Origin: Desulfarculaceae bacterium
Lineage (GTDB): Bacteria; Desulfobacterota; Desulfarculia; Desulfarculales; Desulfarculaceae
Assembly (NCBI GenBank): GCA_021737645.1
Contig: JAIPDO010000003.1
Coordinates: 59,981-123,980, forward strand
DNA: 64,000 nucleotides
Direction: 5' to 3'
Each line of letters begins with the position of its first letter. The stretch's first letter is position 1. A program made the translations under genes and the position numbers. The notes below the pieces were generated by a model that had not been told where the DNA came from, ran no database searches, and saw only the letters and a program-made list of their open reading frames with translations. Shown here piece after piece: positions 1-64,000 of the stretch.

Positions 1-733
1 GGAACAAGGCGCCCACCTCATCGGCGAAATCGAACATGACCTCCGGCGAGTGAAAGTAGTCGTCCTTGGGCCCCCTGGCCAAAGCTTCCCAGCCCTTCAC
101 CTGGCCGCTTTGCAGATCCACGATGGGTTCGTACACCGAATGCAACAGAGGTTGCTCCACCAGGCGGCGGAATTCCTCCAACAGGTTCATGCTTTTTACG
201 TCCAGGCTGCCCTCGGCCACCTGGCGGGCATCACGCAACGCCCGATAGACCAACTCCGGCAGCCGCTGGGGCGGGGCCGGCTCCACCCTGGCAAAGCCGA
301 TGCTCAGCGCCAGGGATTGCCCCGTGATCTGGATCATCTCTTTGTTGAGGTGCTGGCGCAGGGCGGCACGCAGCACCAGGGAGCGCTCCATGAGGTGGGT
401 GAGCAACTCGGGGCCGTCCTGCAACATCATCACCATGGAGCCGGGATCGTCGGCCTCCAGGGCCAGCAGGCGAGCCCGTCCCATGGACTTGGGCCCCAGG
501 CGCCGCAGCATTTCTTGCAGGCGGTCAAGTACCCGAGCGGCGGCTTCGCTGCCGTAAAGGCGGCTGAACAGGGTAAAGGAGTTCAGGCAAACCAGCACCA
601 GGGCCATGGGTTTGCCCGGCTCCGCCGCGTCGTACAGGCTTTGTCCCAGATCGTGTTCCAGGCGATCGCTAAAGGAAATCCCCGGATGCGGCACCGGACC
701 CGCGGCGTTTGACTTGTCGGCGGTGGAAAGCAT
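1..733 (-). CDS. Partial GGDEF-EAL domain protein (c-di-GMP signalling), degenerate GGDEF
   Basis: The reading frame starts at ATG 733 and runs off the left edge of the window, so only about 244 N-terminal residues are visible. Residues about 20-180 look like a diverged GGDEF domain: the expected active-site signature is replaced by a LEADDPGS stretch, so diguanylate cyclase activity is unlikely. The frame then enters an EAL domain with the start signature YEPIVDLQSGQVKGWEALARG, which binds c-di-GMP or hydrolyses it. The catalytic metal ligands further along EAL lie outside the window, so phosphodiesterase activity cannot be judged. It is divergent from the GAK cassette, and a regulatory link is only a guess. 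Confidence 0.85.
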   Translation of the reverse strand, partial: MLSTADKSNAAGPVPHPGISFSDRLEHDLGQSLYDAAEPGKPMALVLVCLNSFTLFSRLYGSEAAARVLDRLQEMLRRLGPKSMGRARLLALEADDPGSMVMMLQDGPELLTHLMERSLVLRAALRQHLNKEMIQITGQSLALSIGFARVEPAPPQRLPELVYRALRDARQVAEGSLDVKSMNLLEEFRRLVEQPLLHSVYEPIVDLQSGQVKGWEALARGPKDDYFHSPEVMFDFADEVGALF

Positions 734-1035
734 GGTTGTTTGTTGCCCTCATCCAGTGGGGGATAGGAGTGCCCGCCTCGTTTCAATTCTTTTAATGGTG
801 CGGCTATACTGAAAGTTAAGGGCCGTGTGTTACAGCTTCCCGAAGGCGAGGTTACCGTTTGAAGGAAGTGGCGGCCAAGGCGATGTAACCGAAGCTTAAC
901 AAATAAGCACCGGCCTGATTGTTAAGATGAAAAGCCAAACAGCTTGACCGTGAAGCGCGGTTAAGCGGCAATCCGGGCGCAATGCACCTGGCGCGATTCG
1001 CCCCGGGCGGTGCACTGAAAAAGGCGAAAAAGGTT
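734..1035. promoter_or_regulatory. Divergent intergenic region with forward promoter and structured leader
   Basis: This 302-bp gap separates the EAL gene from the GAK cassette. A forward promoter-like pair is TTCAAT (782-787), 17 bp, TATACT (805-810). The resulting leader of about 220 nt would hold two inverted repeats, GGTTAC 850-855 with GTAACC 885-890, and CTTAACAA 895-902 with TTGTTAAG 919-926. A hairpin at 983-1014 (TGCACC pairing with GGTGCA, inner GGCG/CGCC) lies just before the Shine-Dalgarno of the first gene. I do not recognise a known riboswitch here. Confidence 0.45.
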
Positions 1036-2217
1036 ATGAGCAGCAAAAGCCAGCCCCAAGAAAACCAGGCGACGACTCCGCCTATCCCGCCTGATTACGA
1101 TCTTGACCGGGCGGTTGCGGAAATCGATTCTTGGGATCAGGCCCAGTACGAGCGCATCGTATCCATTGAGCTGACGCCCGAGCAACGGGCGCGGGTGGCC
1201 GACCCCGAGGCCAGCTACCCCAGGCAGAATGAGACGCTGGCCATCCACTGGCACCCGGAGTGGATTCCCCAGGAGCTCACCGCCCAGCGGGTGGCGGCCC
1301 TGTACCCCAACGCGGGCAAAAGCCTCATCATCCCCACCCAGCACAACCAAATCTTAAGCTGGAACGGCTACAGCGGGGTGGAGGTGGATTGCTATTCCTC
1401 GGGCTTTAACCGCAAGGTGCAGCTTCTGCTGCATTTCAAGACCGAGGCAGTCAGCGAGGCCAACGTCCTGCGCTCCATGCTGGAGCACACCTTCAAATAT
1501 CGCACCGGCCAGCTCTTCGAGTTTATGGACACCATCACTCTGCCCGCCCTGGCCGAGCGCCTGGATCGGGCGGCCATGGACACTGGCTCCAGCGAAGAGG
1601 TGGTGGCCTTCGTGCGCTTTTACACCGCCCGCCTGCGCCGTCTAGTGGAGATGAACCTGGCCGACACCCCTCCGGCCATGATCAAGAACAAGCTTTTGAC
1701 CGAGTACGTCGACGCCCAAAGGGGGCGTCACACCGACCTCATGGTCAACCGGGCCCAGTTGTTGCTCAAGGCGGTGAAGGCCATCGTCAAAGAGCATTTC
1801 TCCCTGAGCTATTTTTTCCGGGCCAGCGAAGTGATTGAGGAAGTGCGTTCCCTGGGCGGCGGGGTGGTGATCCCCCATCCCGAGCAGTTTTGGCCCATCC
1901 TTCTGGCCGATTACGACGTTGACGGGGTGGAGGTGTGGAACCCCCAGTCCCGCGAGTACACCGAATTTTTGATCAAGGCCCTGACCAATCAAAACAAAAG
2001 CCGCCCCTCGGGCCGCCGCCAGATGCTCATCTTCATGGGCGACGACACCCACATGTCGGTCAAGCTCAAGCAGCCGGGGCAGGTGGAGCCGTCCAAATAC
2101 GAGCGGGAGGTGGGCCTGCAACCGGCCTGGGACGAAGTGGCGGTCCGCAAGAGCCTCAGCCTAGCCGGGGCCAGCCGCTCCCAGGTCATCGATGAATACC
2201 AAGCCCGCTTAAATTAA
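1036..2217 (+). CDS. PHP-like metal-dependent phosphoesterase, first gene of the GAK cassette
   Basis: The product has 393 residues from ATG 1036, which is preceded by a purine-rich AAAAAGG stretch. An in-frame ATG at 982 would add 18 residues but lies inside a hairpin, so 1036 is preferred. Histidine and acidic motifs in order suggest a PHP-type active site: IHWHPEW near residue 71, PTQHN, GVVIPHPEQ near 275, DGVEVWNPQ and GDDTHM near 335. PHP proteins hydrolyse phosphate esters using two or three metal ions; the substrate here is unknown. It is followed 18 bp later by the amphi-Trp gene and clearly belongs to the same transcription unit. The PHP assignment rests on motifs read by eye. Confidence 0.7.
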   Translation: MSSKSQPQENQATTPPIPPDYDLDRAVAEIDSWDQAQYERIVSIELTPEQRARVADPEASYPRQNETLAIHWHPEWIPQELTAQRVAALYPNAGKSLIIPTQHNQILSWNGYSGVEVDCYSSGFNRKVQLLLHFKTEAVSEANVLRSMLEHTFKYRTGQLFEFMDTITLPALAERLDRAAMDTGSSEEVVAFVRFYTARLRRLVEMNLADTPPAMIKNKLLTEYVDAQRGRHTDLMVNRAQLLLKAVKAIVKEHFSLSYFFRASEVIEEVRSLGGGVVIPHPEQFWPILLADYDVDGVEVWNPQSREYTEFLIKALTNQNKSRPSGRRQMLIFMGDDTHMSVKLKQPGQVEPSKYEREVGLQPAWDEVAVRKSLSLAGASRSQVIDEYQARLN

Positions 2218-2235
2218 AACCAAGGATATGGACCA

Positions 2236-2523
2236 ATGAGTTCCACCACCAATCGCTTTAGGCATGAGTCTTTGCAAGACTGCCAGAGCATCATGAATTA
2301 CCTGACAGCCCTTAAGGATGGTTTCGAGAGCGGAGCGTTGCTCTTTTCCACCGACGGCCGAAATCTGGTGCTCAAGCCCGAGGGCTTGATCAACCTGCAC
2401 GTGGAGGCCAAGCGCAAGGGCGAGGAAATCAAGCTCTCGCTCAAGATGCGCTGGAACGAAAAGAAGGGCGGCGAAGACCCCGAGGACCAGCCCCTGCTTA
2501 TCGAACCCATCAAGGCAGGCTAA
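2236..2523 (+). CDS. amphi-Trp domain protein (GAK system)
   Basis: A 95-residue protein. The N-terminal half predicts an amphipathic helix (residues about 8-30). It is followed by alternating hydrophobic strands ending in KLSLKMRWNEKK, with a Trp after the last strand, the pattern that gives the amphi-Trp family its name in NCBIfam. The family is known to me only through its genomic association with an ATP-grasp enzyme and an HprK-related kinase; no activity is established. The start ATG 2236 follows the PHP gene by 18 bp. The C-terminus is acidic and low in complexity. The small size suggests a carrier or substrate protein for the cassette's enzymes, which is inference. Confidence 0.75.
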   Translation: MSSTTNRFRHESLQDCQSIMNYLTALKDGFESGALLFSTDGRNLVLKPEGLINLHVEAKRKGEEIKLSLKMRWNEKKGGEDPEDQPLLIEPIKAG

Positions 2524-2532
2524 GCGCGTAAG

Positions 2533-4185
2533 ATGCCGGCCATGCACCGACTTGAAGAAGTGCGGGAAAATTTCCGCTTCATCGTCAGCGAAGTCACCGC
2601 CCAGGTGGAACTGACCCGGCGCTTCTATGACCAACCCAGCCGGGAATTGATGGAAAAAATCAGCTCCCGCGACGACTATGTGGACAACCTCAAAAGCGTC
2701 ATCGAGGAACAGAGCTTCGACCGCCTCATGGACCCCCGGGGCATCGAGCGGGCCAAGGTGGTGGAGCTGAGGGCGCTGACCACCATCACCGCCAACCTGG
2801 AGCGCATCGCCGATTTCGCGGTGAACCTGGTGGGCCAGATGGGCCACCTGATCCATCTGGAGTCCAGCCGCCTAATGGACTTCGCGCCGTTCTTCGACGA
2901 AGTGCTGGTGGGCCTGGACAACATCGTTGCCGCCCTGGACCAGCGCAATTCCAACAAAGCCTTTCGCATCTGCCAGTGCGAGTTCAACCTGGACAAGTTG
3001 CACGCCCAGACCTTTGCCAAGGTGCTGCAGGAGTTGGAGCACAACGAACATCGGGGCGATCTGGTGACCATCGTGTTCATCAGCCATTACCTGGAGCGCA
3101 TGGGCGACTGCCTGCTAAACATCGGCGAGGCGCTGATCTTCGTGCTGGTGGGCGAGAAGATGAAGATTCGCCAGTATCAGGCGCTAAACGACACCCTGGC
3201 CGCCTCCGGCCTGGAGTCTTCGGTGGGCCAGGTGGAGTTCGAGTCCATATGGGGCACCAGGGGAGGCTGCCGCATCGCGGCGGTGCAAGACCCGCGCCCG
3301 GAATCATCCAGCCCGGTGCTGTTCAAGCAGGGCGTGGCCAAAAAGCTGGCCAAGGAAAAAGAGAACCTGGAGCTGTGGGAAAAGCTGGCTCCCGGCCTGC
3401 CTCCCAAGGTGTGGGCCTTTCAGGAGGGCGAGGAGGGCGAGGGCTCCATACTATTGGAGTACCTGCCCGGTTGCACCATGCAGGACCTGATCATCAATGG
3501 CGATGATGACGGCTTGGCCGTTTCCGAGCACCTGCTGGAAGCCACCCTGGGCAAGGTGTGGTGGGCCACCAAGGAGGCGCGCTCCCTGCGGCCGGATTTC
3601 GTGGGCCAGATACGCTCCCGCCAGGAAGCGGTGTACCGCATGCATCCGGAGTTTCAGACCAAGCCGGTGTCCATCGGCAAGTTGCGTCTGCCTTCCTTCA
3701 ACGACATGCTCGACGCACTGGAAGAGCTGGAGCCCGAACTGGCCGCGCCCTACGCGATGCGCACCCACGGGGACCTTAATTTGAACAACGTGATCTTCGA
3801 CCCCGCCGGCCAGCATCTGCACTTCATAGACCTGCACCGTTCGGCCGTGGCCGATTGCGCCCAGGACGTTTCGGTGTTCCTCATATCCAACTTCCGTCTG
3901 CCGGTTTTCGATCCGGCGGTGCGCCGCCGCATCAACTCGGTCATGGGGCGTTTTCTGGGCTTTGCCCTTGATTTCGCCCACAACATCGGCGACGACGTTT
4001 TTCAGGCCCGCCTGGCCCTGGGCCTGGGGCGCTCCTTGTTTTCCTCCACCCGCTTTGAAATGAACAACAGCTTCGCCCGTGAGATGCATCTCAGGGCGGT
4101 GTACCTGTTGGAGCGAGTGGTCGCGCATCGGGGTAAGGACTGGTCTCAGTTCAAGCTGCCCCGGCAAACCTTGATCTACCCCTAA
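2533..4185 (+). CDS. PhoU-like domain fused to an APH-type small-molecule kinase (GAK system)
   Basis: The 550-residue product has two parts. Residues about 1-220 are an all-helical PhoU-like repeat (ERIADFAVNLVGQMGH, LERMGDCLLNIGEALIF); PhoU domains bind metal clusters and regulate phosphate uptake. Residues about 230-500 resemble aminoglycoside/choline-type phosphotransferases: the catalytic loop HGDLNLNNVIF lies near residue 413 and the metal-binding FIDLHRS near 432. In this family HxDxxxxN is the Brenner motif. The gene lies 9 bp after the amphi-Trp gene and 16 bp before the ATP-grasp gene. No strong Shine-Dalgarno is visible, and ATG 2542 is an alternative start. The fusion implies phosphate sensing coupled to phosphoryl transfer; the target is unknown. 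Confidence 0.8.
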   Translation: MPAMHRLEEVRENFRFIVSEVTAQVELTRRFYDQPSRELMEKISSRDDYVDNLKSVIEEQSFDRLMDPRGIERAKVVELRALTTITANLERIADFAVNLVGQMGHLIHLESSRLMDFAPFFDEVLVGLDNIVAALDQRNSNKAFRICQCEFNLDKLHAQTFAKVLQELEHNEHRGDLVTIVFISHYLERMGDCLLNIGEALIFVLVGEKMKIRQYQALNDTLAASGLESSVGQVEFESIWGTRGGCRIAAVQDPRPESSSPVLFKQGVAKKLAKEKENLELWEKLAPGLPPKVWAFQEGEEGEGSILLEYLPGCTMQDLIINGDDDGLAVSEHLLEATLGKVWWATKEARSLRPDFVGQIRSRQEAVYRMHPEFQTKPVSIGKLRLPSFNDMLDALEELEPELAAPYAMRTHGDLNLNNVIFDPAGQHLHFIDLHRSAVADCAQDVSVFLISNFRLPVFDPAVRRRINSVMGRFLGFALDFAHNIGDDVFQARLALGLGRSLFSSTRFEMNNSFAREMHLRAVYLLERVVAHRGKDWSQFKLPRQTLIYP

Positions 4186-4201
4186 CTGAGCCGGCAAAAC
4201 A

Positions 4202-5095
4202 ATGACTACATCTGGAAAACCCAAGGTGGCCGTGGTGGGAATCGCGGGCGGCTGGTCCAGCGAACGCCTGTTGGACGCCCTGCAAGAGCGCACCGGCTTC
4301 CGCTGTCTGGTGGACATGGCCCAAGTGCGTTGCGACTTGGCCACGGGCCGGGCTTATTTCGGCGAGGTGGATCTGACCGCTCTGGACGGCCTGGTCATAA
4401 AAAAGGTCGGAGTGGAGTACTCCCCGGAGTTGCTGGACCGTCTGGAGTTGCTGCGCTTCATCGCCTCCCAGGGGCCGCGCATTTTTTCGCCGCCCGCCTC
4501 CATCATCGCCATGCTCGATCGCCTGAGTTGCACCGTTACCCTGGTGGCCGGCGGCATACCCATGCCGCCCACCGTGGTTACCGAGAGCGTGGAGCAGGCG
4601 GCCCGCGCGGTGGAGCGCATGGGCCGCAGCGTGCTGAAGCCCCTGTACTCCACCAAGGCTAGGGGCATGTTGGTGGTGGAGCCCGGCCCGGGGCTGCGTG
4701 AGCAGATCGCCGATTACCGGGACGCCGGTCACCCCATGATCTATTTGCAGCAGATGCTGGCCTTGCCCGGCCAGGATTTGGGCGTGGTGTTTTTGGGCGG
4801 CAAATATTTGGCCACCTACGCACGGGTGGCCAACGGCGAGTCCTGGAACACCACCCACCGCGCCGGAGGGCGCTACCAGGAGTATGAGCCCAGCCAAGAG
4901 ATAAAGGACCTGGCCCACAAGGCCCAGGCCCTGTTCAACCTGGACTTCACCTGCGTGGACGTGGCCGAGACTGAGCAGGGGCCTGTGGTGTTCGAGGTGA
5001 GCGCCTTTGGCGGTTTCCGGGGCCTCAAGGAGGGCTGCGGCCTGGACGCGGCTCAAAATTACGCTGACTACATTTGCCGGGAGTTGGCCTCATGA
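4202..5095 (+). CDS. GAK system ATP-grasp enzyme
   Basis: A 297-residue ATP-grasp protein. The order fits the fold: an N-terminal Rossmann-like segment (KVAVVGIAGGWSSERLLDAL), the ATP-grasp lysine in KPLYSTKARGML near residue 146, and a C-terminal VVFEVSAFGGFRGL near residue 262 where acidic metal ligands normally sit. ATP-grasp enzymes form an acyl phosphate and join it to an amine, thiol or amino acid (RimK- or glutathione-synthetase-like). Gene context, with HprK-related kinase B immediately after it in a 4-bp stop-start overlap, identifies the GAK-type family named in NCBIfam. Peptide-ligase activity on a small cassette protein is a plausible but untested role. Confidence 0.85.
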   Translation: MTTSGKPKVAVVGIAGGWSSERLLDALQERTGFRCLVDMAQVRCDLATGRAYFGEVDLTALDGLVIKKVGVEYSPELLDRLELLRFIASQGPRIFSPPASIIAMLDRLSCTVTLVAGGIPMPPTVVTESVEQAARAVERMGRSVLKPLYSTKARGMLVVEPGPGLREQIADYRDAGHPMIYLQQMLALPGQDLGVVFLGGKYLATYARVANGESWNTTHRAGGRYQEYEPSQEIKDLAHKAQALFNLDFTCVDVAETEQGPVVFEVSAFGGFRGLKEGCGLDAAQNYADYICRELAS

Positions 5096-6165
5096 GGGCG
5101 CCCCAAGTCAGGGAACTGGCCCAGGAGCTTTTGCGCAAATCCCCCGCCGAGGTCAGTCTGCGCCTGCGGCTAAACGATCTCGACTTCGAGATCAAGACCA
5201 ACCGCCCCGAGTTGGCTCAAGAGTTGAATCGTTATTATGGGCCCTTCAATAAGGCATGCGACGCTGCGCCTCAGATAACGGTGTACGCCCTGGAGACCCC
5301 GGCCTGGGACTGCGGCCTCCCGCTGCGCCACAAGGAGCCCGAGCCGGGCAAGACCAAGATCAAGGAAGAATACGCCGATCTGCCGGGCGGCCGCCTGGTG
5401 CGCAAGCGGCTCACGGGCATGGTATTTATTTTCGGCGAAGAGACCAACCTGGCCTTGGGCCCCTGTCTGGAAAATCCCAACCAGGTGATCAACTTCATCA
5501 ACAACCGCCAGATTCAGTGGGAGTTGGAGCAGGGCGCCCTGTTGGCCCACGCAGCAGGGGTCTGCGGGCCCAGCCTGGGCCTGGCCATGGCCGGGCGGGC
5601 CGGGCAGGGCAAGTCCACCCTGGCCCTGCATCTGATGAGCCGGGGGGTGACTTTTGTTTCCAACGATCGCCTCATGGTTAGCAGGGACTCACGCGGGCCG
5701 GTGATGACCGGGCTGGCCAAGCTGCCCCGCATCAACCCCGGCACGGCCCTGAACAACCCTGACCTGAAAAGAGTGATGAGCCCCGAGGACCAGGAGCGTT
5801 TCGCGGCCCTGCCCGAGGACGAACTGTGGGCCCTGGAGCATAAATACGACGTGGACATCGACGCCTGCTTTGGGCCGGGGCTCATCAAGATGGGCTTCAG
5901 CCTGGATCTGTTGGCCCTGCTGGACTGGGAACGAGACGCGGGCCCTTGCCGCTTGGCCGAAGTGGAGTTGGCCCATCACCCGGAGCTGTTGGCCTCCTTC
6001 ATGAAAGAGCCGGGGCTGTTTTATCTGCCGCCAAAGGAGCAAGCCGCTCCCATCCAGGAGGACTACTTAAAGGTGTTGGCCGGAGCCAAGGTTTTTGTTC
6101 TCTCCGGCGGGGTGGATTTCGCGAGGGCGGCTGACCTGCTGTCCGAGGAGTTGAAAAAGTCTTGA
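5092..6165 (+). CDS. HprK-related kinase B (GAK system)
   Basis: A 357-residue product starting at ATG 5092, which overlaps the stop of the ATP-grasp gene (ATGA). A Walker A loop, AGRAGQGKSTLALHL, lies near residues 166-180. It is followed by VTFVSNDRLMVS, matching the region after the P-loop in HPr kinase/phosphorylase (HprK) proteins. Classical HprK phosphorylates a serine in HPr; the B-type relative lacks an HPr partner here, and the window has no PTS genes. NCBIfam uses the name HprK-related kinase B for this neighbour of the ATP-grasp and CofD-like genes. It may phosphorylate a protein or small molecule of the cassette. Confidence 0.85.
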   Translation: MRAPQVRELAQELLRKSPAEVSLRLRLNDLDFEIKTNRPELAQELNRYYGPFNKACDAAPQITVYALETPAWDCGLPLRHKEPEPGKTKIKEEYADLPGGRLVRKRLTGMVFIFGEETNLALGPCLENPNQVINFINNRQIQWELEQGALLAHAAGVCGPSLGLAMAGRAGQGKSTLALHLMSRGVTFVSNDRLMVSRDSRGPVMTGLAKLPRINPGTALNNPDLKRVMSPEDQERFAALPEDELWALEHKYDVDIDACFGPGLIKMGFSLDLLALLDWERDAGPCRLAEVELAHHPELLASFMKEPGLFYLPPKEQAAPIQEDYLKVLAGAKVFVLSGGVDFARAADLLSEELKKS

Positions 6166-7364
6166 GCGACAAGGGCGGCCTGACCATAACTCGACCCCTG
6201 CGCGTACCAGACCCGGTGCGCCTGGCCCGCTATGCCAGGGTTCCCGAACTGGGCCCCAATGTTTTGTTTTTCAGCGGCGGCAGCGGCCCCGGCCCCATGT
6301 GCCGGGAGCTGATCAATTACACCCACAATTCCGTCCACCTAATCACGCCGTTCGACTCGGGCGGCTCTTCGGCAGTCTTGCGCCGGGCCTTTGCCATGCC
6401 CGCGGTGGGCGATCTGCGCAACCGCATGATGGCGCTCAGCGACATGAGCGTGCGGGGCAACGCCGAGGTGCGCCGCTTGTTCGCCTATCGCCTGCCCCTG
6501 GACGCCGATGCCGGGGAGTTGGTGGAGCGCCTGGATGCCATGACCGCCGGAGGCGACCCCCTGGTGGCGGCCATCCCCGATCCGTTGCGCAAGATCATCC
6601 GCAACCACCTGAACTATTTCCTCATGGCCATGCCCTCCGACTTCAACCTGGCCGGAGCCAGCATCGGCAACCTGGTTTTGGTGGGGGGCTACCTGAACAA
6701 CGGCCGCCATCTGGACCCGGTGATCTTTTTGTTTTCCAAGCTGGCCGAGGTGCGCGGGGTGGTGCGGCCGGTGGTCAATCAGGACCTGCACCTGGCCGCC
6801 CGCCTGGCCGACGGCCGCTTGGTGTTGGGCCAGCACCGGCTCACCGGGCGCAGCGAGCCGCCCCTGGGCTCGCCAATCGTGGAACTGGGGCTGAATCAGG
6901 GCCTGGACTGTGAACGCCCGGCCACGGCGGAAATACGGCCCAAGGTAAAGCATCTGATCGCCGAGGCGGAGTTGATCTGCTATCCGGTGGGCAGCTTTTA
7001 CACCAGCCTCCTGGCCAGCCTGCTGCCGGGCGGAATAGGCCAGGCGGTGGCGGCCAATACCTGCCCCAAGGTGTTCGTGCCGGGCACCGCGCCTGATAGC
7101 GAGGTGTTGGCCGGTGGTGTGGCCCAGCGGGCCGCCGAACTCATGGCCGCCCTGGGGGGCCAGGACGGGCCAATGCGCCCAGAGGGGCGGGTGCTGGATT
7201 ACGTGTTGTTGGATGGCGGTTGGAGCGATTATCCCGGCGGGCTGGGCCGCCGGGCCCTGGAAGAGATGGGCCTCAGGATCATCGAGGCCGACTTGATGAC
7301 TCCTGACAGCGCCCCCTTGACCGATGGGCGCCTTTTGGCCGAAGCCCTGCTCTCTCTGGTCTGA
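6162..7364 (+). CDS. CofD-like protein (GAK system)
   Basis: A 400-residue protein that starts at TTG 6162, overlapping the stop of the kinase gene by 4 bp. Residues about 37-75 carry the glycine-rich nucleotide or phosphate-binding segments of the CofD/YvcK superfamily (FFSGGSGPGPMCRELIN, then ITPFDSGGSSAVLRRAF). CofD transfers 2-phospholactate to make coenzyme F420, and YvcK relatives bind UDP-sugars. Here no F420 genes are nearby, so the F420 reaction should not be assumed. Three genes joined by 4-bp overlaps (ATP-grasp, kinase B, CofD-like) suggest a tightly coupled complex or pathway. Confidence 0.85.
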   Translation: MSDKGGLTITRPLRVPDPVRLARYARVPELGPNVLFFSGGSGPGPMCRELINYTHNSVHLITPFDSGGSSAVLRRAFAMPAVGDLRNRMMALSDMSVRGNAEVRRLFAYRLPLDADAGELVERLDAMTAGGDPLVAAIPDPLRKIIRNHLNYFLMAMPSDFNLAGASIGNLVLVGGYLNNGRHLDPVIFLFSKLAEVRGVVRPVVNQDLHLAARLADGRLVLGQHRLTGRSEPPLGSPIVELGLNQGLDCERPATAEIRPKVKHLIAEAELICYPVGSFYTSLLASLLPGGIGQAVAANTCPKVFVPGTAPDSEVLAGGVAQRAAELMAALGGQDGPMRPEGRVLDYVLLDGGWSDYPGGLGRRALEEMGLRIIEADLMTPDSAPLTDGRLLAEALLSLV

Positions 7365-7404
7365 GGACACGGCAACGGCTGCTTGTTCACTTTAGGAGGT
7401 TTAC

Positions 7405-8022
7405 GTGGATAATTCCAAGAAGGATAAAGTCAAGCACCAGTTCTCCCCGGCCGAGGCGGCGGATTACCTGCGTCAGTTGGCCGACGCCCTGGAGAAGGGG
7501 CACATCGCCCTGCGCTCCGAGGAACTGGAACTGGAGGGTGACGTCAAGGTCAAGCAGGAGCTTAAGACCAAGTCCGGCAAAGCCACCCTCAAGATCAACC
7601 TGAAGATCGTGGCCCCGATACCCGTGGCCGCGCCCGAGGCGGCGCCGGTTCAGGGTGAGACCCAAAGCGAGGCCGAGGGCTTCGTGGAGATCACCCCCCA
7701 GGAGGATGACCCCGGCGAGAGCGAGGGCAAGCCCTCCTACAAGAAGCTCAAGAAGGCCATGAGCAAGAGCTTCGGCAATCTTAGGGCAATGCGCAAGGAA
7801 GGCAACCTGCCCACCGCCGAGGACGTGGCTGTCTTTGCCGCCAAGGGGCGCGAGATGTGCACTTTTGAAAGCGACAAGTACGGCCCAGAGAGCTATTCCG
7901 ACTTTTTGGCTGCCGTGGACAGGTTGGAGGCCGCCTCGGTAGCCGGGGACGACCAAGCTTTGGACGCGGCCTTGAGTGATTTGTGGGCTTGCCGAAGCGA
8001 CTGCCACAAAAAGTATAAATAG
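7405..8022 (+). CDS. GAK system XXXCH protein
   Basis: A 205-residue protein starting at GTG 7405 with AGGAGG at 7393-7398. Residues about 8-65 repeat the helix-plus-amphipathic-strand pattern of the amphi-Trp protein (FSPAEAADYLRQLADALEKG, then KATLKINLKIVAP). An acidic linker follows. The C-terminal domain ends in WACRSDCHKKYK, a CxxxCH motif that defines the XXXCH family, and an additional conserved-looking MCTFESDKYG. CxxxCH may bind haem or another metal, but there is no signal peptide, so a periplasmic c-type cytochrome is unlikely. It is the last gene before a strong terminator. It may be the protein substrate of the cassette; function unknown. Confidence 0.85.
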   Translation: MDNSKKDKVKHQFSPAEAADYLRQLADALEKGHIALRSEELELEGDVKVKQELKTKSGKATLKINLKIVAPIPVAAPEAAPVQGETQSEAEGFVEITPQEDDPGESEGKPSYKKLKKAMSKSFGNLRAMRKEGNLPTAEDVAVFAAKGREMCTFESDKYGPESYSDFLAAVDRLEAASVAGDDQALDAALSDLWACRSDCHKKYK

Positions 8023-8045
8023 CGCCCCAATGCCACCGTCTTTTA

Positions 8046-8077
8046 TGGGCCGCCCCGCCGGGGTGGCCCATTTTTTT
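8046..8077 (+). terminator. Rho-independent terminator of the GAK cassette
   Basis: An 11-bp stem, TGGGCCGCCCC pairing with GGGGTGGCCCA across a GCCG loop (8046-8070), is followed by seven T residues at 8071-8077. It closes the cassette 24 bp after the XXXCH stop. Confidence 0.9.
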
Positions 8078-8208
8078 GGCCGGCTTGGGCCTGTTACGGA
8101 TAACCCTCTGAATTAAAACTGTAAAAAAAATTTTAACTCGTTGTGCCGCCTTCGAAATCATTGCGAATTTCGCTTGAAAACGAGCCCTTGACATGTTAAT
8201 CATGCTGC

Positions 8209-8928
8209 ATGGAAAGCATGTTGTCAGACAAATATGAGTTGAAGCAGCCCCTACGCCTACCAGACCAGGTGGCAGCCATCCTCACCGAGGAGTTAAAGAG
8301 CGGCGCGCTCAAGCCGGGCGAGATGCTACCTCCCGAGATGGAGTTGGCCACCAAGTTTGGCGTGAGCCGGGCCGTTATCCGCGAGGCGCTTTCCCAACTC
8401 AAGGCCGAAGGGCTCTTGGAGTCTCAGCAGGGTCGGGGAGTAATGGTGGTGGGCAGGGCGGGGCGGCGTTTCTTCCGCTTGGAAGACCCGGAGAAATTCA
8501 ACGCCCAGTCACTGGCCCATCTCTATGAACTCAGGGCCATCCTGGAGAGCGAGGCCGCGGCCATGGCCGCAGCCCGGGGCAGCACCCGCGACGTGGCCAA
8601 GCTGGGTGAGTGCGTGGTGGCCATGGCCCGCGCGGTGGAGGACGATGCCATCGGCGCCGTGCCGGACCTTGATTTTCATCGGGGGATCGCCGAGGCCAGC
8701 GGCAACCAGCACCTTTGCGACCTGATGCAGTTTCTCAACGACAAGCTTTTGGTGCTTATCCAAGAGGCCAGGGAGCATTCCCGCCAAAACCCCGGCGTAC
8801 CCCGGCAGGTCCAAAAAGAACACGAAGATATCTATAGGGCCATAGAGGCCCGCAATCCCCACAAAGCCAGAAAAGAGACCCTGGACCATCTGCGGATGGC
8901 CGCCCGGCGTCTAGGGCTGGAGATTTAG
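8209..8928 (+). CDS. FadR-subfamily GntR transcriptional regulator
   Basis: A 239-residue regulator. Residues about 15-80 form a GntR winged helix (EMLPPEMELATKFGVSRAVIREALSQLKAEGLLESQQGRG). The C-terminal FCD domain has the metal/effector motif D-FHRGIAEASGN near residue 150 and EHEDIYRAIEARN near 204. FCD regulators usually sense organic acids. ATG 8209 is annotated; ATG 8218 is an alternative. A perfect palindrome TTGTCAGACAA at 8221-8231 lies inside the first codons and may be an autoregulatory operator. A weak promoter, TTGAAA 8174-8179 and TAATCA 8197-8202, would start transcription about at the annotated ATG. The likely target is the downstream korDABC operon, by position only. Confidence 0.88.
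   Translation: MESMLSDKYELKQPLRLPDQVAAILTEELKSGALKPGEMLPPEMELATKFGVSRAVIREALSQLKAEGLLESQQGRGVMVVGRAGRRFFRLEDPEKFNAQSLAHLYELRAILESEAAAMAAARGSTRDVAKLGECVVAMARAVEDDAIGAVPDLDFHRGIAEASGNQHLCDLMQFLNDKLLVLIQEAREHSRQNPGVPRQVQKEHEDIYRAIEARNPHKARKETLDHLRMAARRLGLEI
8221..8231. promoter_or_regulatory. Candidate FadR/GntR operator inside the regulator's start region
   Basis: TTGTCAGACAA is an exact 11-bp palindrome fitting the GT-N-AC core typical of FadR-subfamily operators. It covers codons 5-8 of the regulator gene, so binding would block transcription or initiation of its own gene. Only a half-match (TTGTCA) is seen in the gap before korD. Confidence 0.5.
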
Positions 8929-9258
8929 GGCCTAATTAAGCGGTGTAGCGCGTCAAGGCGGGCGCGGGGCCAACGGTTATCGTGCCATGTGTGTATTAGG
9001 CAAACAGGTAACGGGCCGTCGGCGGCAATAGAAAAAGTGAACGCAGGCAATCAGCATTTGGTGGGCGTGAGGTTGTCAAAGAGGGTGAGCGTCATCAAAA
9101 ATGACCCCGAGGAATCTATCTTTGCGATCTCCGGTCTGGGTATAGTTGATGATGCGCGGGAAAATCCTCTTCAAGTTGGTCGAGGATATCAAGCGGCAAA
9201 GGGCCGGCGCATAGGGCGCCACTGATTGGGTATTGGATCTAGTCTTTGGAGTAGTGAC
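8929..9258. other. 330-bp gap upstream of korDABC
   Basis: It holds no convincing gene; the one open frame (8989-9225) lacks a ribosome binding site and family resemblance. A TTGTCA half-site near 9073 and the GGAG ribosome binding site at 9248-9251 for korD are the only signals I can point to. The operon promoter probably lies here but no clear -35/-10 pair stands out. Confidence 0.4.
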
Positions 9259-9624
9259 ATGATCGCCAACAAGGCGACCACAAAACGAGGCAAGCCTCAA
9301 ACCAAGCACAGCTTTTACCCTGCCTGGTGCAAACGCTGCGGCAATTGCGTGGCCTTTTGCCCCGTGGGCATCCTGATCTCCGATGAATGGGGATATCCCC
9401 GGCAGGTGGACAAGGAGCGTTGTACGGGATGCGGCCTCTGCGAGATGCTCTGTCCCGACTTCGCCATCACCGTGGGCTATGAAAAGCCCGGCGCGGTGGA
9501 CCTGGCCCATCCGGCCGCTGCGAAGGACTCCCCGGAAGTGAAGCAGGAAAAATCCGACGCAGCCAAGGCCGCCAGCAATATCAGCCCGGAGCGGTTGGCC
9601 CCGGTGCCGCGGGAGGAAAAATAA
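9259..9624 (+). CDS. korD: 2-oxoacid:ferredoxin oxidoreductase delta subunit (2x[4Fe-4S] ferredoxin)
   Basis: A 121-residue ferredoxin-like subunit. ATG 9259 follows GGAG at 9248-9251 with good spacing and is preferred to an upstream in-frame start at 9226. Two clusters are evident: CKRCGNCVAFCP near residue 25 and CTGCGLCEMLCP near residue 56, both CxxCxxCxxxCP. The Ala/Lys-rich tail after residue 90 is probably disordered. It is the first gene of a four-gene korDABC operon and passes electrons between the TPP-containing alpha/beta core and soluble ferredoxin. Confidence 0.92.
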   Translation: MIANKATTKRGKPQTKHSFYPAWCKRCGNCVAFCPVGILISDEWGYPRQVDKERCTGCGLCEMLCPDFAITVGYEKPGAVDLAHPAAAKDSPEVKQEKSDAAKAASNISPERLAPVPREEK

Positions 9625-9626
9625 TT

Positions 9627-10805
9627 ATGGCCGCAGGAACCAGCAAGGCAGCGGGTAAGGCCGCCAAGAGCCGTAAGGGCCAGGCGCGACTGCTGCAAGG
9701 CAACGAGGCCGCCTCCCTGGGGGCCCTGGCCGCGGGGTGTAATTTCTTCGCCGGGTATCCCATCACCCCGGCCAGCGAGATTACCGAGTACATGAGCCGC
9801 GAAATGCCGGTCAGGGGTAATCCCTTCATTCAGATGGAGGATGAGATAGCCTCCATCGGGGCCTGTGTGGGTGCTTCCCTGGCCGGGCGCAAGGCCATGA
9901 CCGCCACCAGCGGCCCCGGCTTTTCCCTGATGCAGGAGAACCTGGGCTACGCCATGATCGTCGAGGCGCCCATGGTGGTGGTCAACGTGATGCGCGGCGG
10001 CCCCAGCACCGGGCTGCCCACCAACGTGGCCCAGGGCGATGTACAGCAGGCCCGTTGGGGCACCCACGGTGACCATCCGGCAATCGTGTTCTGCCCCAGT
10101 TCGGTGGCTGAGTGCTTTGAGTTGATGGTCAAGGCCTTCAACACCGCCGAGCGTTTCCGCACTCCGGTTATTTTCCTGGCCGACGAGACAGTGGCCCATT
10201 TGCGCGAAAAGGTGATATTGCCGGCCGAGGGCGACCTGGAGGTCATCGACCGGCGGCGTCCCACCGTGCCTCCGGATTGGTACGTGCCCTACAAGACCGA
10301 CGGCAGCCTGATACCGCGCCTGGCCGACCTGGGCGAGGGATACCGCTACCACGTTACCGGCTTGGTGCACGACGAGCGGGGCTTCCCCACCCGGCGGGCC
10401 GACGAGGTGGAGCCTTTCTACGCCAGGCTCTTCGGCAAGATCAGCCGCCACTTCAATGACCTGATGCTCACCAAGCAATACTCCATGGATGACGCGGAGA
10501 TTGTGCTGATCTCCTACGGCTGCACCGCCCGTTCCTGCCGGGCGGCGGTGCGCCTGGGCCGGGAGCGGGGTATCAAGCTGGGCCTGTTGCAACTGCTGAC
10601 CCTGTGGCCTTTTCCCCGCCAGGCGGTGGAGGCGGCGCTCGCCGGACGCAAGGCGGCTTTGGTGCCCGAGCTGAACATGGGTCAGATAAGCCGCGAGGTC
10701 AAAAGGGTCAACGATGGACGGACCCAGGTGATTCGTCACAGCAAGATGGACGGCACCATGATCACCCCCGAGGAGATCCTGGGCCGCATGCGGGAGGTGG
10801 CCTGA
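9627..10805 (+). CDS. korA: 2-oxoacid:ferredoxin oxidoreductase alpha subunit
   Basis: A 392-residue KorA-type subunit. The N-terminal pyrimidine-binding domain has GYPITPASEITEY near residue 42 and EDEIASIGACVGASLAGRKAMTATSGPG near residue 72; the C-terminal part matches the transketolase-C-like domain (LLQLLTLWPFPRQAV). The separate gamma gene fits the KorABCD type rather than the fused alpha-gamma type. It decarboxylates a 2-oxoacid to its acyl-CoA, with 2-oxoglutarate the most likely substrate by similarity; a branched-chain oxoacid cannot be excluded. It starts 2 bp after korD and overlaps korB by 1 bp. Confidence 0.93.
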   Translation: MAAGTSKAAGKAAKSRKGQARLLQGNEAASLGALAAGCNFFAGYPITPASEITEYMSREMPVRGNPFIQMEDEIASIGACVGASLAGRKAMTATSGPGFSLMQENLGYAMIVEAPMVVVNVMRGGPSTGLPTNVAQGDVQQARWGTHGDHPAIVFCPSSVAECFELMVKAFNTAERFRTPVIFLADETVAHLREKVILPAEGDLEVIDRRRPTVPPDWYVPYKTDGSLIPRLADLGEGYRYHVTGLVHDERGFPTRRADEVEPFYARLFGKISRHFNDLMLTKQYSMDDAEIVLISYGCTARSCRAAVRLGRERGIKLGLLQLLTLWPFPRQAVEAALAGRKAALVPELNMGQISREVKRVNDGRTQVIRHSKMDGTMITPEEILGRMREVA

Positions 10806-11647
10806 TGACGGCGGTGCACAGAAGCGTGGTCTACGACTGGCTGCGTCACGACAAGAAATTCCCCCATGTCTGGTGCCCTGGCTGCGGCCTGGGCATCCTG
10901 CTGGGTTCGCTGGTGCGCTCCCTGGCTCAGGGCGGCTACGACAAGAACCAGGTGGTGCTGGTCAGCGGCATCGGTTGTTCGGGCCGTTTGCCGGTGTACG
11001 TGGACGTGGGCAGCGTGCACACCACCCACGGCCGCGCCCTCACCTTTGCCACGGGCATCAAACTGGCCAAGCCGGAGCTGAAGGTGATCGTGGTCATGGG
11101 CGACGGTGACGCCACGGCCATCGGCGGCAACCATCTTATCCACGCCGCCCGGCGCAACCTGGACCTCACGGCCATCATCGTCAACAACCTGACCTACGGC
11201 ATGACCGGCGGCCAGTACAGCCCCACCACGCCCCTGGGGGCCAAGGCCACCACCGCGCCTTACGGTCACTCCGAACCCAGCTTCGACATCAGCGCCCTGA
11301 CCGTGACCGCGGGAGCCTCCTTCGTGGCCCGCTCCACGGTGTACCACGTGACTCAGCTGGACCAGATGCTTAGCCAAGCCATTGCCAAAAAGGGCTTCGG
11401 GGTGGTGGAGGTGCTGTCGCCCTGCCACACCAACTATGGGCGGCAAAACCGCCTGGGCAGCCAGGTGGAGATGATGAAGAGCTACAAGAAGCAGGCGGTG
11501 CGCATGGACCGCTGGGACAAGCTGGGCTCTGCCGAGCGCGAGGGCCGCTTTGCCATCGGAGTTTTGGCCGACCATGAACGCCCCACCTTTTGGGAGACGT
11601 ATCAGGGCTCGGTGGACCGGGCCCAGGCCATCCGGAAGGAGGGCTAG
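10805..11647 (+). CDS. korB: 2-oxoacid:ferredoxin oxidoreductase beta subunit
   Basis: A 280-residue TPP-binding subunit. ATG 10805 shares one base with the stop of korA. WCPGCGLGILLGS near residue 21 holds conserved cysteines, and the thiamine-diphosphate motif GDGDATAIGGNHLIHAARRN with downstream NN lies near residues 99-125. It forms the active site together with KorA. The sequence is full length for KorB and no odd features were seen. Confidence 0.94.
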   Translation: MTAVHRSVVYDWLRHDKKFPHVWCPGCGLGILLGSLVRSLAQGGYDKNQVVLVSGIGCSGRLPVYVDVGSVHTTHGRALTFATGIKLAKPELKVIVVMGDGDATAIGGNHLIHAARRNLDLTAIIVNNLTYGMTGGQYSPTTPLGAKATTAPYGHSEPSFDISALTVTAGASFVARSTVYHVTQLDQMLSQAIAKKGFGVVEVLSPCHTNYGRQNRLGSQVEMMKSYKKQAVRMDRWDKLGSAEREGRFAIGVLADHERPTFWETYQGSVDRAQAIRKEG

Positions 11648-11649
11648 TC

Positions 11650-12279
11650 ATGGCGAGCAGCAAGAAGAAGGAAACGGCCAAGGCCAAGGCTCCGGAAATG
11701 GAGCGCATGGAAGTGCGCCTGGCGGGCAGCGGCGGCCAGGGCCTTATTCTGGCCGGGCTCATCTTGGCCGAGGCGGCCGGGCTTTTCGACAACCGCGCCG
11801 TGGCCATGGGTCAGAGTTACGGACCAGAGGCCAGGGGCGGAGCCTCCAAGGCCGAGGTTATCATCAGCGACCAGGATATCGACTACCCCCTGGCCACCAG
11901 AGTGGATCTGTTCCTGGCCCTGACTCAGGAGGCGGCGGACACCTATTCTTGGGATTTGAAGCCCGACGGGTGGATCGTGGTGGACAGCGATTTGGTTAGC
12001 CATCCTCCCTCAAGCCGGGCGGTGGCCCTGCCTTTTACGGCCACGGCCAGGGACAAGCTGAACAAACCCATGGTCGCCAACGTGGTGGCCCTGGGCGCCA
12101 TCACCGAACTGACCGGAGTGGTGAGCCGCAAGGCCTTGGAAAAGGCCCTGATGGCCCGGGTGCCCAAAGGCACCGAGGCCCTGAACAAGAAGGCCCTGGC
12201 CGCAGGGAGCAAAATGGCCAAGGCCTACCAGGCCAGCGGCCAATTGGCTGGGCAAGAGCCTACTTCCGAAGACGTCTAG
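11650..12279 (+). CDS. korC: 2-oxoacid:ferredoxin oxidoreductase gamma subunit
   Basis: A 209-residue subunit starting at ATG 11650, 2 bp after korB. It has the gamma-subunit glycine signature LAGSGGQGLILAG near residue 24 and GPEARGGASKAEVIIS near residue 57. In this family it helps bind coenzyme A. The last 20 residues and the Lys-rich first 17 are probably disordered. It is the last gene of the operon and is followed by a hairpin terminator. Confidence 0.93.
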   Translation: MASSKKKETAKAKAPEMERMEVRLAGSGGQGLILAGLILAEAAGLFDNRAVAMGQSYGPEARGGASKAEVIISDQDIDYPLATRVDLFLALTQEAADTYSWDLKPDGWIVVDSDLVSHPPSSRAVALPFTATARDKLNKPMVANVVALGAITELTGVVSRKALEKALMARVPKGTEALNKKALAAGSKMAKAYQASGQLAGQEPTSEDV

Positions 12280-12335
12280 CCCGGAAGAGGGGCCGCCCCG
12301 GCGCGGACCCCACAATTGCCTCTGATCAATACGTG

Positions 12336-12374
12336 CGATGGGAGCCCTCCGGGGGCTCCCATCGTTTTCGTTTT
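12336..12374 (+). terminator. Rho-independent terminator of korDABC
   Basis: Stem CGATGGGAGCCC pairs with GGGCTCCCATCG across a short loop (12336-12364), followed by TTTTCGTTTT. It ends the kor operon about 55 bp after the korC stop. Confidence 0.85.
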
Positions 12375-12541
12375 GCCTTGCTGCTCCGGCCAATATCCTT
12401 GGGCCGGCGTCATCCGCGTGGGGCAGGGCAGGGCGGGCCCGCGGCGGTCGGTGGCCTTTTTATAATTTCAATAAACAGCGATAATACTGCTGGTTGCCGT
12501 GCCGGTATCTTTTAAGGGCGAGGCAATGGTCCATGTCACGC

Positions 12542-12570
12542 TTGACACTTATTTCTTTCCCATTTAGTAT
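12542..12570 (+). promoter_or_regulatory. Sigma-70 promoter of the LacI-family regulator
   Basis: TTGACA at 12542-12547, exactly 17 bp, then TAGTAT at 12565-12570 (four of six consensus bases). The start point would fall near 12577, inside the first operator-like repeat, fitting autorepression. Confidence 0.7.
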
Positions 12571-12573
12571 CGA

Positions 12574-12590
12574 TTTAACGCTAAACTAAA
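12574..12590. promoter_or_regulatory. LacI-family operator candidate O1
   Basis: TTTAACGCTAAACTAAA. The first 12 bases are a near-palindrome around a central CG (10 of 12 bases symmetric), as usual for LacI-family sites. The AACG(C/T)TAAACTAAA core recurs upstream of the SDR gene at 13930-13943, also 30 bases after a TTGACA box. Confidence 0.6.
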
Positions 12591-12640
12591 GCTACCCGGA
12601 AGGCATATAAGCATGAAGCGTACAGGCGCCCAGGGGGGTG

Positions 12641-12655
12641 TTTAATGCTAACCTA
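12641..12655. promoter_or_regulatory. LacI-family operator candidate O2
   Basis: TTTAATGCTAACCTA matches O1 at 13 of 15 positions and lies 67 bp downstream of it, 24 bp before the regulator's start codon. Two sites about six helical turns apart would allow looping. Confidence 0.5.
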
Positions 12656-12679
12656 CCAAAATGACTGCATAAAGTATTA

Positions 12680-13750
12680 ATGAAAAAGCAGGCCACAGTC
12701 AAGGATATCGCCAGGGCGGCGGGAGTTTCCGTAACCACGGTTTCCCTGGCCCTGCGGGAAAAGCAAACCAACCGCATCAGCTCCGCCACCCGCGAGAAAG
12801 TGTTGTCTATTGCCAACGCCTTGAATTATCACCCTAATTTGGCCGCGCGCGCACTGGTTAATAAGCAAAGCAATATTATCGGCCTGCTGATCAAGACGTT
12901 GCTGAACCCCTTTTATTCCGAGCTGGCCCAGGACATCATCGACCGGGCCCAGGAGCGCGGCTACCGGGTGATTACCTGCTCGGTGGAAGACGGGGTGGAC
13001 AACCACAAATCGGACGTAAGGGAGTTGGTCTCCCATGGAGTGGACGGCCTCATTATCTGCGCCGCTCTTTTGGATGACCAATTCGTATTCGAACTCATTG
13101 ATGGCGGTTTGCCCGTGGCCCTGGCCCTGCGTTATGTCAACGAGGAATTGGGTTCGCCCGCAGCGGATTTCGTGGGCATCGACAACCCTCGGGGGGCCTA
13201 CTTGGCGGTGGAGCATCTGGTCAAGATGGGGCACCGCAAGATTGCCTTGCTCATGGGCCCCAAGAACACCTCCACCGGCCAGGATCGTTTGCAGGGCGCC
13301 CAGGTTTGTTTTGACAACTACGGCATAGACCTGGACCCCTCGATGGTGGTGGAGGGAGATTTCACGCGGCGTTCCGGGTATGACGTTACCCGTGATATTA
13401 TCGCTAAAGGCACTGAATTTACTGCCGTTTTCTGCACCAATGATCATATGGCCCTGGGGGTTTTGGACGCCTTGCAAGAGGCTGGGCTAAGGGTGCCCCA
13501 AGACGTGGCCGTGGTGGGTTTCGACGATATCGAGATGGCCGGGCTGCCCGGGGTGGGCCTTACCACCGTTTCCCAGAAAAAGACGGTGATGGGCCGAGTG
13601 GTGGTGGACATCTTGGTCAGCAAGATCAAGATGGAGACGGTGGAGAGCGTTCGGCGGGTGGTTTTGGAGCCCAAGCTTATCATTAGGGACACCTGTGGAT
13701 TCAAGGCCAGGGGAAGTCGATACGACGATATTTCACCCCTGCGCGCCTAG
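12680..13750 (+). CDS. LacI-family transcriptional regulator
   Basis: A 356-residue regulator with the canonical LacI helix-turn-helix at residues 6-25 (TVKDIARAAGVSVTTVSLAL), the hinge helix NYHPNLAARAL near residue 50, and a periplasmic-binding-protein-like effector domain from about residue 60. The domain ends with FDDIEMAGLPGVGLTTVSQ as in PurR/CcpA-like members. It probably controls the downstream oxidation and import unit through the shared operator motif at 12574, 12641 and 13930. The inducer is unknown. No operon partner shares its promoter. Confidence 0.93.
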   Translation: MKKQATVKDIARAAGVSVTTVSLALREKQTNRISSATREKVLSIANALNYHPNLAARALVNKQSNIIGLLIKTLLNPFYSELAQDIIDRAQERGYRVITCSVEDGVDNHKSDVRELVSHGVDGLIICAALLDDQFVFELIDGGLPVALALRYVNEELGSPAADFVGIDNPRGAYLAVEHLVKMGHRKIALLMGPKNTSTGQDRLQGAQVCFDNYGIDLDPSMVVEGDFTRRSGYDVTRDIIAKGTEFTAVFCTNDHMALGVLDALQEAGLRVPQDVAVVGFDDIEMAGLPGVGLTTVSQKKTVMGRVVVDILVSKIKMETVESVRRVVLEPKLIIRDTCGFKARGSRYDDISPLRA

Positions 13751-14064
13751 GACTGATTCTTTGGCCGGCCGCGTCCTCCAGCCTCTCGCGCCACGCCATT
13801 TAAGACCCAGTTGACAGCATGGAAGAGTTGCTTTTCGCACGTGCCGAAGCATGGTGGCGGACCGCCTAAAAAATGCTTGAGCGGGCTTTTTGGGTTGACA
13901 AATACGCCATGAATTTGCGACAAAAGTAAAACGTTAAACTAAACTGTGTTTGGGTTGTCATAGGTGCCGGCCAGATACTCTGGATGAATCGTTGAGCCGG
14001 CAGTTCCTTCACGGCCTCATTATTTGACTCGGCCCGATACGCGACCGAATAGGGGATTCTAAAT
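13751..14064. promoter_or_regulatory. 314-bp control region of the SDR-ADH-Liv unit with operator O3
   Basis: TTGACA at 13895-13900 is followed at exactly 30 bases by AACGTTAAACTAAA (13930-13943), which matches the core of O1 at 13 of 14 bases. The 17-bp position for a -10 box holds CGACAA, a poor match, so the promoter may need activation. No gene is visible in the gap. Confidence 0.55.
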
Positions 14065-14838
14065 ATGCCATACGAGAGCAATGCGTTCTCCCTACAAAAT
14101 AAAGTCAGCTTGGTTACCGGAGGCGGCCGGGGAATCGGCCTGGGCATCGCCGAAGTGTTGGCCGGCGCCGGCTCGGATCTGGTGTTGGTGGCTCGCAGCG
14201 AGTCCCAGCTCGCCTCGGCCGCGGAGATGATCAAAGAGCGCTATGGCCGCGAAGTGGAAATAATCAGCGCGGATCTGAGCCAGGTGGGTGGTTACGGGGC
14301 CATTGTTGAACAAACCATGGACCGTTTCGGACGCCTGGACGTGCTGGTGAACAATGCGGGTTCCAATATCCGCAAGAGCTTTTTGGAGTTCGAGCCAGAG
14401 GACTTCGATGCGGTCTTGGCCATCCAGTTGCGTGGGGCCTATTTCATGGCCCAGGCGGCGGCCCGTCAGATGGTCAAGGCCGGCGGAGGCAAGATCATCA
14501 ACCTGGCTTCCTTGACCAGCAAGATCTCGGTGCCCAACATATCGGCCTACGGCGCGGCCAAGGGGGGCATCTTCTCCCTGACCAAATCCATGGCCGTGGA
14601 ACTGGCCGGCGAGGGCGTCAACGTCAACGCCGTGGCTCCGGGATACGTGCGCACCAGCATGACCGAAGCCGCGTTTTCCAATTCCGACACCCAAGACTGG
14701 ATGCTCTCGCGCATCCCCATGAAGCGATTCGGATCGCCCGAGGATATCGGGTACGCCGCCTTGTTCCTGGCCTGCCCGGCCTCCGACTACATCACCGGCG
14801 AAGTTCTCTTCGTCGATGGGGGGTGGATGGCTGCGTAA
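14065..14838 (+). CDS. SDR-family NAD(P)-dependent oxidoreductase
   Basis: A 257-residue classical short-chain dehydrogenase. Visible motifs are TGGGRGIG near residue 18 (cofactor binding), NNAG near residue 96, catalytic Ser in NLASLTSKIS and the YGAAK dyad near residue 159, and the PGYVRTSM turn. By resemblance it is close to gluconate 5-dehydrogenase/3-oxoacyl reductase-like enzymes, but the substrate cannot be assigned. It is the first gene after operator O3 and is followed by an iron alcohol dehydrogenase at 49 bp, suggesting oxidation of a polyol or hydroxy acid. Confidence 0.92.
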   Translation: MPYESNAFSLQNKVSLVTGGGRGIGLGIAEVLAGAGSDLVLVARSESQLASAAEMIKERYGREVEIISADLSQVGGYGAIVEQTMDRFGRLDVLVNNAGSNIRKSFLEFEPEDFDAVLAIQLRGAYFMAQAAARQMVKAGGGKIINLASLTSKISVPNISAYGAAKGGIFSLTKSMAVELAGEGVNVNAVAPGYVRTSMTEAAFSNSDTQDWMLSRIPMKRFGSPEDIGYAALFLACPASDYITGEVLFVDGGWMAA

Positions 14839-14887
14839 CCCGTGCCCACATTCTTAAATCCCGTTTTTGAATAAGGATTTTAACGCG

Positions 14888-16081
14888 ATGATTTCTTTCG
14901 CTAAAGCTAACGTATATAGCTGCTTGAGCCCTCGCCAATTGATGATGGGCGACGGTGCCGCCGGGCAGGTGGAGCAGCTTCTGGCCGGGTGGAAAATCAC
15001 CGGCGGCGACGTCCTGCTGGTGGCTGACAAGGAAGTTGTGAAGCTGGGCCTGGACCGCAAGGTGGCCGAGCCCTTGGAGGCAGCCGGTTATAAGGTGGCC
15101 GTTTTCGACGGCATCGTAGGCGAACCCACCCTGGAGATCGCCGAGGCCCTGACCGAGTTGGCTCGCCAAAAGCCCTTCAAGGCGGTCGTCGGCATGGGCG
15201 GCGGCAGTTCCCTTGACATGTCCAAACTGGCCGCTGCCTTCGCGGTCAACCAGGGTAAGGTCACCGATTACCTGGGTGTGACCAGCTTTGACAAGGCTCC
15301 GCTGCCCTTGATCAACGTGCCCACCACCGCGGGCACCGGCGCCGAGGCCACCGCCGTATCCATGCTTTCGGTGGAGGGTCGCAAGGCCATAGTGCTCAGC
15401 CCTCAGTTGGTGCCCTTGGCCACGGTGCTGGACGCCGAACTCACTAAGACGCTGCCCCCCAAGATCACCGCAGCCACGGGCATGGACGCCTTGAGCCACG
15501 CCTTGGAGGCCTTCATGTCGGTGAACGCCAGCCCCTACACCGACACCCAGGCCACCACCTGCATGTCCATCGTGGCCCATTGGCTTAAGCCCGCCTTTGA
15601 GGACGGCTCCAACATGGAGGCGAGGCGGGCCATGATCTACGGCGCCTACCTCGGTGGGCTCACCTTGAACGCGGGTGTGGTTCTGGGGCACTCGGTGGCC
15701 TACACCATTGCCAACCGCTGCCATTTGCCGCACGGTGTTTCCTGCGCCATGGCCTTGCCTTACACTATCGCCTACAACCTGAAGGCCATACCCGAGCGCA
15801 TCAGCCAGGCGGCCGACATAGTGCTGGGCAAGCACGGGTCCAAGCCCGAGGAACTGGTGACCTGGGTGGACGAATTGATCGCGGCTCTGGGGTTGCCGCG
15901 GTCTTTAAAAGAGGTGGGTATCAGCCAGTCCGATGTGCCGGCCATGATTGCCGAGTGCGTGGAACGTTACCCCAGGCCCACCAACCCGGCGCCCATAGAC
16001 GCCGACCGCTTGCAAGTGTTTTACGAAACGATTGTCACGGGTGATGTCGCCCGTGCTGTCGAGTATTACCAAGGGGGTTGA
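14888..16081 (+). CDS. Iron-containing alcohol dehydrogenase
   Basis: A 397-residue group III alcohol dehydrogenase starting at ATG 14888, downstream of an AAGGA motif; an in-frame TTG at 14867 overlaps that motif and is not chosen. GMGGGSSLDMSKLAA near residue 100 and PTTAGTGAEAT near residue 144 mark the cofactor domain. Aspartate and histidines in TGMDALSHALEAF, LGHSVAYTI and LPHGVSCAMALP provide the iron ligands. It interconverts an alcohol and aldehyde with NAD. With AOR in the same unit, alcohol to aldehyde to acid is a sensible route. Confidence 0.93.
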   Translation: MISFAKANVYSCLSPRQLMMGDGAAGQVEQLLAGWKITGGDVLLVADKEVVKLGLDRKVAEPLEAAGYKVAVFDGIVGEPTLEIAEALTELARQKPFKAVVGMGGGSSLDMSKLAAAFAVNQGKVTDYLGVTSFDKAPLPLINVPTTAGTGAEATAVSMLSVEGRKAIVLSPQLVPLATVLDAELTKTLPPKITAATGMDALSHALEAFMSVNASPYTDTQATTCMSIVAHWLKPAFEDGSNMEARRAMIYGAYLGGLTLNAGVVLGHSVAYTIANRCHLPHGVSCAMALPYTIAYNLKAIPERISQAADIVLGKHGSKPEELVTWVDELIAALGLPRSLKEVGISQSDVPAMIAECVERYPRPTNPAPIDADRLQVFYETIVTGDVARAVEYYQGG

Positions 16082-16132
16082 TGACAACCCCGCATTTTTT
16101 CAGTCTCATTTGTGGTAGGGAGGGAATTTAGA

Positions 16133-17350
16133 ATGAAAAAGCTTTTACTGGTTACTACCTTGGCACTGGCGCTGATGATGACTCTGGCGCCCGCATCCTT
16201 CGCCGCTGATAAAGAGTTGTTGATCGGCGCGCTCTATCCCCGTTCCGGCCCCCTGGCTCTGCTGGGTGAAGAGAGCTGGCGTGGAGCTGAGATCGCCCGC
16301 ATGGTGCGCAACGAGAGCGGCGGAATCGACGGCAAGAAAATCGTGTTCGCCAATGGCGACTGCTCCGATGTGGCCGCAGCCCGTTCCGAGGCGGAAAGGT
16401 TGATCGAAAAGGATGATGTCGGCCTGATCATCGGCTCCTATTCCAGCTCACGCAGCATGGCCGCCACCGAGGTGGCCGCGCGCAAGGGCATTCCCTACTT
16501 TGAACTGGGCGCCATCGCCAACGCCATCACCAAGCGCGGTTACTCCACGGTGTACCGCACCAACAGCACCGCCGCCATGTTCAGCAAGAGCCAGGTAGGC
16601 TTCATCGTCGACTACATTGCCCCGGCTATCGGCAAGAAAGCCAAGGACATCAAGGTTTCCGTGGCCCACGAGGACTCGGATTACGGCACCTCCGTGGCCG
16701 CCAGCTTCAAAGGCCTGGCCGAAAAAGCCGGCCTGCAGGTGGTTTCAATCGAGCCTTACGCCTCCTCCTCCAGCGACCTGTCGCCGGTTGTCTTCCGTCT
16801 GAAGAAGGCCGATCCCGATGTGATCGTGCTCGTGTGCTACGCCAACGACGCCATCCTGTTGGGCCGTCAGGCTGCCGAATTCAAGCTTAACAAGCCCTTC
16901 ATCGCCACCGGCGGCGGCCACAGCCTGCAGAGCTTCGCAAAGGCCCTGGGCAAGAATTCCGACGGTATATTTAACGTCGACTTCACCCAGTACGATGTAA
17001 ACACCAAGTTCACCCCTGGCCTGACGAAGTTCCTGGAGCTCTACCGCAAAACCTTCAAGGAAGAGCCTCGCTCGGGCCACAGCCTGACCAACTTCATGGG
17101 CGCCAACGTGGTCTTCGACATCATTCAGAAGGCCGGCGGCACCCTCAATCCCGAGAAGATTCGTAAAGCGGCCATGTCCGTGGACATTCCGCTGGGCAAG
17201 ACCGCCAACGGCTGGGGCGTCAAGTTCGACGAGAACGGCCAGAACGTCCGTGCGGCAGCGTTCGTGTCCCAGTGGCGCGGCGGCAAGCTGCTCACCGTGT
17301 ACCCCTTGGGTGCCGCGGTGACCGAGGCCGTGCTTCCCAACAAGAAGTAG
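16133..17350 (+). CDS. Periplasmic substrate-binding protein, branched-chain amino acid ABC type
   Basis: A 405-residue LivK-like protein. ATG 16133 follows AGGGAGGG and opens a typical signal peptide (MKKLLLVTTLALALMM, cleavage after ASFAA). Mature features are LIGALYPRSGPLALLGEE, GLIIGSYSSSRSMAATEVA and the type I periplasmic-binding fold throughout. These transporters handle amino acids but also aromatic acids, urea and amides, so the name of the substrate should stay open. It belongs to the livHMGF genes 385 bp downstream; the intervening stem-loop at 17363-17402 probably raises its level over the membrane subunits. Confidence 0.92.
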   Translation: MKKLLLVTTLALALMMTLAPASFAADKELLIGALYPRSGPLALLGEESWRGAEIARMVRNESGGIDGKKIVFANGDCSDVAAARSEAERLIEKDDVGLIIGSYSSSRSMAATEVAARKGIPYFELGAIANAITKRGYSTVYRTNSTAAMFSKSQVGFIVDYIAPAIGKKAKDIKVSVAHEDSDYGTSVAASFKGLAEKAGLQVVSIEPYASSSSDLSPVVFRLKKADPDVIVLVCYANDAILLGRQAAEFKLNKPFIATGGGHSLQSFAKALGKNSDGIFNVDFTQYDVNTKFTPGLTKFLELYRKTFKEEPRSGHSLTNFMGANVVFDIIQKAGGTLNPEKIRKAAMSVDIPLGKTANGWGVKFDENGQNVRAAAFVSQWRGGKLLTVYPLGAAVTEAVLPNKK

Positions 17351-17362
17351 ATTCAATGGTCA

Positions 17363-17402
17363 TTACCGGTGCCTCCCCTCTTCGGGGGGGAGGCACCGGT
17401 AA
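17363..17402 (+). other. Strong intercistronic stem-loop after the binding-protein gene
   Basis: A 16-bp perfect stem, TTACCGGTGCCTCCCC pairing with GGGGAGGCACCGGTAA, spans 17363-17402 and starts 12 bp after the stop codon. No T tract follows, so it is more likely an mRNA 3'-end stabiliser or partial attenuator than a simple terminator. Confidence 0.8.
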
Positions 17403-17735
17403 ATAAGCTCGACTGATTCACTACCCCAAGCACGCGGGCCGGGAGTGGACGGAACCCGTTCAAACCGATTCCGCGCCTCTCGCGGAGGCGGCCCGGCAAA
17501 AGGCGCGAACTTCCCACGCGCCGCCGGGCCTCCGGGCAAGGGGCACGGGGTTGCTCCCGGCCTTGGGCTCCAGACCAGGCGGCTGAGGGCCTGGCGGGTG
17601 GGGTAAGGATGACGGCGGCCAACGGTGCGCAAGCCAAATTAGCTTGACGCCGTTTTAGTCGAAATCCCCAGGATCAGGGCTTAGTTACCTCCCACAGGGA
17701 CCATCTAAAAAACCAGAGATGGAAGTAGAGTACCT
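17403..17735. other. Non-coding gap before livH
   Basis: About 330 bp without a convincing gene; GC-rich open frames on the minus strand lack ribosome sites and family resemblance. A separate promoter for livHMGF may lie here, but I see no clear consensus pair. Confidence 0.4.
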
Positions 17736-18623
17736 ATGGAGTTGATTGTCCAAGTCTGCGTATCGGGTCTCCTTCTTGGTGGGATCTACGCACTTATCAG
17801 CATCGGGTTAAACCTGATCTTCGGCGTGGTCCGCATCATCAACTTCGCCCACGGCGAGATGGTCATGGTGGCCATGTACCTGACCTTCTGGCTCAACTAT
17901 TTCTTCGGCATGGACCCATACGTGTCGACGATCATCGTGTTGCCGGTAATGTTTTTGTTCGGCGTCTTGATCCAGCGGGTCATAGTCCAGCCGATCCAGA
18001 ACTCCTCGGCAAACATGAAAATTTTCGCCACGGTCGCTCTTTCCCTGATTTTGCAAAACGTGGCCCTGATCGTTTGCAAGGGCAACTTCCGCACGGTTCA
18101 GGTCCCCTACGGGATGAGCACCATTGAGTTGGCGGGCATATTCATCAGCGTTCCCAGGCTGGTGGCCTTCTTCGCCGCGCTGGCTTCGATTACCCTTCTT
18201 TACTATTTCCTTAAGAACACCTACACCGGCAAGGCCCTCCGGGCCATCGTGGAGGATGACACCATCGCCCGCCTGATGGGCGTCAAGGTGCAAAACCTCT
18301 ACCTCCTGGCCTTTGGAATCGGCTGCGCGTTCTCGGCCCTGGGCGGCGTTTTGCTCATGCCTTTCAGCTCGGTGTACCCCTCCGTTGGCATACCCTTTAC
18401 TCTCATCGCCTTCATCGTGGTGGTGTTGGGTGGGCTGGGCAGCATGGGCGGCACCTTCCTGGCCGGGCTTTTCATCGGTGTGGTAGAGGCGGTAGGCGGC
18501 ACTTACGTTTCCCCGGCACTGAAGGAAGCGATTTACTTCGGCATCTTCATCATCGCGATCCTCATCCGGCCCCAAGGAATTTTTGGGAAGGGTAAAGGCT
18601 CCGAGGAGGTTGGTTTAAAGTGA
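17736..18623 (+). CDS. livH: Branched-chain amino acid-type ABC permease (LivH-like)
   Basis: A 295-residue inner-membrane permease with about eight hydrophobic segments. The LivH hallmark GLLLGGIYALISIGLNLIFGVVRIINFAHGE occupies the first 40 residues, and the EAA-like loop GKALRAIVEDDTIARLMGV lies near residue 168. It pairs with the LivM-like permease, whose gene overlaps it by 4 bp. Confidence 0.93.
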   Translation: MELIVQVCVSGLLLGGIYALISIGLNLIFGVVRIINFAHGEMVMVAMYLTFWLNYFFGMDPYVSTIIVLPVMFLFGVLIQRVIVQPIQNSSANMKIFATVALSLILQNVALIVCKGNFRTVQVPYGMSTIELAGIFISVPRLVAFFAALASITLLYYFLKNTYTGKALRAIVEDDTIARLMGVKVQNLYLLAFGIGCAFSALGGVLLMPFSSVYPSVGIPFTLIAFIVVVLGGLGSMGGTFLAGLFIGVVEAVGGTYVSPALKEAIYFGIFIIAILIRPQGIFGKGKGSEEVGLK

Positions 18624-19603
18624 GAACTAACAAGCTGATAATAGCCACAGCCATACTGATGCTGGGGTTGTTGGTGGTGCCTGTGTTCTTCACCTCCACC
18701 TTCATTTTGCACATGTTCACCCTGGTGTTCTTTTACATAGCCTTGACCGCGGCCTGGAACATACCGGCCTTTGGCGGCAAGTTCTCTTTGGGGCACGCGG
18801 CCTTCTTCGGCCTGGGTGGCTACACGGCCGCCATTCTCTACGTCAAGTGCGGCATATCACCCTATATAGGCATGTTCGCCGGCACCTTCGTGGCCATGTT
18901 GGGCGGGGTGATCCTGAGCTTCCCCCTGGTTCGCTTGAAGGGCCCATTCTTCACCCTGGCTTCCATCGCCTTTGCCGAGGTGCTGCGCATGGTGGCCGTG
19001 GACTGGCGTTCCCTGACCAACGGCTCGGTGGGCATCAACATTCCCTTCAAGCCCGGCTGGCTCAACCTAACCTTTACCAGCGGCATGCCCTTTTATTACA
19101 TAGCCATGGGCTTGGCCATCGCGGTGATCCTGTTGTCCTGGTGGATTCGCAGTTCATCTCTGGGATACCATTTGCGGGCCGCGGCGGCCGACGAGGACGC
19201 GGCCAAAGCCTTGGGCATCAACACGGCCAAGTCGCACTTCCTGGGCCTGATGTGGAGTTCGGGGCTCACCGGCCTGATCGGCGTGTTGTACGTCTTCTAT
19301 AACTACGTGCTCGAACCCGGCAGCGGCTTTTCCATGGACCGGTTCTCCCTGCAACCGGCCATGAACGGCATCATCGGCGGCATGGGGACTATTTGGGGCC
19401 CGGTTATCGGCGCCATCATCATGACGCCTCTGGGCGAGTTCCTGCGCTTCTACCTGGGGACCATCCAACAGGGCCTTAACTTCGTGGTTTACGGCCTGAT
19501 GCTCATCGCCGTGGTCAACTTCGTACCCGGCGGCATCGTTTCGTTGATGGAGCCCTGGTTCAAAAAGAAGAAATCCGGCGACTCCTCTGCTGCGGACAAC
19601 TAG
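18620..19603 (+). CDS. livM: Branched-chain amino acid-type ABC permease (LivM-like)
   Basis: A 327-residue permease starting at GTG 18620, overlapping the livH stop by 4 bp. Typical LivM features are FGGKFSLGHAAFFGLGGYTAA near residue 51, LGYHLRAAAADEDAAKALGI near residue 182 and GGMGTIWGPVIGA near residue 252, with about nine membrane segments. It is the second half of the transport channel of the Liv-type importer. Confidence 0.93.
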   Translation: MRTNKLIIATAILMLGLLVVPVFFTSTFILHMFTLVFFYIALTAAWNIPAFGGKFSLGHAAFFGLGGYTAAILYVKCGISPYIGMFAGTFVAMLGGVILSFPLVRLKGPFFTLASIAFAEVLRMVAVDWRSLTNGSVGINIPFKPGWLNLTFTSGMPFYYIAMGLAIAVILLSWWIRSSSLGYHLRAAAADEDAAKALGINTAKSHFLGLMWSSGLTGLIGVLYVFYNYVLEPGSGFSMDRFSLQPAMNGIIGGMGTIWGPVIGAIIMTPLGEFLRFYLGTIQQGLNFVVYGLMLIAVVNFVPGGIVSLMEPWFKKKKSGDSSAADN

Positions 19604-19623
19604 CCGGCTGGAATGGTGGAATT

Positions 19624-20349
19624 ATGGATGACCTGCTAGTAGTGAAAGACCTGACCAAGAACTTCGGCGGCTTGGCCGCCGTGAGTGAGGTCAGCTTCGA
19701 GGTGCGCCGTGGCGAAATTTTGGGCCTCATCGGCCCCAACGGCGCGGGCAAGACCACCCTGTTCAACCTCATATCCGGCCTGTTGGCCAGCGATAGGGGC
19801 ACCATCAAGCTGGAGGGCGAGGAGCTGGCCAAGAAGCCGCCCTACAAGCGCAGCGCCATGGGTGTGGGCAGGACTTTTCAGGTGGTGCGCCCCTTTGACA
19901 TGACGGTGCTGGAAAACGTCATGGTGCCCATCTTCGCCCATTACAAGACCTCCAAGGAGGCCAAAGAAAAGGCCTTCGAGATATTGGAGATGGTCAGGCT
20001 GGACAAACTGGCCGACAAAATGCCCAGCAACCTGACCCTGGCCCAGCGCAAACGCATCGAGGTGGCCAGGGCCTTGGCCACCAAACCAAAGCTTTTGCTT
20101 CTGGACGAGGTTTTGGCCGGCCTGAACCCATCCGAGGTGGCTGAAAACCTGCCCCTGATCCGCCAGGTTCGCGACAGCGGCGTGACCATCCTGTTCATCG
20201 AGCACTTGATGGACGCCATGATGGCCATATCCGAGCGGGTATTGGTGATGGACCAAGGTGCGCTCATCGCATGCGGTACTCCCGACGAAGTGACCAGTGA
20301 CCAGTGCGTCATCACGGCGTATCTGGGCGAGGAGGCGCCAGAGTGTTAA
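19624..20349 (+). CDS. livG: ABC transporter ATP-binding protein (LivG-like)
   Basis: A 241-residue ATPase with Walker A GPNGAGKTT near residue 37 and Walker B LLLLDEVLAGLNP near residue 157. The LivG feature GVGRTFQVVRPFDMTVLENVMV lies near residue 80. The usual LSGG signature is replaced by NLTLAQRKRIEVARAL near residue 137, a variant common in LivG-type proteins (LTLGxQRRLEIARAL). It powers the importer together with LivF. Confidence 0.92.
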   Translation: MDDLLVVKDLTKNFGGLAAVSEVSFEVRRGEILGLIGPNGAGKTTLFNLISGLLASDRGTIKLEGEELAKKPPYKRSAMGVGRTFQVVRPFDMTVLENVMVPIFAHYKTSKEAKEKAFEILEMVRLDKLADKMPSNLTLAQRKRIEVARALATKPKLLLLDEVLAGLNPSEVAENLPLIRQVRDSGVTILFIEHLMDAMMAISERVLVMDQGALIACGTPDEVTSDQCVITAYLGEEAPEC

Positions 20350-21047
20350 ACATCGAAAAGCTTGATTCCTACTACGGCGACTTCCAGGCGCTCAGAGATG
20401 TTAACCTGGAAGTCAAGGAAGGCAAGATCGTCGCCCTGCTGGGGCCCAATGCGGCCGGCAAGACCACCTTGCTTTCCACCATCAGCGGCATGGTCCCCTA
20501 CCGTGCGGGCAGCATCTCCTTTCAAGGGCAACACATAAACGCCATGTACCCCGAGGACATCGTGTCCCTGGGTATAGCCCTGGTTCCCGAGGGCCGCAGG
20601 CTTTTCGGCACCTTGACCGTGCTGGAAAACCTGGAAATGGGCGCCTACGCCAAGCACGCCCGCAAGGACCTCCAAAAGAACCTGGACAAGATGTTCGAGT
20701 TGTTCCCCATCCTCAAGGAGCGCTCCACCCAGCAGGCAGGATCGCTCTCCGGCGGCGAGCAGCAAATGTGCGCCATCGCCCGTGGGCTCATGACCGAACC
20801 TCGCCTGTTGATGATCGACGAGATGTCCCTGGGCCTGTCGCCGGTGTTGGTGAAGGAGATGTTCAGGATGGTCTCCGAGATCGCCAGCACCGGAGTGACC
20901 ATCTTCCTGGTGGAGCAGCAGGTAAACCACGCGTTGAAGGTGGCCGACGAAGCCTACATCATGGAAAAGGGCACGGTGGTTTTGCACGGCCCCAGCTCCG
21001 AGATCGCCAACGACGATTACGTCAAGACGGTATATCTAGGGAAGTAG
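20343..21047 (+). CDS. livF: ABC transporter ATP-binding protein (LivF-like)
   Basis: A 234-residue ATPase. GTG 20343 overlaps the livG stop by 7 bp and gives a standard LivF N-terminus (MLNIEKLDSYYGDFQALRDVNLEV). Walker A is GPNAAGKTT near residue 37, signature LSGGEQQMCAIARGLM near residue 136 and Walker B LLMIDEMSLGLSP near residue 156. It is the second ATPase of the importer. Confidence 0.93.
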   Translation: MLNIEKLDSYYGDFQALRDVNLEVKEGKIVALLGPNAAGKTTLLSTISGMVPYRAGSISFQGQHINAMYPEDIVSLGIALVPEGRRLFGTLTVLENLEMGAYAKHARKDLQKNLDKMFELFPILKERSTQQAGSLSGGEQQMCAIARGLMTEPRLLMIDEMSLGLSPVLVKEMFRMVSEIASTGVTIFLVEQQVNHALKVADEAYIMEKGTVVLHGPSSEIANDDYVKTVYLGK

Positions 21048-21058
21048 GCACACCCCCC

Positions 21059-22084
21059 ATGAAAGCCTTTGTAAAACATGGCAAGGAGCCGGGCCAAGCG
21101 GCGGTGCAAGACGTAGCGCGCCCCGCTCCAGGCCCTGGCGAGGTGCTTATCAAAGTCGCCGGCTGCGGCATCTGCGGCAGCGACCTGCATGCCTTCAACA
21201 ACGACCCCGGCTACGAGTTCGTGACCCCGCCGGTGATCCTGGGTCACGAGTTTTCCGGGGTGGTGGTGGAGACCGGCCCTGGGGTGGACCCGGAAAAGGT
21301 GGGCGACCACGTCACCGCCGTGGCCATCCAGGGCTGTCTGAAGTGCCCCGCCTGCCTTTCGGGCAACAGCCACCTGTGCCCGGAACGTCAGGTCATCGGC
21401 CTGCACTTCAACGGCGCCATGGCTGGCTTCGTGGTTACCAAGGCGGACCAGCTCTTGTCCCTGCCCAGCAATCTGGACCTGTCCCTGGCTCCCTTGGTGG
21501 AGCCGGTGTCGGTGGCGCTGCACGCCCTCAGGCGCACGGTGATCCGCCCCGGCGACAAGGTGGTGGTCAGCGGACCCGGCCCCATCGGGCTGCTTTGCGC
21601 CAGTCTGGCCAAGCTCCACGGGGCAAAGGTTTTGCTCTTGGGCATGAACCGAGACGCCGCGGTGCGCCTGCCGGCGGCCCAGCGCCTGGGCTTGGAAACG
21701 GCCATCGTGGAAGGCGAGTCGCCCCAGGAATTGGTGCGCTCCACCTTTGGCCCCGGCATGGCCGACCTGTTCATCGAGGCCTCCGGCTCCACCGCAGCCT
21801 TGAAGGCCGGTTTCAACCTGGTGCACCGGGGCGGCACGGTTCTCATCGTGGCTCTGTACAACGGCGAGTTGACCTGGTTCCCCAGCCCCGCGGTGCGAGA
21901 TGAGCTAACCATATTGCTCAGCTACGCCAGCACCCGGCCGGACTATAAGCAGGCCATAAGCCTCATGGCCGACCAGGCCATGGACTTTTCGGTCTTGGCC
22001 CAGCCTTTCCCCTTGGAAAAGGCCGAAGAGGCTTTCCAGGAGGCCCTGGGCGGCCAACTGCTGAAACCCGTACTGGTCGTTTGA
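21059..22084 (+). CDS. Zinc-dependent alcohol dehydrogenase (medium-chain dehydrogenase)
   Basis: A 341-residue MDR protein of the sorbitol/threonine dehydrogenase group starting at ATG 21059, 11 bp after livF. Catalytic zinc ligands are in GCGICGSDLHAF near residue 37 and GHEFSGVV near residue 62; four structural-zinc cysteines lie in a CLKCPACLSGNSHLC segment near residue 93; the NAD fold has SGPGPIGLLCA near residue 170. It likely oxidises a polyol or secondary alcohol. Together with the SDR and Fe-ADH it gives the unit three alcohol dehydrogenases of different folds. Confidence 0.92.
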   Translation: MKAFVKHGKEPGQAAVQDVARPAPGPGEVLIKVAGCGICGSDLHAFNNDPGYEFVTPPVILGHEFSGVVVETGPGVDPEKVGDHVTAVAIQGCLKCPACLSGNSHLCPERQVIGLHFNGAMAGFVVTKADQLLSLPSNLDLSLAPLVEPVSVALHALRRTVIRPGDKVVVSGPGPIGLLCASLAKLHGAKVLLLGMNRDAAVRLPAAQRLGLETAIVEGESPQELVRSTFGPGMADLFIEASGSTAALKAGFNLVHRGGTVLIVALYNGELTWFPSPAVRDELTILLSYASTRPDYKQAISLMADQAMDFSVLAQPFPLEKAEEAFQEALGGQLLKPVLVV

Positions 22085-22141
22085 CAGGAGCCGAGCCATT
22101 GGCCTTTCGCTTTTCGTTGCCCCCCAAGGAGCGAGCGGGTC

Positions 22142-22408
22142 ATGCGAGTGGAACTTTCCCAGGCTTTTGAAAAGATGGCAGGCCGCCCCTGCATAGAGAT
22201 CAGCCTGCAAGGGCCTACGCCCCTGCGCGATGTCCTAGGGCTTTTAGCGCGGGAGTGCGAGGCCTTTACCAAGTACCTGCTCTACCGGGACGATGCTTTG
22301 CTGGGGGCTCACCTTAGCGTTTTTTCTTCGGGAAAATTCTTGAAGCTCGATGACCCCGTGGACCACGGGGACACCTTGAAATTATTCCTGCCGGTCACCG
22401 GCGGTTGA
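22142..22408 (+). CDS. MoaD/ThiS-like ubiquitin-fold protein
   Basis: An 88-residue beta-grasp protein ending in a C-terminal Gly-Gly (FLPVTGG), the tail that is adenylated and thiocarboxylated in MoaD and ThiS. It sits 14 bp before the tungsten AOR gene, a common arrangement for AOR-linked MoaD proteins that may supply pterin dithiolene sulfur. MoaA, MoaE and MoeB are not in the window. Confidence 0.85.
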   Translation: MRVELSQAFEKMAGRPCIEISLQGPTPLRDVLGLLARECEAFTKYLLYRDDALLGAHLSVFSSGKFLKLDDPVDHGDTLKLFLPVTGG

Positions 22409-22422
22409 CGGAGGTAGCTACC

Positions 22423-24258
22423 ATGTCGGGATATCATCGCAAACTTCTAAGGGTGGACTTGAGCAGGAGCGACGTCCGGAATCAAGAGCTTGATCCCGAG
22501 TTTACCGATGCCTTCATGGGGGGCGCCGGTGTGGCGGCCAAGCTGCTCTATGATGAGACCTCGCCGGACACCGACCCCCTGAGCCCTGAAAACCTGTTCA
22601 TCGCCATGACCGGGCCCTTCACCGGCACCAAGGTGCCTTCCTCGGGCCGCCATCACATCGCGGGCCGCTCTCCCCAGACCGGCATTTTTGGCGAGGCCAA
22701 CGTGGGCGGCTCTTGGGGGGTGATGCTCAGAAAAGCCGGTTACGACGGGGTGGTGGTCACCGGCAAGGCCGACAAGCCGGTTTATCTGGCCATCAGCAAC
22801 GACAAGGTGGAGATCCGTGACGCCGGGGAGATCTGGGGCCAGGACGCCGAGGAGTCGGCCAAGTGGCTCAAGTCCAAAACCTCGCCCAAGGCAGCGTCGG
22901 CGGTGATCGGCCAAGCCGGTGAGCGCCTGGCCCCCATCGCCGGGGTTCCCCATATCGGTACCCTGACCAGGGCGGCGGCCCGCACCGGCCTGGGCGCGGT
23001 GCTGGGCTCCAAGAATCTCAAGGCCCTGGTGGCCGTGGGCAACGGCCCGGTGCCGGTGGCCGACCCCGATGGTCTGGAGCAGAGCGTCAAAAATCTGCTC
23101 AAGCGCATCACCACCGCCACCGAGACCTTTGGCCAGTACGGCACCGGCGGCGGGGCCGAGAACTACGAAAAGGCGGGCAACTTCCCCCTGAAGAACTGGC
23201 AGCAGGGGCGCTGGGAAGGTGTGTCCAAGATAAACGGCGTGGTGCTCCACGACACGGTGCTCACCGGGCGCAAGGGTTGCTGGCGCTGCCCCATCGCTTG
23301 CGGCCGGCACATCAAGATCACCGAGGGCCCCTACGCCGGGCTGGAGGGGGCGGGTCCGGAATACGAGACCATGGGCACCATGGGCGGCGAGTGCCTGGTG
23401 GATGACCTGGAGGCCATCTGCAAGGCCAACGACCTGTGCAACCGCTACGGCCTGGACACCATATCCACCGGAGCCACCATCGCCTTTGCCATGGAGGCCT
23501 TTGAAAAGGGCCTGATCACCACCAAGGACACCGGCGGGGTGGAGCTGACCTGGGGCAACGCCCAGGCCCTGGTGGAGATGGTGGACAAGATGGGCAAGCG
23601 CGAGGGCATAGGCGAGCTGATGAGCCGCGGCTCCAAGGCCATGGCCGAGGCTTTGGGACACAATGCCGGCGAGTTTGCGGTGCATGTCAAGGGCCTGGAG
23701 CCCTCGGCTCACGACCCTCGGCGCTTTTTCAGTCAGGCCCTTTCCTACGGCACCGCCGCCCGGGGCGCCTGCCACAACGCCAGTTGGAGCCACCCCTACG
23801 AGTTGGCCATGACCATGCCCGAGATCGGCATTGACGAGCCTCAGGACGCCTATCAGGTGGAAGGCAAGGCGGCATTCACCGCCACGCTGCAAAACCTGAT
23901 GTGCATGCAAGACAGTGCTCTGCTGTGCCGCTTCACGCAGATCGGCAAGGCGGTGACCGTAAACGACGTGGTGGAGTGGATGTCCCTGGTCACCGGCAAG
24001 CAGTGGGACGTGGAATCGCTGATGAAGGTGGGCGATCGCGTGTTCAACATGAAGCGCCTTTACAACACCCGCCTAGGCATCAGCCGCAAAGACGACTTTT
24101 TGCCGCCGCGCTTCATGACCCTGAACCGAGAGGGCGAGGATCTGACCAACCAACTGCCGCCCATGGGACGCCTGCTCAGCGACTATTATAAGCACCGCGG
24201 CTGGAGCGAGGAGGGAATTCCCACCCCGCAGACCCTGAGTGAACTGGGCATCGCCTAA
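22423..24258 (+). CDS. aor: Aldehyde:ferredoxin oxidoreductase (tungsten enzyme)
   Basis: A 611-residue AOR. ATG 22423 follows GGAGG at 22410-22414; the upstream in-frame TTG at 22405 would include that site. The N-terminal pterin-binding domain is evident (LRVDLSRS, AVIGQAGERLAPIAGV, RTGLGAVLGSKNLKAL). The [4Fe-4S] ligands CWRCPIAC (CxxCxxxC) lie near residues 286-293 with a fourth Cys in MQDSALLCRF near residue 503. The enzyme oxidises aldehydes to acids with ferredoxin as acceptor and carries a tungsten bispterin cofactor. TupABC in the same window can import the metal. Confidence 0.95.
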   Translation: MSGYHRKLLRVDLSRSDVRNQELDPEFTDAFMGGAGVAAKLLYDETSPDTDPLSPENLFIAMTGPFTGTKVPSSGRHHIAGRSPQTGIFGEANVGGSWGVMLRKAGYDGVVVTGKADKPVYLAISNDKVEIRDAGEIWGQDAEESAKWLKSKTSPKAASAVIGQAGERLAPIAGVPHIGTLTRAAARTGLGAVLGSKNLKALVAVGNGPVPVADPDGLEQSVKNLLKRITTATETFGQYGTGGGAENYEKAGNFPLKNWQQGRWEGVSKINGVVLHDTVLTGRKGCWRCPIACGRHIKITEGPYAGLEGAGPEYETMGTMGGECLVDDLEAICKANDLCNRYGLDTISTGATIAFAMEAFEKGLITTKDTGGVELTWGNAQALVEMVDKMGKREGIGELMSRGSKAMAEALGHNAGEFAVHVKGLEPSAHDPRRFFSQALSYGTAARGACHNASWSHPYELAMTMPEIGIDEPQDAYQVEGKAAFTATLQNLMCMQDSALLCRFTQIGKAVTVNDVVEWMSLVTGKQWDVESLMKVGDRVFNMKRLYNTRLGISRKDDFLPPRFMTLNREGEDLTNQLPPMGRLLSDYYKHRGWSEEGIPTPQTLSELGIA

Positions 24259-24459
24259 GCGAGACCATAGGGGCACGGGTCTCCGGGGTGGCCGGAACGC
24301 CGCGCCACAGGCCCTTGTCTCGTGGCCCCGGCGATGCCTTTACCCGCCCTGCCAAAAGATAAGGTTGATTCAACGGCCGCAAGTTCGGTTGAATACAGCA
24401 GGCGGTAGAAACCGCCCAAGGAACGCAGCCTGAGTGGTATGCGAGGCAAGGTCTGAATA

Positions 24460-25725
24460 ATGAATTTCCCCAAGATAGTCATGGTGAAAAACCAGATACC
24501 GGTTCCCGAGGCCGTGGATGTGCCTTTTGAGGTTCGCCGGGGCCTGGAGGCCCTCAAACTGGCGGACCAGGTCAAGCCGGGACAGCGGGTGGCCATCACC
24601 GCCGGCAGCCGGGGGGTCACCGACATGACCGCGGCCATCGCCGCGGTGGTGGAGCATTTCAAGGGTTTGGGGGCCGAGCCCTTCGTGGCCCCGGCCATGG
24701 GCAGCCACGGCGGGGCCACCGACCAGGGCCAGGCCGACATGCTCGAGCATCTGGGCATCACCCCGGAAACGGTGGGCGCTCCCGTCAAGTCCTCCATGGC
24801 CACGGAGGTAATCGGAGAGACCAGCTACGGCCAGCCCGTGGTCATAGGCCGCGACTTTGTTCAGGCGGACCATGTGGTGGTGGTGAACCGTGTGAAACCC
24901 CACACCAGCTTCCGGGGCATTGTGGAAAGCGGCCTGTGCAAGATGCTCACCATCGGCATGGGCAAGGAAGCAGGGGCCAAGCTGGCCCACTCCCAGTTTT
25001 ACCAGCACGGTTTCGAGCAGGTGGTCAGGGAGATAGCCGGGGTGGTGATGGGCCGGGTGCCGGTGATCTGTGGGGTGGCTCTGGTGGAAAACCACTACGA
25101 GCAAACTGCCCACCTGAAGGTATGCGGCCCCAGGGAATTCATGAAGACCGACGCGGAAATGCTGGAAAAAGCCCGCCCCCTCATGGGCAGGGTGCCGTTC
25201 AAGCAGGTTGATTTGCTCATAGTGGACGAAATGGGCAAAAACGTCAGCGGCAGCGGCATGGACTCCAACGTAACCGGACGCATCATGAACCAGGTGACGC
25301 CGGAACCGGTTGAGCGTCAGTTCAAGAGGATCTTCGTGCGCGACCTGACCCCGCAGAGCGAGGGCAACGCCCTGGGGGTGGGCACCGCCGATTTTACCTT
25401 ACGCCGCCTGGTGGACAAGATCGACTTTCACAAGACCCTGGTAAACTGCATCACCGCCGCGGTGCCGGAAAAGGGGCGCATCCCCTTGGCCTACGACAAC
25501 GACAAAGGCGCGCTGACCGATGCCTTGAACACCGTGGGCGTGGATGACGGCAGCCAGGCCAGGGTGGTGTGGATTAAAAACACCTTGGAACTGGAGAGCA
25601 TGTTCGTGTCCCGGGCCCTGGTCGATGAGGCCGAGGCCATGGACAACATCACGGTGCAAGGCGAGCCACAGGCCATGGCCTTTGACGACAAAGGTAATCT
25701 TCCCTTTGGCCTCTTTTCCCGCTAG
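24460..25725 (+). CDS. LarA-like (lactate racemase domain, DUF2088-type) protein
   Basis: A 421-residue protein with the LarA N-terminal layout: KPGQRVAITAGSRGVTDM near residue 39, GSHGGAT near residue 82, NRVKPHTSFRG near residue 144 and GMGKEAGA near residue 167. LarA racemases use a nickel-pincer cofactor made by LarB, LarC and LarE, none of which is seen here. Relatives act on lactate, malate and aromatic 2-hydroxyacids, so this could invert a hydroxyacid handled by the upstream dehydrogenases. It is 201 bp after AOR, so co-transcription is likely but not certain. Confidence 0.8.
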   Translation: MNFPKIVMVKNQIPVPEAVDVPFEVRRGLEALKLADQVKPGQRVAITAGSRGVTDMTAAIAAVVEHFKGLGAEPFVAPAMGSHGGATDQGQADMLEHLGITPETVGAPVKSSMATEVIGETSYGQPVVIGRDFVQADHVVVVNRVKPHTSFRGIVESGLCKMLTIGMGKEAGAKLAHSQFYQHGFEQVVREIAGVVMGRVPVICGVALVENHYEQTAHLKVCGPREFMKTDAEMLEKARPLMGRVPFKQVDLLIVDEMGKNVSGSGMDSNVTGRIMNQVTPEPVERQFKRIFVRDLTPQSEGNALGVGTADFTLRRLVDKIDFHKTLVNCITAAVPEKGRIPLAYDNDKGALTDALNTVGVDDGSQARVVWIKNTLELESMFVSRALVDEAEAMDNITVQGEPQAMAFDDKGNLPFGLFSR

Positions 25726-26102
25726 CCTAAAAACAGCAGCCGGTTCATAACGAAAACGGGCCTCTTGGGAGGGCGATTGCCCCGGGAGGCCCGTGGTGCG
25801 CTTGCCCTATGAAACAAACGACACTGCCGCGTCACAGCTGGACAGGACATCCCGTGTTCCATCAATTTAGCGCCTTGGGAAGTGTTGGATTGCTATGAAA
25901 AGCAATTTGTCAAAAATTTATCATTTGAAAACAGCCGCGCAGGTCTCACAATAATTGTAAGCAGGTCATAACCCCAGGATGACGCCGGTTGGACCAGAAC
26001 AAAGACAACTGGGGATTTAATTGCCGTGCCACTGCCCGGACCGCGGAAAGTGGCCTTTGGTTTTACGGCTTAAATCGAGATTGCTTAAGGACCAGACACC
26101 GT
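25726..26102. other. 377-bp gap with AT-rich segment
   Basis: Besides the hairpin, it contains an AT-rich stretch (about 25890-25960) with an 11-bp palindrome ACAATAATTGT at 25948-25958, possibly the operator or promoter region of the Cys-rich gene. An in-frame TTG at 25989 could extend that gene by 38 residues, but no ribosome site supports it. Confidence 0.35.
25756..25794 (+). terminator. Hairpin after the LarA-like gene
   Basis: Stem ACGGGCCTC (25756-25764) pairs with GAGGCCCGT (25786-25794), with further inner pairing. No T run follows, so it is a probable Rho-assisted or weak terminator for the LacI-regulated unit. Confidence 0.55.
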
Positions 26103-26396
26103 ATGTTGACCAAGAGAAACTTCGCCTGCCCGAGCTACGATTCTTGCCTTAGTGAGGCTGTTGCCCAAAAGGTAAGCGATTTTCATTGTCAGGGATGCCC
26201 GTACCAGGACGAGGTGCGCTCCGACTGGCCCGAGATCCAAGAAATGGATTCCCGCCGGGTAGTGTCTTTGTTCGCGGCCATATGCCGCAACCGAATTCGG
26301 CCCAGGGCAGAGCCTTTGACCGAGGGTGAACTGGCGTTTTTGTGGGAAGAAACCGAGGGTTCTGATCCGATCAACGCGGCCGGTGAGATGGAGTAG
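26103..26396 (+). CDS. Small cysteine-rich protein of unknown function
   Basis: A 97-residue protein from ATG 26103, with AAGGA about 11 bp upstream. The N-terminal third has a compact Cys pattern, ACPSYDSCLSEAV followed by FHCQGCPYQ (Cys 9, 15, 29, 32, with a further Cys 62), which could bind zinc or a small iron-sulfur cluster. The rest is charged and helical. It has no signal peptide and I do not recognise a family. It stands alone between the LarA-like gene and the LigD-type polymerase, with gaps of over 300 bp on both sides. Confidence 0.55.
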   Translation: MLTKRNFACPSYDSCLSEAVAQKVSDFHCQGCPYQDEVRSDWPEIQEMDSRRVVSLFAAICRNRIRPRAEPLTEGELAFLWEETEGSDPINAAGEME

Positions 26397-26721
26397 CCTA
26401 ACGTATCGGCGAGCAGCAATGATTGTCGGCCGTTGATATAGCCGCAGGCCATCCTTTGAAGTCAGCCCCTAATCGCATTCAGATTTGGAAGGTGCTCACG
26501 GGCGGGCACCAGCCTCCGTGCGCGCTCTGGGAAGTCGCGGGCCATACCCGGCGCGTTGGGCTCGCCATGGCCGAGCTGTTTAGTGGGCAATCCCCGGATA
26601 AGTGGGGGTGAAAATCAAGGGTAAAGAATGTTAAGCTGAAAAACTGTTTCAGTGCGGTATTTAGGGTTGTTGAGAGGGCAAGTGATGGCGGGCAAGGTTG
26701 CTGCAAAGGGAGGGGGCCGAC
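26397..26721. other. 325-bp gap before the LigD-type polymerase
   Basis: One open frame (26423-26611, 62 codons) lacks a recognisable ribosome site and family resemblance and is not called. The purine-rich AGGGAGGGGG at 26706-26715 is the ribosome binding site for the polymerase. No promoter or structured RNA was convincing. Confidence 0.35.
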
Positions 26722-27633
26722 ATGACCGGTAAGAGCGTCCCACAAAACCTGGAGTTGTCCCACCCGGACAAAATTATGTTTCCGCAACCGGGCTTCAGCA
26801 AGGCCGACTTGGCCAACTACTACCAGCAGGCCTCGGCGATCATTTTGCCTCATCTTCGGGACCGCCCCCTGATGACAGAGCGTTTTCCCGATGGGATTGA
26901 CGGAGAAGGCTTTTTCCAAAAGGATGTGCCCGACTTCTTTCCCGCGTGGGTTCCCAGGGCGCGCCTCAAGAAAAAGGAGGGCGGTTTCATCAAGCAGGTG
27001 ATGGCCAATAATCGCTCCACCTTGCTCTATTTGGTCGATTTGGCCTGTATCACCCTACACCCCTGGCTCAGCCGGGCCGATCGCCCCAACCTGCCCGACC
27101 GGGTGATCTTCGATCTTGACCCGGCTGAAGGCGACACGGATTTTCCCCAGGTGATCCAGACGGCGGGCATGCTGCGCAACCTGCTGGGGCGCATCGGGCT
27201 TAGGCCTTATGTGATGACCACCGGGTCGCGGGGACTGCACGTGGTGGCCCCACTGCTGCGCAGGGAAGGGTTCGACCAGGTTCGCTCCTTCGCCCATGAG
27301 GTGGCCCAGCGCCTGGCTGCGGAGCATCCCAACTTTTTGACCACCGAGCAACGGGTGGCCAAACGGGGGGGACGGCTCTATCTGGACGTGGCCCGCAACG
27401 GCTATGGCCAGACATCGGTGGCTCCCTACGCGGTGCGGGCCCTGCCCGGCGCGCCGGTGGCCACGCCCCTGGAGTGGAGCGAACTCACCGCCTCGGGCCT
27501 GGGGCCCCAGAGCTACCACCTGGGCAACATCCTGGAGCGCCTGGACCAGCAGCCCGACCCCTGGCAGGGCATGGGGCGCCATGGGCGCTCGCTGGCCCAG
27601 GCCCGTAGAAACCTGAAAGAACTGACCAGCTAA
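26722..27633 (+). CDS. Stand-alone LigD-type polymerase/primase domain protein
   Basis: A 303-residue protein starting at ATG 26722. It covers only the LigD polymerase domain of the archaeo-eukaryotic primase superfamily: ELSHPDKIMFPQPGFSKADLANYY at the N-terminus, the catalytic metal motif VIFDLDPAEGD near residue 130, TTGSRGLHVVAPL near residue 168 and the C-terminal YAVRALPGAPVATPLEWSEL. In LigD it fills in nucleotides during Ku-dependent end joining. There is no ligase or phosphoesterase domain attached and no Ku gene in the window, so it either pairs with genes elsewhere or has a separate repair role. Confidence 0.9.
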   Translation: MTGKSVPQNLELSHPDKIMFPQPGFSKADLANYYQQASAIILPHLRDRPLMTERFPDGIDGEGFFQKDVPDFFPAWVPRARLKKKEGGFIKQVMANNRSTLLYLVDLACITLHPWLSRADRPNLPDRVIFDLDPAEGDTDFPQVIQTAGMLRNLLGRIGLRPYVMTTGSRGLHVVAPLLRREGFDQVRSFAHEVAQRLAAEHPNFLTTEQRVAKRGGRLYLDVARNGYGQTSVAPYAVRALPGAPVATPLEWSELTASGLGPQSYHLGNILERLDQQPDPWQGMGRHGRSLAQARRNLKELTS

Positions 27634-27758
27634 AACCGCCGCCTGCCTCCCGCCAAAACCATTCGCCGGGCCTGGCCGAAGCGCTTTTAGGGAAAAGGGT
27701 TCTCCTAGGAGCGAACTATTGTTTACCATGGAGCTATCAACCCATACGGGAGGTGGCC

Positions 27759-28241
27759 GTGGAAGATTTGGAATTCCTCAGCAAGGTGGATGTGCTTCAG
27801 GGACTTAACGTTGCGGAAATGGTCAAGCTGCGCGGCTGCTGCCAGCCGGGCCAGGGCCAGCAAGATCAGCGCTTGTGCGTGGAAGGCCGGGAGGCCCGGG
27901 AATTTTTCCTGCTGGTGGAAGGGCGGGTGGAGCTGCGCTACGAGTTGCCCAGGGGCGAGAGCAGCAGCGACCAGGCTCTGTCGGTGGTGGAGCCCGAAGG
28001 CTCCTGGGGCTGGTCGGCCCTGGTGCCGCCCCATCACTACACCCTGAGCGGCTATTGCACCTCGCCGGTTTGCCGCTTCATCCGCCTGCGCCGCGACGAC
28101 CTTTGGGCTCTGTTTGATCAGAACCCCCGTATAGGCTACATTTTCATGCGCAACCTAGCCGGTATCATAGGCCAGCGTTTTCACGCGGTGCAGGACGAGT
28201 TGGCTCGCAGGCAAGGTTTTGATCAAGTGCACCAGTGGTGA
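27759..28241 (+). CDS. Cyclic-nucleotide-binding (Crp-type) effector-domain protein without DNA-binding domain
   Basis: A 160-residue protein. GTG 27759 fits GGGAGG at 27748-27753; GTG 27753 overlaps that site. It resembles the cNMP-binding beta-roll: FLSKVDVLQGLNVAEMVKL, REFFLLVEGRVELRYE near residue 50 and SWGWSALVPPHHYTLSGYC near residue 84. The chain ends after the C-helix without the helix-turn-helix of Crp/Fnr regulators. It may be a ligand-sensing partner protein. It precedes fdhD by 30 bp and could be co-transcribed with it. Confidence 0.75.
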   Translation: MEDLEFLSKVDVLQGLNVAEMVKLRGCCQPGQGQQDQRLCVEGREAREFFLLVEGRVELRYELPRGESSSDQALSVVEPEGSWGWSALVPPHHYTLSGYCTSPVCRFIRLRRDDLWALFDQNPRIGYIFMRNLAGIIGQRFHAVQDELARRQGFDQVHQW

Positions 28242-28271
28242 CCCGCGCCGCGCCGCCAGGAAAGGACCAGC

Positions 28272-29123
28272 TTGCATAAACAACCTGACCCGCAAAACGT
28301 GGTGCAACCCCTGGAGGGCCTGCGGGTGGAGGCGGACCAAGTGCGCGTGAGCAACGAGGACCTGGCCGTGGAGGCCCCCTGCGAGATACGCTTGGGTGGC
28401 CGTTCCTATGTGCTGCTCATGGCCACTCCAGCCGATTTGGAGCACCTGGCCCTGGGCTTTTGCATCACCGAGGGCATCGTAAGCGGCCCCCAGGAGGTGC
28501 TTGGCGTTAGCCTGGGACAGGACGAGTTGCCCGGAGTGGGGCAGGTGTTTTGGGCCGATGTTTCCCTGCCGCCAGAGCTGGCCCGGGGGGCTCGCGCTCG
28601 GCGCTCGGCCCCGGCGGCCACCTCCTGTGGTTTGTGCGGCCTGGAGTCCTTCCGCGACCTGGGCAGCGGCATAAGTTCGGTGGAGTCGTCCCTGACCGTG
28701 GAGATGGCGGCTATCCAGAAGCTTTTCATCGCCATGGAAACGGGGCAGCGAATTTATCGCCGCACCGGCGCGGCCCATGCCGTGGCTCTGGGCACGGCCC
28801 AGGGTGAGCTGTTGCACCTGGCCGAGGACGTGGGCCGCCACAACGCCATGGATAAATCCTTGGGTATGGCGCTGGGGCAAGGCCGCGACCTGGGCCAATG
28901 CGTTTGCACCGTGTCCGGGCGCATCAGCCTGGAGATGGCCCTAAAGGCAGCCAGGGCCGGAGTGCCGGTGGTTTGCTCGGTGTCCGCCGCCACCTCCCTG
29001 GGCCGGCAGATATGCGCCCAGGCCGGGATAACCCTGGTGGGCTTCGTGCGCCAGGGCCGGGCCACGGTCTACTGCCACCCCCAACGGGTGCTGCGCCTGG
29101 GCAAGCCCTTGCAGGACGGCTAG
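28272..29123 (+). CDS. fdhD: Formate dehydrogenase accessory sulfurtransferase FdhD
   Basis: A 283-residue FdhD starting at TTG 28272. The redox-active cysteine motif SCGLCG lies near residues 117-122. EDVGRHNAMDK near residue 187 and the GRISLEMALKAARAGVPVVCSVSA segment are family hallmarks. FdhD transfers persulfide sulfur from IscS to the Mo/W-bis-MGD cofactor, which formate dehydrogenase needs for activity. A formate dehydrogenase catalytic gene enters the window at its right end. Confidence 0.95.
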   Translation: MHKQPDPQNVVQPLEGLRVEADQVRVSNEDLAVEAPCEIRLGGRSYVLLMATPADLEHLALGFCITEGIVSGPQEVLGVSLGQDELPGVGQVFWADVSLPPELARGARARRSAPAATSCGLCGLESFRDLGSGISSVESSLTVEMAAIQKLFIAMETGQRIYRRTGAAHAVALGTAQGELLHLAEDVGRHNAMDKSLGMALGQGRDLGQCVCTVSGRISLEMALKAARAGVPVVCSVSAATSLGRQICAQAGITLVGFVRQGRATVYCHPQRVLRLGKPLQDG

Positions 29124-29191
29124 GGCTGGCTCCGGGCCGGAATCATGCTAAGCTTGTTGCCGCTGTGCGCCTTTAAGGGAGGACGTTATTA

Positions 29192-29767
29192 ATGAGCGCT
29201 TTGCCTGATCAAATTTGCGGCATATCCCGGCAAGACTATCTCATCAAGCTGGAGGAGTTTCACGGCCACATTTCGCCCGGCACGGTGATGGGCGGATTTT
29301 TGGTGGATGCGGCCTGGAAAATCCTGGGCGATACCCCCTATATAAACGTGGTGGTGGAGACGGTGGTCTGCCTGCCTGATGCGGTGCAGGCGCTGACTCC
29401 CTGCACCCTGGGCAACGGGTTTTTGCAGGTGCTGGATTGGGGCAAGTTCGCGCTGACCATGTACGACCGCATGACTTTGCAAGGAGCCAGGGCCTGGATG
29501 AGCGCCGAGGGCATCGGGGAGTTTCCTCTGGTGGCCGACTGGTATCTGCGCCGCCCCGAGGGCGAGAAGGTGGAAAAGATCCGGGTGGTCGAGGAGATCA
29601 TGGCCGGCGGCCACTGCTTGGTCCAAGCCAAGGCAGTCACCATGAAGGCCCCCCTAAAGGACGCAGCCCACGTGCCCACCATGGCCTGCCCCACTTGCGG
29701 CGAGTACTACCCCAGCCGCCAGGGCGGGCTGTGCCCGGCTTGTGCGGGCCAGGCCTACTATTCTTAA
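29192..29767 (+). CDS. fmdE: FmdE-family protein with C-terminal zinc ribbon
   Basis: A 191-residue FmdE-type protein with AGGGAGGACG upstream of ATG 29192. The N-terminal domain has the conserved EFHGHISPGTVMGGFLVDAAW near residue 22 and LPDAVQALTPCTLGNG near residue 62, with candidate His and Cys metal ligands. Residues about 163-185 form a four-cysteine zinc ribbon (ACPTCGEYY, LCPACAG). FmdE accompanies molybdenum/tungsten formylmethanofuran dehydrogenases in methanogens and is widespread in sulfate reducers; its biochemical role is not settled. It lies in a cluster of Mo/W cofactor genes and ends 6 bp before the convergent MoeA fusion. Confidence 0.9.
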   Translation: MSALPDQICGISRQDYLIKLEEFHGHISPGTVMGGFLVDAAWKILGDTPYINVVVETVVCLPDAVQALTPCTLGNGFLQVLDWGKFALTMYDRMTLQGARAWMSAEGIGEFPLVADWYLRRPEGEKVEKIRVVEEIMAGGHCLVQAKAVTMKAPLKDAAHVPTMACPTCGEYYPSRQGGLCPACAGQAYYS

Positions 29768-29773
29768 GCTCCC

Positions 29774-31702
29774 CTAGCCCTCCCAGGCGATGGCGCCCAT
29801 GGGGCTCACGTCGTAGCCGCCCAAGGCGCTGACCTGTTCGCGGAACTGGGGGCTGTCCAGCACCTGGCGCAGCGCCGCCACCCTGGGGTCGTCCCAGTGC
29901 TCCTGGGGGATGCACAGGTCGTAGCGCTCCTCCATCACTGGGATGAACTCCAGGCTCAGGGCCTTGGCCGCGGCCAGGATGCCCAGGCCCACGTCGGCCC
30001 CTCCGGCCAACACCTGCACCGCCACGGCCATGTGGGTGTATTCCTCCTGGTCGTAGCCGCGAATTTCCGCCGGGTCCAGGCCCAGCTTTTTCAGGTGGTA
30101 GTCCAACAGCACCCTGGTGCCGCTGCCCGCCTGGCGGTTTACCAACACCACGTCTTCCCGGCCCAGGTCGGCCAGGGTCTGGATGCCCTTGGGGTTGCCC
30201 GGCTTGACCATGAGCCCCTGCTGGCGCATGGCCAGGGTCACCAGGCGCACCGGGGTGTTTTTTAGATAACGCTTCAGATAGCTGACGTTGTAGTCGCCGG
30301 TGGTGGGGTCCAACAGGTGAGTGCCGCCCAAATGGCAGCGGCCATTCCTGATTGCGATGATCCCGGCCAGGGAGCCCAGGTGCGAGGAGCTGAGGTGCAG
30401 CTTGGGGTCCAGGCGTTTGAGGTGGTCGCCCAACAGGTCCAAGGTCACGTCGTGGCTGCCCGCCACCACCAGGGTGTTCTCCACCCGGTTACGGGGTCCC
30501 AGCAATTCGGCCACGGCGGGCTGGCCTTCTTCCAGGCCCTCGCTGTCCGCCGGGATGCGCAGCAGGCCATCGGCCCTGGTAAGGGAGGTGATGGCCCCGG
30601 CCCCTCGCTTTAGGGGCGCGGCTACCACCTGGCGTCCCACCCGGCCCAGATGCACCCGCAAAAACTCCTCGCGCCCCAGCTTGCTGGCCAGGCGGCGGGC
30701 GGGCACCACCTCCACGGTTTCCCGCTGCACCGCGGGCTGGCCCTGCATGGCCGCCAGGGCCGGGCCGATGAACTGGTCGAAGCACACCCAGGCCGACACC
30801 GGGTAGCCGGGGCTGCCCACCACCGGTTTGCCCTGGGCCCGGCCCAGAATGGAGGGCTTACCGGGCATCACCGTGACCCCGTGCACCAGGACTTCGCCCA
30901 GGTCGTTGATGACGTGGGCGCTGTAGTCCTTGCTGCCCGCCGAGGCCCCGGCGTTAAGCATCACCATGTGGGCCTCTGTGGCCAGGGCGTTGGATACCGC
31001 CTGCTTGATGGCCTCGAAGTCGTCGGTGACCCGCTCCATGACCAAGGGCTCGCCCCCGGCCTGGGCCACCAGGCCCGCCAGGAACAGGCTGTTGGTTTCC
31101 ATGATGGCGCCGGGGTCGGGTTGCTTTTCCCGGGCCTCGCGCCAATCCACCAGTTCCAGGCCGGTGGGGATGATGGCCACTTTGGGGCGGGCCAGGACCT
31201 CCACCTCGAACACCCCGCTGGTGAGCAGGGCGGCCACGTCGGCCGGGGCCAGGCGGTGGTGGTGCCCGAACATCAACTCCTGGCTGACGATGTCCTCTCC
31301 CACCCGGCGCACGTGCTGCCAGGGAAAGGCGGCAGCGCGGATTTCGGCCTGGCTCTCCTGGGGCTGGTGAACTTGCTCCACCATGATCACCGCGTTGCAT
31401 CCCTGGGGCAAAGGATTGCCGGTGTTCACCCAAAAGGCCTGGCGGTCGATCTCAAGGGTGAGGGGGTGCTCCTGGGTGGCCCCGTAGGTGTCGTTCGCCT
31501 TCACCGCGATGCCGTCCATGGCCGCCGCGTGGTAAGAGGGCGAGGAGTACTGGGCCAGCACCACCTTGGCGGTGACCCGGCCCAGGGCCTGGCTGGTGGG
31601 CACGGTTTCGGTGCCTGCCAGGGCGATCCAGTCCATGGAGGACAGGAACTTCTCCCGGGCCTGGTCCAGGGGCATCATCTTTAAATAGACGTTGCGCTTC
31701 AT
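29774..31702 (-). CDS. MoeA fused to a C-terminal periplasmic-binding-like domain
   Basis: A 642-residue protein. Residues about 1-400 are MoeA (molybdopterin molybdotransferase): YHAAAMDGIAVKA, NTGNPLPQGCNAVIMVEQ, MLNAGASAGSKDYS and GSPGYPVSAWVCFDQF. Residues about 405-640 are a LysR/ModA-type substrate-binding fold (SHDVTLDLLGDHL, VLVNRQAGSGTRVLLDYHL, ADVGLGILAAAKAL). MoeA inserts molybdate or tungstate into adenylated molybdopterin; the extra domain may bind the oxyanion or a cofactor intermediate. It follows the second moeA gene by 10 bp in the same operon. Confidence 0.92.
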   Translation of the reverse strand: MKRNVYLKMMPLDQAREKFLSSMDWIALAGTETVPTSQALGRVTAKVVLAQYSSPSYHAAAMDGIAVKANDTYGATQEHPLTLEIDRQAFWVNTGNPLPQGCNAVIMVEQVHQPQESQAEIRAAAFPWQHVRRVGEDIVSQELMFGHHHRLAPADVAALLTSGVFEVEVLARPKVAIIPTGLELVDWREAREKQPDPGAIMETNSLFLAGLVAQAGGEPLVMERVTDDFEAIKQAVSNALATEAHMVMLNAGASAGSKDYSAHVINDLGEVLVHGVTVMPGKPSILGRAQGKPVVGSPGYPVSAWVCFDQFIGPALAAMQGQPAVQRETVEVVPARRLASKLGREEFLRVHLGRVGRQVVAAPLKRGAGAITSLTRADGLLRIPADSEGLEEGQPAVAELLGPRNRVENTLVVAGSHDVTLDLLGDHLKRLDPKLHLSSSHLGSLAGIIAIRNGRCHLGGTHLLDPTTGDYNVSYLKRYLKNTPVRLVTLAMRQQGLMVKPGNPKGIQTLADLGREDVVLVNRQAGSGTRVLLDYHLKKLGLDPAEIRGYDQEEYTHMAVAVQVLAGGADVGLGILAAAKALSLEFIPVMEERYDLCIPQEHWDDPRVAALRQVLDSPQFREQVSALGGYDVSPMGAIAWEG

Positions 31703-31712
31703 ATCGCTTCCG

Positions 31713-32951
31713 CTAGTTGGGGAACAGCAGTACTTCCACCACCTCGGCGGCGTCCAGGCCCTCGCAGTCCTTGGGGACCCGCACCAGGCCCTGACCTTGA
31801 ATCATGGTGGTCAAAAGGCCGGACTTGCCGAACAGGGGCTGGGCCAGCCATTGGCCGCCCTCTTGGTTCAGGGACACCCGCAGGTATTCCTCCCGGCCCG
31901 GGGCCGAGGGGATGTTACGGGTTAGCACCGCCGGTAGGCGGGCGAAATGGGCAAAGGGCAGGGCGAGGCGGCCCTGTAGGCGCTCCAGGATGGGCTCTAC
32001 CAGCAGATAAAAGGACACCAGGCAGGAGGCCACCTGGCCCGGCAGGCCCAGGAGATGGCCGGACGGGGTGCGCACCCAAAGGAAGGGTTTGCCGGGACTC
32101 ACCGCCACGCCGTGCACCAGCAGCTCGGCCCCTGGGAAGGAGAGGAACACTTCGCTGGTGAAGTCGCGCACCCCCACCGATGAGCCGCCCGAGAGCAGGG
32201 TGAGGTCGCAGCTTTCCAAGGAGCGGGCGGTTGCCTCCTGAAGGGCCTGGGCGTTGTCCGCCACCAGGCCCAAGGGCAGAGGCTCGCCACCGGCCCGGGC
32301 GATCTGGGCGGCCAGGGTGTAGGTGTTTACGTCGCGCACCTGGCCCGGAGCCGGGTTGGCGCTCACCGGCACCACCTCGTCCCCGGTGGAAACGATGCCC
32401 ACTCTGGGGCGGCGAGACACGCTAACCATTTCCTGGCCCAACGCGGCCAACAGCCCCAGGTCCTGGGGGCGCAGGCATTGGCCTTGGGGCAAAAGCTCCT
32501 GGCCCTGGGCCGCGTCGTCGGTTGGCCCCAGGGTGTTGCCGCCCGGCGCCACCGCGGCGGCCACCTCCACGTTGGTGTCGTCCAGCAGGCGGGTGTGCTC
32601 CACCATCACCACCGCGTCTGAGCCCGCGGGCAGCATGCCTCCGGTGCCGATGCGGGCGCACTGGCCGGGGCCTACGCTGAACGCCGGTGCCTGGCCCATG
32701 CGCACTTCGCCCACGATGTCCAGGTAGCCCGGTGAAATTTCCCCCGCGCCGAAGGTGTCCATGGCCCGCACCGCATAGCCGTCCATGGTGGCCCTGGTGA
32801 AACCGGGCAGATCCGAGGGGGCGGCCAGAGGCCGGGCCAGGGCGCGGCCCAGGGCCAGCTCCAGGGGCACCTCCTCGGCGTGCAGGGGGGCAAGTTCCTG
32901 GGCCAAGGCGTGCACCGTGGCCACGTCTTGCACCTTAAAAAAGGCTTTCAT
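31713..32951 (-). CDS. moeA: Molybdopterin molybdotransferase MoeA
   Basis: A 412-residue MoeA. ATG 32951 gives the usual MKAFFKVQ start; an in-frame ATG at 32966 would add five residues. Motifs are GFTRATMDGYAVRAMDTFGA near residue 54, GTGGMLPAGSDAVVMVEHT near residue 102, GIVSTGDEVV near residue 187, LSGGSSVGVRDFT near residue 256 and GLPGQVASCLVSF near residue 304. This is a complete MoeA without extra domains. With the adjacent MoeA fusion there are two paralogues, possibly one specialised for tungsten. Confidence 0.95.
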   Translation of the reverse strand: MKAFFKVQDVATVHALAQELAPLHAEEVPLELALGRALARPLAAPSDLPGFTRATMDGYAVRAMDTFGAGEISPGYLDIVGEVRMGQAPAFSVGPGQCARIGTGGMLPAGSDAVVMVEHTRLLDDTNVEVAAAVAPGGNTLGPTDDAAQGQELLPQGQCLRPQDLGLLAALGQEMVSVSRRPRVGIVSTGDEVVPVSANPAPGQVRDVNTYTLAAQIARAGGEPLPLGLVADNAQALQEATARSLESCDLTLLSGGSSVGVRDFTSEVFLSFPGAELLVHGVAVSPGKPFLWVRTPSGHLLGLPGQVASCLVSFYLLVEPILERLQGRLALPFAHFARLPAVLTRNIPSAPGREEYLRVSLNQEGGQWLAQPLFGKSGLLTTMIQGQGLVRVPKDCEGLDAAEVVEVLLFPN

Positions 32952-33001
32952 CCAGGGCAACCTCATCGGTAAAAGAGTATAGATATTGCGTATGGGCCTA
33001 A

Positions 33002-33018
33002 GTCATGTCAATAATGAC
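33002..33018. promoter_or_regulatory. Inverted repeat between moeA and the TunR/ModE-like gene
   Basis: GTCATGTCAATAATGAC has GTCAT (33002-33006) and ATGAC (33014-33018) as inverted halves around a 7-bp spacer. It lies in the 136-bp divergent region, so a regulator bound here could act on both the moeA pair and the tup operon. I cannot match it to a confirmed TunR site. Confidence 0.4.
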
Positions 33019-33087
33019 CGAACTCCGCCAAAGGGGCAACCCCGGACGCAAAAAGCGGCTTTGGGCGGAACAAGCGAAGGGAAGGCC

Positions 33088-33444
33088 ATGGCAGAAGTGC
33101 AGTTTAAGCTGTGGATAGAGGAAAACGACAAGGTGCTCTTTGGCGGCGGCCGCCTGAAGTTGCTGAAAGCGGTGGTCGACCAAGGCTCGTTGGCCGGAGC
33201 GGCCCGGGAGTTGAGCATGAGCTACCGCGCTGCCTGGGGGCGGCTGCGGGCTTCGGAGAAGCGGTTGGGTTTCCCCTTGGTGGAGCGCAGCGACTCCGGC
33301 CGCCGGGAAGTGCAACTCACTCCCCAGGGGCTCAAGATGGTCAAGCAGTTCGAGGTGTTTGAAAAGCAGGCCCAGGACTTCGCCGACAAGGCTCAGAAGA
33401 ACTGGAGCAAATTGGTTGGCGACCTGCGCGGGGAGAAGAGTTAG
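33088..33444 (+). CDS. ModE N-terminal-type (TunR-like) DNA-binding regulator
   Basis: A 118-residue winged-helix protein starting at ATG 33088 after GAAGGGAAGG. It carries the ModE/LysR-like DNA-binding domain (LFGGGRLKLLKAVVDQGSLAGAARELSMSYRAAWGRLRASEKRL) and lacks the molybdate-binding MOP domains of full ModE. Desulfovibrio TunR, a tungstate-responsive regulator of tup genes, also carries a ModE-like DNA-binding domain. It is the first gene before MobB-like and tupBCA and probably controls them; without a sensor domain, a partner must report the metal. Confidence 0.85.
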   Translation: MAEVQFKLWIEENDKVLFGGGRLKLLKAVVDQGSLAGAARELSMSYRAAWGRLRASEKRLGFPLVERSDSGRREVQLTPQGLKMVKQFEVFEKQAQDFADKAQKNWSKLVGDLRGEKS

Positions 33445-33447
33445 CCC

Positions 33448-34053
33448 ATGTCCGCCATGTTGGTGTATCTGGCCGGACCCGGCGGCGAGGCCCAGGAAAA
33501 TTTTTTGGCTGACTTGTGCCGGGAAATTACCGCCCTGGATCTGAGAGTGGCCGTGGCCAGGCCGGACGCCGCCCAGGCCACCCGTCCCACCTGCGGCGCG
33601 GTCGAGCTGCGCTTGGGAGCGGACGGCTTGAGCTTGCTTAGCCCCGGCGGGGCCCCGTCCCTGGAAGAGGCGTTGCGCCTTCTGGAGGGCACGGACCTGG
33701 TGCTCAGCCTGCTGCTTCCAGATGAAGGCAAGCCGGTGGTGGAGTTTTGTCCTGCGGGCAGCTCTCCGGGCCTGCTGGGGAGGCCCGGGCTTTTGGCCCT
33801 GGCCGGGCCTGGCGATCTCCCCCCCGACCCCGGCGTGCCGGGGTTTGGCAGCGCGGCGTCCCTGGCCGGGTTTTTGGCTTCGCGTGCCCAGAGCCGTACG
33901 GCGCGGCTGTCTCTGACCATCCTGGCCGATGGCAAGCCGATAAAGGCCAAGGCCTTTGTACGCGATATCATCGCCAACAGCTTGCACGGCCTGCTGGCTC
34001 CCTTAAAGGGAGTCGAAGGCGCCCGCAGGCTGGAAATCATAATAGAAGAGTAG
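33448..34053 (+). CDS. MobB-like protein with lost P-loop
   Basis: A 201-residue protein, 3 bp after the regulator gene. The layout (VYLAGPGG near residue 5, LRVAVARPDAAQATRPTCGAVELRLGA, TDLVLSLLLPDEGKPVVEFC) follows the MobB GTPase that assists molybdopterin-guanine-dinucleotide synthesis. However, the expected GKT/GKS of the P-loop is replaced by GGEAQEN, so nucleotide binding is doubtful. The C-terminal LSLTILADGKPIKAKAFVRDIIAN module (about residue 150 on) is reminiscent of extensions on MobB-like proteins. It may be a catalytically dead partner in tungstopterin assembly; the assignment is moderate. Confidence 0.6.
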   Translation: MSAMLVYLAGPGGEAQENFLADLCREITALDLRVAVARPDAAQATRPTCGAVELRLGADGLSLLSPGGAPSLEEALRLLEGTDLVLSLLLPDEGKPVVEFCPAGSSPGLLGRPGLLALAGPGDLPPDPGVPGFGSAASLAGFLASRAQSRTARLSLTILADGKPIKAKAFVRDIIANSLHGLLAPLKGVEGARRLEIIIEE

Positions 34054-34058
34054 CGGCT

Positions 34059-34751
34059 TTGGATTTTTTCCTTGGTGGCCTGACGAGGGGGCTGGGCCTG
34101 CTGATCAACCTGGACCCCGAGGTCTACGGGATCGCCTGGCTTTCGCTCAGGGTGTCGCTCAGCGCGGTGATCCTGGCCGCCCTGGCGGCGGTGCCCCTGG
34201 GCTTGGTCATCGGCCAGAAGGAGTTCCTGGGCAAGCGCTTTCTGGTGGTGGTGTTCAATACCTTGCTGGCCCTGCCCACGGTGGTGGTGGGCCTGGTGGT
34301 CTATGGGCTGCTCTCCTACCACGGACCCCTGGGCGGCATGGGTATCCTCTACACCCCCTGGGCCATGGTGGCGGCCCAGGCGGTGCTGGCTTTTCCCCTG
34401 ATAACCGCCCTGGTCATCGCGGCGGTGATCACCCTGGACAACCGGGTGGGGCCCACCGCCCTTACCCTGGGGGCCACTCCGATGCAAGCCGCCTGGGCGG
34501 TGCTCAAGGAAGCCCGCTTCGCGGTGCTGGCCGCTCTGGCCGCCGGATTCGGGCGGGTGATAACCGAGGTGGGCGCGGCGATCATGGTGGGCGGCAACAT
34601 CCGCCACTACACCCGCACCTTCACCACGGCCATCGCCCTGGAGACCAGCAAGGGCGAGTTTGCCCAGGGCATGGCCTTGGGTTTCTTTTTGCTGGTGGTG
34701 GCCCTGGCTGTGAATCTGGCCAGCCACCAGCTCCAGGCCCGCTGGAAGTAG
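34059..34751 (+). CDS. tupB: Tungstate ABC transporter permease TupB
   Basis: A 230-residue permease. TTG 34059 with GAAGAG at 34045-34050 gives the normal TupB length; no ATG lies nearby in frame. It has about five membrane segments and the ABC permease motif GRVITEVGAAIMVGGNI near residue 167. The order after MobB-like (5 bp) and before the ATPase fits tupBC. It lets tungstate cross the inner membrane. The frame also continues upstream through the MobB-like gene on another phase, which is not real coding. Confidence 0.9.
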   Translation: MDFFLGGLTRGLGLLINLDPEVYGIAWLSLRVSLSAVILAALAAVPLGLVIGQKEFLGKRFLVVVFNTLLALPTVVVGLVVYGLLSYHGPLGGMGILYTPWAMVAAQAVLAFPLITALVIAAVITLDNRVGPTALTLGATPMQAAWAVLKEARFAVLAALAAGFGRVITEVGAAIMVGGNIRHYTRTFTTAIALETSKGEFAQGMALGFFLLVVALAVNLASHQLQARWK

Positions 34752-34764
34752 TAGGGGATTGCTC

Positions 34765-35445
34765 ATGAGCCAAGCTCTGTTCAGCCTGCGGGGAGTGGTC
34801 AAGCGTTTTGATCAGCGCGAGGCCCTGAACTTGGAGCGCCTGGACTTGGAGGCCGGGGTCATCACCGTGGTGGAGGGCCCCAACGGCGCGGGCAAGACCA
34901 CCCTGCTGTCGATCCTGGCGCTCATCACCCCGCCGGACCAAGGCCGCCTATTCTTCGACGGCCAGGACTTGCCCAACTCCGGCTCCCAACTCACCGCCTG
35001 GCGGCGCCAAATTACCCTGGTGGCCCAGCAGGCCTACTTATTCGATACCAGCGTGGAAAAAAACGTGGCCTATGGCCTGCGCCTACGGGGCCTGGAACGA
35101 GCCCAGCGGGAGGATCGGGTAGGGGAGGCCCTGGCCCAAGTGGGGCTGGCCGAATTCGGGCCGCGCCGGGCCAAGCGGCTCTCCGGCGGGGAAATGCAGC
35201 GGGTGGCCCTGGCCAGGGCCTTGGTGCTGCGCCCCCGTGCCTTGCTTCTGGATGAGCCCTTCGCCAACCTAGACCCGGCCAGCGCCCTGGTTTTTGAGCG
35301 GGTGCTGGGCGAACTGTCCGGCCAGGGCTGCACCGTGGTGCTGGTGAGCCACGCTCTGGAGCAGGCGCACCGGGTGGCCCAGCGGGTGGTCTACCTGCGC
35401 GGGGGACGCTTGGCGCCCGACGCCGGACAGGGCCCCAGCGCTTGA
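34765..35445 (+). CDS. tupC: Tungstate ABC transporter ATP-binding protein TupC
   Basis: A 226-residue ATPase starting at ATG 34765 behind AGGGG. Walker A GPNGAGKTT near residue 37, Q-loop VAQQAYLFDTSVEKNVAYGL near residue 86, signature RLSGGEMQRVALARALVLRP near residue 135 and Walker B ALLLDEPFANLDP near residue 157. It energises tungstate uptake with TupB and TupA. The downstream tupA follows after 75 bp. Confidence 0.92.
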   Translation: MSQALFSLRGVVKRFDQREALNLERLDLEAGVITVVEGPNGAGKTTLLSILALITPPDQGRLFFDGQDLPNSGSQLTAWRRQITLVAQQAYLFDTSVEKNVAYGLRLRGLERAQREDRVGEALAQVGLAEFGPRRAKRLSGGEMQRVALARALVLRPRALLLDEPFANLDPASALVFERVLGELSGQGCTVVLVSHALEQAHRVAQRVVYLRGGRLAPDAGQGPSA

Positions 35446-35520
35446 TTGCCGCTTTCGTGCCCGCCCACTCCTTGCTAACATGATAGCCATCAACTTTTTT
35501 GCCCCTGGGAGGTAATATCC

Positions 35521-36333
35521 ATGCGCGTACGCGTGCTGCTGATCGCCTTGCTGGCCCTTTTGTTGGCCGCCCCGGCCATGGCCGTGGACCGCCTGGTCCT
35601 GGCCACCACCACCAGCACCGCCAACACCGGATTGCTGGATGTGCTGCTGCCAGCCTTTACCAAGCACAGCGGCATCACCGTGCACTACATCCCCGTGGGC
35701 ACCGGCAAGGCGTTGGCCATCGCCAAACGCTGCGACGCCGATGTGGTGATCGTGCACGCCCCGGCCCTGGAAAAGCGCTTTGTGGCCGACGGCTACGGGG
35801 TGGACCGCCAAGCGCTGATGCACAACTATTTCGTATTGGTGGGGCCGCCGGGCAACCCGGCCAAGGTGCAACCGTCGGGGAGCGTGGTGGACGCGCTGAA
35901 GCGCATCGCCCAGGCCAAGGCGCCCTTCCTTTCCCGGGGAGACAACTCCGGCACCCAGGTAAAGGAGCTGTCCCTGTGGAAGGCGGCGGGCATCAAGCCC
36001 GATTGGCCCAGCTACCGCGAGGCGGGCCGGGGCATGGGCCCCACCCTGACCATGGCCGACGAGCTGGGGGCCTACACCCTGAGCGACATAGCCACTTACC
36101 GCAAATACCTGAGCACCGGCCGCATCAGCCTGGTGATTCTGGCCGACAATCAGGATCTGCTTAAGAACCCCTACTCGGTGATTCTGGTAAACCCGGCCAA
36201 GTGCCCCAAGGCAAAGTACGACCAGGCCAAGAAGTTTGAGAAGTTCCTGCTCTCTCCCCAGGGGCAGAAGATCATCGCTGACTACAAGGCGGACGGCAAA
36301 AAGCTCTTCTGGCCGGTCCACCCGCCCAAGTAA
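35521..36333 (+). CDS. tupA: Tungstate-binding periplasmic protein TupA
   Basis: A 270-residue binding protein with GGGAGG upstream of ATG 35521 and a signal peptide cleaved after APAMA. The diagnostic oxyanion loop TTTSTANTGLLD lies near residues 29-40, and FLSRGDNSGTQVKELSLW near residue 138 contributes further ligands. This TTTST loop distinguishes TupA from molybdate ModA proteins. Tungstate captured here serves AOR and probably the formate dehydrogenase in the window. Confidence 0.94.
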   Translation: MRVRVLLIALLALLLAAPAMAVDRLVLATTTSTANTGLLDVLLPAFTKHSGITVHYIPVGTGKALAIAKRCDADVVIVHAPALEKRFVADGYGVDRQALMHNYFVLVGPPGNPAKVQPSGSVVDALKRIAQAKAPFLSRGDNSGTQVKELSLWKAAGIKPDWPSYREAGRGMGPTLTMADELGAYTLSDIATYRKYLSTGRISLVILADNQDLLKNPYSVILVNPAKCPKAKYDQAKKFEKFLLSPQGQKIIADYKADGKKLFWPVHPPK

Positions 36334-36469
36334 GAGGCATGGCTGCAAAATAGGGATTGGCCTCACCAGACGGCCGCCTTAGACTGGGGTAGAGAAGCAA
36401 TAACCGCCCCAGCCGCCGGGGTGGGGCATAGCCGCGGCCCGCGGCGCGAGGTGGCCGACTGGGAGACGC

Positions 36470-37180
36470 ATGAACCGACGCTTGATAAAACGACTGGCCG
36501 TGGTGGCCTTGGTGGTCGCGGCCATCCTGGCCTTTTGGCTGCTGGACCTGGGCCGCTATTTTTCTCTGAGCTACGTCAAACAGTCTCAGGCCGCTTTGCA
36601 GGCCTATTACGCCACCCACCCGGCGATCATGCTGGGTGGTTACTTTTTGCTATACATCCTGGTAACCGCTTTTTCCCTGCCCGGCGCGGCGGTGATGACC
36701 CTGCTGGGCGGAGCCCTGTTCGGCTTTTGGTGGACCCTGCTGGTGGTTTCCTTCGCCAGCAGTATCGGAGCCACCCTGGCCTGTTTTTTCGCCCGCTTCG
36801 TGCTGGGCAACTGGGTTCAGCAGAAGTTCGGCGATAAGCTGGAGCCCATCAACCGGGGGGTGGAGCGGGAAGGGGCCTTTTATCTGTTCACCCTGCGCCT
36901 AGTGCCGCTGTTCCCTTTCTTTGTCATCAACCTGGTCATGGGCCTTACCAAGATGCCGCTGCGCACTTTCTACTGGGTGAGCCAGGTGGGCATGCTGCTG
37001 GGCACGGCGGTGTTTGTGAACGCGGGCAAGGAGCTGGGCCGCATCGACTCCTTGGGCGGCATCCTCTCGCCGGGCCTGATCATCAGTTTCGTCATCCTGG
37101 GCCTGTTCCCCCTGGTGGTTAAAAAGGCCCTGGCCTGGTATCGCCGCCGCACCGGCCGCAAGGCCATCATCGAACCATAG
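36470..37180 (+). CDS. TVP38/TMEM64 family membrane protein
   Basis: A 236-residue integral membrane protein of the DedA/VTT superfamily. The conserved stretches are FSLPGAAVMTLLGGALFGFWWTLLVVSFASSIGATLACFFARFVLG near residue 67 and RLVPLFPFFVINLVMGLT near residue 146, with about six membrane segments. VTT proteins are linked to lipid scrambling. It sits 8 bp before a MerA-like flavoprotein gene; the same pairing is frequent in bacteria, and a joint role in membrane redox stress is inference. Confidence 0.9.
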   Translation: MNRRLIKRLAVVALVVAAILAFWLLDLGRYFSLSYVKQSQAALQAYYATHPAIMLGGYFLLYILVTAFSLPGAAVMTLLGGALFGFWWTLLVVSFASSIGATLACFFARFVLGNWVQQKFGDKLEPINRGVEREGAFYLFTLRLVPLFPFFVINLVMGLTKMPLRTFYWVSQVGMLLGTAVFVNAGKELGRIDSLGGILSPGLIISFVILGLFPLVVKKALAWYRRRTGRKAIIEP

Positions 37181-37188
37181 GAGGAGCC

Positions 37189-38655
37189 ATGGCCGGGTAC
37201 GACTATGATGTGGGGGTGCTGGGCGGCGGCTCGGCCGGGCTCACCCTGGCCTCGGGCGCGGCCCAGTTGGGAGCCAAGGTGCTGCTCATCGAGAAGGAGC
37301 CCCGCCTGGGGGGCGACTGCCTGCACTATGGCTGCGTGCCCAGCAAGACGCTCATCAAGAGCGCCTCCGTGTATCACCTCATGAAGACCTCGGCCCGCTT
37401 CGGCCTGCCCACGGTGACCCCGCCTCCGGTGGACTATGCTCAGGTGGTGGCGCGTATCAAAGGCGTCATCGCGGCCATCCAACAGCACGACAGCGCGGAG
37501 CGCTTTTGCGAACTTGGGGCCCAGGTGCGTTTCGGCCAGGCCCGCTTCGTGGACGAGCACACCGTGGACCTGGAGGGAGAGCGCATCTCGGCCAAGTCCT
37601 GGCTCATCGCCACCGGCTCATCGCCCGCCCTGCCGCCGGTGCCCGGCCTGGCCGATATCCCCTACCTGACCAACAAGGACATCTTCTATTTGGAGCGCCT
37701 GCCCCAGACCATGATCATCCTGGGCGGTGGGCCCATCGCCCTGGAGATGGCTCAGGCCTTCCAACGCCTGGGTTGCCAGGTGAGCCTGGTGCAGCGCAGC
37801 GGCCAGGTGCTGAGCAAGGAAGACCAGGACCTGGCCGATATGGCCATGGCCGCGTTGCAGGGCGAGGGGGTGGAGTTCTACCTGAACACCAAGCTCAGCG
37901 CGGCCCGGGAGGTCAGCGGCCGGCCCGCCCTGATTTTTCACGATAGCCAGGGCCAGCAGGTGGAGCTTAGCGCCGAGGCCCTGCTGGTGGCCCTGGGCCG
38001 CCGGGCCAATTTGGACGGCCTGGGCCTGGGTGACATCGGGGTGGAGTTCGATGCCAAAGGGCTAAAACTGGACCACCGCCTGCGCACCAGCCATAAGCAC
38101 ATCTACGGCGCGGGCGATGTGACCGGCGGCCATCAGTTCACCCACGCCGCCGGATATGAGGGCGGGGTGGTGCTGGCCAATGCGGTGTTGCATCTGCCCC
38201 GCAAGGCCGACTACACTTGGCTGCCCTGGTGCACCTTTACCGAGCCGGAGCTGGCCTCGGTGGGCATGAACGAAAAGGCGGCCGCGGCGGCGGGCCTGGA
38301 CTACACCGTGTGGAGCGAGGATTTCGCGGCCAACGACCGGGCCCTGGCCGAGGGCTCCGGTATGGGTCGCATCAAGCTGATCCTGGACAAGAGCGAGAAA
38401 CCTTTAGGAGTGCAGATCCTGGGGCCCCACGCCGGGGAGATCATCAATGAGTGGGTTGTCGTGTTGGGCGGCGGGGTGAAGCTCTCCACCCTGGCCGGGG
38501 CCATGCACCCCTATCCCACCCTGGGAGAGATCAACAAGAAGGTGGCCGGCGACGTGCTGGCCCCCAAGCTGTTCTCGGACCTGGTTAAAAAGGGGCTCAA
38601 GGTCTTCTTCAACACCAGGGGCCGCGCCTGCAACCCGCCCTGGCAGGAGAAATGA
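37189..38655 (+). CDS. MerA-like FAD/NAD(P) disulfide oxidoreductase
   Basis: A 488-residue flavoprotein with the FAD fold GVLGGGSAGLTLA near residue 9, the redox disulfide GGDCLHYGCVPSK (CX4C) near residues 43-48, the NAD(P) fold IILGGGPIALEMAQ near residue 177 and the FAD motif HIYGAGDVTGG. The dimer-interface catalytic motif reads HPYPTLGE instead of the dihydrolipoamide dehydrogenase form HxHPTxxE: the active-site His is Tyr, as in mercuric-reductase relatives. It has no N-terminal HMA domain or C-terminal vicinal Cys pair for Hg, so the substrate is unknown. It overlaps glk by 4 bp. Confidence 0.88.
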   Translation: MAGYDYDVGVLGGGSAGLTLASGAAQLGAKVLLIEKEPRLGGDCLHYGCVPSKTLIKSASVYHLMKTSARFGLPTVTPPPVDYAQVVARIKGVIAAIQQHDSAERFCELGAQVRFGQARFVDEHTVDLEGERISAKSWLIATGSSPALPPVPGLADIPYLTNKDIFYLERLPQTMIILGGGPIALEMAQAFQRLGCQVSLVQRSGQVLSKEDQDLADMAMAALQGEGVEFYLNTKLSAAREVSGRPALIFHDSQGQQVELSAEALLVALGRRANLDGLGLGDIGVEFDAKGLKLDHRLRTSHKHIYGAGDVTGGHQFTHAAGYEGGVVLANAVLHLPRKADYTWLPWCTFTEPELASVGMNEKAAAAAGLDYTVWSEDFAANDRALAEGSGMGRIKLILDKSEKPLGVQILGPHAGEIINEWVVVLGGGVKLSTLAGAMHPYPTLGEINKKVAGDVLAPKLFSDLVKKGLKVFFNTRGRACNPPWQEK

Positions 38656-39611
38656 TGCCGTCCATCCTGTCCGCTGATATCGGAGCCACCAACAGCCGCT
38701 TCGCCCATTTCCAGGGAGATTCCGCCGATAGCCTGCGCTTGGTCAGCAGCGTGTGGCTGCCAAGTAAGGAGGCCGCGTCTTTCCATGGGCTGCTGGAGAG
38801 CCTGCTCGCCAGCGGCCTGGGTTTGGAGCCCGCTCAGGCCGACCTGGTTTGCCTGGCCGCGGCCGGGCCGGTGGAAGGCGGCACCTATTGCCAGCCGCCA
38901 CACATCGCCTGGGACATCGATCTGGCCCGCGATCTGGGCGGCGACATCCCCAGTCTGCTGATAAACGATTTCGTGGCCCAGGCCTGGGCCTGTCTTTCAC
39001 CGGCGGGGCTTCAGGCCCGGCCGGTGCTGGAGGGCCAAGCCGATCCCCGGGCGCCCAAGGCGGTGATCGGCGCGGGCACCAGTTTGGGCCACGCGGCCCT
39101 GGCCCCGGTCGGCTATGGGGGTTGGGTGCCGGTGGCCTCGGAGGCGGGGCACGCGGCCTTTGCCTTTGCAGGCCAAGAGGAGGCGGCCTACCAGGAATTT
39201 TTGAACAAGGAGAGAGGCGACCCCTATCCCATTGCCGACATCGTGGTGTCGGGCCGGGGGCTGAGCTATGTGCACCAGTTCCTGAGCGGGCAGAAATTGG
39301 AGCCCGTGCAGGTGGGCGAGGTGCTCAACAGCCACCCCCGGACCCTGGAGTGGATGGCCCGCTTCTATGGCCGGGCCTGCCGACAATGGGCCATGCAGGT
39401 GGTGGCCTTGGGCGGGTTGTACATTGCCGGAGGCTTGGCCGTGAAGCTGCCGGCCCTGGTGGAGCACGCGGAGTTTGCCCGGGAGTTCCGCTTGGCCGAC
39501 CCCAGCAACCGCATCTTGCAAGGCATACCGGTGTCCCTAATCACCGATGAGAACAGCGGGCTGTGGGGCGCGGCCGCCGCGGCCCTGGAATGCTTGGGGA
39601 AGCAACGGTAG
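38652..39611 (+). CDS. glk: Glucokinase (Glk family)
   Basis: A 319-residue hexokinase-fold kinase starting at ATG 38652, overlapping the flavoprotein stop (ATGA). It shows LSADIGATNSRFA near residue 6 (phosphate loop), LLINDFVAQAW near residue 102 with catalytic Asp, VIGAGTSLGHAAL near residue 138 and SEAGHAAFAF near residue 163. It phosphorylates glucose using ATP. The usual GTGLG motif reads GAGTSLG, a conservative change. Its coupling to the flavoprotein may be positional only. Confidence 0.85.
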   Translation: MMPSILSADIGATNSRFAHFQGDSADSLRLVSSVWLPSKEAASFHGLLESLLASGLGLEPAQADLVCLAAAGPVEGGTYCQPPHIAWDIDLARDLGGDIPSLLINDFVAQAWACLSPAGLQARPVLEGQADPRAPKAVIGAGTSLGHAALAPVGYGGWVPVASEAGHAAFAFAGQEEAAYQEFLNKERGDPYPIADIVVSGRGLSYVHQFLSGQKLEPVQVGEVLNSHPRTLEWMARFYGRACRQWAMQVVALGGLYIAGGLAVKLPALVEHAEFAREFRLADPSNRILQGIPVSLITDENSGLWGAAAAALECLGKQR

Positions 39612-39686
39612 ACTATGGTTTAGATAGGCAATGGCCCGGAGCCTGGGAGGAGCGACGGGCTTGGGGGGTGAGAAAGCTGTCGTTTC

Positions 39687-40343
39687 ATGAATAATCGCCG
39701 CGCGTTTCTGTCCCGAGGTTTGCATTTATTTGCCGGAGCCTCCTTGGCCCTGGCCTGGCCCGGCCGCCTGTGGGCCGCCGGCAAACACCGCATCCTGCCC
39801 AGCCACCTAAAGGCCACCGACCTGGCCCAAATGAACCCCAAGAGCATAGACAATCGCAATTTGGCGATTACCCCCCTAGAAGACTTCGGCACCATGGGCC
39901 AGACCGACCTGGCGGTGGACCCGGCTAGGTGGCGGCTGGTCATCGACGGGGCGGTGGAGCGCCCCCTGAGTTTGAGCCTGACTGAGCTCAAGGCCCGTCC
40001 GGTTTTGGAGCGCACCGTGCTTTTGATCTGCCCTGGGGTGTTTTCTTTCAATGCCCGCTGGAAAGGCCTGAGCCTGGGCGCGCTGCTAAGACAGGCGGAG
40101 CCCAAGGGTGAGGCCAACCGGGTTACCATCCTTAGCGTAGGCAAGAAATGGCCTAAGGTAGAGCACTTTTTCTTGCGCGAGGTGCTGGCCAACGAAGTAT
40201 TTTTGGCCTACCAGGTCAACGGCCGGGACCTGCCCCGTAAGCACGGCTTTCCCCTCAGGGTGGTGGCCGGAGAGCACTACGGCGACGACTGGGTAAAATA
40301 TGTGGCCCGCGTCACGGTGTCGGCCAAGGGCAAAAAGGGGTAG
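39687..40343 (+). CDS. Sulfite-oxidase-type molybdopterin domain protein, Tat-exported
   Basis: A 218-residue protein. The N-terminus MNNRRAFLSRGLHLFAGASLALA is a twin-arginine signal, so it should be exported folded. The rest is a compact sulfite-oxidase molybdopterin fold (WRLVIDGAVERPLSLSLTELKARP). The candidate Mo-ligand Cys is in LLICPGVFSF near residue 115, followed by WKGLSLGALLRQA. The HGFPLRVVAGEHYGDDWVKYV segment near residue 190 closes the cofactor pocket. It lacks the dimerisation domain of true sulfite oxidases and is shorter than MsrP, so the substrate is unknown. Confidence 0.87.
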   Translation: MNNRRAFLSRGLHLFAGASLALAWPGRLWAAGKHRILPSHLKATDLAQMNPKSIDNRNLAITPLEDFGTMGQTDLAVDPARWRLVIDGAVERPLSLSLTELKARPVLERTVLLICPGVFSFNARWKGLSLGALLRQAEPKGEANRVTILSVGKKWPKVEHFFLREVLANEVFLAYQVNGRDLPRKHGFPLRVVAGEHYGDDWVKYVARVTVSAKGKKG

Positions 40344-40403
40344 GCTAGCGGCTTAGGGGCCACGCGCCTCGGAGCAGGAACTACCCGTGGAGGGCCGGAG
40401 CCA

Positions 40404-40433
40404 TTGACAGCCGGCCGGGCACGGTTGTCTATA
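40404..40433 (+). promoter_or_regulatory. Sigma-70 promoter of the sigma-54 activator gene
   Basis: TTGACA at 40404-40409, 18 bp, then TCTATA at 40428-40433, 28 bp before the activator start. It indicates housekeeping expression of the activator. Confidence 0.5.
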
Positions 40434-40460
40434 GGCATGGCTTTCAGGAGATATTAGGAT

Positions 40461-42212
40461 ATGGCCGCCCAGCCCACATCGGAACTGACTCCCATTACCT
40501 CGCATTTCGACGCCTCCTCGGCCGGTGTCCTGGTCATCGACGCCAAGGGCATCGTGGTTTATGCCAACCCGGCGGCGGGGCGGATTTTCGAGCAGGCCCC
40601 CCTGGAAATCGTGGGCACTCCCTCGGAAATTTTGGAGCCTGAGGCCTGGCTGGCGGCCCGGGCCACCATCAAGAGCGGCGCCCCCCAATTGGGCAACCGC
40701 CTGCGCCTGGACCAGTGCAACGTGCTGGTCAATTATCTGCCCGTTTATGCCGACGGGCAGGTGCGCTGGGTGCTGGTGATGATGGGCGACCCCTGGGACC
40801 CGGATCAGGGATCGCTGTATCCCGAGCCCTACAAGGCCGTGGCCTCGCAGCTGGAAGCCATCATGGAGTCCTCCTTTGATGGCCTTTGGATCACCAACCA
40901 CCAGGGAGTGGTGGTCAAAATAAACCGGGCCGCCTTGCGCCTCACCGGCCTGCCCCGGGAAAAGGTGGAGGGCCGCTTCGTGGGCGATCTGCTCAACGAG
41001 GGCAACTTCAACGACTCGGTGACCTTGGAGGTGCTCAGGCGCAAGACCACGGTCACCATGGTGCAGAGCCTTAAGTCCGGCAAGAAGATCCTGGCCACCG
41101 GCAGCCCCATCTACGATGCCGAGGGCGAGATCGCCTTTGTGGTGATCAACGACCGCGACATAACCCTGTTGGACCGCATGCGCCGCCAATTGGAGGAGAG
41201 CGAGGCCCAGTTGGAGCAGTTCCGCAGCACGCTTTTGGACAAGCAGCTGGAGGAGATGTCCGACGATCACTTTATGTGCCGCAGCCGGGCCATGAAAGAG
41301 GTGTATGAAAAGGCCTTGCGCGTGGCCCCCACCAACTCCACGGTGCTGATCACCGGCGAGTCGGGGGTGGGCAAAAGCATGCTGGCCAAACTCATCCACG
41401 CCAAGTCTCCCAGGGCTCAGGGCCCCTTTGTGCGGGTGGACTGCGCGGCCATCCCCACCTCGTTGTTCGAGTCAGAGCTTTTCGGCTACGAACGGGGCGC
41501 CTTCACTGGAGCCAGCAGCCGGGGCAAACCCGGCCTGGTTGAGCTGGCCAACCAGGGGACTCTGTTCCTTGACGAGATCGGGGAATTGCCCCCCGAACAT
41601 CAGGTGAAGCTGCTGCGCTTTTTAGAGGCGCGCCGCATGATCCGGGTGGGCGGCTCGGTGGAAAAGGAGATCGACACCAGGGTGATCGCCGCCACCAACA
41701 AGGATCTGGCCGCCGAGGTGGAGGCCAAGCGTTTCCGGCACGACCTGTTCTACCGTTTCAATGTGGTGCCCCTTTTCGTTCCCCCTTTGCGCGAGCGCCC
41801 CAGCGACATCCTCTACCTGCTGGGTTTTTTCCTGAAACGCATCGGCGAGGACAACCAAATTCACAAGCAGCTCAGCCCTGAGGCCCGCACCCTGATGCTC
41901 AACTACAGCTACCCCGGCAACGTGCGGGAGTTGGAGAACATCGTGGAGCGGGTGCTGATCCTCAGCCCAGGTGAGGAAGTGCGCCCCGAGGACCTGCCCG
42001 GCGAGGTGCGCAAGGCCCAGGACCACGGCCAGGATCTGGACTGGGAGCAGGGCTTCGATCTGCGCCAGCGTCTGCGCGACCTTGAATTAGACTGGATTCG
42101 CGAGGCCTTACGGCGCTTCGGTACTCAGCGCAAGGTGGCACAACATCTGAGGGTGAGCCAATCGACCATCGCCCGCCGATTGCAAGAGGAAGAAGACCAT
42201 TTGATTCACTAA
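40461..42212 (+). CDS. Sigma-54-dependent activator with two PAS domains
   Basis: A 583-residue bacterial enhancer-binding protein. Two PAS sensor domains occupy residues about 20-115 and 130-250. The AAA+ domain has Walker [11 protein letters not shown] near residue 299, the sigma-54 contact loop GAFTGA near residue 347, Walker [13 protein letters not shown] near residue 368 and the [17 protein letters not shown] segment. A Fis-type helix-turn-helix ends the protein ([24 protein letters not shown]). It faces a downstream operon with a -24/-12 promoter and an upstream palindrome, so it almost certainly drives that operon. The sensed ligand is unknown. Confidence 0.95.
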
Positions 42213-42451
42213 AGAATATTTGAGTCTATAGTGCATAAAATAAGTGATAATAATAAAAAGCAAATAAACATAATTCGTACTGTTTACCTACCTTTGGGTC
42301 GGTGCATATACCGCATATAAATCGGCCTCCTATACAAATTTGTCTGCAAAAATGGTTTACTCCCTTTCATACTAAAATAACGGGCGATCATCTTTGCTTT
42401 GATTCACTTTTGCAAGAAATTGCCAATCTGGGTTGACCCGTTTGCCGCATC

Positions 42452-42466
42452 CTGACGGCCCGTCAG
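42452..42466. promoter_or_regulatory. Candidate upstream activator sequence (perfect palindrome)
   Basis: CTGACGGCCCGTCAG is an exact 15-bp palindrome about 105-118 bp upstream of the predicted start point, the normal distance for enhancer sites of sigma-54 activators. The activator gene is directly upstream. Confidence 0.6.
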
Positions 42467-42542
42467 CACGCCGCAATTTAATTGGCCATTAAAGCAACCT
42501 GATATCAGTCCGTTAGCCTGGCATCTTCACCATGTGACGTGG

Positions 42543-42559
42543 TTGGCACGTTTATCGCT
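42543..42559 (+). promoter_or_regulatory. Sigma-54 (-24/-12) promoter
   Basis: TTGGCACGTTTATCGCT: TTGGCACG at the -24 element and TCGCT at the -12 element, with exactly 10 bp between GG (42545-42546) and GC (42557-42558). Only one base differs from the TTGGCACG-N4-TTGCT form. Transcription would start near 42570. Confidence 0.8.
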
Positions 42560-42571
42560 ATTACGGAGGGC

Positions 42572-42895
42572 ATGGGTCCACTAATTCCACATGAGATTGA
42601 GAAGTACCTGGATAGACGTTTGTCTCATCTCATTTCCCGGCTAGACCAGCCTGAGCTTCAGCAGCGCATCAAAGATCATCTAACTCAAATGGATGTGGAT
42701 ATAACCCACGAGAGCATAATTTCCGATTCGGTGGGGGTGCGCTGGTCGATTTTTTCCGTGCGCAGCGAAAGCGCCCGCCCGTTGGTGGTTGAGCTTATCG
42801 AAAACGGGTTCCCCCCTGACATTCGCGGCATAGACGCCCAGCCGCGGCGTGAAGGTGATAGGGCGAGGCCGCCTTTACAAGGGAGCGACTTGTGA
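42572..42895 (+). CDS. Hypothetical protein, first frame after the sigma-54 promoter
   Basis: A 107-residue frame from ATG 42572. The GTG at 42539 is excluded because it precedes the predicted transcription start. With a start point near 42570 the message would be almost leaderless, and the GGAGGG at 42565-42570 is too close to serve as a ribosome site, so the true start may be a downstream TTG. The N-terminal region predicts long helices (HEIEKYLDRRLSHLISRLDQPELQQRIKDHL), followed by a short mixed region. I recognise no family. It is separated from the binding-protein gene by 143 bp. Confidence 0.45.
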   Translation: MGPLIPHEIEKYLDRRLSHLISRLDQPELQQRIKDHLTQMDVDITHESIISDSVGVRWSIFSVRSESARPLVVELIENGFPPDIRGIDAQPRREGDRARPPLQGSDL

Positions 42896-43038
42896 CAGAC
42901 GCTCAGGTTGGTTTTGTAAACAGCGAGACTTTACTTGGCTGGTTGGCCGCGATTGGCCGCCAGGCAAAGGAAATAATTTCGGGCCGCCTTTCGGGCAGGC
43001 CCAGCGCGATGACTTAAACCACAGGGAGGTGCATAGAG

Positions 43039-44190
43039 ATGACAAAGTATAAATTTGGATCCCGCGCGTTGGTGGTGATGCTGGCGGCGGCTGCCTTGTT
43101 GGTGGCCGGTTCGTTGGCCATGGCCAAAGAGGCCGGCCAGTGGTGGCCGGTGAAGATCAACGCCTACTATGGCAAGTACGACGTCAAGGTGAAAAAGCCC
43201 GGCCGGCCCTGCGCCAGCCTGGACGGCCCCAAGGTGGAGGCATGGATTCCCCCCAAGCGGGCCAACAAGCCCTACACCATCGGCGTTTCCTTCCCCCACC
43301 TGAAAGACCCTTACTGGTTGGCGGTTAACTACGGCATCGTAAGCGAGGCCAAACGCCTGGGCGTGGGCATCAAGCTGGTGGCCGCCGGCGGCTACACCGA
43401 GCTGGCCAAGCAGGTTAACCAGGTGGAGAACCTGGCCCAGCAGGGCGTGGACGGCATCATCCTGGGCTCCATCTCCTACACCGGCCTGGACCCGGTGGTC
43501 AAAGAGATCACCGCCAAGGGTACCCCGGTGGTCGAGGTGATCAACGACATCCAGGCCCCCACCATCACCGGCAAGGCCATGGTCTCCTTCTATGACATGG
43601 GCTTCCACGCCGGCGAGTTCGTCATGGACGACGCCAAGGGCAAAAAAGACGTCAAGGTGGTCTTCCTGCCTGGTCCGGCGGGCAGCGGCTGGGCCCCGGA
43701 CACCCTGGACGGCTTCAAAGAGGCCATCAAAAAGTTCCCCGGCAAGGTCAACATCCTGGCGGTAAAGTGGGGCGACACCGGCAAGGCGGTGCAGCTTAAG
43801 CTCATCGAGAACGCCCTGCAGACCTTCCCCAAGATCGACTACCTGATCGGTAACGCCGTGGCCGCCGACGCCGCGGTGGGTCCGGTGGCCGAGCAGGGGC
43901 GCAAGGACGTCAAGATCGTGTCCACCTACATCATTCCCCCGCTCTACGACAAGATTAAAAAGGGCCAGGTGGCCGCGGCTCCCTCGGACCTGACCGTGAC
44001 CCAGGGCCAGATGGCCGTGGATATGATGGTGCGTATACTCAACGGCGAGAAGCCGGGCAAGGACTTCCCCTTCCGGGCCGGTCCCATCATCCCCACCATC
44101 ACCAAGAAGACCATCGACAAGTACCCCTATGACATGTTGTTCGGGCCGCGCTCCTTCCGGCCCCAGTTCAAGGTGGCACCCGGTAAGTAA
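43039..44190 (+). CDS. TorT-like periplasmic substrate-binding protein
   Basis: A 383-residue binding protein with a signal peptide (cleavage after SLAMA) and GGGAGG upstream of ATG 43039. It resembles TorT throughout: HLKDPYWLAVNYG near residue 96, VAAGGYTELAKQVNQVENL near residue 118, IIPPLYDKIKKGQVAAAPSDLTVTQGQMAVDM near residue 298 and a C-terminal SFRPQF. In E. coli TorT senses TMAO with TorS; here no TorS or TorA is present and an ABC ATPase and permease follow, so it acts as the importer's receptor. The ligand is unknown, plausibly a small cyclic amide. Confidence 0.87.
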   Translation: MTKYKFGSRALVVMLAAAALLVAGSLAMAKEAGQWWPVKINAYYGKYDVKVKKPGRPCASLDGPKVEAWIPPKRANKPYTIGVSFPHLKDPYWLAVNYGIVSEAKRLGVGIKLVAAGGYTELAKQVNQVENLAQQGVDGIILGSISYTGLDPVVKEITAKGTPVVEVINDIQAPTITGKAMVSFYDMGFHAGEFVMDDAKGKKDVKVVFLPGPAGSGWAPDTLDGFKEAIKKFPGKVNILAVKWGDTGKAVQLKLIENALQTFPKIDYLIGNAVAADAAVGPVAEQGRKDVKIVSTYIIPPLYDKIKKGQVAAAPSDLTVTQGQMAVDMMVRILNGEKPGKDFPFRAGPIIPTITKKTIDKYPYDMLFGPRSFRPQFKVAPGK

Positions 44191-44268
44191 TACCAAGACC
44201 TCAATTAGCACCGTGCCTGGCGGGCGTATGCGCGCCCGCCGGGCATGGTTGCCAAAGAGTGGTGAACC

Positions 44269-45825
44269 ATGTCCGAGCTATTGCTAAAGGCCGAAAACAT
44301 CACCAAGACCTTCCCTGGCGTCAAGGCCTTGGACAATGTTTCATTTGATCTCCGGCCCGGCGAGGTGCATGTGTTGTTCGGGGAGAACGGGGCGGGCAAA
44401 TCCACCTTGACCAAGGTGCTGGCCGGTTCCTATCTGCCCGACGAAGGCCAGATTTATCTGCGCGGCAAGAAGATGGCCTTCAAGAACCCCTACGACGCCC
44501 GCAGCCGGGGAGTTTCAGCGGTGTACCAGGAGTTCAGCCTGGTGCCCAAGCTCACGGTGGTGGAGAACCTTTTTCTGGGGCGCGAGCTGACCAAACACGG
44601 CCTTTTGGACAAGGAGGCCATGCTCAGGCAGGCCCGCGAGTCACTGGAGGATCTGGGCTTCGACCTGAACCCCATGGCCAAGGTGGGCGGCCTGAAACGG
44701 GCCGAGCGCCAGATGGTGGAGATTACCAAGGCCTTCCAGGAGAAGATGTCGGTCCTTATCTTGGACGAGCCCACCGCATCCTTGAGCGACAAAGAGGTGA
44801 TTCGCCTTTTTGAGCTCATCGTGCGCCTGAAAGGCGAGGGGGTGGGGATCATCTACATTTCCCACCGTATCGATGAGTTGAAAAAGGTGGGCGACCGCAT
44901 CAGCGTTTTGCGCGACGGCCGCAACGTGGCCACTCTGGACATGGCCGAAGCGAACGAGGAGAAACTTATCTCCCTGATGACCGGGCGCGATTATGAAGAA
45001 ATTTTCCCGGTAATCAACACCACTCCCGGCAAGGTGGTGCTGGAGGTGCAGAACCTGTCCACCGTCACCGGCCTGCATGACATCAGCTTCAAGGTGCGCG
45101 AGGGAGAGATCCTGGGCATCGCCGGGCTGGTGGGCGCGGGCAAGTCCCGGGTGGGCCGCGCCCTGTACGGCCTGGAGAAAATCACCGGCGGCACGGTGAT
45201 TATGGAGGGCTACGCGGTGGAGGAGCCCACCCCCATCGGGTCCCTGAAGCTGGGGGTGATGTACTTCCCGGCCGACCGCCACAAGGAGGGCTTGGTGCTG
45301 TGCCGTTCGGTGCGCGAAAACCAGACCATGGCCGCCTTGCCGCTGTTTGAAAAAAGAGGCCTCATCGACCTAAAGCGTGAGGAAAGCACGGTGCGCGGCA
45401 TCGTCAAGAAGATGAACGTGCGGCCGGGGCGCATCCACAAGGCCATCAACAACCTCAGCGGCGGCAACCAGCAAAAGGTGATGCTGAGCCGGGGCCTGAC
45501 CCGTGAGGTCAAGCTGTTTATCTTTGACGAGGCTTCCTGCGGCATCGACGTTGGGGCCAAGCGCGAGGTCTATCTTTTCCTTAAAGAGCAGGCTGAAAAA
45601 GGCGCGGCGGTGATCTTCATCTCCTCGGAGCTTACCGAGGTGCTGCATCTGAGCCACAACATCGTGGTGATGCATGCCGGCGCAATGGCCAAGACCATGC
45701 CGGGCAAGGGCGCCAGCGAGGAAGACGTGCTCAGCGCCTGCTTCGGCTACGACTATCAGAACATCTGTAACAACGGCGACGGCAGCCAGGACAACGGCTC
45801 CGTGGTCAACTCCATCGAGGGGTAG
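44269..45825 (+). CDS. Ribose/sugar-type ABC transporter ATPase (two ABC domains)
   Basis: A 518-residue duplicated ATPase of the RbsA/MglA class. The first domain has GENGAGKST near residue 40, RAERQMVEITKAF and ILDEPTASLSD near residue 163; the second has a variant P-loop GLVGAGKSR near residue 286, NLSGGNQQKVMLSRGL near residue 395 and LFIFDEASCGIDVG near residue 418. The second P-loop variant is normal for this class. It couples the TorT-like receptor to the permease, whose start codon lies 4 bp past its stop. Confidence 0.92.
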   Translation: MSELLLKAENITKTFPGVKALDNVSFDLRPGEVHVLFGENGAGKSTLTKVLAGSYLPDEGQIYLRGKKMAFKNPYDARSRGVSAVYQEFSLVPKLTVVENLFLGRELTKHGLLDKEAMLRQARESLEDLGFDLNPMAKVGGLKRAERQMVEITKAFQEKMSVLILDEPTASLSDKEVIRLFELIVRLKGEGVGIIYISHRIDELKKVGDRISVLRDGRNVATLDMAEANEEKLISLMTGRDYEEIFPVINTTPGKVVLEVQNLSTVTGLHDISFKVREGEILGIAGLVGAGKSRVGRALYGLEKITGGTVIMEGYAVEEPTPIGSLKLGVMYFPADRHKEGLVLCRSVRENQTMAALPLFEKRGLIDLKREESTVRGIVKKMNVRPGRIHKAINNLSGGNQQKVMLSRGLTREVKLFIFDEASCGIDVGAKREVYLFLKEQAEKGAAVIFISSELTEVLHLSHNIVVMHAGAMAKTMPGKGASEEDVLSACFGYDYQNICNNGDGSQDNGSVVNSIEG

Positions 45826-45829
45826 AATC

Positions 45830-46789
45830 GTGGACCTGCTAAAACGCATATTCGTCAAGGTGGGGGTGCTCCCCTTCCTGTTGGTGGCCTTGATTGCCCT
45901 GTTCAGCTTGGCCGAGCATCGCTTCATGTCTATGTCCAACCTGCTCAACGTGGGCCGCCAAACCACCTATTTGGCCATCGTCACCGCTGGGCAAATGCTG
46001 ACCATCCTGTGCGCGGGCTTCGACCTCTCGGTGGGCTTTTCGGTGGCGCTCACCAGCATCGTCACCTCCATGGTCATGGTGTCGGTGGCCGACCCCACCA
46101 CGGCCATGTTGCTGGGCATACTGGCCGGTATCGGCACCGCCACCCTGGTGGGCCTGGCCAACGGCATCACCATCGCCGTGTTCAGGGTGTCGCCCTTTGT
46201 GGTCACCCTGGGTATGCTTTCGGTGGCCCACGGCCTGGCTCTGCTGATTTCCAGCGGCGTGCCCATCTTCAACATGCCCGAGCAGCTCAACACAATCCTG
46301 GGCCTGGGCAGGGTTTGGGGCATCCCGGTGCCGGTGTTGGTGGCGTTGGCCATAGTGGCCCTGATCTGGCTGCTCTTAAGCCGCACCAGGGTGGGCCGCT
46401 ATTTCTACGCCCTGGGCGGCAACCGCGAGGCGGCCCGTTTGTCGGGCATCGCGGTGCGCAAATACACCGCCCTGGCCTATGTGCTCTGCGGTACCCTCAC
46501 CGGCATCACCGGGGTTATGCTCACCGCGCGGGTGGCCTCGGGGGAGCCCAACCTGGGCGCCAACCTGCCCCTGGAGTCCATCGCCGCCGCGGTCATCGGA
46601 GGAGTGAGCCTAAGAGGTGGCGAGGGCAGTATCATCGGAGCCATCTTCGGGGCAATCCTCATCGTGACCATGAGAAACGGCATGGACCTGATGAACATCA
46701 GCTCCTACCTCCAAATGGTGGTCATGGGCTGCCTGCTCATCTTCGCGGTGGTCATGGATCAGTTCCGGCTCTCCATGAAGGGCCGTTAA
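45830..46789 (+). CDS. Ribose-type ABC transporter permease
   Basis: A 319-residue RbsC-like permease starting at GTG 45830, 4 bp after the ATPase stop. It has about nine membrane segments; LCAGFDLSVGFSVAL near residue 61, LGGNREAARLSGIAVRKYTALAYVLCG near residue 195 and GGVSLRGGEGSIIGAIFGA near residue 257 are class signatures. It forms the inner-membrane channel for the operon's substrate. Confidence 0.92.
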   Translation: MDLLKRIFVKVGVLPFLLVALIALFSLAEHRFMSMSNLLNVGRQTTYLAIVTAGQMLTILCAGFDLSVGFSVALTSIVTSMVMVSVADPTTAMLLGILAGIGTATLVGLANGITIAVFRVSPFVVTLGMLSVAHGLALLISSGVPIFNMPEQLNTILGLGRVWGIPVPVLVALAIVALIWLLLSRTRVGRYFYALGGNREAARLSGIAVRKYTALAYVLCGTLTGITGVMLTARVASGEPNLGANLPLESIAAAVIGGVSLRGGEGSIIGAIFGAILIVTMRNGMDLMNISSYLQMVVMGCLLIFAVVMDQFRLSMKGR

Positions 46790-46810
46790 ACCAACAGTGG
46801 AGGAGTGATC

Positions 46811-47563
46811 ATGAACATTGATCTCAACGCTGACATGGGTGAATCCTTTGGCATGTACAAGCTCGGCAACGACGCCGAGTTCATGAAATACATCACCAGC
46901 GCCAACGTGGCCTGCGGGTTTCACGCCGGTGATCCCTCGGTGATGAAAGACACCGTGGCCCTGGCCAAAGAGTTCGGGGTGGCGGTGGGGGCCCATCCGG
47001 GCCTGCCGGACTTGCAGGGCTTCGGCCGCCGGGAGATGAAGCTCACTCCGGCCGAGATCTACGATTACACCATGTTCCAGGCCGGGGCCCTAAAGGGCTT
47101 CTGCGAGGCGGTGGGCCTCAGGCTGCACCACATAAAGCCCCACGGCAGCCTCTACGGCATGGTGCACCGCGACCCGGAGATGGCCGCCGCCGTGTGCCAG
47201 GCGGCCAAGGACCTGGACCCGGAGTTGTATCTCTACGTGATGCAAAAGGGCGTAATCGCCGACGAGGCGGAAAAAATGGGCGTACGCACCGTGTTCGAGC
47301 TTTACTCGGACCTGAGCTACGACCCCGAGGGCAACCTGGTGATCACCAGGGCCCACGATGCCCACGATCCGGCCCAGGTGGCCCAACGGGTGGTCAAGAT
47401 GGTCACCCAGGGCAAGGTGGCCGCCACCGACGGCAGCGAGATAGCCATAACCGGCTCCTCGGTGTGTGTGCACGGCGACACCCCCGGCTCCGATCAGATC
47501 GTCATGGCGGTGCGCCAGGCCTTGGAGGAGGCTGGTTGCGCACTGGCCTCGCCGGAGTTGTAA
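46811..47563 (+). CDS. pxpA: LamB/YcsF-family 5-oxoprolinase subunit A homologue
   Basis: A 250-residue PxpA. ATG 46811 follows GGAGGAG; GTG 46805 overlaps that motif. It carries the hallmark LNADMGESFG at residues 5-14, ACGFHAGDPSVM near residue 36, HPGLPDLQGFGRREM near residue 62 and HHIKPHGSLYGMV near residue 102. PxpA with PxpB and PxpC opens the lactam ring of 5-oxoproline using ATP. Here the carboxyltransferase-like partners come with biotin carboxylase and carrier genes, so the ring-opening mechanism may use carboxylation instead. Confidence 0.94.
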   Translation: MNIDLNADMGESFGMYKLGNDAEFMKYITSANVACGFHAGDPSVMKDTVALAKEFGVAVGAHPGLPDLQGFGRREMKLTPAEIYDYTMFQAGALKGFCEAVGLRLHHIKPHGSLYGMVHRDPEMAAAVCQAAKDLDPELYLYVMQKGVIADEAEKMGVRTVFELYSDLSYDPEGNLVITRAHDAHDPAQVAQRVVKMVTQGKVAATDGSEIAITGSSVCVHGDTPGSDQIVMAVRQALEEAGCALASPEL

Positions 47564-47612
47564 AAGAGCCCGAGCGCCGTGGGAGTGGCGCTAAACGTGA
47601 GGAGGTGACAGT

Positions 47613-48926
47613 TTGACCGCCAAACACAGCAATCAATCCCTGGGGTCGTTGCGCGAGCAAGCGGTGCCCCAGGGGCCCTTCAACACCACGCCCTACTTCA
47701 CGGACCGGGCCAAAGGCGCCGAGATCTGGGACGTGGAGGGTAATCGCTTCGTGGACTTCGCCGGAGGCATCGGTGTGGTCAACGTGGGCCACTGCAACCC
47801 CAAGGTGGTGGCGGCGGTAAAGGAGCAGGCCGAGCGCTTCATGCACACCTGCTTCCATATCGTGATGTACGAGCCCTACGTGGAACTGGCCCGCAGGCTA
47901 AACGAACTGACACCGGGCGATTTTGACAAAAAGACCGTTCTGGTGAACAGCGGGGCCGAGGCCGTGGAAAACGCGGTAAAAGCGGCGCGCTACTACACCA
48001 AGCGCCCGGCGATCATCGTGGCCGAGGGGGCCTTCCACGGCCGCACCCTGTTGGCCATGAGCATGACCAGCAAGGTCAAGCCCTACAAGTTCGGCTACGG
48101 GCCCTACGCGCCCGAGATCTACCGCATGCCCTATGCCTATTGCTACCGCTGCGCCTACAACCTGAGCTACCCCAGTTGCGGCATGGCCTGCGCCCACGGG
48201 CTGGAGGATTTCTTCATAGAGCATGTGGCCGCCGAGCAGACCGCGGCGGTGGTTCTGGAGCCGGTGCTGGGAGAGGGCGGCTTCGTGGTGCCCCCGCCGG
48301 AGTATTTCAAGATCATTTCCGAGATATGCCATAAGCACGGCATACTGTTGGTGGCCGACGAAGTGCAGACCGGAGTGTGCCGCACCGGGCGGATGTTCGC
48401 CATGGAGCATTTCGGGGTGGCTGCCGACATCACTACCGTGGCCAAGTCCATCGCCGGGGGCCTGCCCCTGGCCGGGGTGGTGGGCCGGGCCGAGGTGATG
48501 GAGGCCTCGCACAGCGGAGGCCTGGGCGGCACATACGGGGGCAACCCCGTGGCCTGCGCCGCGGCTCTGGCCGTGTTGGAGTTCATCGACGAGGTGGGCC
48601 TGTCCGCCAGGTCAGAGGCCATCGGCCAACGGGTGCGCGAGCGCTTCGAGGAAATGGCCCAGCGCTACGAGCTGATTGGCGACGTGCGCGGCCTGGGGGC
48701 CATGATGGCCATGGAGCTGGTGACCGACCGCCAGACCAAGGCCCCGGCCGGAGACCAGGCCAAGAAGCTGGTGGAGTGGTGCCACCAGCACGGCCTGATG
48801 CTTTTGTCCTGCGGTAAATACGGCAACGTAATTAGAACCCTCATGCCTCTGGTCATCAGTGATGACCTGTTGGAGGAGGGTTTGGATATTCTGGAAAAAG
48901 GATTGGCCGTCGTCAGCGAAAGCTAA
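47613..48926 (+). CDS. Class III (omega-amino acid) aminotransferase
   Basis: A 437-residue PLP enzyme starting at TTG 47613 with GAGGAGGTGA upstream. It shows VNSGAEAVENAVKAAR near residue 111, EGAFHGRTLLAMSMTS near residue 136, VADEVQTGVCRTGRMFA near residue 247 and the PLP lysine in TTVAKSIAGGLPLAG near residue 277. A Cys-rich insertion (CYRCAYNLSYPSCGMAC) near residue 180 is typical of a GABA/ornithine aminotransferase subgroup. It probably removes the terminal amino group of the omega-amino acid released from a lactam. Confidence 0.93.
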   Translation: MTAKHSNQSLGSLREQAVPQGPFNTTPYFTDRAKGAEIWDVEGNRFVDFAGGIGVVNVGHCNPKVVAAVKEQAERFMHTCFHIVMYEPYVELARRLNELTPGDFDKKTVLVNSGAEAVENAVKAARYYTKRPAIIVAEGAFHGRTLLAMSMTSKVKPYKFGYGPYAPEIYRMPYAYCYRCAYNLSYPSCGMACAHGLEDFFIEHVAAEQTAAVVLEPVLGEGGFVVPPPEYFKIISEICHKHGILLVADEVQTGVCRTGRMFAMEHFGVAADITTVAKSIAGGLPLAGVVGRAEVMEASHSGGLGGTYGGNPVACAAALAVLEFIDEVGLSARSEAIGQRVRERFEEMAQRYELIGDVRGLGAMMAMELVTDRQTKAPAGDQAKKLVEWCHQHGLMLLSCGKYGNVIRTLMPLVISDDLLEEGLDILEKGLAVVSES

Positions 48927-48960
48927 GATGGCCCAAGGCAACCCGAAAGGGGGCAAACAT

Positions 48961-49947
48961 ATGAGCCAAGGCAAATACGACGTAATTTTGGACACCATGC
49001 CGGCAACCGAGTCTCGCTTAGAGATTATGTTCCGCCAGGCAGGCGACGGCTTCATTCAGGTGGAGTACGGACGCGAGCAGCGGGCCATGTTGCAAGACTC
49101 TTTCCGCATGCTGGCGGTAAACGACATCATCATGGGCAAGGAGCTAAAGGGCCTCATCGAGACGGTGCCCGGCATTCGCACCAACCTGCTGCACTTCGAC
49201 CCATCGGAGCTGTCGGTGGACAAGCTCATCGACGCCGTAAAGGAGTCCGAGGAGTCCATGCCTACGGTGGACGATGTGGTGCTTCCCTCCCGCTTGATCC
49301 ACCTCCCCCTGGCCTTTGAAGACAGCGAGACCAAGAAGGCGGTGGCCAAATACCAGAAAGAGGTGCGCCCCGACGCGCCCAACATCATCAACGGCTACAA
49401 CCTCGAATACATGGCCATGTGCAACGGCATCACCGTTGACGAGACTAAAAAGATGATTCTGGGGACCGACTGGTTCAACAGCGGCGGCGGCTTCTGGCCG
49501 GGTGGGGCCTTCCTGTGGCCCACCGATCCCCGTTGCGCCATCGTGGTGCCCAAGTACAACCCCCCGCGCACCTGGACCCCCGAGGGAGCCGCGGGCATCG
49601 GCGGGCCCTGCGTGTTCACCTACACCACTCCCACCGGCGGCGGCTATCAGCTCTTCGGCCGCACCATCCCGGTGTTCCAGTTCGCCTGCAAGCACCCCAT
49701 GTTCAAGGACGGACCCTTCCTCTACCGCAACGCCGACCGGGTCCGCTTCCATGAGGTTAGCGAGAAGGAAGTGGTGGAGATATACGGCCACGTCCACGAC
49801 AAGACCGACTACACCTACGAGATTGACCAGGGCGAGATCAAGGCCAAGGAATACATCGAGTGGTTCAATTCCGAAGAGGTGCAAAAAGGCGCGGCGGAGC
49901 TTAAGGCCAAGCAGGCCGAGGGCACCAAGAAGGCCCCCAGGCTGTAG
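48961..49947 (+). CDS. Carboxyltransferase domain subunit AHS1 (PxpB/KipI and urea-carboxylase-like)
   Basis: A 328-residue protein starting at ATG 48961 behind AAAGGGGG; an in-frame ATG at 48928 is less likely. It matches the AHS1 half of the urea/allophanate carboxyltransferase: RQAGDGFIQVEYG near residue 25, GFWPGGAFLWPTDPRCAIVVPKYNPPRTWTPEGAAGIGGP near residue 178, and GGGYQLFGRTIP near residue 225. It is longer than E. coli PxpB, approaching the urea carboxylase domain. It should pair with AHS2 18 bp downstream to form the CT active site. Confidence 0.9.
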   Translation: MSQGKYDVILDTMPATESRLEIMFRQAGDGFIQVEYGREQRAMLQDSFRMLAVNDIIMGKELKGLIETVPGIRTNLLHFDPSELSVDKLIDAVKESEESMPTVDDVVLPSRLIHLPLAFEDSETKKAVAKYQKEVRPDAPNIINGYNLEYMAMCNGITVDETKKMILGTDWFNSGGGFWPGGAFLWPTDPRCAIVVPKYNPPRTWTPEGAAGIGGPCVFTYTTPTGGGYQLFGRTIPVFQFACKHPMFKDGPFLYRNADRVRFHEVSEKEVVEIYGHVHDKTDYTYEIDQGEIKAKEYIEWFNSEEVQKGAAELKAKQAEGTKKAPRL

Positions 49948-49965
49948 GGAAAGGAAGCAAAGCTT

Positions 49966-50949
49966 ATGCTGAAAATAATCAATGGCGGAATCGAAACTCT
50001 GGTGGAGGACTGGCCGGGACGGCTGGGCTACCTGGGCAAGGGCATGAGCGCCTCCGGGTCTTTTGACTGCGTGGGCCTGGGCCTGGCCAACGTGTTGGTG
50101 GGTAACCCCTCGGGCCAGGCGGGCATGGAGATCACCGGCGGCTTCTTCGAGGCCGAGTTCACCGACGACCACGTTATCGCCCTCACCGGCACGGACATGC
50201 AGCCCACCATCAACGGGGAACCGGTGGAGATGTGGACCTCGCTCAAAGTGAGCGCGGGCGACAAGATCAAGCTGCTGCACATCGCGCCCACCGGCTTCCG
50301 CTGCTACCTGGCCGTGGCCGGCGGCGTGGACGTGCCCGCCTACTTGGGCAGCAAGTCCACCTGCATCTTCGGGGCCTATGGCGGCTTTGACGGCCGCCCC
50401 CTGACCGCGGGCGACGAGGTGAAGTTCGGCGCGCCCAGCGCTGATCTTTCGGATCTGACCGGTCGCAAGCTGAAACCCGAGGCCATGCCCGAGTACACCA
50501 ACCAATGGGTGCTCAGGGCCATTCCCGGACCCAACACCTGCCCGGACTACGCCACCCAGGAGGGCATGGACCTGCTGTTCAGCCGGGTTTCCAAGATACA
50601 GCACACCTCCAACCGTTCGGCCTACCGCCTGGAGGAGTTGCCGGACAGCTTCTTCGCCCGCACCGACGGCGGAGTGGGCGGCAGCCATCCCTCCAATATC
50701 ATCGACCACGCCTACGCCATTCGCGGGGCACTGAACATCTGCGGCAACACCCCCATCCTGCTGGTGGCCGACGGCCCCACTCTGGGCGGCTACATGTGCG
50801 CCCTAAACGTGATCAACGCTGATCTGTGGAAGGTGGGCCAGGGCGCGCCGGGCCGGGACTTCATGCAGTTCCAACTGGCCACCCAGGAAGAGGCGATTCA
50901 AGCACGCAAAGAGCAAAAGCAATGGCTCAGCGAAGACTCGCTGGCCTAG
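49966..50949 (+). CDS. Carboxyltransferase domain subunit AHS2 (PxpC/KipA and urea-carboxylase-like)
   Basis: A 327-residue protein. AHS2 features are VEDWPGRLGYLGKGMSASGSFD near residue 13, GMEITGGFFEAEF near residue 49, YLAVAGGVDVPAYLGSKST near residue 108 and TSNRSAYRLEE near residue 211. With AHS1 it forms a heteromeric carboxyltransferase like that in urea carboxylase, which moves CO2 from biotin onto an amide nitrogen. The next two genes encode the matching carrier and biotin carboxylase. Confidence 0.9.
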   Translation: MLKIINGGIETLVEDWPGRLGYLGKGMSASGSFDCVGLGLANVLVGNPSGQAGMEITGGFFEAEFTDDHVIALTGTDMQPTINGEPVEMWTSLKVSAGDKIKLLHIAPTGFRCYLAVAGGVDVPAYLGSKSTCIFGAYGGFDGRPLTAGDEVKFGAPSADLSDLTGRKLKPEAMPEYTNQWVLRAIPGPNTCPDYATQEGMDLLFSRVSKIQHTSNRSAYRLEELPDSFFARTDGGVGGSHPSNIIDHAYAIRGALNICGNTPILLVADGPTLGGYMCALNVINADLWKVGQGAPGRDFMQFQLATQEEAIQARKEQKQWLSEDSLA

Positions 50950-50966
50950 TCAGAAAGGATAAAAAC

Positions 50967-51191
50967 ATGGAAAAGAGCGTAAACGCCATCATGCCCGGCC
51001 TGTGCGCCCGGGTGGTTGTCAACCAGGGCGACAAGGTGAGCGCGGGCCAGGAAGTGGCGGTCATTAACTGCATGAAAACCGAGATCTCGGTCAAGAGCGA
51101 GTTCGACGGCACGGTCAGCAAGGTGATCTCCAAGGAATGGGACGAGATGCAGGTGGGCGACCCCATGGTCATGCTGGAGGTCGAGGAGTAA
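50967..51191 (+). CDS. Biotin carboxyl carrier protein (74 residues)
   Basis: A compact biotinyl domain starting at ATG 50967 behind AGAAAGGA. The biotin lysine is K37 in INCMKTE; canonical carriers read (A/V)MK(M/T), so the preceding Cys is unusual. Gly-Asp turns (NQGDKVSAGQ, WDEMQVGDPMV) fit the lipoyl/biotinyl fold. It has no N-terminal extension and is probably a dedicated carrier for the adjacent AccC-like and AHS1/AHS2 subunits rather than for acetyl-CoA carboxylase. Confidence 0.93.
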   Translation: MEKSVNAIMPGLCARVVVNQGDKVSAGQEVAVINCMKTEISVKSEFDGTVSKVISKEWDEMQVGDPMVMLEVEE

Positions 51192-51200
51192 TCAGGCCCC

Positions 51201-52547
51201 ATGATTAATAAACTGCTTATAGCCAACCGGGGCGAGATCGTCCCGCGCATAATCCGCACCTGCCGCGAAATGGGCATCGCCACGGTGGCGGTGCATTCGG
51301 AGGCCGACAAGGATGCGCCGTTTCTGAGCCAAGCCGACCAGACGGTGAACATCGGGCCGGCCAACCCGGCCCAGAGTTACCTCAGCATGGAGGCCATCAT
51401 CGATGCGGCCCGCCAAACCGGCGCGGATGCGGTGCATCCGGGCTATGGCTTCTTGTCCGAGCGGGGGGCCTTTGCCCAGGCGGTGACCGACGCGGGTCTC
51501 ACCTGGGTGGGGCCGCCGCCCTCGGTGCTCAAGGCCATCAGCTCCAAGGTGTACGCCCGCAAGCTGGCCGTGGAAGTGGGCGCCGAGGTCACCCCCGGCA
51601 CTCTGGATCCGGTGAGCGGCCCTGAAGAAGTGGTGGCTTTCGGCTCCGAGCACGGCTACCCCCTGTTCCTCAAGTTGGACAAGGGCGGCGGCGGCAAGGG
51701 CATCGAAAGGGTGTCCGAGCCAGGCCAAGCGGCCGAGGTGTTCAAGCGGGCCTGCTCCATCGGCGAAATGGCCTTTGGTTCGCCCGCCTGCTACATCGAG
51801 ACCGAGGTGGTGCGCCCCCGGCACATCGAGGTGCAGTTCATCGCCGACGCGGCGGGCCATGTGGTCTGCCTGGGCGAGCGCGAATGCTCCATTCAGCGGC
51901 GGCACCAGAAGATCATCGAGGAGGCCCTCTCCCCGGTGGTGGACGAGGCCACCCGGGCCAAGCTCTACGCCGACACCGCGGCCATCGTCAAGAAGATGGG
52001 CTACGTGGGCGCGGGCACCCTGGAGGGTTTGCGCACCAAAAACGGCGACCACTACTTCATGGAGGTCAACGCCCGTTTGCAGGTGGAGCACCCGGTCAGC
52101 GAGTTCCTTACCGGGGTGGACATAGTGCGCAGTCAGCTGGAAGTGGCCATGGGCGGGGAGCTGCCCTGGAGCCAGAGCGAAATCAAGACTCAGGGCCACG
52201 CCATCGAGGCCAGGGTCTACGCCGAGGACCCGGATACCTTCTACCCATCGCCGGGGGTGATAACCAAGGTGGTGTTTCCGGAGATCGGCGACAACCTGCG
52301 GGTGGACCACGCCCTGGCCGACGGCTGCACTGTGCCGCCTTATTACGACCCCATGCTGGCCAAGGTCATCGCCTATGACCAGACCAGGGCCAAGGCTATC
52401 GCACGGCTTGTGGAGGCGCTGAGGGCCTTCCAGGTGGTGGGGGTCAAGACCACCATTCCCGTAAATCTCAGAATACTGGAGCATCCCCAATTCCAGGCCG
52501 GGGACATGGACACCAGCTTCATCGCGAAGCAATTGGGCCTGGTGTAG
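51201..52547 (+). CDS. Biotin carboxylase subunit (AccC-like)
   Basis: A 448-residue biotin carboxylase: LIANRGEIVPRIIRTCREMGI near residue 6, DAVHPGYGFLSE near residue 75, the ATP-binding KLDKGGGGKGIERV near residue 159, ECSIQRRHQKIIEE near residue 230, the catalytic EVNARLQVEHPVSE near residue 288 and GHAIEARVYAEDP near residue 332. It carboxylates biotin on the upstream carrier with ATP and bicarbonate. Its operon partners make a urea-carboxylase-like complex more likely than an acetyl-CoA carboxylase. Confidence 0.95.
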   Translation: MINKLLIANRGEIVPRIIRTCREMGIATVAVHSEADKDAPFLSQADQTVNIGPANPAQSYLSMEAIIDAARQTGADAVHPGYGFLSERGAFAQAVTDAGLTWVGPPPSVLKAISSKVYARKLAVEVGAEVTPGTLDPVSGPEEVVAFGSEHGYPLFLKLDKGGGGKGIERVSEPGQAAEVFKRACSIGEMAFGSPACYIETEVVRPRHIEVQFIADAAGHVVCLGERECSIQRRHQKIIEEALSPVVDEATRAKLYADTAAIVKKMGYVGAGTLEGLRTKNGDHYFMEVNARLQVEHPVSEFLTGVDIVRSQLEVAMGGELPWSQSEIKTQGHAIEARVYAEDPDTFYPSPGVITKVVFPEIGDNLRVDHALADGCTVPPYYDPMLAKVIAYDQTRAKAIARLVEALRAFQVVGVKTTIPVNLRILEHPQFQAGDMDTSFIAKQLGLV

Positions 52548-52558
52548 GAGCAGACAGC

Positions 52559-53653
52559 ATGGGTCAACTGAGCCGGCCCCTCGACGTGGGGGGCATGCAG
52601 ATAAGCAACCGCTTCTTGCGCTCCGCCACCATGGAGAACATGGCCGGGGCTAATGGCCAGGTGCGCCGCGACCTGCTCAGGCTCTACCACGAGCTGGCCG
52701 TGGGCGGCTGCGGGCTCATCATCACCGGGGCCACGGCGATCACCGCCGACGGCCGGGCCTGGGCCCAGCAGCTGGGGGCCTGGGACGATGCCCAGGTGGA
52801 GGGCCTTTCCCGCCTGGCCCGGTTGATCCATCGCTCCAACCCCACGGCCCGCTGCGCGGTGCAGCTGCACCACGTGGGCTCGGCCGGGGGAGGCTATTCC
52901 TACGGCTCCTTGACTCAGGGATTCGACCTGAACCGGGCCGCCGATGCCGACATCACCGAACTGGCCCGCGCTTTCGGCCGGGCCGCCGAACGGGTGCAGC
53001 GGGCCGGTTTCGACGCAGTGGCGGTGCACGGGGCTCACGGCTATTTGGTGAGCCAGTTCTTTTCTCCGGTGTTCAACCAGCGCCAGGACGGCTGGGGCGG
53101 CTCCCGCGAAAACCGGGGCCGCTTCCCCCTGCTGGTGCAGGAGGTGATTCGCCGCGAAGTGGGGCCGGACTTCCCGGTGCTCTGGAAGATGAACACCGAC
53201 GACTTCTTGCCCGAGGGAGCTGGCCGGGAGGATTACCTCTGGTTGGCCGGGCTACTGGCCCAGGCCGGAGCGGCGCTTATCGAGCTGAGCGGCGGGGTCA
53301 AGGAACAGGCCAAGCTGCGCAACCAGCTCCGCCGCGAAGCCGGGGAGCGAGAGGCCTATTTTTTGCCCGTCCTGGAGGCCTTCCGTTCGGCGGTGGGCGA
53401 CACACCCCTGGCCCTCACCGGCGGGATGCGCTCACGAGAGGTGATGGAAGGGGTTCTGGCCGCCGGGGCGGACATGGTGGGCCTCAGCCGCCCCCTGATC
53501 TGCGAGCCGGATTTTCCCAACCGCCTGCTTAACGGGCCGGACCGGCGGCGCTCCCGCTGCACCTCTTGCAATCGGTGCCTGCTAAGCGTGGCCAGTGAGC
53601 CCTTGACCTGTATGGAGTTCGATCCCTTTGAAAAAGTGATCAGAGATATCTAG
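52559..53653 (+). CDS. Old Yellow Enzyme-family NADH:flavin oxidoreductase
   Basis: A 364-residue OYE barrel: ISNRFLRSATMENMAG near residue 15, AVQLHHVGSAGGG near residue 101, VHGAHGYLVSQFFSPVFNQRQDGWGGS near residue 157 and GADMVGLSRPLICEPD near residue 303. The C-terminus has four cysteines, CTSCNRC and LTC (near 334, 337, 340, 351), a candidate iron-sulfur or zinc site. It is the last operon gene, 11 bp after the carboxylase. It may reduce an unsaturated ring or enoate intermediate; that is inference. Confidence 0.9.
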   Translation: MGQLSRPLDVGGMQISNRFLRSATMENMAGANGQVRRDLLRLYHELAVGGCGLIITGATAITADGRAWAQQLGAWDDAQVEGLSRLARLIHRSNPTARCAVQLHHVGSAGGGYSYGSLTQGFDLNRAADADITELARAFGRAAERVQRAGFDAVAVHGAHGYLVSQFFSPVFNQRQDGWGGSRENRGRFPLLVQEVIRREVGPDFPVLWKMNTDDFLPEGAGREDYLWLAGLLAQAGAALIELSGGVKEQAKLRNQLRREAGEREAYFLPVLEAFRSAVGDTPLALTGGMRSREVMEGVLAAGADMVGLSRPLICEPDFPNRLLNGPDRRRSRCTSCNRCLLSVASEPLTCMEFDPFEKVIRDI

Positions 53654-54666
53654 AAGACCCACCCCCAGCTGAGGCTTAGGGTGAAGTCCGGGCTGGTGTA
53701 ATAAATCAAGTCCTCGGCAAAGGCCAGGCTGATGAGTTGGCCCTGGCTCGGCTTCCACTGCACTCCCAACAGAACCTGCAACATGGCGTTGTCCAGGCCC
53801 TCCACCCCTGTGTCGTTCACCAGGGCGGTGGCTCCGTTTAGCTGACCCCGGAGGGTAAGGGCATCGGACCAGGCCCAACCCAGGGATAGGCTACCAGCCC
53901 ATACGTCGTCCGGCTCCAGGGGGTCCAGCAGGCTGGTGGAGCTTAGATGAAAATACATGGCATTGGCGTTGAGCGAGAATCGGCCCAGGGGCAGATCGCC
54001 GCTGAGGCCCAGGGCGGGGATGGCCCCGCCCGCGCCCAAGCCGTTGTCCGGGTCGCCGGTGGGCAGGCTCACCTGGCCCACCAGGCTCACCGCCGGGCCG
54101 TCATCTTCCCAGAGCAGGCAAGCGCCCTTGAGCCTCAGGTCGCCCACCGCCTGGGTGGAGCCGTCCTGGCTGACGATGCGCTTGCCCCGGCTGCTTACGT
54201 CGTAGCGCACTTGATCCTGGGGCGCGTTTTCCCGCCCACCATTGGGCAGCCCCAGGGCGCGGTGGTAGCTTTCTATGAAGCCGTCCATGAACCCGCCCCA
54301 ATAAAAGGCGGCGGGCAGCTCCAGGCCCAAGCGCACGCGCGGGTGTAGGGTGTAGGAGTAGCCCAGGGACACGTAACCCAACTCCATGTCCAGGTCCAGA
54401 TTGGCCGCCCGCGAGCTTTGTTGCACGAAGATGCTGGAGTAGGCTGCGGTTACATTGAGGCTGCTGCTGCCAGCCGGGCCCTGGGCCGCGCTGGTGGGGG
54501 TGAAGGGCACCAAAGACAGGGCCAGGGGGGATTGGTTGGGCACCGCGAAGGGTTGGTTGGCCGGTACGGGCGTCCGGCCCGCAGCCAACGCCGGGTAGGC
54601 AGTCATCAAAAGGCAAGCCAAGACGGTTACCCATGTCACGAATTGATAGTACTTGTTGCCGGCCAT
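53650..54666 (-). CDS. DUF3187-like outer-membrane beta-barrel protein
   Basis: A 338-residue exported protein with a signal peptide (cleavage after YPALA) and a string of amphipathic beta strands with Gly/Tyr/Trp, ending in LSLSWGWVF; a C-terminal Phe is typical of outer-membrane barrels. Segments such as LNVTAAYSSIF, VRLGLELPAAFYWGGFMDGFIESYHRALGLPNGGRE and VSLVGQVSLPTGDP resemble DUF3187 proteins. Function unknown. It overlaps the convergent Old Yellow Enzyme gene by 4 bp at the 3' ends. Confidence 0.75.
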   Translation of the reverse strand: MAGNKYYQFVTWVTVLACLLMTAYPALAAGRTPVPANQPFAVPNQSPLALSLVPFTPTSAAQGPAGSSSLNVTAAYSSIFVQQSSRAANLDLDMELGYVSLGYSYTLHPRVRLGLELPAAFYWGGFMDGFIESYHRALGLPNGGRENAPQDQVRYDVSSRGKRIVSQDGSTQAVGDLRLKGACLLWEDDGPAVSLVGQVSLPTGDPDNGLGAGGAIPALGLSGDLPLGRFSLNANAMYFHLSSTSLLDPLEPDDVWAGSLSLGWAWSDALTLRGQLNGATALVNDTGVEGLDNAMLQVLLGVQWKPSQGQLISLAFAEDLIYYTSPDFTLSLSWGWVF

Positions 54667-54789
54667 GGGCCCCCCTAGCTTGGTCAGGCATTATAGCCCA
54701 AAGCGCGACTATGGTACAGATTGCGTAAAGCGGTTGCGTTATGGGCTTTTCCTTGGCAATATTAGGCTGTCGCAAGCCAGGAGAAGGTA

Positions 54790-54945
54790 ATGATCACGAC
54801 AAGGTTGATAGCATTGGTTTTGTTGCTTGGCACCATCGGCTACATGGCCGCAGCATGCACCACAATAGCCCCTCCGGGCTACGATGCTATGTCTGAACAG
54901 AGAGCTGCGGACCAGATGGAGTGGCAAAACGACCCCTGGCGCTAG
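54790..54945 (+). CDS. Small lipoprotein (51 residues)
   Basis: ATG 54790 follows AGGAGAAGG and gives a 51-residue frame to TAG 54943-54945. Residues 1-20 are a lipoprotein signal (MITTRLIALVLLLGTIGYMAAAC) with a lipobox-like MAAAC and Cys near residue 23. The mature part is about 28 residues and ends NDPWR. The layout recalls entericidin-like small lipoproteins but I cannot assign it. A terminator follows. Confidence 0.65.
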   Translation: MITTRLIALVLLLGTIGYMAAACTTIAPPGYDAMSEQRAADQMEWQNDPWR

Positions 54946-54970
54946 GGGCCGTTTCGTTTAGATAGCCTAA

Positions 54971-55007
54971 AAAGGCTGGCGGTGTCGGGCCGCCGGCCTT
55001 TTGCTTT
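54971..55007 (+). terminator. Rho-independent terminator after the small lipoprotein
   Basis: AAAGGCTGGCGG (54971-54982) pairs with CCGCCGGCCTTT (54990-55001), followed by TGCTTT. It may also serve the convergent aldo/keto reductase gene. Confidence 0.75.
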
Positions 55008-55022
55008 GCCCTGAGCCTGACT

Positions 55023-55868
55023 CTAGAAGCGCCCCCGGTAAAAGGCCATCCGCTTGGCTTGGGGCCGGTAAAGCTCCTTGAGGCGTTCCTGCTCCTGCTG
55101 GGGCAGGGGGCCCAACTCCCCGGCGCGTGCCAGCTCCCGCACCTGAGCCGGGTCGGCGCAGCCTACGATCACCGTGGTTACCGGCTGAGCCAGGGCGAAA
55201 CGGATCAGGCTCACCGCGTCCACGCCAGCCTGGGGGGCCAGGTAATGCCCCGCGCCTAAAACTTTCATGGCAATGACCGCCAGGCCCTTTTCCCGGGCGG
55301 CGGGCAGGGTTTCGCTCAAGAAGCCGTCCAGGCAGGCCTCCACCGGGTTCACCGGCAACAGCACCGCATCCACCGGCCAGGACAGCACCGCCCTGGTGAG
55401 CAACTGGGGGTCGTGGTGGCCGGTCACTCCGATGTGGCGCACCAGGCCCTGTTCCTTGGCCTGCACGAACGCCTCCAGGGCTCCGCCCGGCCTGGCGATT
55501 GCCTCGAACTCGCCGGGTTCGCGCAGGTCGTGAATCTGCCATAGGTCCAGGTAGTCAACTCCCAGGGTGCGCAGGGAATCTTGCAACTCGGACCAAGCCC
55601 CCTCTCGGGTGCGCTGGGCCGATTTGCTGGTCTGGAATATCTTGGCACGTTCCTGGGGCCGCTCTCGCCAAAATTGGCCGTAATAGCCCTGGCTGCCGGC
55701 ATAGGCCACAGCCGAGTCGTAGTAGGCGATTCCCTGGGACAGCGCCTCGCTGATAACCTCCCGCCCCTCTGGCCAGCGGCCCGTGGTGCGCAATACCCCT
55801 TCGCCGCCCAGGCCCACCGTGGTTACCCGTGCCTCGCTTTGGCCGAAGCCGACTTGTGTCAAACCCAT
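55023..55868 (-). CDS. Aldo/keto reductase
   Basis: A 281-residue AKR with the catalytic sequence of the family: GIAYYDSAVAYAGSQGYYG near residue 46 (Asp and Tyr), LGVDYLDLWQIHDL near residue 102 (His), VRHIGVTGHHD near residue 143 and an NADPH-binding VTTVIVGCADPAQVRE segment near residue 228. No C-terminal iron-sulfur extension is present, unlike many anaerobe AKRs. It reduces aldehydes or ketones; the substrate cannot be named. It stands alone. Confidence 0.9.
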   Translation of the reverse strand: MGLTQVGFGQSEARVTTVGLGGEGVLRTTGRWPEGREVISEALSQGIAYYDSAVAYAGSQGYYGQFWRERPQERAKIFQTSKSAQRTREGAWSELQDSLRTLGVDYLDLWQIHDLREPGEFEAIARPGGALEAFVQAKEQGLVRHIGVTGHHDPQLLTRAVLSWPVDAVLLPVNPVEACLDGFLSETLPAAREKGLAVIAMKVLGAGHYLAPQAGVDAVSLIRFALAQPVTTVIVGCADPAQVRELARAGELGPLPQQEQERLKELYRPQAKRMAFYRGRF

Positions 55869-56039
55869 TAATCTTCCACTCCGCGCAAAGGCAGCCTTTT
55901 ATTTGTCCCTTTATTTAAGCATAACCTGAAATACCATGGTTGTGGAGGGGCTTGCGCGCCAGGCGATTGGGGATTAACTTTACGGAGTTAAAGCCGCCAC
56001 CAGCGGCATGGTTGTAACTCTTTGGCAGACAGGTGCCCT

Positions 56040-56693
56040 GTGAAATTCAGCGGATTGATTTGCGACCTTGACGGCACCCTTTTGGACAGCATCGCCGATC
56101 TGGGCGAGAGCATGAACACGGTGCTGGCCGCCGACGGCTTGCCCCGCCACCCCATTTCCGCCTACCGTCTTTTGGTGGGCGACGGCGTGGAGATGTTGGC
56201 CGAGCGCTCCCTGCCGCCCCGGCTGCGTTCGCCGGGAATGGTCACCGAGATGGCTCGGCGCATGCGCGAGGTCTACTCCGGCCGTTGGGGCGTGCACACC
56301 AGGCCTTATGAGGGCATAGAGGAAATGCTGGCCCAGGCCCACCAGGCCGGTGTGACCCTGGCGGTGCTTTCCAATAAAGTGGACGATTTCACACGGGACA
56401 TGATCAGCCACTTCTTCCCCCAGGTGCCCTTTGCGCAGGTGGTGGGGGCCAAGAAGGGCGTGCCCAACAAGCCCAATCCCCAGTCGGCCCAAAAGCTGGC
56501 CCAGGACATCGGGCTGGAGCCGGAGAAATGCATATTCCTGGGCGACACCAAAGTGGACATGGAAACCGCCGTAGGGGCGGGCATGTTCCCAGTGGGAGTG
56601 CTCTGGGGATTCCGCGACGAGAAGGAACTGAATGGGGCCGGGGCCAAGCGCCTGCTGGCTCACCCCTCGGATCTGGCGGAGTTGCTGGCCTAA
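56040..56693 (+). CDS. HAD-family phosphatase (phosphoglycolate phosphatase-like)
   Basis: A 217-residue HAD hydrolase from GTG 56040 (an in-frame TTG at 56022 would add six residues). It has the nucleophile motif LICDLDGTLLDS near residue 6, motif II LAVLSNK near residue 104, motif III Lys in NKPNPQSAQKL and motif IV FLGDTKVDMETAVGAGM near residue 168. The helical cap matches Gph-type phosphatases that remove phosphate from 2-phosphoglycolate. It is convergent with the exporter operon. Confidence 0.88.
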   Translation: MKFSGLICDLDGTLLDSIADLGESMNTVLAADGLPRHPISAYRLLVGDGVEMLAERSLPPRLRSPGMVTEMARRMREVYSGRWGVHTRPYEGIEEMLAQAHQAGVTLAVLSNKVDDFTRDMISHFFPQVPFAQVVGAKKGVPNKPNPQSAQKLAQDIGLEPEKCIFLGDTKVDMETAVGAGMFPVGVLWGFRDEKELNGAGAKRLLAHPSDLAELLA

Positions 56694-56704
56694 CCCGGCC
56701 GAGC

Positions 56705-57814
56705 CTAATACAGTCTGTTGCGGAACAGCCACCCGGCGATGATCATGGTGACCACCCCGATCACCGCCATGGGCCAATACAGGGGTAACAGCAGGGACAT
56801 CTCCGCCCCCTCCAAAAACACCGTGCGTACGATCACCAAAAAATAGCGCAAGGGGTTGAGCAGGGTCAACTTCTGCACCAGCGCGGGCATGTTGGCGATT
56901 GGGGTGGCGAAGCCCGAGAGGATCACCGCGGGCACCAGGAACAGGAAGGCACCTAGAAGGGCCTGTTGCTGGGTCACGGCGATGGAAGAGATCATCAGTC
57001 CCAGACCCACCGCCGATATGATGAACAGCGCCATGCCCAGATAGAGGGCTCCCAAGCCGCCCAACATGGGCACCCCAAACATGTTCACGGTCAAAAATAC
57101 GATCAGGCTGCCCTCGGCCAGGCCGATGATGATGCCCGGCAGCGCCTTGCCGATCAATATTTCCGCCGGGTGCAGAGGGGTGACCAGCAGTTGGTCAAAG
57201 GTGCCCGCTTCCCGTTCCCTGGCCACGGACAAGGCGGTGACCACCAGAGCCACCACCAGGGTGAGAAGACCCACTATGCCCGGCACGATGAACCACCGGC
57301 TCTCCAGGTTGGGGTTGAACCAGGTGCGCACCTTGAGTTCGGCGGGCGGAGAGGCCCAGCCGTGGTCCTGTGACCATTGCGTGCTGAAGCTGGTGACAAT
57401 GGTGTTCACATAGCCGAACAACACCATGGCGGTGTTGGAGTTGCGCCCGTCGATGATCACCTGCAACTGACCGGAGCGGCCCTCAAGCATGTTGCGGGTG
57501 AAGTCCTGGGGGATGTGCAGCACCATCAACACCTTTTGATCGTTGATGGCCGGGGCGATCTGCTCCTGATGCTCCATGGTATCTGCCAGCTTGAAGGCCG
57601 GCGATCCTTTGAAGTAACCCAGCAATTCGCGTGAGGCTATGCCAGGGTCTTGGTTAAAGACCGCGTAGTTCACCTGGTTGAGGTCAAAGGTGGCCGCATA
57701 GCTGAAGATGAGCAGCTGGAACAAGGGCGGGATGATCAAAGTCATCCGGCTGGTCTTGTCCTTTAACAAGGCCAGGAACTCCTTGACCACCAGTGCCCAA
57801 ATACGCCTAAACAC
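56705..57814 (-). CDS. ABC-2 type exporter permease, YbhR-like
   Basis: A 369-residue ABC-2 permease: an N-terminal membrane anchor, a large extracytoplasmic domain (residues about 40-170) and five C-terminal membrane segments with AREREAGTFDQLLVTPLHPAEILIGKALPG near residue 203. It is last in the exporter operon and pairs with the adjacent paralogous permease, 9 bp upstream. The arrangement HlyD, fused ATPase, permease, permease mirrors E. coli ybhGFSR, an exporter for cationic drugs or ions. Confidence 0.9.
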   Translation of the reverse strand: MFRRIWALVVKEFLALLKDKTSRMTLIIPPLFQLLIFSYAATFDLNQVNYAVFNQDPGIASRELLGYFKGSPAFKLADTMEHQEQIAPAINDQKVLMVLHIPQDFTRNMLEGRSGQLQVIIDGRNSNTAMVLFGYVNTIVTSFSTQWSQDHGWASPPAELKVRTWFNPNLESRWFIVPGIVGLLTLVVALVVTALSVAREREAGTFDQLLVTPLHPAEILIGKALPGIIIGLAEGSLIVFLTVNMFGVPMLGGLGALYLGMALFIISAVGLGLMISSIAVTQQQALLGAFLFLVPAVILSGFATPIANMPALVQKLTLLNPLRYFLVIVRTVFLEGAEMSLLLPLYWPMAVIGVVTMIIAGWLFRNRLY

Positions 57815-57823
57815 CGCGCCCCC

Positions 57824-58954
57824 TCACTCAAGCCGTTTGCGGCTGCGCAGCCGCACCAGCCCCATGAACAACATGGCCATGATGACCAACGCCACGGAGT
57901 TCATAAGGATCACCGGCCACACGTTTCCCGCCAGGAATACGCTTTGCAGCACCTGCACGAAATAGCGGGCCGCGATGACGTGGGTGATGGCCTGCACCCA
58001 GCCGGGCATACTGCCTATGTCGAAGATAAAACCAGAAAGAATGAATGCCGGCAAAAAGGTGGTGAAGATGGCCAACTGGCCCGCCACGAACTGGTTGTGG
58101 GCCACGGTGGAGATGAGCAGGCCCATGCCCAGGGCGGCCAGCAGGAACAGGGCCGAGACGCCCATGAGCACCCATAGGCTGCCCCTGAGCGGCACCTCGA
58201 ACAGCCACACCGCCATGGCCACCGAGAGGATCTGGCCGCCCATGCCCAGCACGAAATAGGGGATGAGCTTGCCCAGCAATATTTCCCTCAGGCGCACCGG
58301 GGTGACCAAAAGGGCCTCCATGGTGCCGCGTTCCCATTCCCGGGCCACCACCATGGAGGTGAGCAAGGCGCCGATCAGGGTCATGATCACCGCGATAAGC
58401 CCAGGCACCAAAAAGTTGGTGCTGCGCACCTCGGGGTTGAACCAGATGCGCTGCTGCACATCCACCGGCAGGGTCACCTCCCGGCCTTGGCTCTGGGCGT
58501 AGCGCACCAGCCACTTTCCCCAGACCCCCTGCACGTACCCGGCCACGATGCGGGCGGTGTTGCCGTCCACCCCGTTGAGGAAAAGCCCGATGGGCGCGGG
58601 GCCACCGCTGAACAACTCCCTGGTGAAGTTGCTGCGTAGCCAGAGAATGCCCATCACTTCCCGGTGGCGCAGGGCTTCCTGGGCAGAGTGAATGTCGTTG
58701 AAGTGCTTGGGCTCGAACCATTTGGAGTCTTGGAAATCTCCGGTGAGGCTGGCCGTGGCCGGGCTGGGCTGCTCCACCACCAGGGCTATGGGCACGTTCT
58801 TGGCGTCCAAGGACACGCCGTAGCCGAAAAGAAACAGCAACAGGGCGGGCAGCACAAAGGCGATGGCAATGCTGGAGGGGTCGCGGATGATCTGGTAGGA
58901 CTCCTTGCGGATCAGCCCCTTGAGCCGCCGCCAACCCGGCAATCCCCGGCTCAT
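57824..58954 (-). CDS. ABC-2 type exporter permease, YbhS-like
   Basis: A 376-residue paralogue of the neighbouring permease with the same layout and the conserved AREWERGTMEALLVTPVRLREILLGKLIPYF near residue 210. Its start overlaps the ATPase stop by 4 bp, so the two are translationally coupled. It forms the transmembrane dimer with the YbhR-like protein. Confidence 0.9.
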   Translation of the reverse strand: MSRGLPGWRRLKGLIRKESYQIIRDPSSIAIAFVLPALLLFLFGYGVSLDAKNVPIALVVEQPSPATASLTGDFQDSKWFEPKHFNDIHSAQEALRHREVMGILWLRSNFTRELFSGGPAPIGLFLNGVDGNTARIVAGYVQGVWGKWLVRYAQSQGREVTLPVDVQQRIWFNPEVRSTNFLVPGLIAVIMTLIGALLTSMVVAREWERGTMEALLVTPVRLREILLGKLIPYFVLGMGGQILSVAMAVWLFEVPLRGSLWVLMGVSALFLLAALGMGLLISTVAHNQFVAGQLAIFTTFLPAFILSGFIFDIGSMPGWVQAITHVIAARYFVQVLQSVFLAGNVWPVILMNSVALVIMAMLFMGLVRLRSRKRLE

Positions 58955-60726
58955 GCCGCCTGCTCCTTTTGGATGATTTCCTTGTTCTGTTCGATCAGGG
59001 CGATGAAGGCGTCCTCCAGGGTGGGCGTGGGGTCTTCCTCGGTCCTATGAGCCTTCTTGATTGCCTCGGGAGTGCCCTCGGCCAAGACCTTGCCCCGGTC
59101 CATGATCACCACCCGGTCGCAGTATTCCGCCTCTTCCATGAAGTGGGTGGTCACCAACACGGTGACCTTTTGTTCTGCCAGGGCGTTGATGCGCCGCCAA
59201 AACTCGCGGCGGGCCAGGGGGTCCACCCCGGAGGTGGGCTCGTCCAGGAAGAGGATCTCCGGTTCGTGCATCAGGGCCGCGGCCAGGGCCAGGCGCTGCT
59301 TATAGCCCAGGGGCAGCTCGCCGCTGGTGGCGTTGGCCAGCTCAGCCAACTCGAACTCCTCCAGGGCCCACTGCACCCGCTGCTTGCGCCGTTGGATGTT
59401 CAGGCCATAGACCCTGGCGAAAAAGCGCAGGTTCTCCTTTACCGAGAGGTTGGCGTAGAGGCTGAAGCGTTGGGCCATGTAGCCGATGCGCTGGCGAGCC
59501 TTGGCCGCGGCCTTGCGCAGGTTGTGCCCGGCCACCAACAGACGGCCTTCGCTGGGCGGCAACAGGCCGCAGAGCATGCGGAAAGTGGTGGACTTACCCG
59601 CGCCGTTGGCTCCCAGCAGGCCCAACACCTCGCCGTGCTCCACCACGAAGCTGATGCCGTCCACGGCCATGAAGCTGCCAAAGCGCCGTTTGAGGTTCTC
59701 CACCTCGATCACCGGGCCGTCGCAGGACTCGGCGCATTGTTGTTCGCTGGGCTGGGAAGGCGTGGCCACCTCCTGGCCCTGTTCCCGCAGCATGGCCACG
59801 AAGCTGTCTTCAAAGCGCGGCGGCACCGCCTCGATGCTCAAGTCATCATCCTGGCCGCCCAAGTCCGCCGGGGTGGGCTCTTGAGCCTCGTTGGTGACCA
59901 CCCGCACCCCTTCTCCCAGGATCAGGGCGTCCAACACCGGCGGGGCCTCGCCCAGCTTGCGCTGAAGTTGGCGTTTGTTCATGCCCGGTGCGGTGACCAT
60001 GAAGCTGCGCCCGGCCATGGTTTCGGTGAACTTGCCCGGTTTGCCCTGGTCCAACAGCTTGCCCAGGTGCATGAGGATCACCTCCTGGCAGCTCTCGGCC
60101 TCGTCCAAATAGGCGGTGGACAACAGCACCGTGACCCCGTGGTTCTCCACCAGGTTGTAGACGATGTCCCACAGTTCGCGCCGCGACAAGGGGTCCACCC
60201 CCACGGTGGGTTCGTCCAGCAGCAGCAGATCCTTGGGGCGCACCAGGGAGCAGGCCAGGCCCAGCTTTTGTTTCATGCCTCCGGACAATGCCCCGGCCAG
60301 GCGTCCGGTAAAGGGGGCCAGACCGGTGAGTTTCATGAGCTGTTCGTAGCGCTCGGCCCGGTCGCCTGGAGGCAGGTTCTGCAGGTCCGCGTAAAGGTCC
60401 AGGTTCTCCTGCACGGTGAGGTCTTCATAAAGTCCGAAGCGCTGAGGCATGTAGCCCAGGGAGGACTGCACCTCCAGGGGACTACGCCGCACGTCCAGGC
60501 CCAGGGCGGTTATTTGGCCTTCGTCGGGAAGCAGCAGCCCGGCGACCAAGCGCATTAGGGTGGTTTTGCCCGCGGCATCGGGGCCGATGAGCCCGGTGAC
60601 CATGCCCCGCTTCACCGAGGCCGAAACCCCGTCCAGGGCGATCACGTCCCGGCCGCCTCCGCTGAATCTCTTGCGTACGCCCTCGAGCACCAGGGCGGGG
60701 TCTTGGCTGTTGGCCGTCTCCGCCAT
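58951..60726 (-). CDS. Fused double ATP-binding protein of ABC exporter, YbhF-like
   Basis: A 591-residue ATPase with two complete ABC domains. Domain 1: GPDAAGKTT near residue 44, LSGGMKQKLGLACSL near residue 143 and LLLDEPTVGVDPLS. Domain 2: GANGAGKSTT near residue 378, LPLGYKQRLALAAALMHEP near residue 478 with a signature that departs from LSGG, and ILFLDEPTSGVDPLA. An acidic linker separates them. It drives the two ABC-2 permeases. Its start lies 6 bp after the HlyD stop. Confidence 0.92.
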   Translation of the reverse strand: MAETANSQDPALVLEGVRKRFSGGGRDVIALDGVSASVKRGMVTGLIGPDAAGKTTLMRLVAGLLLPDEGQITALGLDVRRSPLEVQSSLGYMPQRFGLYEDLTVQENLDLYADLQNLPPGDRAERYEQLMKLTGLAPFTGRLAGALSGGMKQKLGLACSLVRPKDLLLLDEPTVGVDPLSRRELWDIVYNLVENHGVTVLLSTAYLDEAESCQEVILMHLGKLLDQGKPGKFTETMAGRSFMVTAPGMNKRQLQRKLGEAPPVLDALILGEGVRVVTNEAQEPTPADLGGQDDDLSIEAVPPRFEDSFVAMLREQGQEVATPSQPSEQQCAESCDGPVIEVENLKRRFGSFMAVDGISFVVEHGEVLGLLGANGAGKSTTFRMLCGLLPPSEGRLLVAGHNLRKAAAKARQRIGYMAQRFSLYANLSVKENLRFFARVYGLNIQRRKQRVQWALEEFELAELANATSGELPLGYKQRLALAAALMHEPEILFLDEPTSGVDPLARREFWRRINALAEQKVTVLVTTHFMEEAEYCDRVVIMDRGKVLAEGTPEAIKKAHRTEEDPTPTLEDAFIALIEQNKEIIQKEQAA

Positions 60727-60732
60727 GATCGC

Positions 60733-61776
60733 TTAGGAGCCGGAGCAGGGGTTGTTTTGGCCGCGATGGGCCTCGGCTTTTTGCTTTAAGGGTATGGTCA
60801 CGGTCACCGGCATGCCCAGGCGCAGCTGGCCCGCCGGGTTGCACACGTAGACCCTGACCCGGTAGACCAGCTTGGTTCTCAAGTCCGTGGTCTCCACCGT
60901 CTTGGGAGTGAACTCGGCGGTGGGGGAGATGTAGCCGAGCCACCCTTTATAGGACTTGCCGGGGAAACTGTCGGTGCTCACCGAGGCGCTCATGCCGGGC
61001 GCCACTTTGCCCAGCTCGGTCTCGGGCAAATAGGCCCGCACCCAAATGGGGTTGTTCAGGGCAACGGTGAAAGCGGGCACCGAGGGCGAGGCCATGTCGC
61101 CGGGCTGGAGGATGCGCTGCTGAATCACCCCGTTTTCCGGGGCGTAGAGCTTGGTGTCTATCAGCTCGCGCTGGGCCAGGGCCTGGGCCGCCTTGAGGGC
61201 CTCAAGTTGGGCCCGCGCCGCGGCTATATCTTCCTTGCGGGGGCCTTCCAGGGCCAGATCCAGACTTTGACGGGCTTGGTTTACCGCCTCACTGGCGTTT
61301 TCATACTGGGCCCGGATGGAGTCCATGGTCTGAGAGGAAATGGCCCGGCGCTGATAGAGGTCCTTGTTGCGCCGGTGCAGATTGGTCTGATCGCGCAGGG
61401 TGGCCTGAGCCGAGGCCAGGCGGGCCCGGGCTTCGGCGATCTCTTGGCGCCTGGTTCCGGCCAGCATACGGGCCAAGACCTGCTCCTGGGCGGCCACTTC
61501 GGCCTTGGTCCGGGCCAGGTTGGCCTCGTAGCGCACCGGGTCCAACTCGGCCACGAGCTGGTCCTTCTTGACGGTGTCGCCTTCTTCCACCAAGACGCGG
61601 GATATGCGCCCGTTGGCGTGAAAGGCCAGGTGGACTTGGCGGATATCCACGTTGCCGTAGAGGGTCAGCCGATCGCTGGGTTTGTGCTCCTGCTCGTAGT
61701 ACAAGTAGTAGTAAGCGCCCGCCGCCGCGCCCGCCAACAACACCAGCACGATGAGAACCTTGATCAACTTGGGCAT
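60733..61776 (-). CDS. HlyD-family membrane-fusion protein, YbhG-like
   Basis: A 347-residue adaptor starting at ATG 61776 behind AGGAGG. It has one N-terminal membrane anchor (LIKVLIVLVLLAGAAAGAYYYLYY), a biotinyl-lipoyl half (YGNVDIRQVHLAFHANGRISRVLVEEGDTVKKDQLVAELDP), a long coiled coil (residues about 85-190) and beta-barrel regions. It links the inner-membrane ABC-2 pump to an outer-membrane channel. It is the first of four exporter genes, downstream of the small frame and marR. Confidence 0.92.
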   Translation of the reverse strand: MPKLIKVLIVLVLLAGAAAGAYYYLYYEQEHKPSDRLTLYGNVDIRQVHLAFHANGRISRVLVEEGDTVKKDQLVAELDPVRYEANLARTKAEVAAQEQVLARMLAGTRRQEIAEARARLASAQATLRDQTNLHRRNKDLYQRRAISSQTMDSIRAQYENASEAVNQARQSLDLALEGPRKEDIAAARAQLEALKAAQALAQRELIDTKLYAPENGVIQQRILQPGDMASPSVPAFTVALNNPIWVRAYLPETELGKVAPGMSASVSTDSFPGKSYKGWLGYISPTAEFTPKTVETTDLRTKLVYRVRVYVCNPAGQLRLGMPVTVTIPLKQKAEAHRGQNNPCSGS

Positions 61777-61873
61777 CTGACCTCCTAAAGAACCGCGGGG
61801 CAATTGTTTATCTTATACCCCATGTTTTGCCCAAGTAAAATCAGGACATTATTTTGGCGACACAAGGCCGCTT

Positions 61874-62095
61874 TTATTCGTCATGCATGGCCTTGTCCAA
61901 GCGGCTCAGGGTCGGCCGCAAATCACGGTGGGTCAGCCACAGGTCGAGGCGCTCGTGGAAGTCGCCCACCAAATAGCGGTCCACAACGTCGTCAGACCCC
62001 TTGTCTTCTTGGGACGCAACCGCACTGGGCCGCTGGGCTGGGGTCGGCTGCTCCGGGAAGCTCTCCTTGCTCTTTCTACATGCTGCCATTGACAT
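61874..62095 (-). CDS. Possible small protein between marR and the exporter genes
   Basis: A 73-residue frame from ATG 62095 to 61874 (a GTG at 62110 would add five residues). The C-terminal half, DDVVDRYLVGDFHERLDLWLTHRDLRPTLSRLD, looks like a real charged helical domain, while the N-terminal 35 residues look disordered. A likely MarR operator lies just before its start, so it may be the first gene of the exporter operon. I recognise no family. Confidence 0.45.
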   Translation of the reverse strand: MSMAACRKSKESFPEQPTPAQRPSAVASQEDKGSDDVVDRYLVGDFHERLDLWLTHRDLRPTLSRLDKAMHDE

Positions 62096-62096
62096 A

Positions 62097-62109
62097 ACGT
62101 GTATATGCA
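62097..62109. promoter_or_regulatory. Candidate MarR operator upstream of the exporter operon
   Basis: ACGTGTATATGCA matches, in inverted orientation and at 12 of 13 bases, the site before marR at 62633-62645. It lies between marR and the exporter genes, 2 bp before the small frame's start codon, where it could control the exporter operon. Confidence 0.6.
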
Positions 62110-62128
62110 CCTTTCTTCTGAAAAAAAA

Positions 62129-62626
62129 TTATTTCAAACCGGCCACCAGGGACCGGAGTTCCTTGGCCAGATCGGCCCATTTTTCGTGACCGATACCGCC
62201 GACCACCTCTTCCTGGGCCTGCAGCCACAAGGGGGTGGCCTGTTCAAACACTTTCTTACCCTCCGGAGTGATGCGCACCTTGAGCTGCCTGCGGTCTTGT
62301 TGACCCTGTTCCAGCTCAACCAAGCCCCTTTTTTCCAACACGCGCAGGTTGCGGCTCAAGGTAGTGCGATCCATGCCCAGCCATTGGGCAAGTTGGGCCA
62401 TTTTGCTGTCTGGAGCCAGTACAAAGGAAACCAGCAGGCTGAACTGGGTGACCTTGAGCCCGGTGGGCTTGAGGGCCTGGTCGTAAACCTGGGACACTAG
62501 GCGGGAGGCCCGGCGCAGGTTATAGGCCACGCAGGTGCGCCCCATGGCGAGGCAATGTTCCCGGTCCATGGGCGTGGGAAGGCCCGGAAGAGATTCCGGT
62601 GTGTTTGATTTAGGTGAATCAGCCAT
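62129..62626 (-). CDS. MarR-family transcriptional regulator
   Basis: A 165-residue MarR protein starting at ATG 62626; ATG 62662 would run through the operator and is not used. The winged helix spans residues about 60-120 (LKVTQFSLLVSFVL, KMAQLAQWLGMDRTTLSRNLRVLEKRGLVELEQGQQDRRQLKVRITPEG). MarR repressors release DNA on binding small phenolic or drug-like ligands. Matched operators at 62633-62645 and 62097-62109 suggest it represses itself and the downstream exporter. In E. coli ybhGFSR the regulator is TetR-type instead. Confidence 0.92.
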   Translation of the reverse strand: MADSPKSNTPESLPGLPTPMDREHCLAMGRTCVAYNLRRASRLVSQVYDQALKPTGLKVTQFSLLVSFVLAPDSKMAQLAQWLGMDRTTLSRNLRVLEKRGLVELEQGQQDRRQLKVRITPEGKKVFEQATPLWLQAQEEVVGGIGHEKWADLAKELRSLVAGLK

Positions 62627-62632
62627 ACTTGA

Positions 62633-62645
62633 TGTATATACACGT
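62633..62645. promoter_or_regulatory. Candidate MarR autoregulatory operator
   Basis: TGTATATACACGT contains the perfect palindrome TGTATATACA (62633-62642) and lies 7-19 bp before the marR start. Its reverse complement matches 62097-62109 with one mismatch. Confidence 0.65.
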
Positions 62646-62786
62646 AATGTAATATTTGGCAAGAAAAAAATTTTATAGGTGCGAGCAAAGCTGGATGTGC
62701 CCCGCGCTTTGTATTAAAATCTGCGGCCAACAGCAGCGTATTCAAGCGCCCCTGAAACCCTAAGAGATTTCCAAGAGGTGCGAGAC

Positions 62787-63176
62787 ATGTCCGGCAACGG
62801 CAAAATTTGTGACGAGCAAACCCTGGGCCAGTTGATCCCCGCCGGTAAGGCGGACGATTTTTTCGAGGCGCTCTATGGCGACGCGGGCGAGGGGGCCTAC
62901 GATTTCGAGCTTGTGTGCCGCAGCGAAGAAGCGGGGCGAGTGGAACTGGAGCTGCTCTTGCACCAAAGGCCCGGCAAGTGCCTGGCCTGCAACCTCACCT
63001 ATGGCCTGCCCCAGGTGCTGGGGCGTCATCCGGTGCTGAACCTCAAGGGTGTGGTGCAGCGGGTGTGCGAGTTGGCCGGCGCCGATCCGGCCCAGGCCAC
63101 CTGGAGCCTGGGCCACACCAGGGTCATCAGCAGCGAAGTGCACGCCATCCCCATCACCATAGAGATGCAGGGCTGA
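62787..63176 (+). CDS. Conserved small protein of sulfate reducers, function unknown
   Basis: A 129-residue protein starting at ATG 62787 behind AAGAGGTG. It has QLIPAGKADDFFEALYGDAGEGAYDFELVC near residue 16, then QRPGKCLACNLTYGLPQVLGRHPVLNLKGVVQ near residue 58, with a CxxC pair. Homologues I recall in sulfate-reducing bacteria carry the misleading database name of an animal homeobox protein; no function is established. A strong terminator follows, and the formate dehydrogenase gene converges on it. Confidence 0.8.
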   Translation: MSGNGKICDEQTLGQLIPAGKADDFFEALYGDAGEGAYDFELVCRSEEAGRVELELLLHQRPGKCLACNLTYGLPQVLGRHPVLNLKGVVQRVCELAGADPAQATWSLGHTRVISSEVHAIPITIEMQG

Positions 63177-63210
63177 ACCGCCCAGCCTCGCCAGTTACCG
63201 CCAAATAAGA

Positions 63211-63240
63211 AGGGACGCCCGGTCGGGCGTCCCTTTCTTT
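63211..63240 (+). terminator. Rho-independent terminator
   Basis: AGGGACGCCC pairs with GGGCGTCCCT across GGTC (63211-63234), followed by TTCTTTT. The A-rich stretch on the left makes it usable for the convergent formate dehydrogenase gene too. Confidence 0.85.
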
Positions 63241-63254
63241 TGCTTTCAGCGCGT

Positions 63255-64000
63255 TTAGATCGGTTCTATCTTCACCGCGCAGGCTTTGTATTCGGCGGTC
63301 TGGGACACGGGGTCGTAGACCGGGTTGGTGAGCCAGTTGGCGCAGCCCTCGCGGAAGTGGAAAGCCATCCACACCATACCCGGGGGCACCTCGGGGGTGA
63401 CCTTGGCGGTCACTTCCACCCGGCCTCGCCGGGAGGACACCGCCACCTTCTGGCCCTGGCTGATGCCCAGGCGCGCCGCGTCTTCCTGGGAAATATCCGC
63501 CGTTTCCTGGCCCAGCAGGTCGTTGAGCCCGCCGGAGCGGCCGGTCTGGGTGCGGGTGTGGTAGTGGTACAAACGCCGCCCCGTGCTGAGCACCAAGGGG
63601 TATTCGTCGTCAGCCACCTCGGCGGGCGGGGTCCACTCCACGGCCTTGAAGTTGCCCAGGCCGCAGGTGAAGCAGCCTTCCTTGTGCAAAAACGGCGTGC
63701 CCAGGTGGTCCAGGTCCGGCACCGGCCACTGCAACCCGTCGTGCTCGATGCGCTCAAACTTGATGCCGGCCATCTGGGGGGCTAAGACCGAAATCTCGTT
63801 GTCCCATATCTCCTGGCCGGAATTGGACTCCCAGTCCTGGCCCATGCGCCCCGCGATTTCTTTGAACACCCACCAGTTGGGTTTGGCCTGGCCGGGCGGG
63901 TTCACCGCCTTGCGCACCCGGTTCACCCGGCGCTCGCTGTTGGTGAAGGTGCCGTCGTCCTCGCTCCAGGCGGTGGCCGGGAAGATCACGTCCGCGAAGC
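63255..64000 (-). CDS. Formate dehydrogenase catalytic (molybdopterin) subunit, C-terminal part
   Basis: The frame enters from the right edge and ends at 63255, so about 248 C-terminal residues are seen; the [4Fe-4S], Sec/Cys and main cofactor domains lie outside. FADVIFPATAWSEDDGTFTNSERRV and the PPGQAKPNWWVFKEIAGRMG segment are typical of FdhA-type enzymes. The molybdopterin dinucleotide-binding domain follows (STGRRLYHYHTRTQTGRSGGL, REGCANWLTNPVYDPVSQTAEYKACAV). It oxidises formate or reduces CO2 using a Mo or W bis-MGD cofactor; FdhD and TupABC in this window are its natural helpers. Confidence 0.9.
   Translation of the reverse strand, partial: FADVIFPATAWSEDDGTFTNSERRVNRVRKAVNPPGQAKPNWWVFKEIAGRMGQDWESNSGQEIWDNEISVLAPQMAGIKFERIEHDGLQWPVPDLDHLGTPFLHKEGCFTCGLGNFKAVEWTPPAEVADDEYPLVLSTGRRLYHYHTRTQTGRSGGLNDLLGQETADISQEDAARLGISQGQKVAVSSRRGRVEVTAKVTPEVPPGMVWMAFHFREGCANWLTNPVYDPVSQTAEYKACAVKIEPI

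Follow-up and report, generated by a model that had tools for sequence, protein, structure and literature searches.

What is the function of an operon that sets a PxpA-type ring-opening subunit and an aminotransferase beside the parts of a biotin-dependent carboxylase and an ABC importer? The question is raised by a Desulfarculaceae bacterium (contig JAIPDO010000003.1), in a stretch of 64,000 nucleotides that was analysed as a whole and is referred to here as the window. The answer that we consider probable, judging from sequence comparisons, is that a TorT-type importer, a four-subunit biotin-type carboxylase, PxpA/LamB and a GABA-type aminotransferase together would convert a lactam, likely 2-pyrrolidone, to GABA and then to succinic semialdehyde.

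Eleven intact genes on the + strand, none with an internal stop, span positions 42572-53653 (Table 1), with successive intergenic gaps of 143, 78, 4, 21, 49, 34, 18, 17, 9 and 11 bases. This confirms the initial annotation, which had described eleven genes in one direction; the gene content that it gave holds for all eleven, with amended starts for AHS1 (48961), PxpA (probably 46811) and the permease (about 45830). The activator gene and all eleven genes are found in identical order in two genomes of the same genus (L083 and L084), and a more distant relative (L015/L088) carries the same series followed by genes for glutamate dehydrogenase and aldehyde:ferredoxin oxidoreductase. Since the series is kept in these relatives, the gene order is not due to chance. 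Even the 107-residue protein encoded by the first gene has relatives in four loci (L010, 78 percent; L083, 79 percent; L084, 52 percent; L015, 32 percent).

Table 1. Features of the operon and its upstream region, in window coordinates.
Feature	Position	Strand	Basis
PAS-sigma54-HTH enhancer-binding activator, probable operon regulator	40461..42212	+	Pfam Sigma54_activat 226 bits, PAS, HTH
Candidate -24/-12-like sigma-54 site, TGGCACG-TTTA-TCGCT	42544..42559	+	Shuffle test
107-aa protein	42572..42895	+	No Pfam match; relatives in the corresponding position at four loci
TorT-like periplasmic receptor, predicted lactam receptor	43039..44190	+	Family scans; neighbourhoods of plasmid relatives
ABC importer ATPase, RbsA/AraG (ribose/arabinose) type	44269..45825	+	Family scans
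ABC importer permease, start uncertain	45830..46789	+	PF02653 129 bits
PxpA/LamB, predicted ring-opening subunit	46811..47563 (start probable)	+	PF03746 318 bits; NF003814 327 bits
Class III aminotransferase, GABA-transaminase type	47613..48926 (TTG start uncertain)	+	TIGR00700 577 bits
AHS1, carboxyltransferase subdomain C-D (CT_C_D), urea-carboxylase-like	48961..49947	+	TIGR02712 229 bits; Asp1584 absent
AHS2, carboxyltransferase subdomain A-B (CT_A_B)	49966..50949	+	TIGR02712 281 bits; Asn1330 kept
Biotin carrier-type protein, 74 aa, motif NCMKTEI	50967..51191	+	PF00364 52 bits
Biotin carboxylase (BC)	51201..52547	+	Three Pfam BC domains
Old Yellow Enzyme-family flavoprotein, C-terminal cysteines, accessory	52559..53653	+	PF00724 165 bits

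The description of the locus as a sigma-54 operon rests partly on the adjacent activator, which has a GAFTGA loop at residue 346 and whose gene also precedes the operon in L010, L015, L083 and L084. The promoter itself is conserved yet ambiguous. A TGGCACG-type site is present in the window, L083, L084 and L010, with P values for the -24/-12-like site of 0.004, 0.004, 0.03 and 0.08, respectively, against 2000 first-order shuffles and with weights that are our own rather than a published set; no such site was found in L015 by the same scoring (P 0.5-0.6). The predicted transcription start would lie some 2 bases ahead of the initial ATG (42572), downstream of a ribosome-binding-like GGAGG, so that either the promoter or this start codon is tentative. 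The regulator types found among the loci (PAS-sigma54-HTH and PucR) match those of known GABA regulators, exemplified by the PAS-sigma54-HTH protein GabR of B. thuringiensis and a PucR-type GabR in the account given in PMC7652997.

Both carboxyltransferase halves are matched best by the profile TIGR02712, with 229 bits for AHS1 against 35 for PxpB (cut-off 146), and 281 bits for AHS2 against approximately 174-175 for PxpC (cut-off 500). The PxpC model does not discriminate, giving 174.1 bits for the window AHS2 and 174.7 bits for a Pxp-type fusion protein from the same genome, so that the assignment as non-Pxp rests on residues (Lys/Asn as opposed to Arg/Gln) and on the tree. In the numbering of K. 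lactis urea carboxylase, the equivalent of Lys1605, the 'most likely' general base of that enzyme (PMC5770610), is found in 49 of 49 AHS1 rows and is replaced by Arg in five Pxp-type references; Asn1330 is kept in all 47 AHS2 rows. Asp1584 is missing from all 49 AHS1 rows and present in 5/5 urea/guanidine carboxylase (UC/GC) references. Positions 1584 and 1330 are used as criteria in PMC11410670, where the text concerned states 1584 for guanidine carboxylases; Asp1584 as a mark of urea carboxylase rests on the reference sequences aligned here. Lys1605 does not cleanly single out biotin modules, as the Arg references from R. phaseoli and Citrobacter, two of the five, also adjoin biotin carboxylase genes. 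In an AHS2 tree of 27 rows chosen from the 47, plus references, the 27 form one clade (100/99), to which T. roseum attaches first (95/90) and UC/GC next (99/97), with Pxp outside (90/85). A structure model of AHS1 (mean pLDDT 71.5, residues 200-247 below 50) is closest to urea carboxylase (3va7/5i8i) and confirms a urea-carboxylase fold, nothing further. By residues and phylogeny, the transferase halves are a clade of their own beside the urea/guanidine carboxylases, neither Pxp-type nor urea carboxylase.

The remaining parts of a biotin-dependent carboxylase are encoded as well. The biotin carboxylase aligns over nearly its full length with biotin carboxylases of known structure, and the MK motif of the carrier, which would be the site of biotinylation, is shared by every one of the 50 relatives inspected (48 distinct contigs). 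The window PxpA passes the cut-off of the subfamily model NF003814 (226 bits) and falls below those of the PxpA equivalog models. The aminotransferase exceeds the TIGR00700 cut-off of 507 bits, has GABA transaminases as its best solved relatives and, as a lam-type link to GABA transaminase, is encoded inside the operon. No aldehyde dehydrogenase in the same genome passes the cut-off for succinate-semialdehyde dehydrogenase (SSADH), the best scoring 333 against 646 bits.

Linkage was counted in the 36 loci whose flanks extend for 4 kb or more on both sides. PxpA/LamB and AHS2 are present in all 36, the carrier in 35 and the biotin carboxylase in 31, the stretches examined lacking the carrier in one locus and the biotin carboxylase in five. 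Within about 10 kb of these loci, on either strand, are genes for class III aminotransferases (17 loci), AOR (11), biotin ligase (10), PucR regulators (7), Fe-ADH (6), GDH (5) and CapAB-like proteins (4). The presence of an aminotransferase nearby in no more than 17 of the 36 counts against the function proposed here, as do the stretches that lack the biotin carboxylase or the carrier and the failure of any aldehyde dehydrogenase of the genome to pass the SSADH cut-off. The Old Yellow Enzyme, previously taken as part of the pathway, was found in only 8 of the 36 and is better regarded as accessory than as core. The LamB partners are not a single lineage, the starred branches of the tree forcing at least two changes, and a haloarchaeal relative (L062) has no PxpA among the annotated genes of the stretch examined. 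Adjacent split urea-carboxylase transferase genes were noted earlier in PMC3199775, in a passage that gives no functional data. Culturable carriers include Ruegeria sp. TM1040 (L092) and Clostridium ljungdahlii (CLJU_c20480-c20510).

The TorT-like receptor scores 307 bits against NF008185, a model named for TorT (cut-off 200), fails the TorT model TIGR02955 (243 bits, cut-off 310), and its gene adjoins ABC transporter genes. Sequence comparison of the receptor alone yields relatives of both the TorT-like and the sugar type and so leaves the choice between them to other evidence. The reading as a sugar importer was rejected by the neighbourhoods of its 15 best plasmid relatives, 13 of which lie beside a carboxylase/PxpA module, one beside HyuAB and one beside neither. 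Module neighbourhoods also hold genes for GABA transaminase and GabD (L103), for SSADH, carbonic anhydrase, bioB and 8-amino-7-oxononanoate synthase (L091), for GABA transaminase (L092) and for BioY (L060). The receptor beside HyuAB, an unrelated ATP-dependent lactamase pair, is accompanied by SSADH and an aminotransferase and by no carboxylase module (L094). Eleven of the 13 module-linked neighbourhoods are alphaproteobacterial; they are consequently not separate observations, and any conclusion carried over from them to the window has to span a deep branch. Alphaproteobacterial modules with the TorT-type importer have Gln at position 1330 (5/5 sequences read), and their motif kin (R. leguminosarum, Shinella) fall outside the group of urea carboxylases and the split family in the tree. 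The TorT-like receptor is predicted to bind a lactam.

In the pathway that we propose, the importer would take up the lactam, likely 2-pyrrolidone. The biotin carboxylase would form carboxyphosphate from ATP and bicarbonate and carboxylate biotin on the 74-residue carrier, and AHS1/AHS2 would transfer the carboxyl group onto the nitrogen of the lactam, in the way that urea is carboxylated by urea carboxylase. Hydrolysis of the activated ring amide by PxpA would then give an N-carboxy amino acid expected to lose CO2 spontaneously, so that bicarbonate would serve as a recycled activator at a net cost of one ATP. The aminotransferase would convert GABA to succinic semialdehyde, to be oxidised by aldehyde:ferredoxin oxidoreductase or another dehydrogenase. 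The core of this scheme was put forward in the initial annotation: a cyclic amide is taken up by its own importer, N-carboxylated with the help of biotin and opened by PxpA, and the product is transaminated to a semialdehyde. This core is well supported by residues, phylogeny, neighbouring genes and the lack of allophanate hydrolase; its chemistry and substrate are predictions. The initial annotation also offered direct activation by carboxyphosphate, which is less probable than carboxyl transfer via biotin because the operon retains both the BC/carrier pair and the general base of urea carboxylase.

The most credible alternative is lactam opening with a different ring, namely valerolactam, hydantoin, dihydropyrimidine, creatinine or an unsaturated lactam prepared by the Old Yellow Enzyme. 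Omega-aminotransferases often take several omega-amino acids, and such breadth would suit another ring, as would the Old Yellow Enzyme genes found at 9 of 51 loci, the CapAB-like genes in four loci and the CoxMSL hydroxylase genes that adjoin the module in L060, L093 and L104. We nevertheless think a different ring unlikely, given that the aminotransferase passes a GABA-transaminase cut-off, GabD/SSADH recurs and the regulators are of known GABA-regulator types. With 5-oxoproline as the substrate and glutamate as the product, the system would be a biotin-assisted 5-oxoprolinase. The name PxpA refers to 5-oxoproline, and the protein encoded in the window scores above a PxpA cut-off. However, the genome already has a separate PxpA and a fused PxpB-PxpC-type protein with Pxp-type residues, a further PxpC-like gene is present in five of eight split-type genomes (G113 being ambiguous), and glutamate would require neither a GABA-type aminotransferase nor SSADH. 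Together with transferase halves of urea-carboxylase rather than Pxp type, this makes a biotin-assisted 5-oxoprolinase improbable. Plain PxpABC, of which PxpA is recognised here and PxpB and PxpC are not, although AHS1/AHS2 are distantly homologous to them, was rejected on the residues, the tree and the separate Pxp-type set; it also differs from the operon in having no biotin carboxylase and carrier.

The carrier and biotin carboxylase could instead belong to a neighbouring acyl-CoA carboxylase, leaving PxpA and AHS1/AHS2 to act by phosphorylation, as assumed for PxpABC. The biotin carboxylase does score best against acetyl-CoA carboxylase models, yet below their cut-offs, and the title of PDB entry 9yx5 reports that, in Mycobacterium smegmatis, an acyl-CoA carboxylase complex binds AHS-type proteins. 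The linkage of the carrier and the biotin carboxylase to the module (35 and 31 of 36 loci), the genes for biotin ligase, BioY, carbonic anhydrase and bioB near some loci, and Lys in place of the Arg of Pxp references render this quite improbable. Least credible, and very hard to sustain, is a split urea or guanidine carboxylase, even though TIGR02712 is the best profile for both halves, some sources label the proteins urea carboxylase, and BC, CT(A-B), CT(C-D) and carrier domains, Lys1605 and the Asn1330 of the urea type are all shared. The family differs in its four chains, its separate clade, its loss of Asp1584 and the PxpA of every well-flanked locus. Allophanate hydrolase over the cut-off was found in none of 22 split-type genomes (8/8 and 14/14 without), whereas it adjoins the gene in a genome with fused urea carboxylase (G153, 748 bits). 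Urea carboxylase was rejected on Asp1584 and allophanate hydrolase, and guanidine carboxylase, which requires Asp at both 1330 and 1584, on those residues.

Lactam degradation with N-carboxylation, as preferred here, has its nearest parallel in the Aspergillus lam locus, which likewise combines a LamB/PxpA homologue with a urea-carboxylase-type biotin carboxylase (LamA being probably of this type), but as one fused chain of 1,241 residues where the bacterial operon has four. We know of no ABC importer or operon at the fungal locus, and the literature searched gave no description of how its enzymes act. P38095 is, by its UniProt name, presumably LamA. It appears as an A. nidulans 'urea carboxylase' in the material used in PMC3073912, and the part of PMC8016842 on this locus places A. 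nidulans lamA and lamB in lactam catabolism under AmdR, along with gatA (GABA transaminase) and gabA. Because lamA/lamB already serve lactam catabolism, the pathway, initially proposed as new, is a variant rather than wholly new; what is new relative to the lam locus is best read as the split into subunits, the bacterial host and the dedicated importer. HyuAB, CapAB and OplAB also open unstrained lactams with ATP, and HyuAB shares the TorT-type importer in L094, but they belong to different protein families and have no biotin subunits. For caprolactamase, the mechanistic discussion in PMC8453981 includes carboxylation among three possibilities, and the passage on OplAB in PMC11033972 gives only trace activity on gamma-butyrolactam. 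Among the papers listed in searches of the mainly openly accessible literature (at most 20 of up to 3,033 per search), judged by title and the opening of the abstract, no bacterial biotin-dependent lactamase was seen, and an earlier description may exist.

Five- and six-membered lactams are very stable, and the same 2023 paper (PMC11033972) states, in the text bearing on this point, that no mild enzymatic hydrolysis protocol for monocyclic gamma- or delta-lactams had been reported until then. A biotin-dependent lactamase, if real, would help to fill this gap (nylon-4 monomer, pyrrolidones), would show carboxylation as a removable activating group, and would bear on the role of bicarbonate in ATP-dependent lactamases, treated as an open question in the relevant section of PMC8453981. 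On balance we favour the view that a widespread, unrecognised class of four-subunit biotin-dependent lactam carboxylases, with PxpA and a TorT-type lactam importer, opens unstrained gamma-lactams by reversible N-carboxylation in Desulfobacterota, Clostridia, Thermomicrobium and on alphaproteobacterial plasmids, under the public labels urea carboxylase, acetyl-CoA carboxylase, 5-oxoprolinase and TorT. If so, several automatic annotations would be corrected together, the TorT-like importer family would gain a ligand, and the route would explain a widespread, apparently mislabelled gene set.

The eleven genes at 42572-53653 (see table) are intact, run in a single direction and are closely packed, with a largest gap of 143 bases and gaps of less than 50 bases in eight of ten cases. 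The gene families named in the initial annotation stand, and the upstream activator and all eleven genes recur in identical order in two genomes of the same genus (loci L083 and L084). In a more distant genome (L015/L088) genes for glutamate dehydrogenase and aldehyde:ferredoxin oxidoreductase are added downstream of the series. The sigma-54 control also proposed there is supported by a PAS-sigma54-HTH activator with GAFTGA immediately upstream of the operon, and by a candidate TGGCACG-type -24/-12 site directly ahead of the operon, seen in the window and also in L083 and L084 (weaker in the related locus L010); the site is absent from this position in L015, and the promoter is a candidate only.

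Features of the window and of related loci
Location	Strand	Content
Window 14867-17350	+	Iron-containing alcohol dehydrogenase, then Peripla_BP_6-type periplasmic binding protein
Window 22405-24255	+	Aldehyde:ferredoxin oxidoreductase (AFOR_N, AFOR_C)
Window 29774-32966	-	Adjacent MoeA pair, one with fused PBP-like domain
Window 42572-53653		In order: 107-aa protein; TorT-like periplasmic receptor; ribose-type ABC ATPase; permease; PxpA/LamB; GABA-type aminotransferase; AHS1; AHS2; 74-aa biotin carrier-type protein; biotin carboxylase; Old Yellow Enzyme-type flavoprotein
Window 56705-61803	-	Probable exporter operon of HlyD, double ABC ATPase and two ABC-2 permeases
L049, 14568-15080		DUF1097 protein
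L065 (Citrobacter plasmid), 2.4-8.7 kb		NRAMP transporter, PxpA, putative hydro-lyase, fused AHS1-AHS2, biotin carboxylase-type protein
L070 (Rhizobium phaseoli), 2-8 kb		Carrier, biotin carboxylase, hypothetical, PxpB, biotin-dependent carboxyltransferase (AHS2), PxpA, PLP aminotransferase
L094 (Mesorhizobium), 1.5-15 kb		TorT-like importer with unrelated HyuAB pair, SSADH, aminotransferases

AHS1 and AHS2 (carboxyltransferase subdomains C-D and A-B) had been taken as the transferase of urea carboxylase. A urea carboxylase profile scores 229 bits with AHS1 and 281 bits with AHS2, against 35 bits for AHS1 with PxpB and 175 bits for AHS2 with PxpC, although the last score is non-discriminating, being the same as that of the Pxp-type fusion in the source genome. 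The nearest solved structure is K. lactis urea carboxylase, by sequence for both proteins and by fold for AHS1 alone. Family rows were aligned with urea/guanidine carboxylase and Pxp-type references (K. lactis numbering). Lys1605, the likely general base of urea carboxylase (PMC5770610), is present in all 49 AHS1 rows, with Arg in its place in the five Pxp-type references, and Asn1330 is found in 47/47 AHS2 rows. Asp1584, present in 5/5 urea/guanidine references, is replaced by a Pxp-like loop in all 49 family rows; in PMC11410670, Asp1584 serves as a criterion for guanidine carboxylases, and Asp1330 separates them from urea carboxylases. In a midpoint-rooted AHS2 tree of 41 rows (27 chosen from the 47 family rows, plus 14 references) the family forms a single clade (100/99), joined next by Thermomicrobium (95/90) and then by the urea/guanidine carboxylases (99/97), with Pxp outside this group (90/85) on long branches. 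The retained Lys1605 and Asn1330, the loss of Asp1584 and the tree suggest a transferase that still moves carboxyl groups but whose substrate pocket has been remodelled; kinship with the urea carboxylase transferase is upheld, but in a clade of its own.

Urea carboxylase itself was rejected as the identity, since Asp1584 is lost and allophanate hydrolase is absent above cut-off from 22 genomes with AHS1 as a separate protein (0/8 in the phylum sample and 0/14 further genomes). The best matches there reach at most 257 of 511 bits, with generic amidases in most control genomes alike; in G153, the only genome whose urea carboxylase is fused, a true allophanate hydrolase adjoins it (748 bits). A plain PxpABC 5-oxoprolinase was likewise rejected, given the Lys at 1605, the position of Pxp in the tree and a Pxp-type set held separately in the source genome (PxpA and a fused PxpBC-type protein); a further PxpC-like gene occurs in 5/8 split-type genomes of the phylum sample. 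Lactam import, biotin-dependent N-carboxylation, PxpA ring opening and transamination is, from sequence comparison, a fairly probable function for the operon; its rating is slightly reduced by the non-discriminating PxpC score and by the biotin carboxylase genes that adjoin two of the five Arg-type references (R. phaseoli and Citrobacter). A lactam, likely 2-pyrrolidone, would react with bicarbonate and ATP to give an N-carboxylactam, whose ring PxpA would open, with loss of CO2 and then transamination.

Other biotin-linked modules were also seen. The L065 transferase has Arg as in PxpB, and Klebsiella plasmid matches H37-H41 carry the same product name as the L065 match; L070 is a biotin-linked module carrying Pxp-type halves. 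By its title, PDB 9yx5 shows the AHS1/AHS2-type proteins MSMEG_0435-MSMEG_0436 in association with the long-chain acyl-CoA carboxylase complex of a mycobacterium, a possible physical precedent for AHS proteins joined with biotin carboxylase subunits.

The receptor matched 192 plasmid records; in 13 of the best 15 it adjoins PxpA-carrier-AHS1-AHS2, with biotin carboxylase too in 12; eleven of the 13 are alphaproteobacterial, so the cases are not independent. Lys1605 is kept in 6/6 alphaproteobacterial transferases read, with Gln at 1330 in 5/5 (the pattern was unmatched in L101), which by sequence makes them a sister type. Neighbouring genes encode GABA transaminase and GabD (L103), SSADH, carbonic anhydrase, bioB and 8-amino-7-oxononanoate synthase (L091), GABA transaminase (L092) and BioY (L060), so that genes for providing bicarbonate and biotin and for breaking down GABA gather around one module. 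CoxMSL/xanthine dehydrogenase-type hydroxylase genes adjoin it in L060, L093 and L104 and might produce lactam from an N-heterocycle. Of the other two among the best 15, L094 adjoins HyuAB, which belongs to the other class of ATP-dependent lactamase, and L102 adjoins neither HyuAB nor the carboxylase/PxpA module. These neighbourhoods, and the receptor's company with two unrelated lactamase types (this module and, in L094, HyuAB), are the strongest evidence for its predicted ligand, a lactam.

In 36 loci with at least 4 kb either side of AHS1 (up to 10 kb each side, both strands), PxpA and AHS2 are each present in 36, the carrier in 35 and biotin carboxylase in 31, the latter being absent from the examined stretch in five. 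Less constant are aminotransferase (17/36), aldehyde:ferredoxin oxidoreductase (11), biotin ligase (10), Old Yellow Enzyme (8), PucR regulator (7), Fe-alcohol dehydrogenase (6), glutamate dehydrogenase (5) and a CapAB caprolactamase-like pair (4). MK lies inside the carrier motif in 50/50 sequences (48 distinct). The PxpA partners belong to more than one lineage, with at least two changes forced by starred branches, so inheritance alone does not seem to explain the association with the carboxylase, which was apparently renewed. DUF1097 proteins, candidate transporters often directly downstream of LamB, lie near 19/51 loci, all Bacillota among those looked at. On gssR deletion in Clostridium ljungdahlii, CLJU_c20480 (named urea carboxylase; log2 4.98) and CLJU_c20510 (PxpA; log2 4.57) rise together (PMC10458427); from organism and gene order we infer that these are locus L035.

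For semialdehyde oxidation, no SSADH scored over cut-off in a profile search of the source genome, and the aldehyde:ferredoxin oxidoreductase of the window is a possible oxidant. LamA of Aspergillus nidulans is taken to be P38095. In PMC3073912, P38095 (1,241 aa) is treated as urea carboxylase. The A. nidulans lam locus is the closest precedent, lamA and lamB serving lactam catabolism and being co-regulated with gatA and gabA (PMC8016842). The initial claim of a new pathway is narrowed by this precedent, but no bacterial biotin-dependent lactamase was found among the papers listed by the literature searches, which covered subscription titles only in part. Both regulator types of these loci are known for GABA genes (PMC7652997): GabR of B. 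thuringiensis is a PAS-sigma54-HTH protein, and that of C. glutamicum is of the PucR type.

The 51 loci, found by scanning one genome per species, are mostly from Desulfobacterota/deltaproteobacterial and Bacillota genomes, with one binned as Bifidobacteriaceae. AHS1 was detected at E <= 1e-60 in 9 of 395 genomes of the phylum sample, as a separate protein in eight, and in three of five sampled genomes of the genus, the source genome counted. This distribution suggests that the eleven-gene set is a catabolic unit of patchy occurrence.
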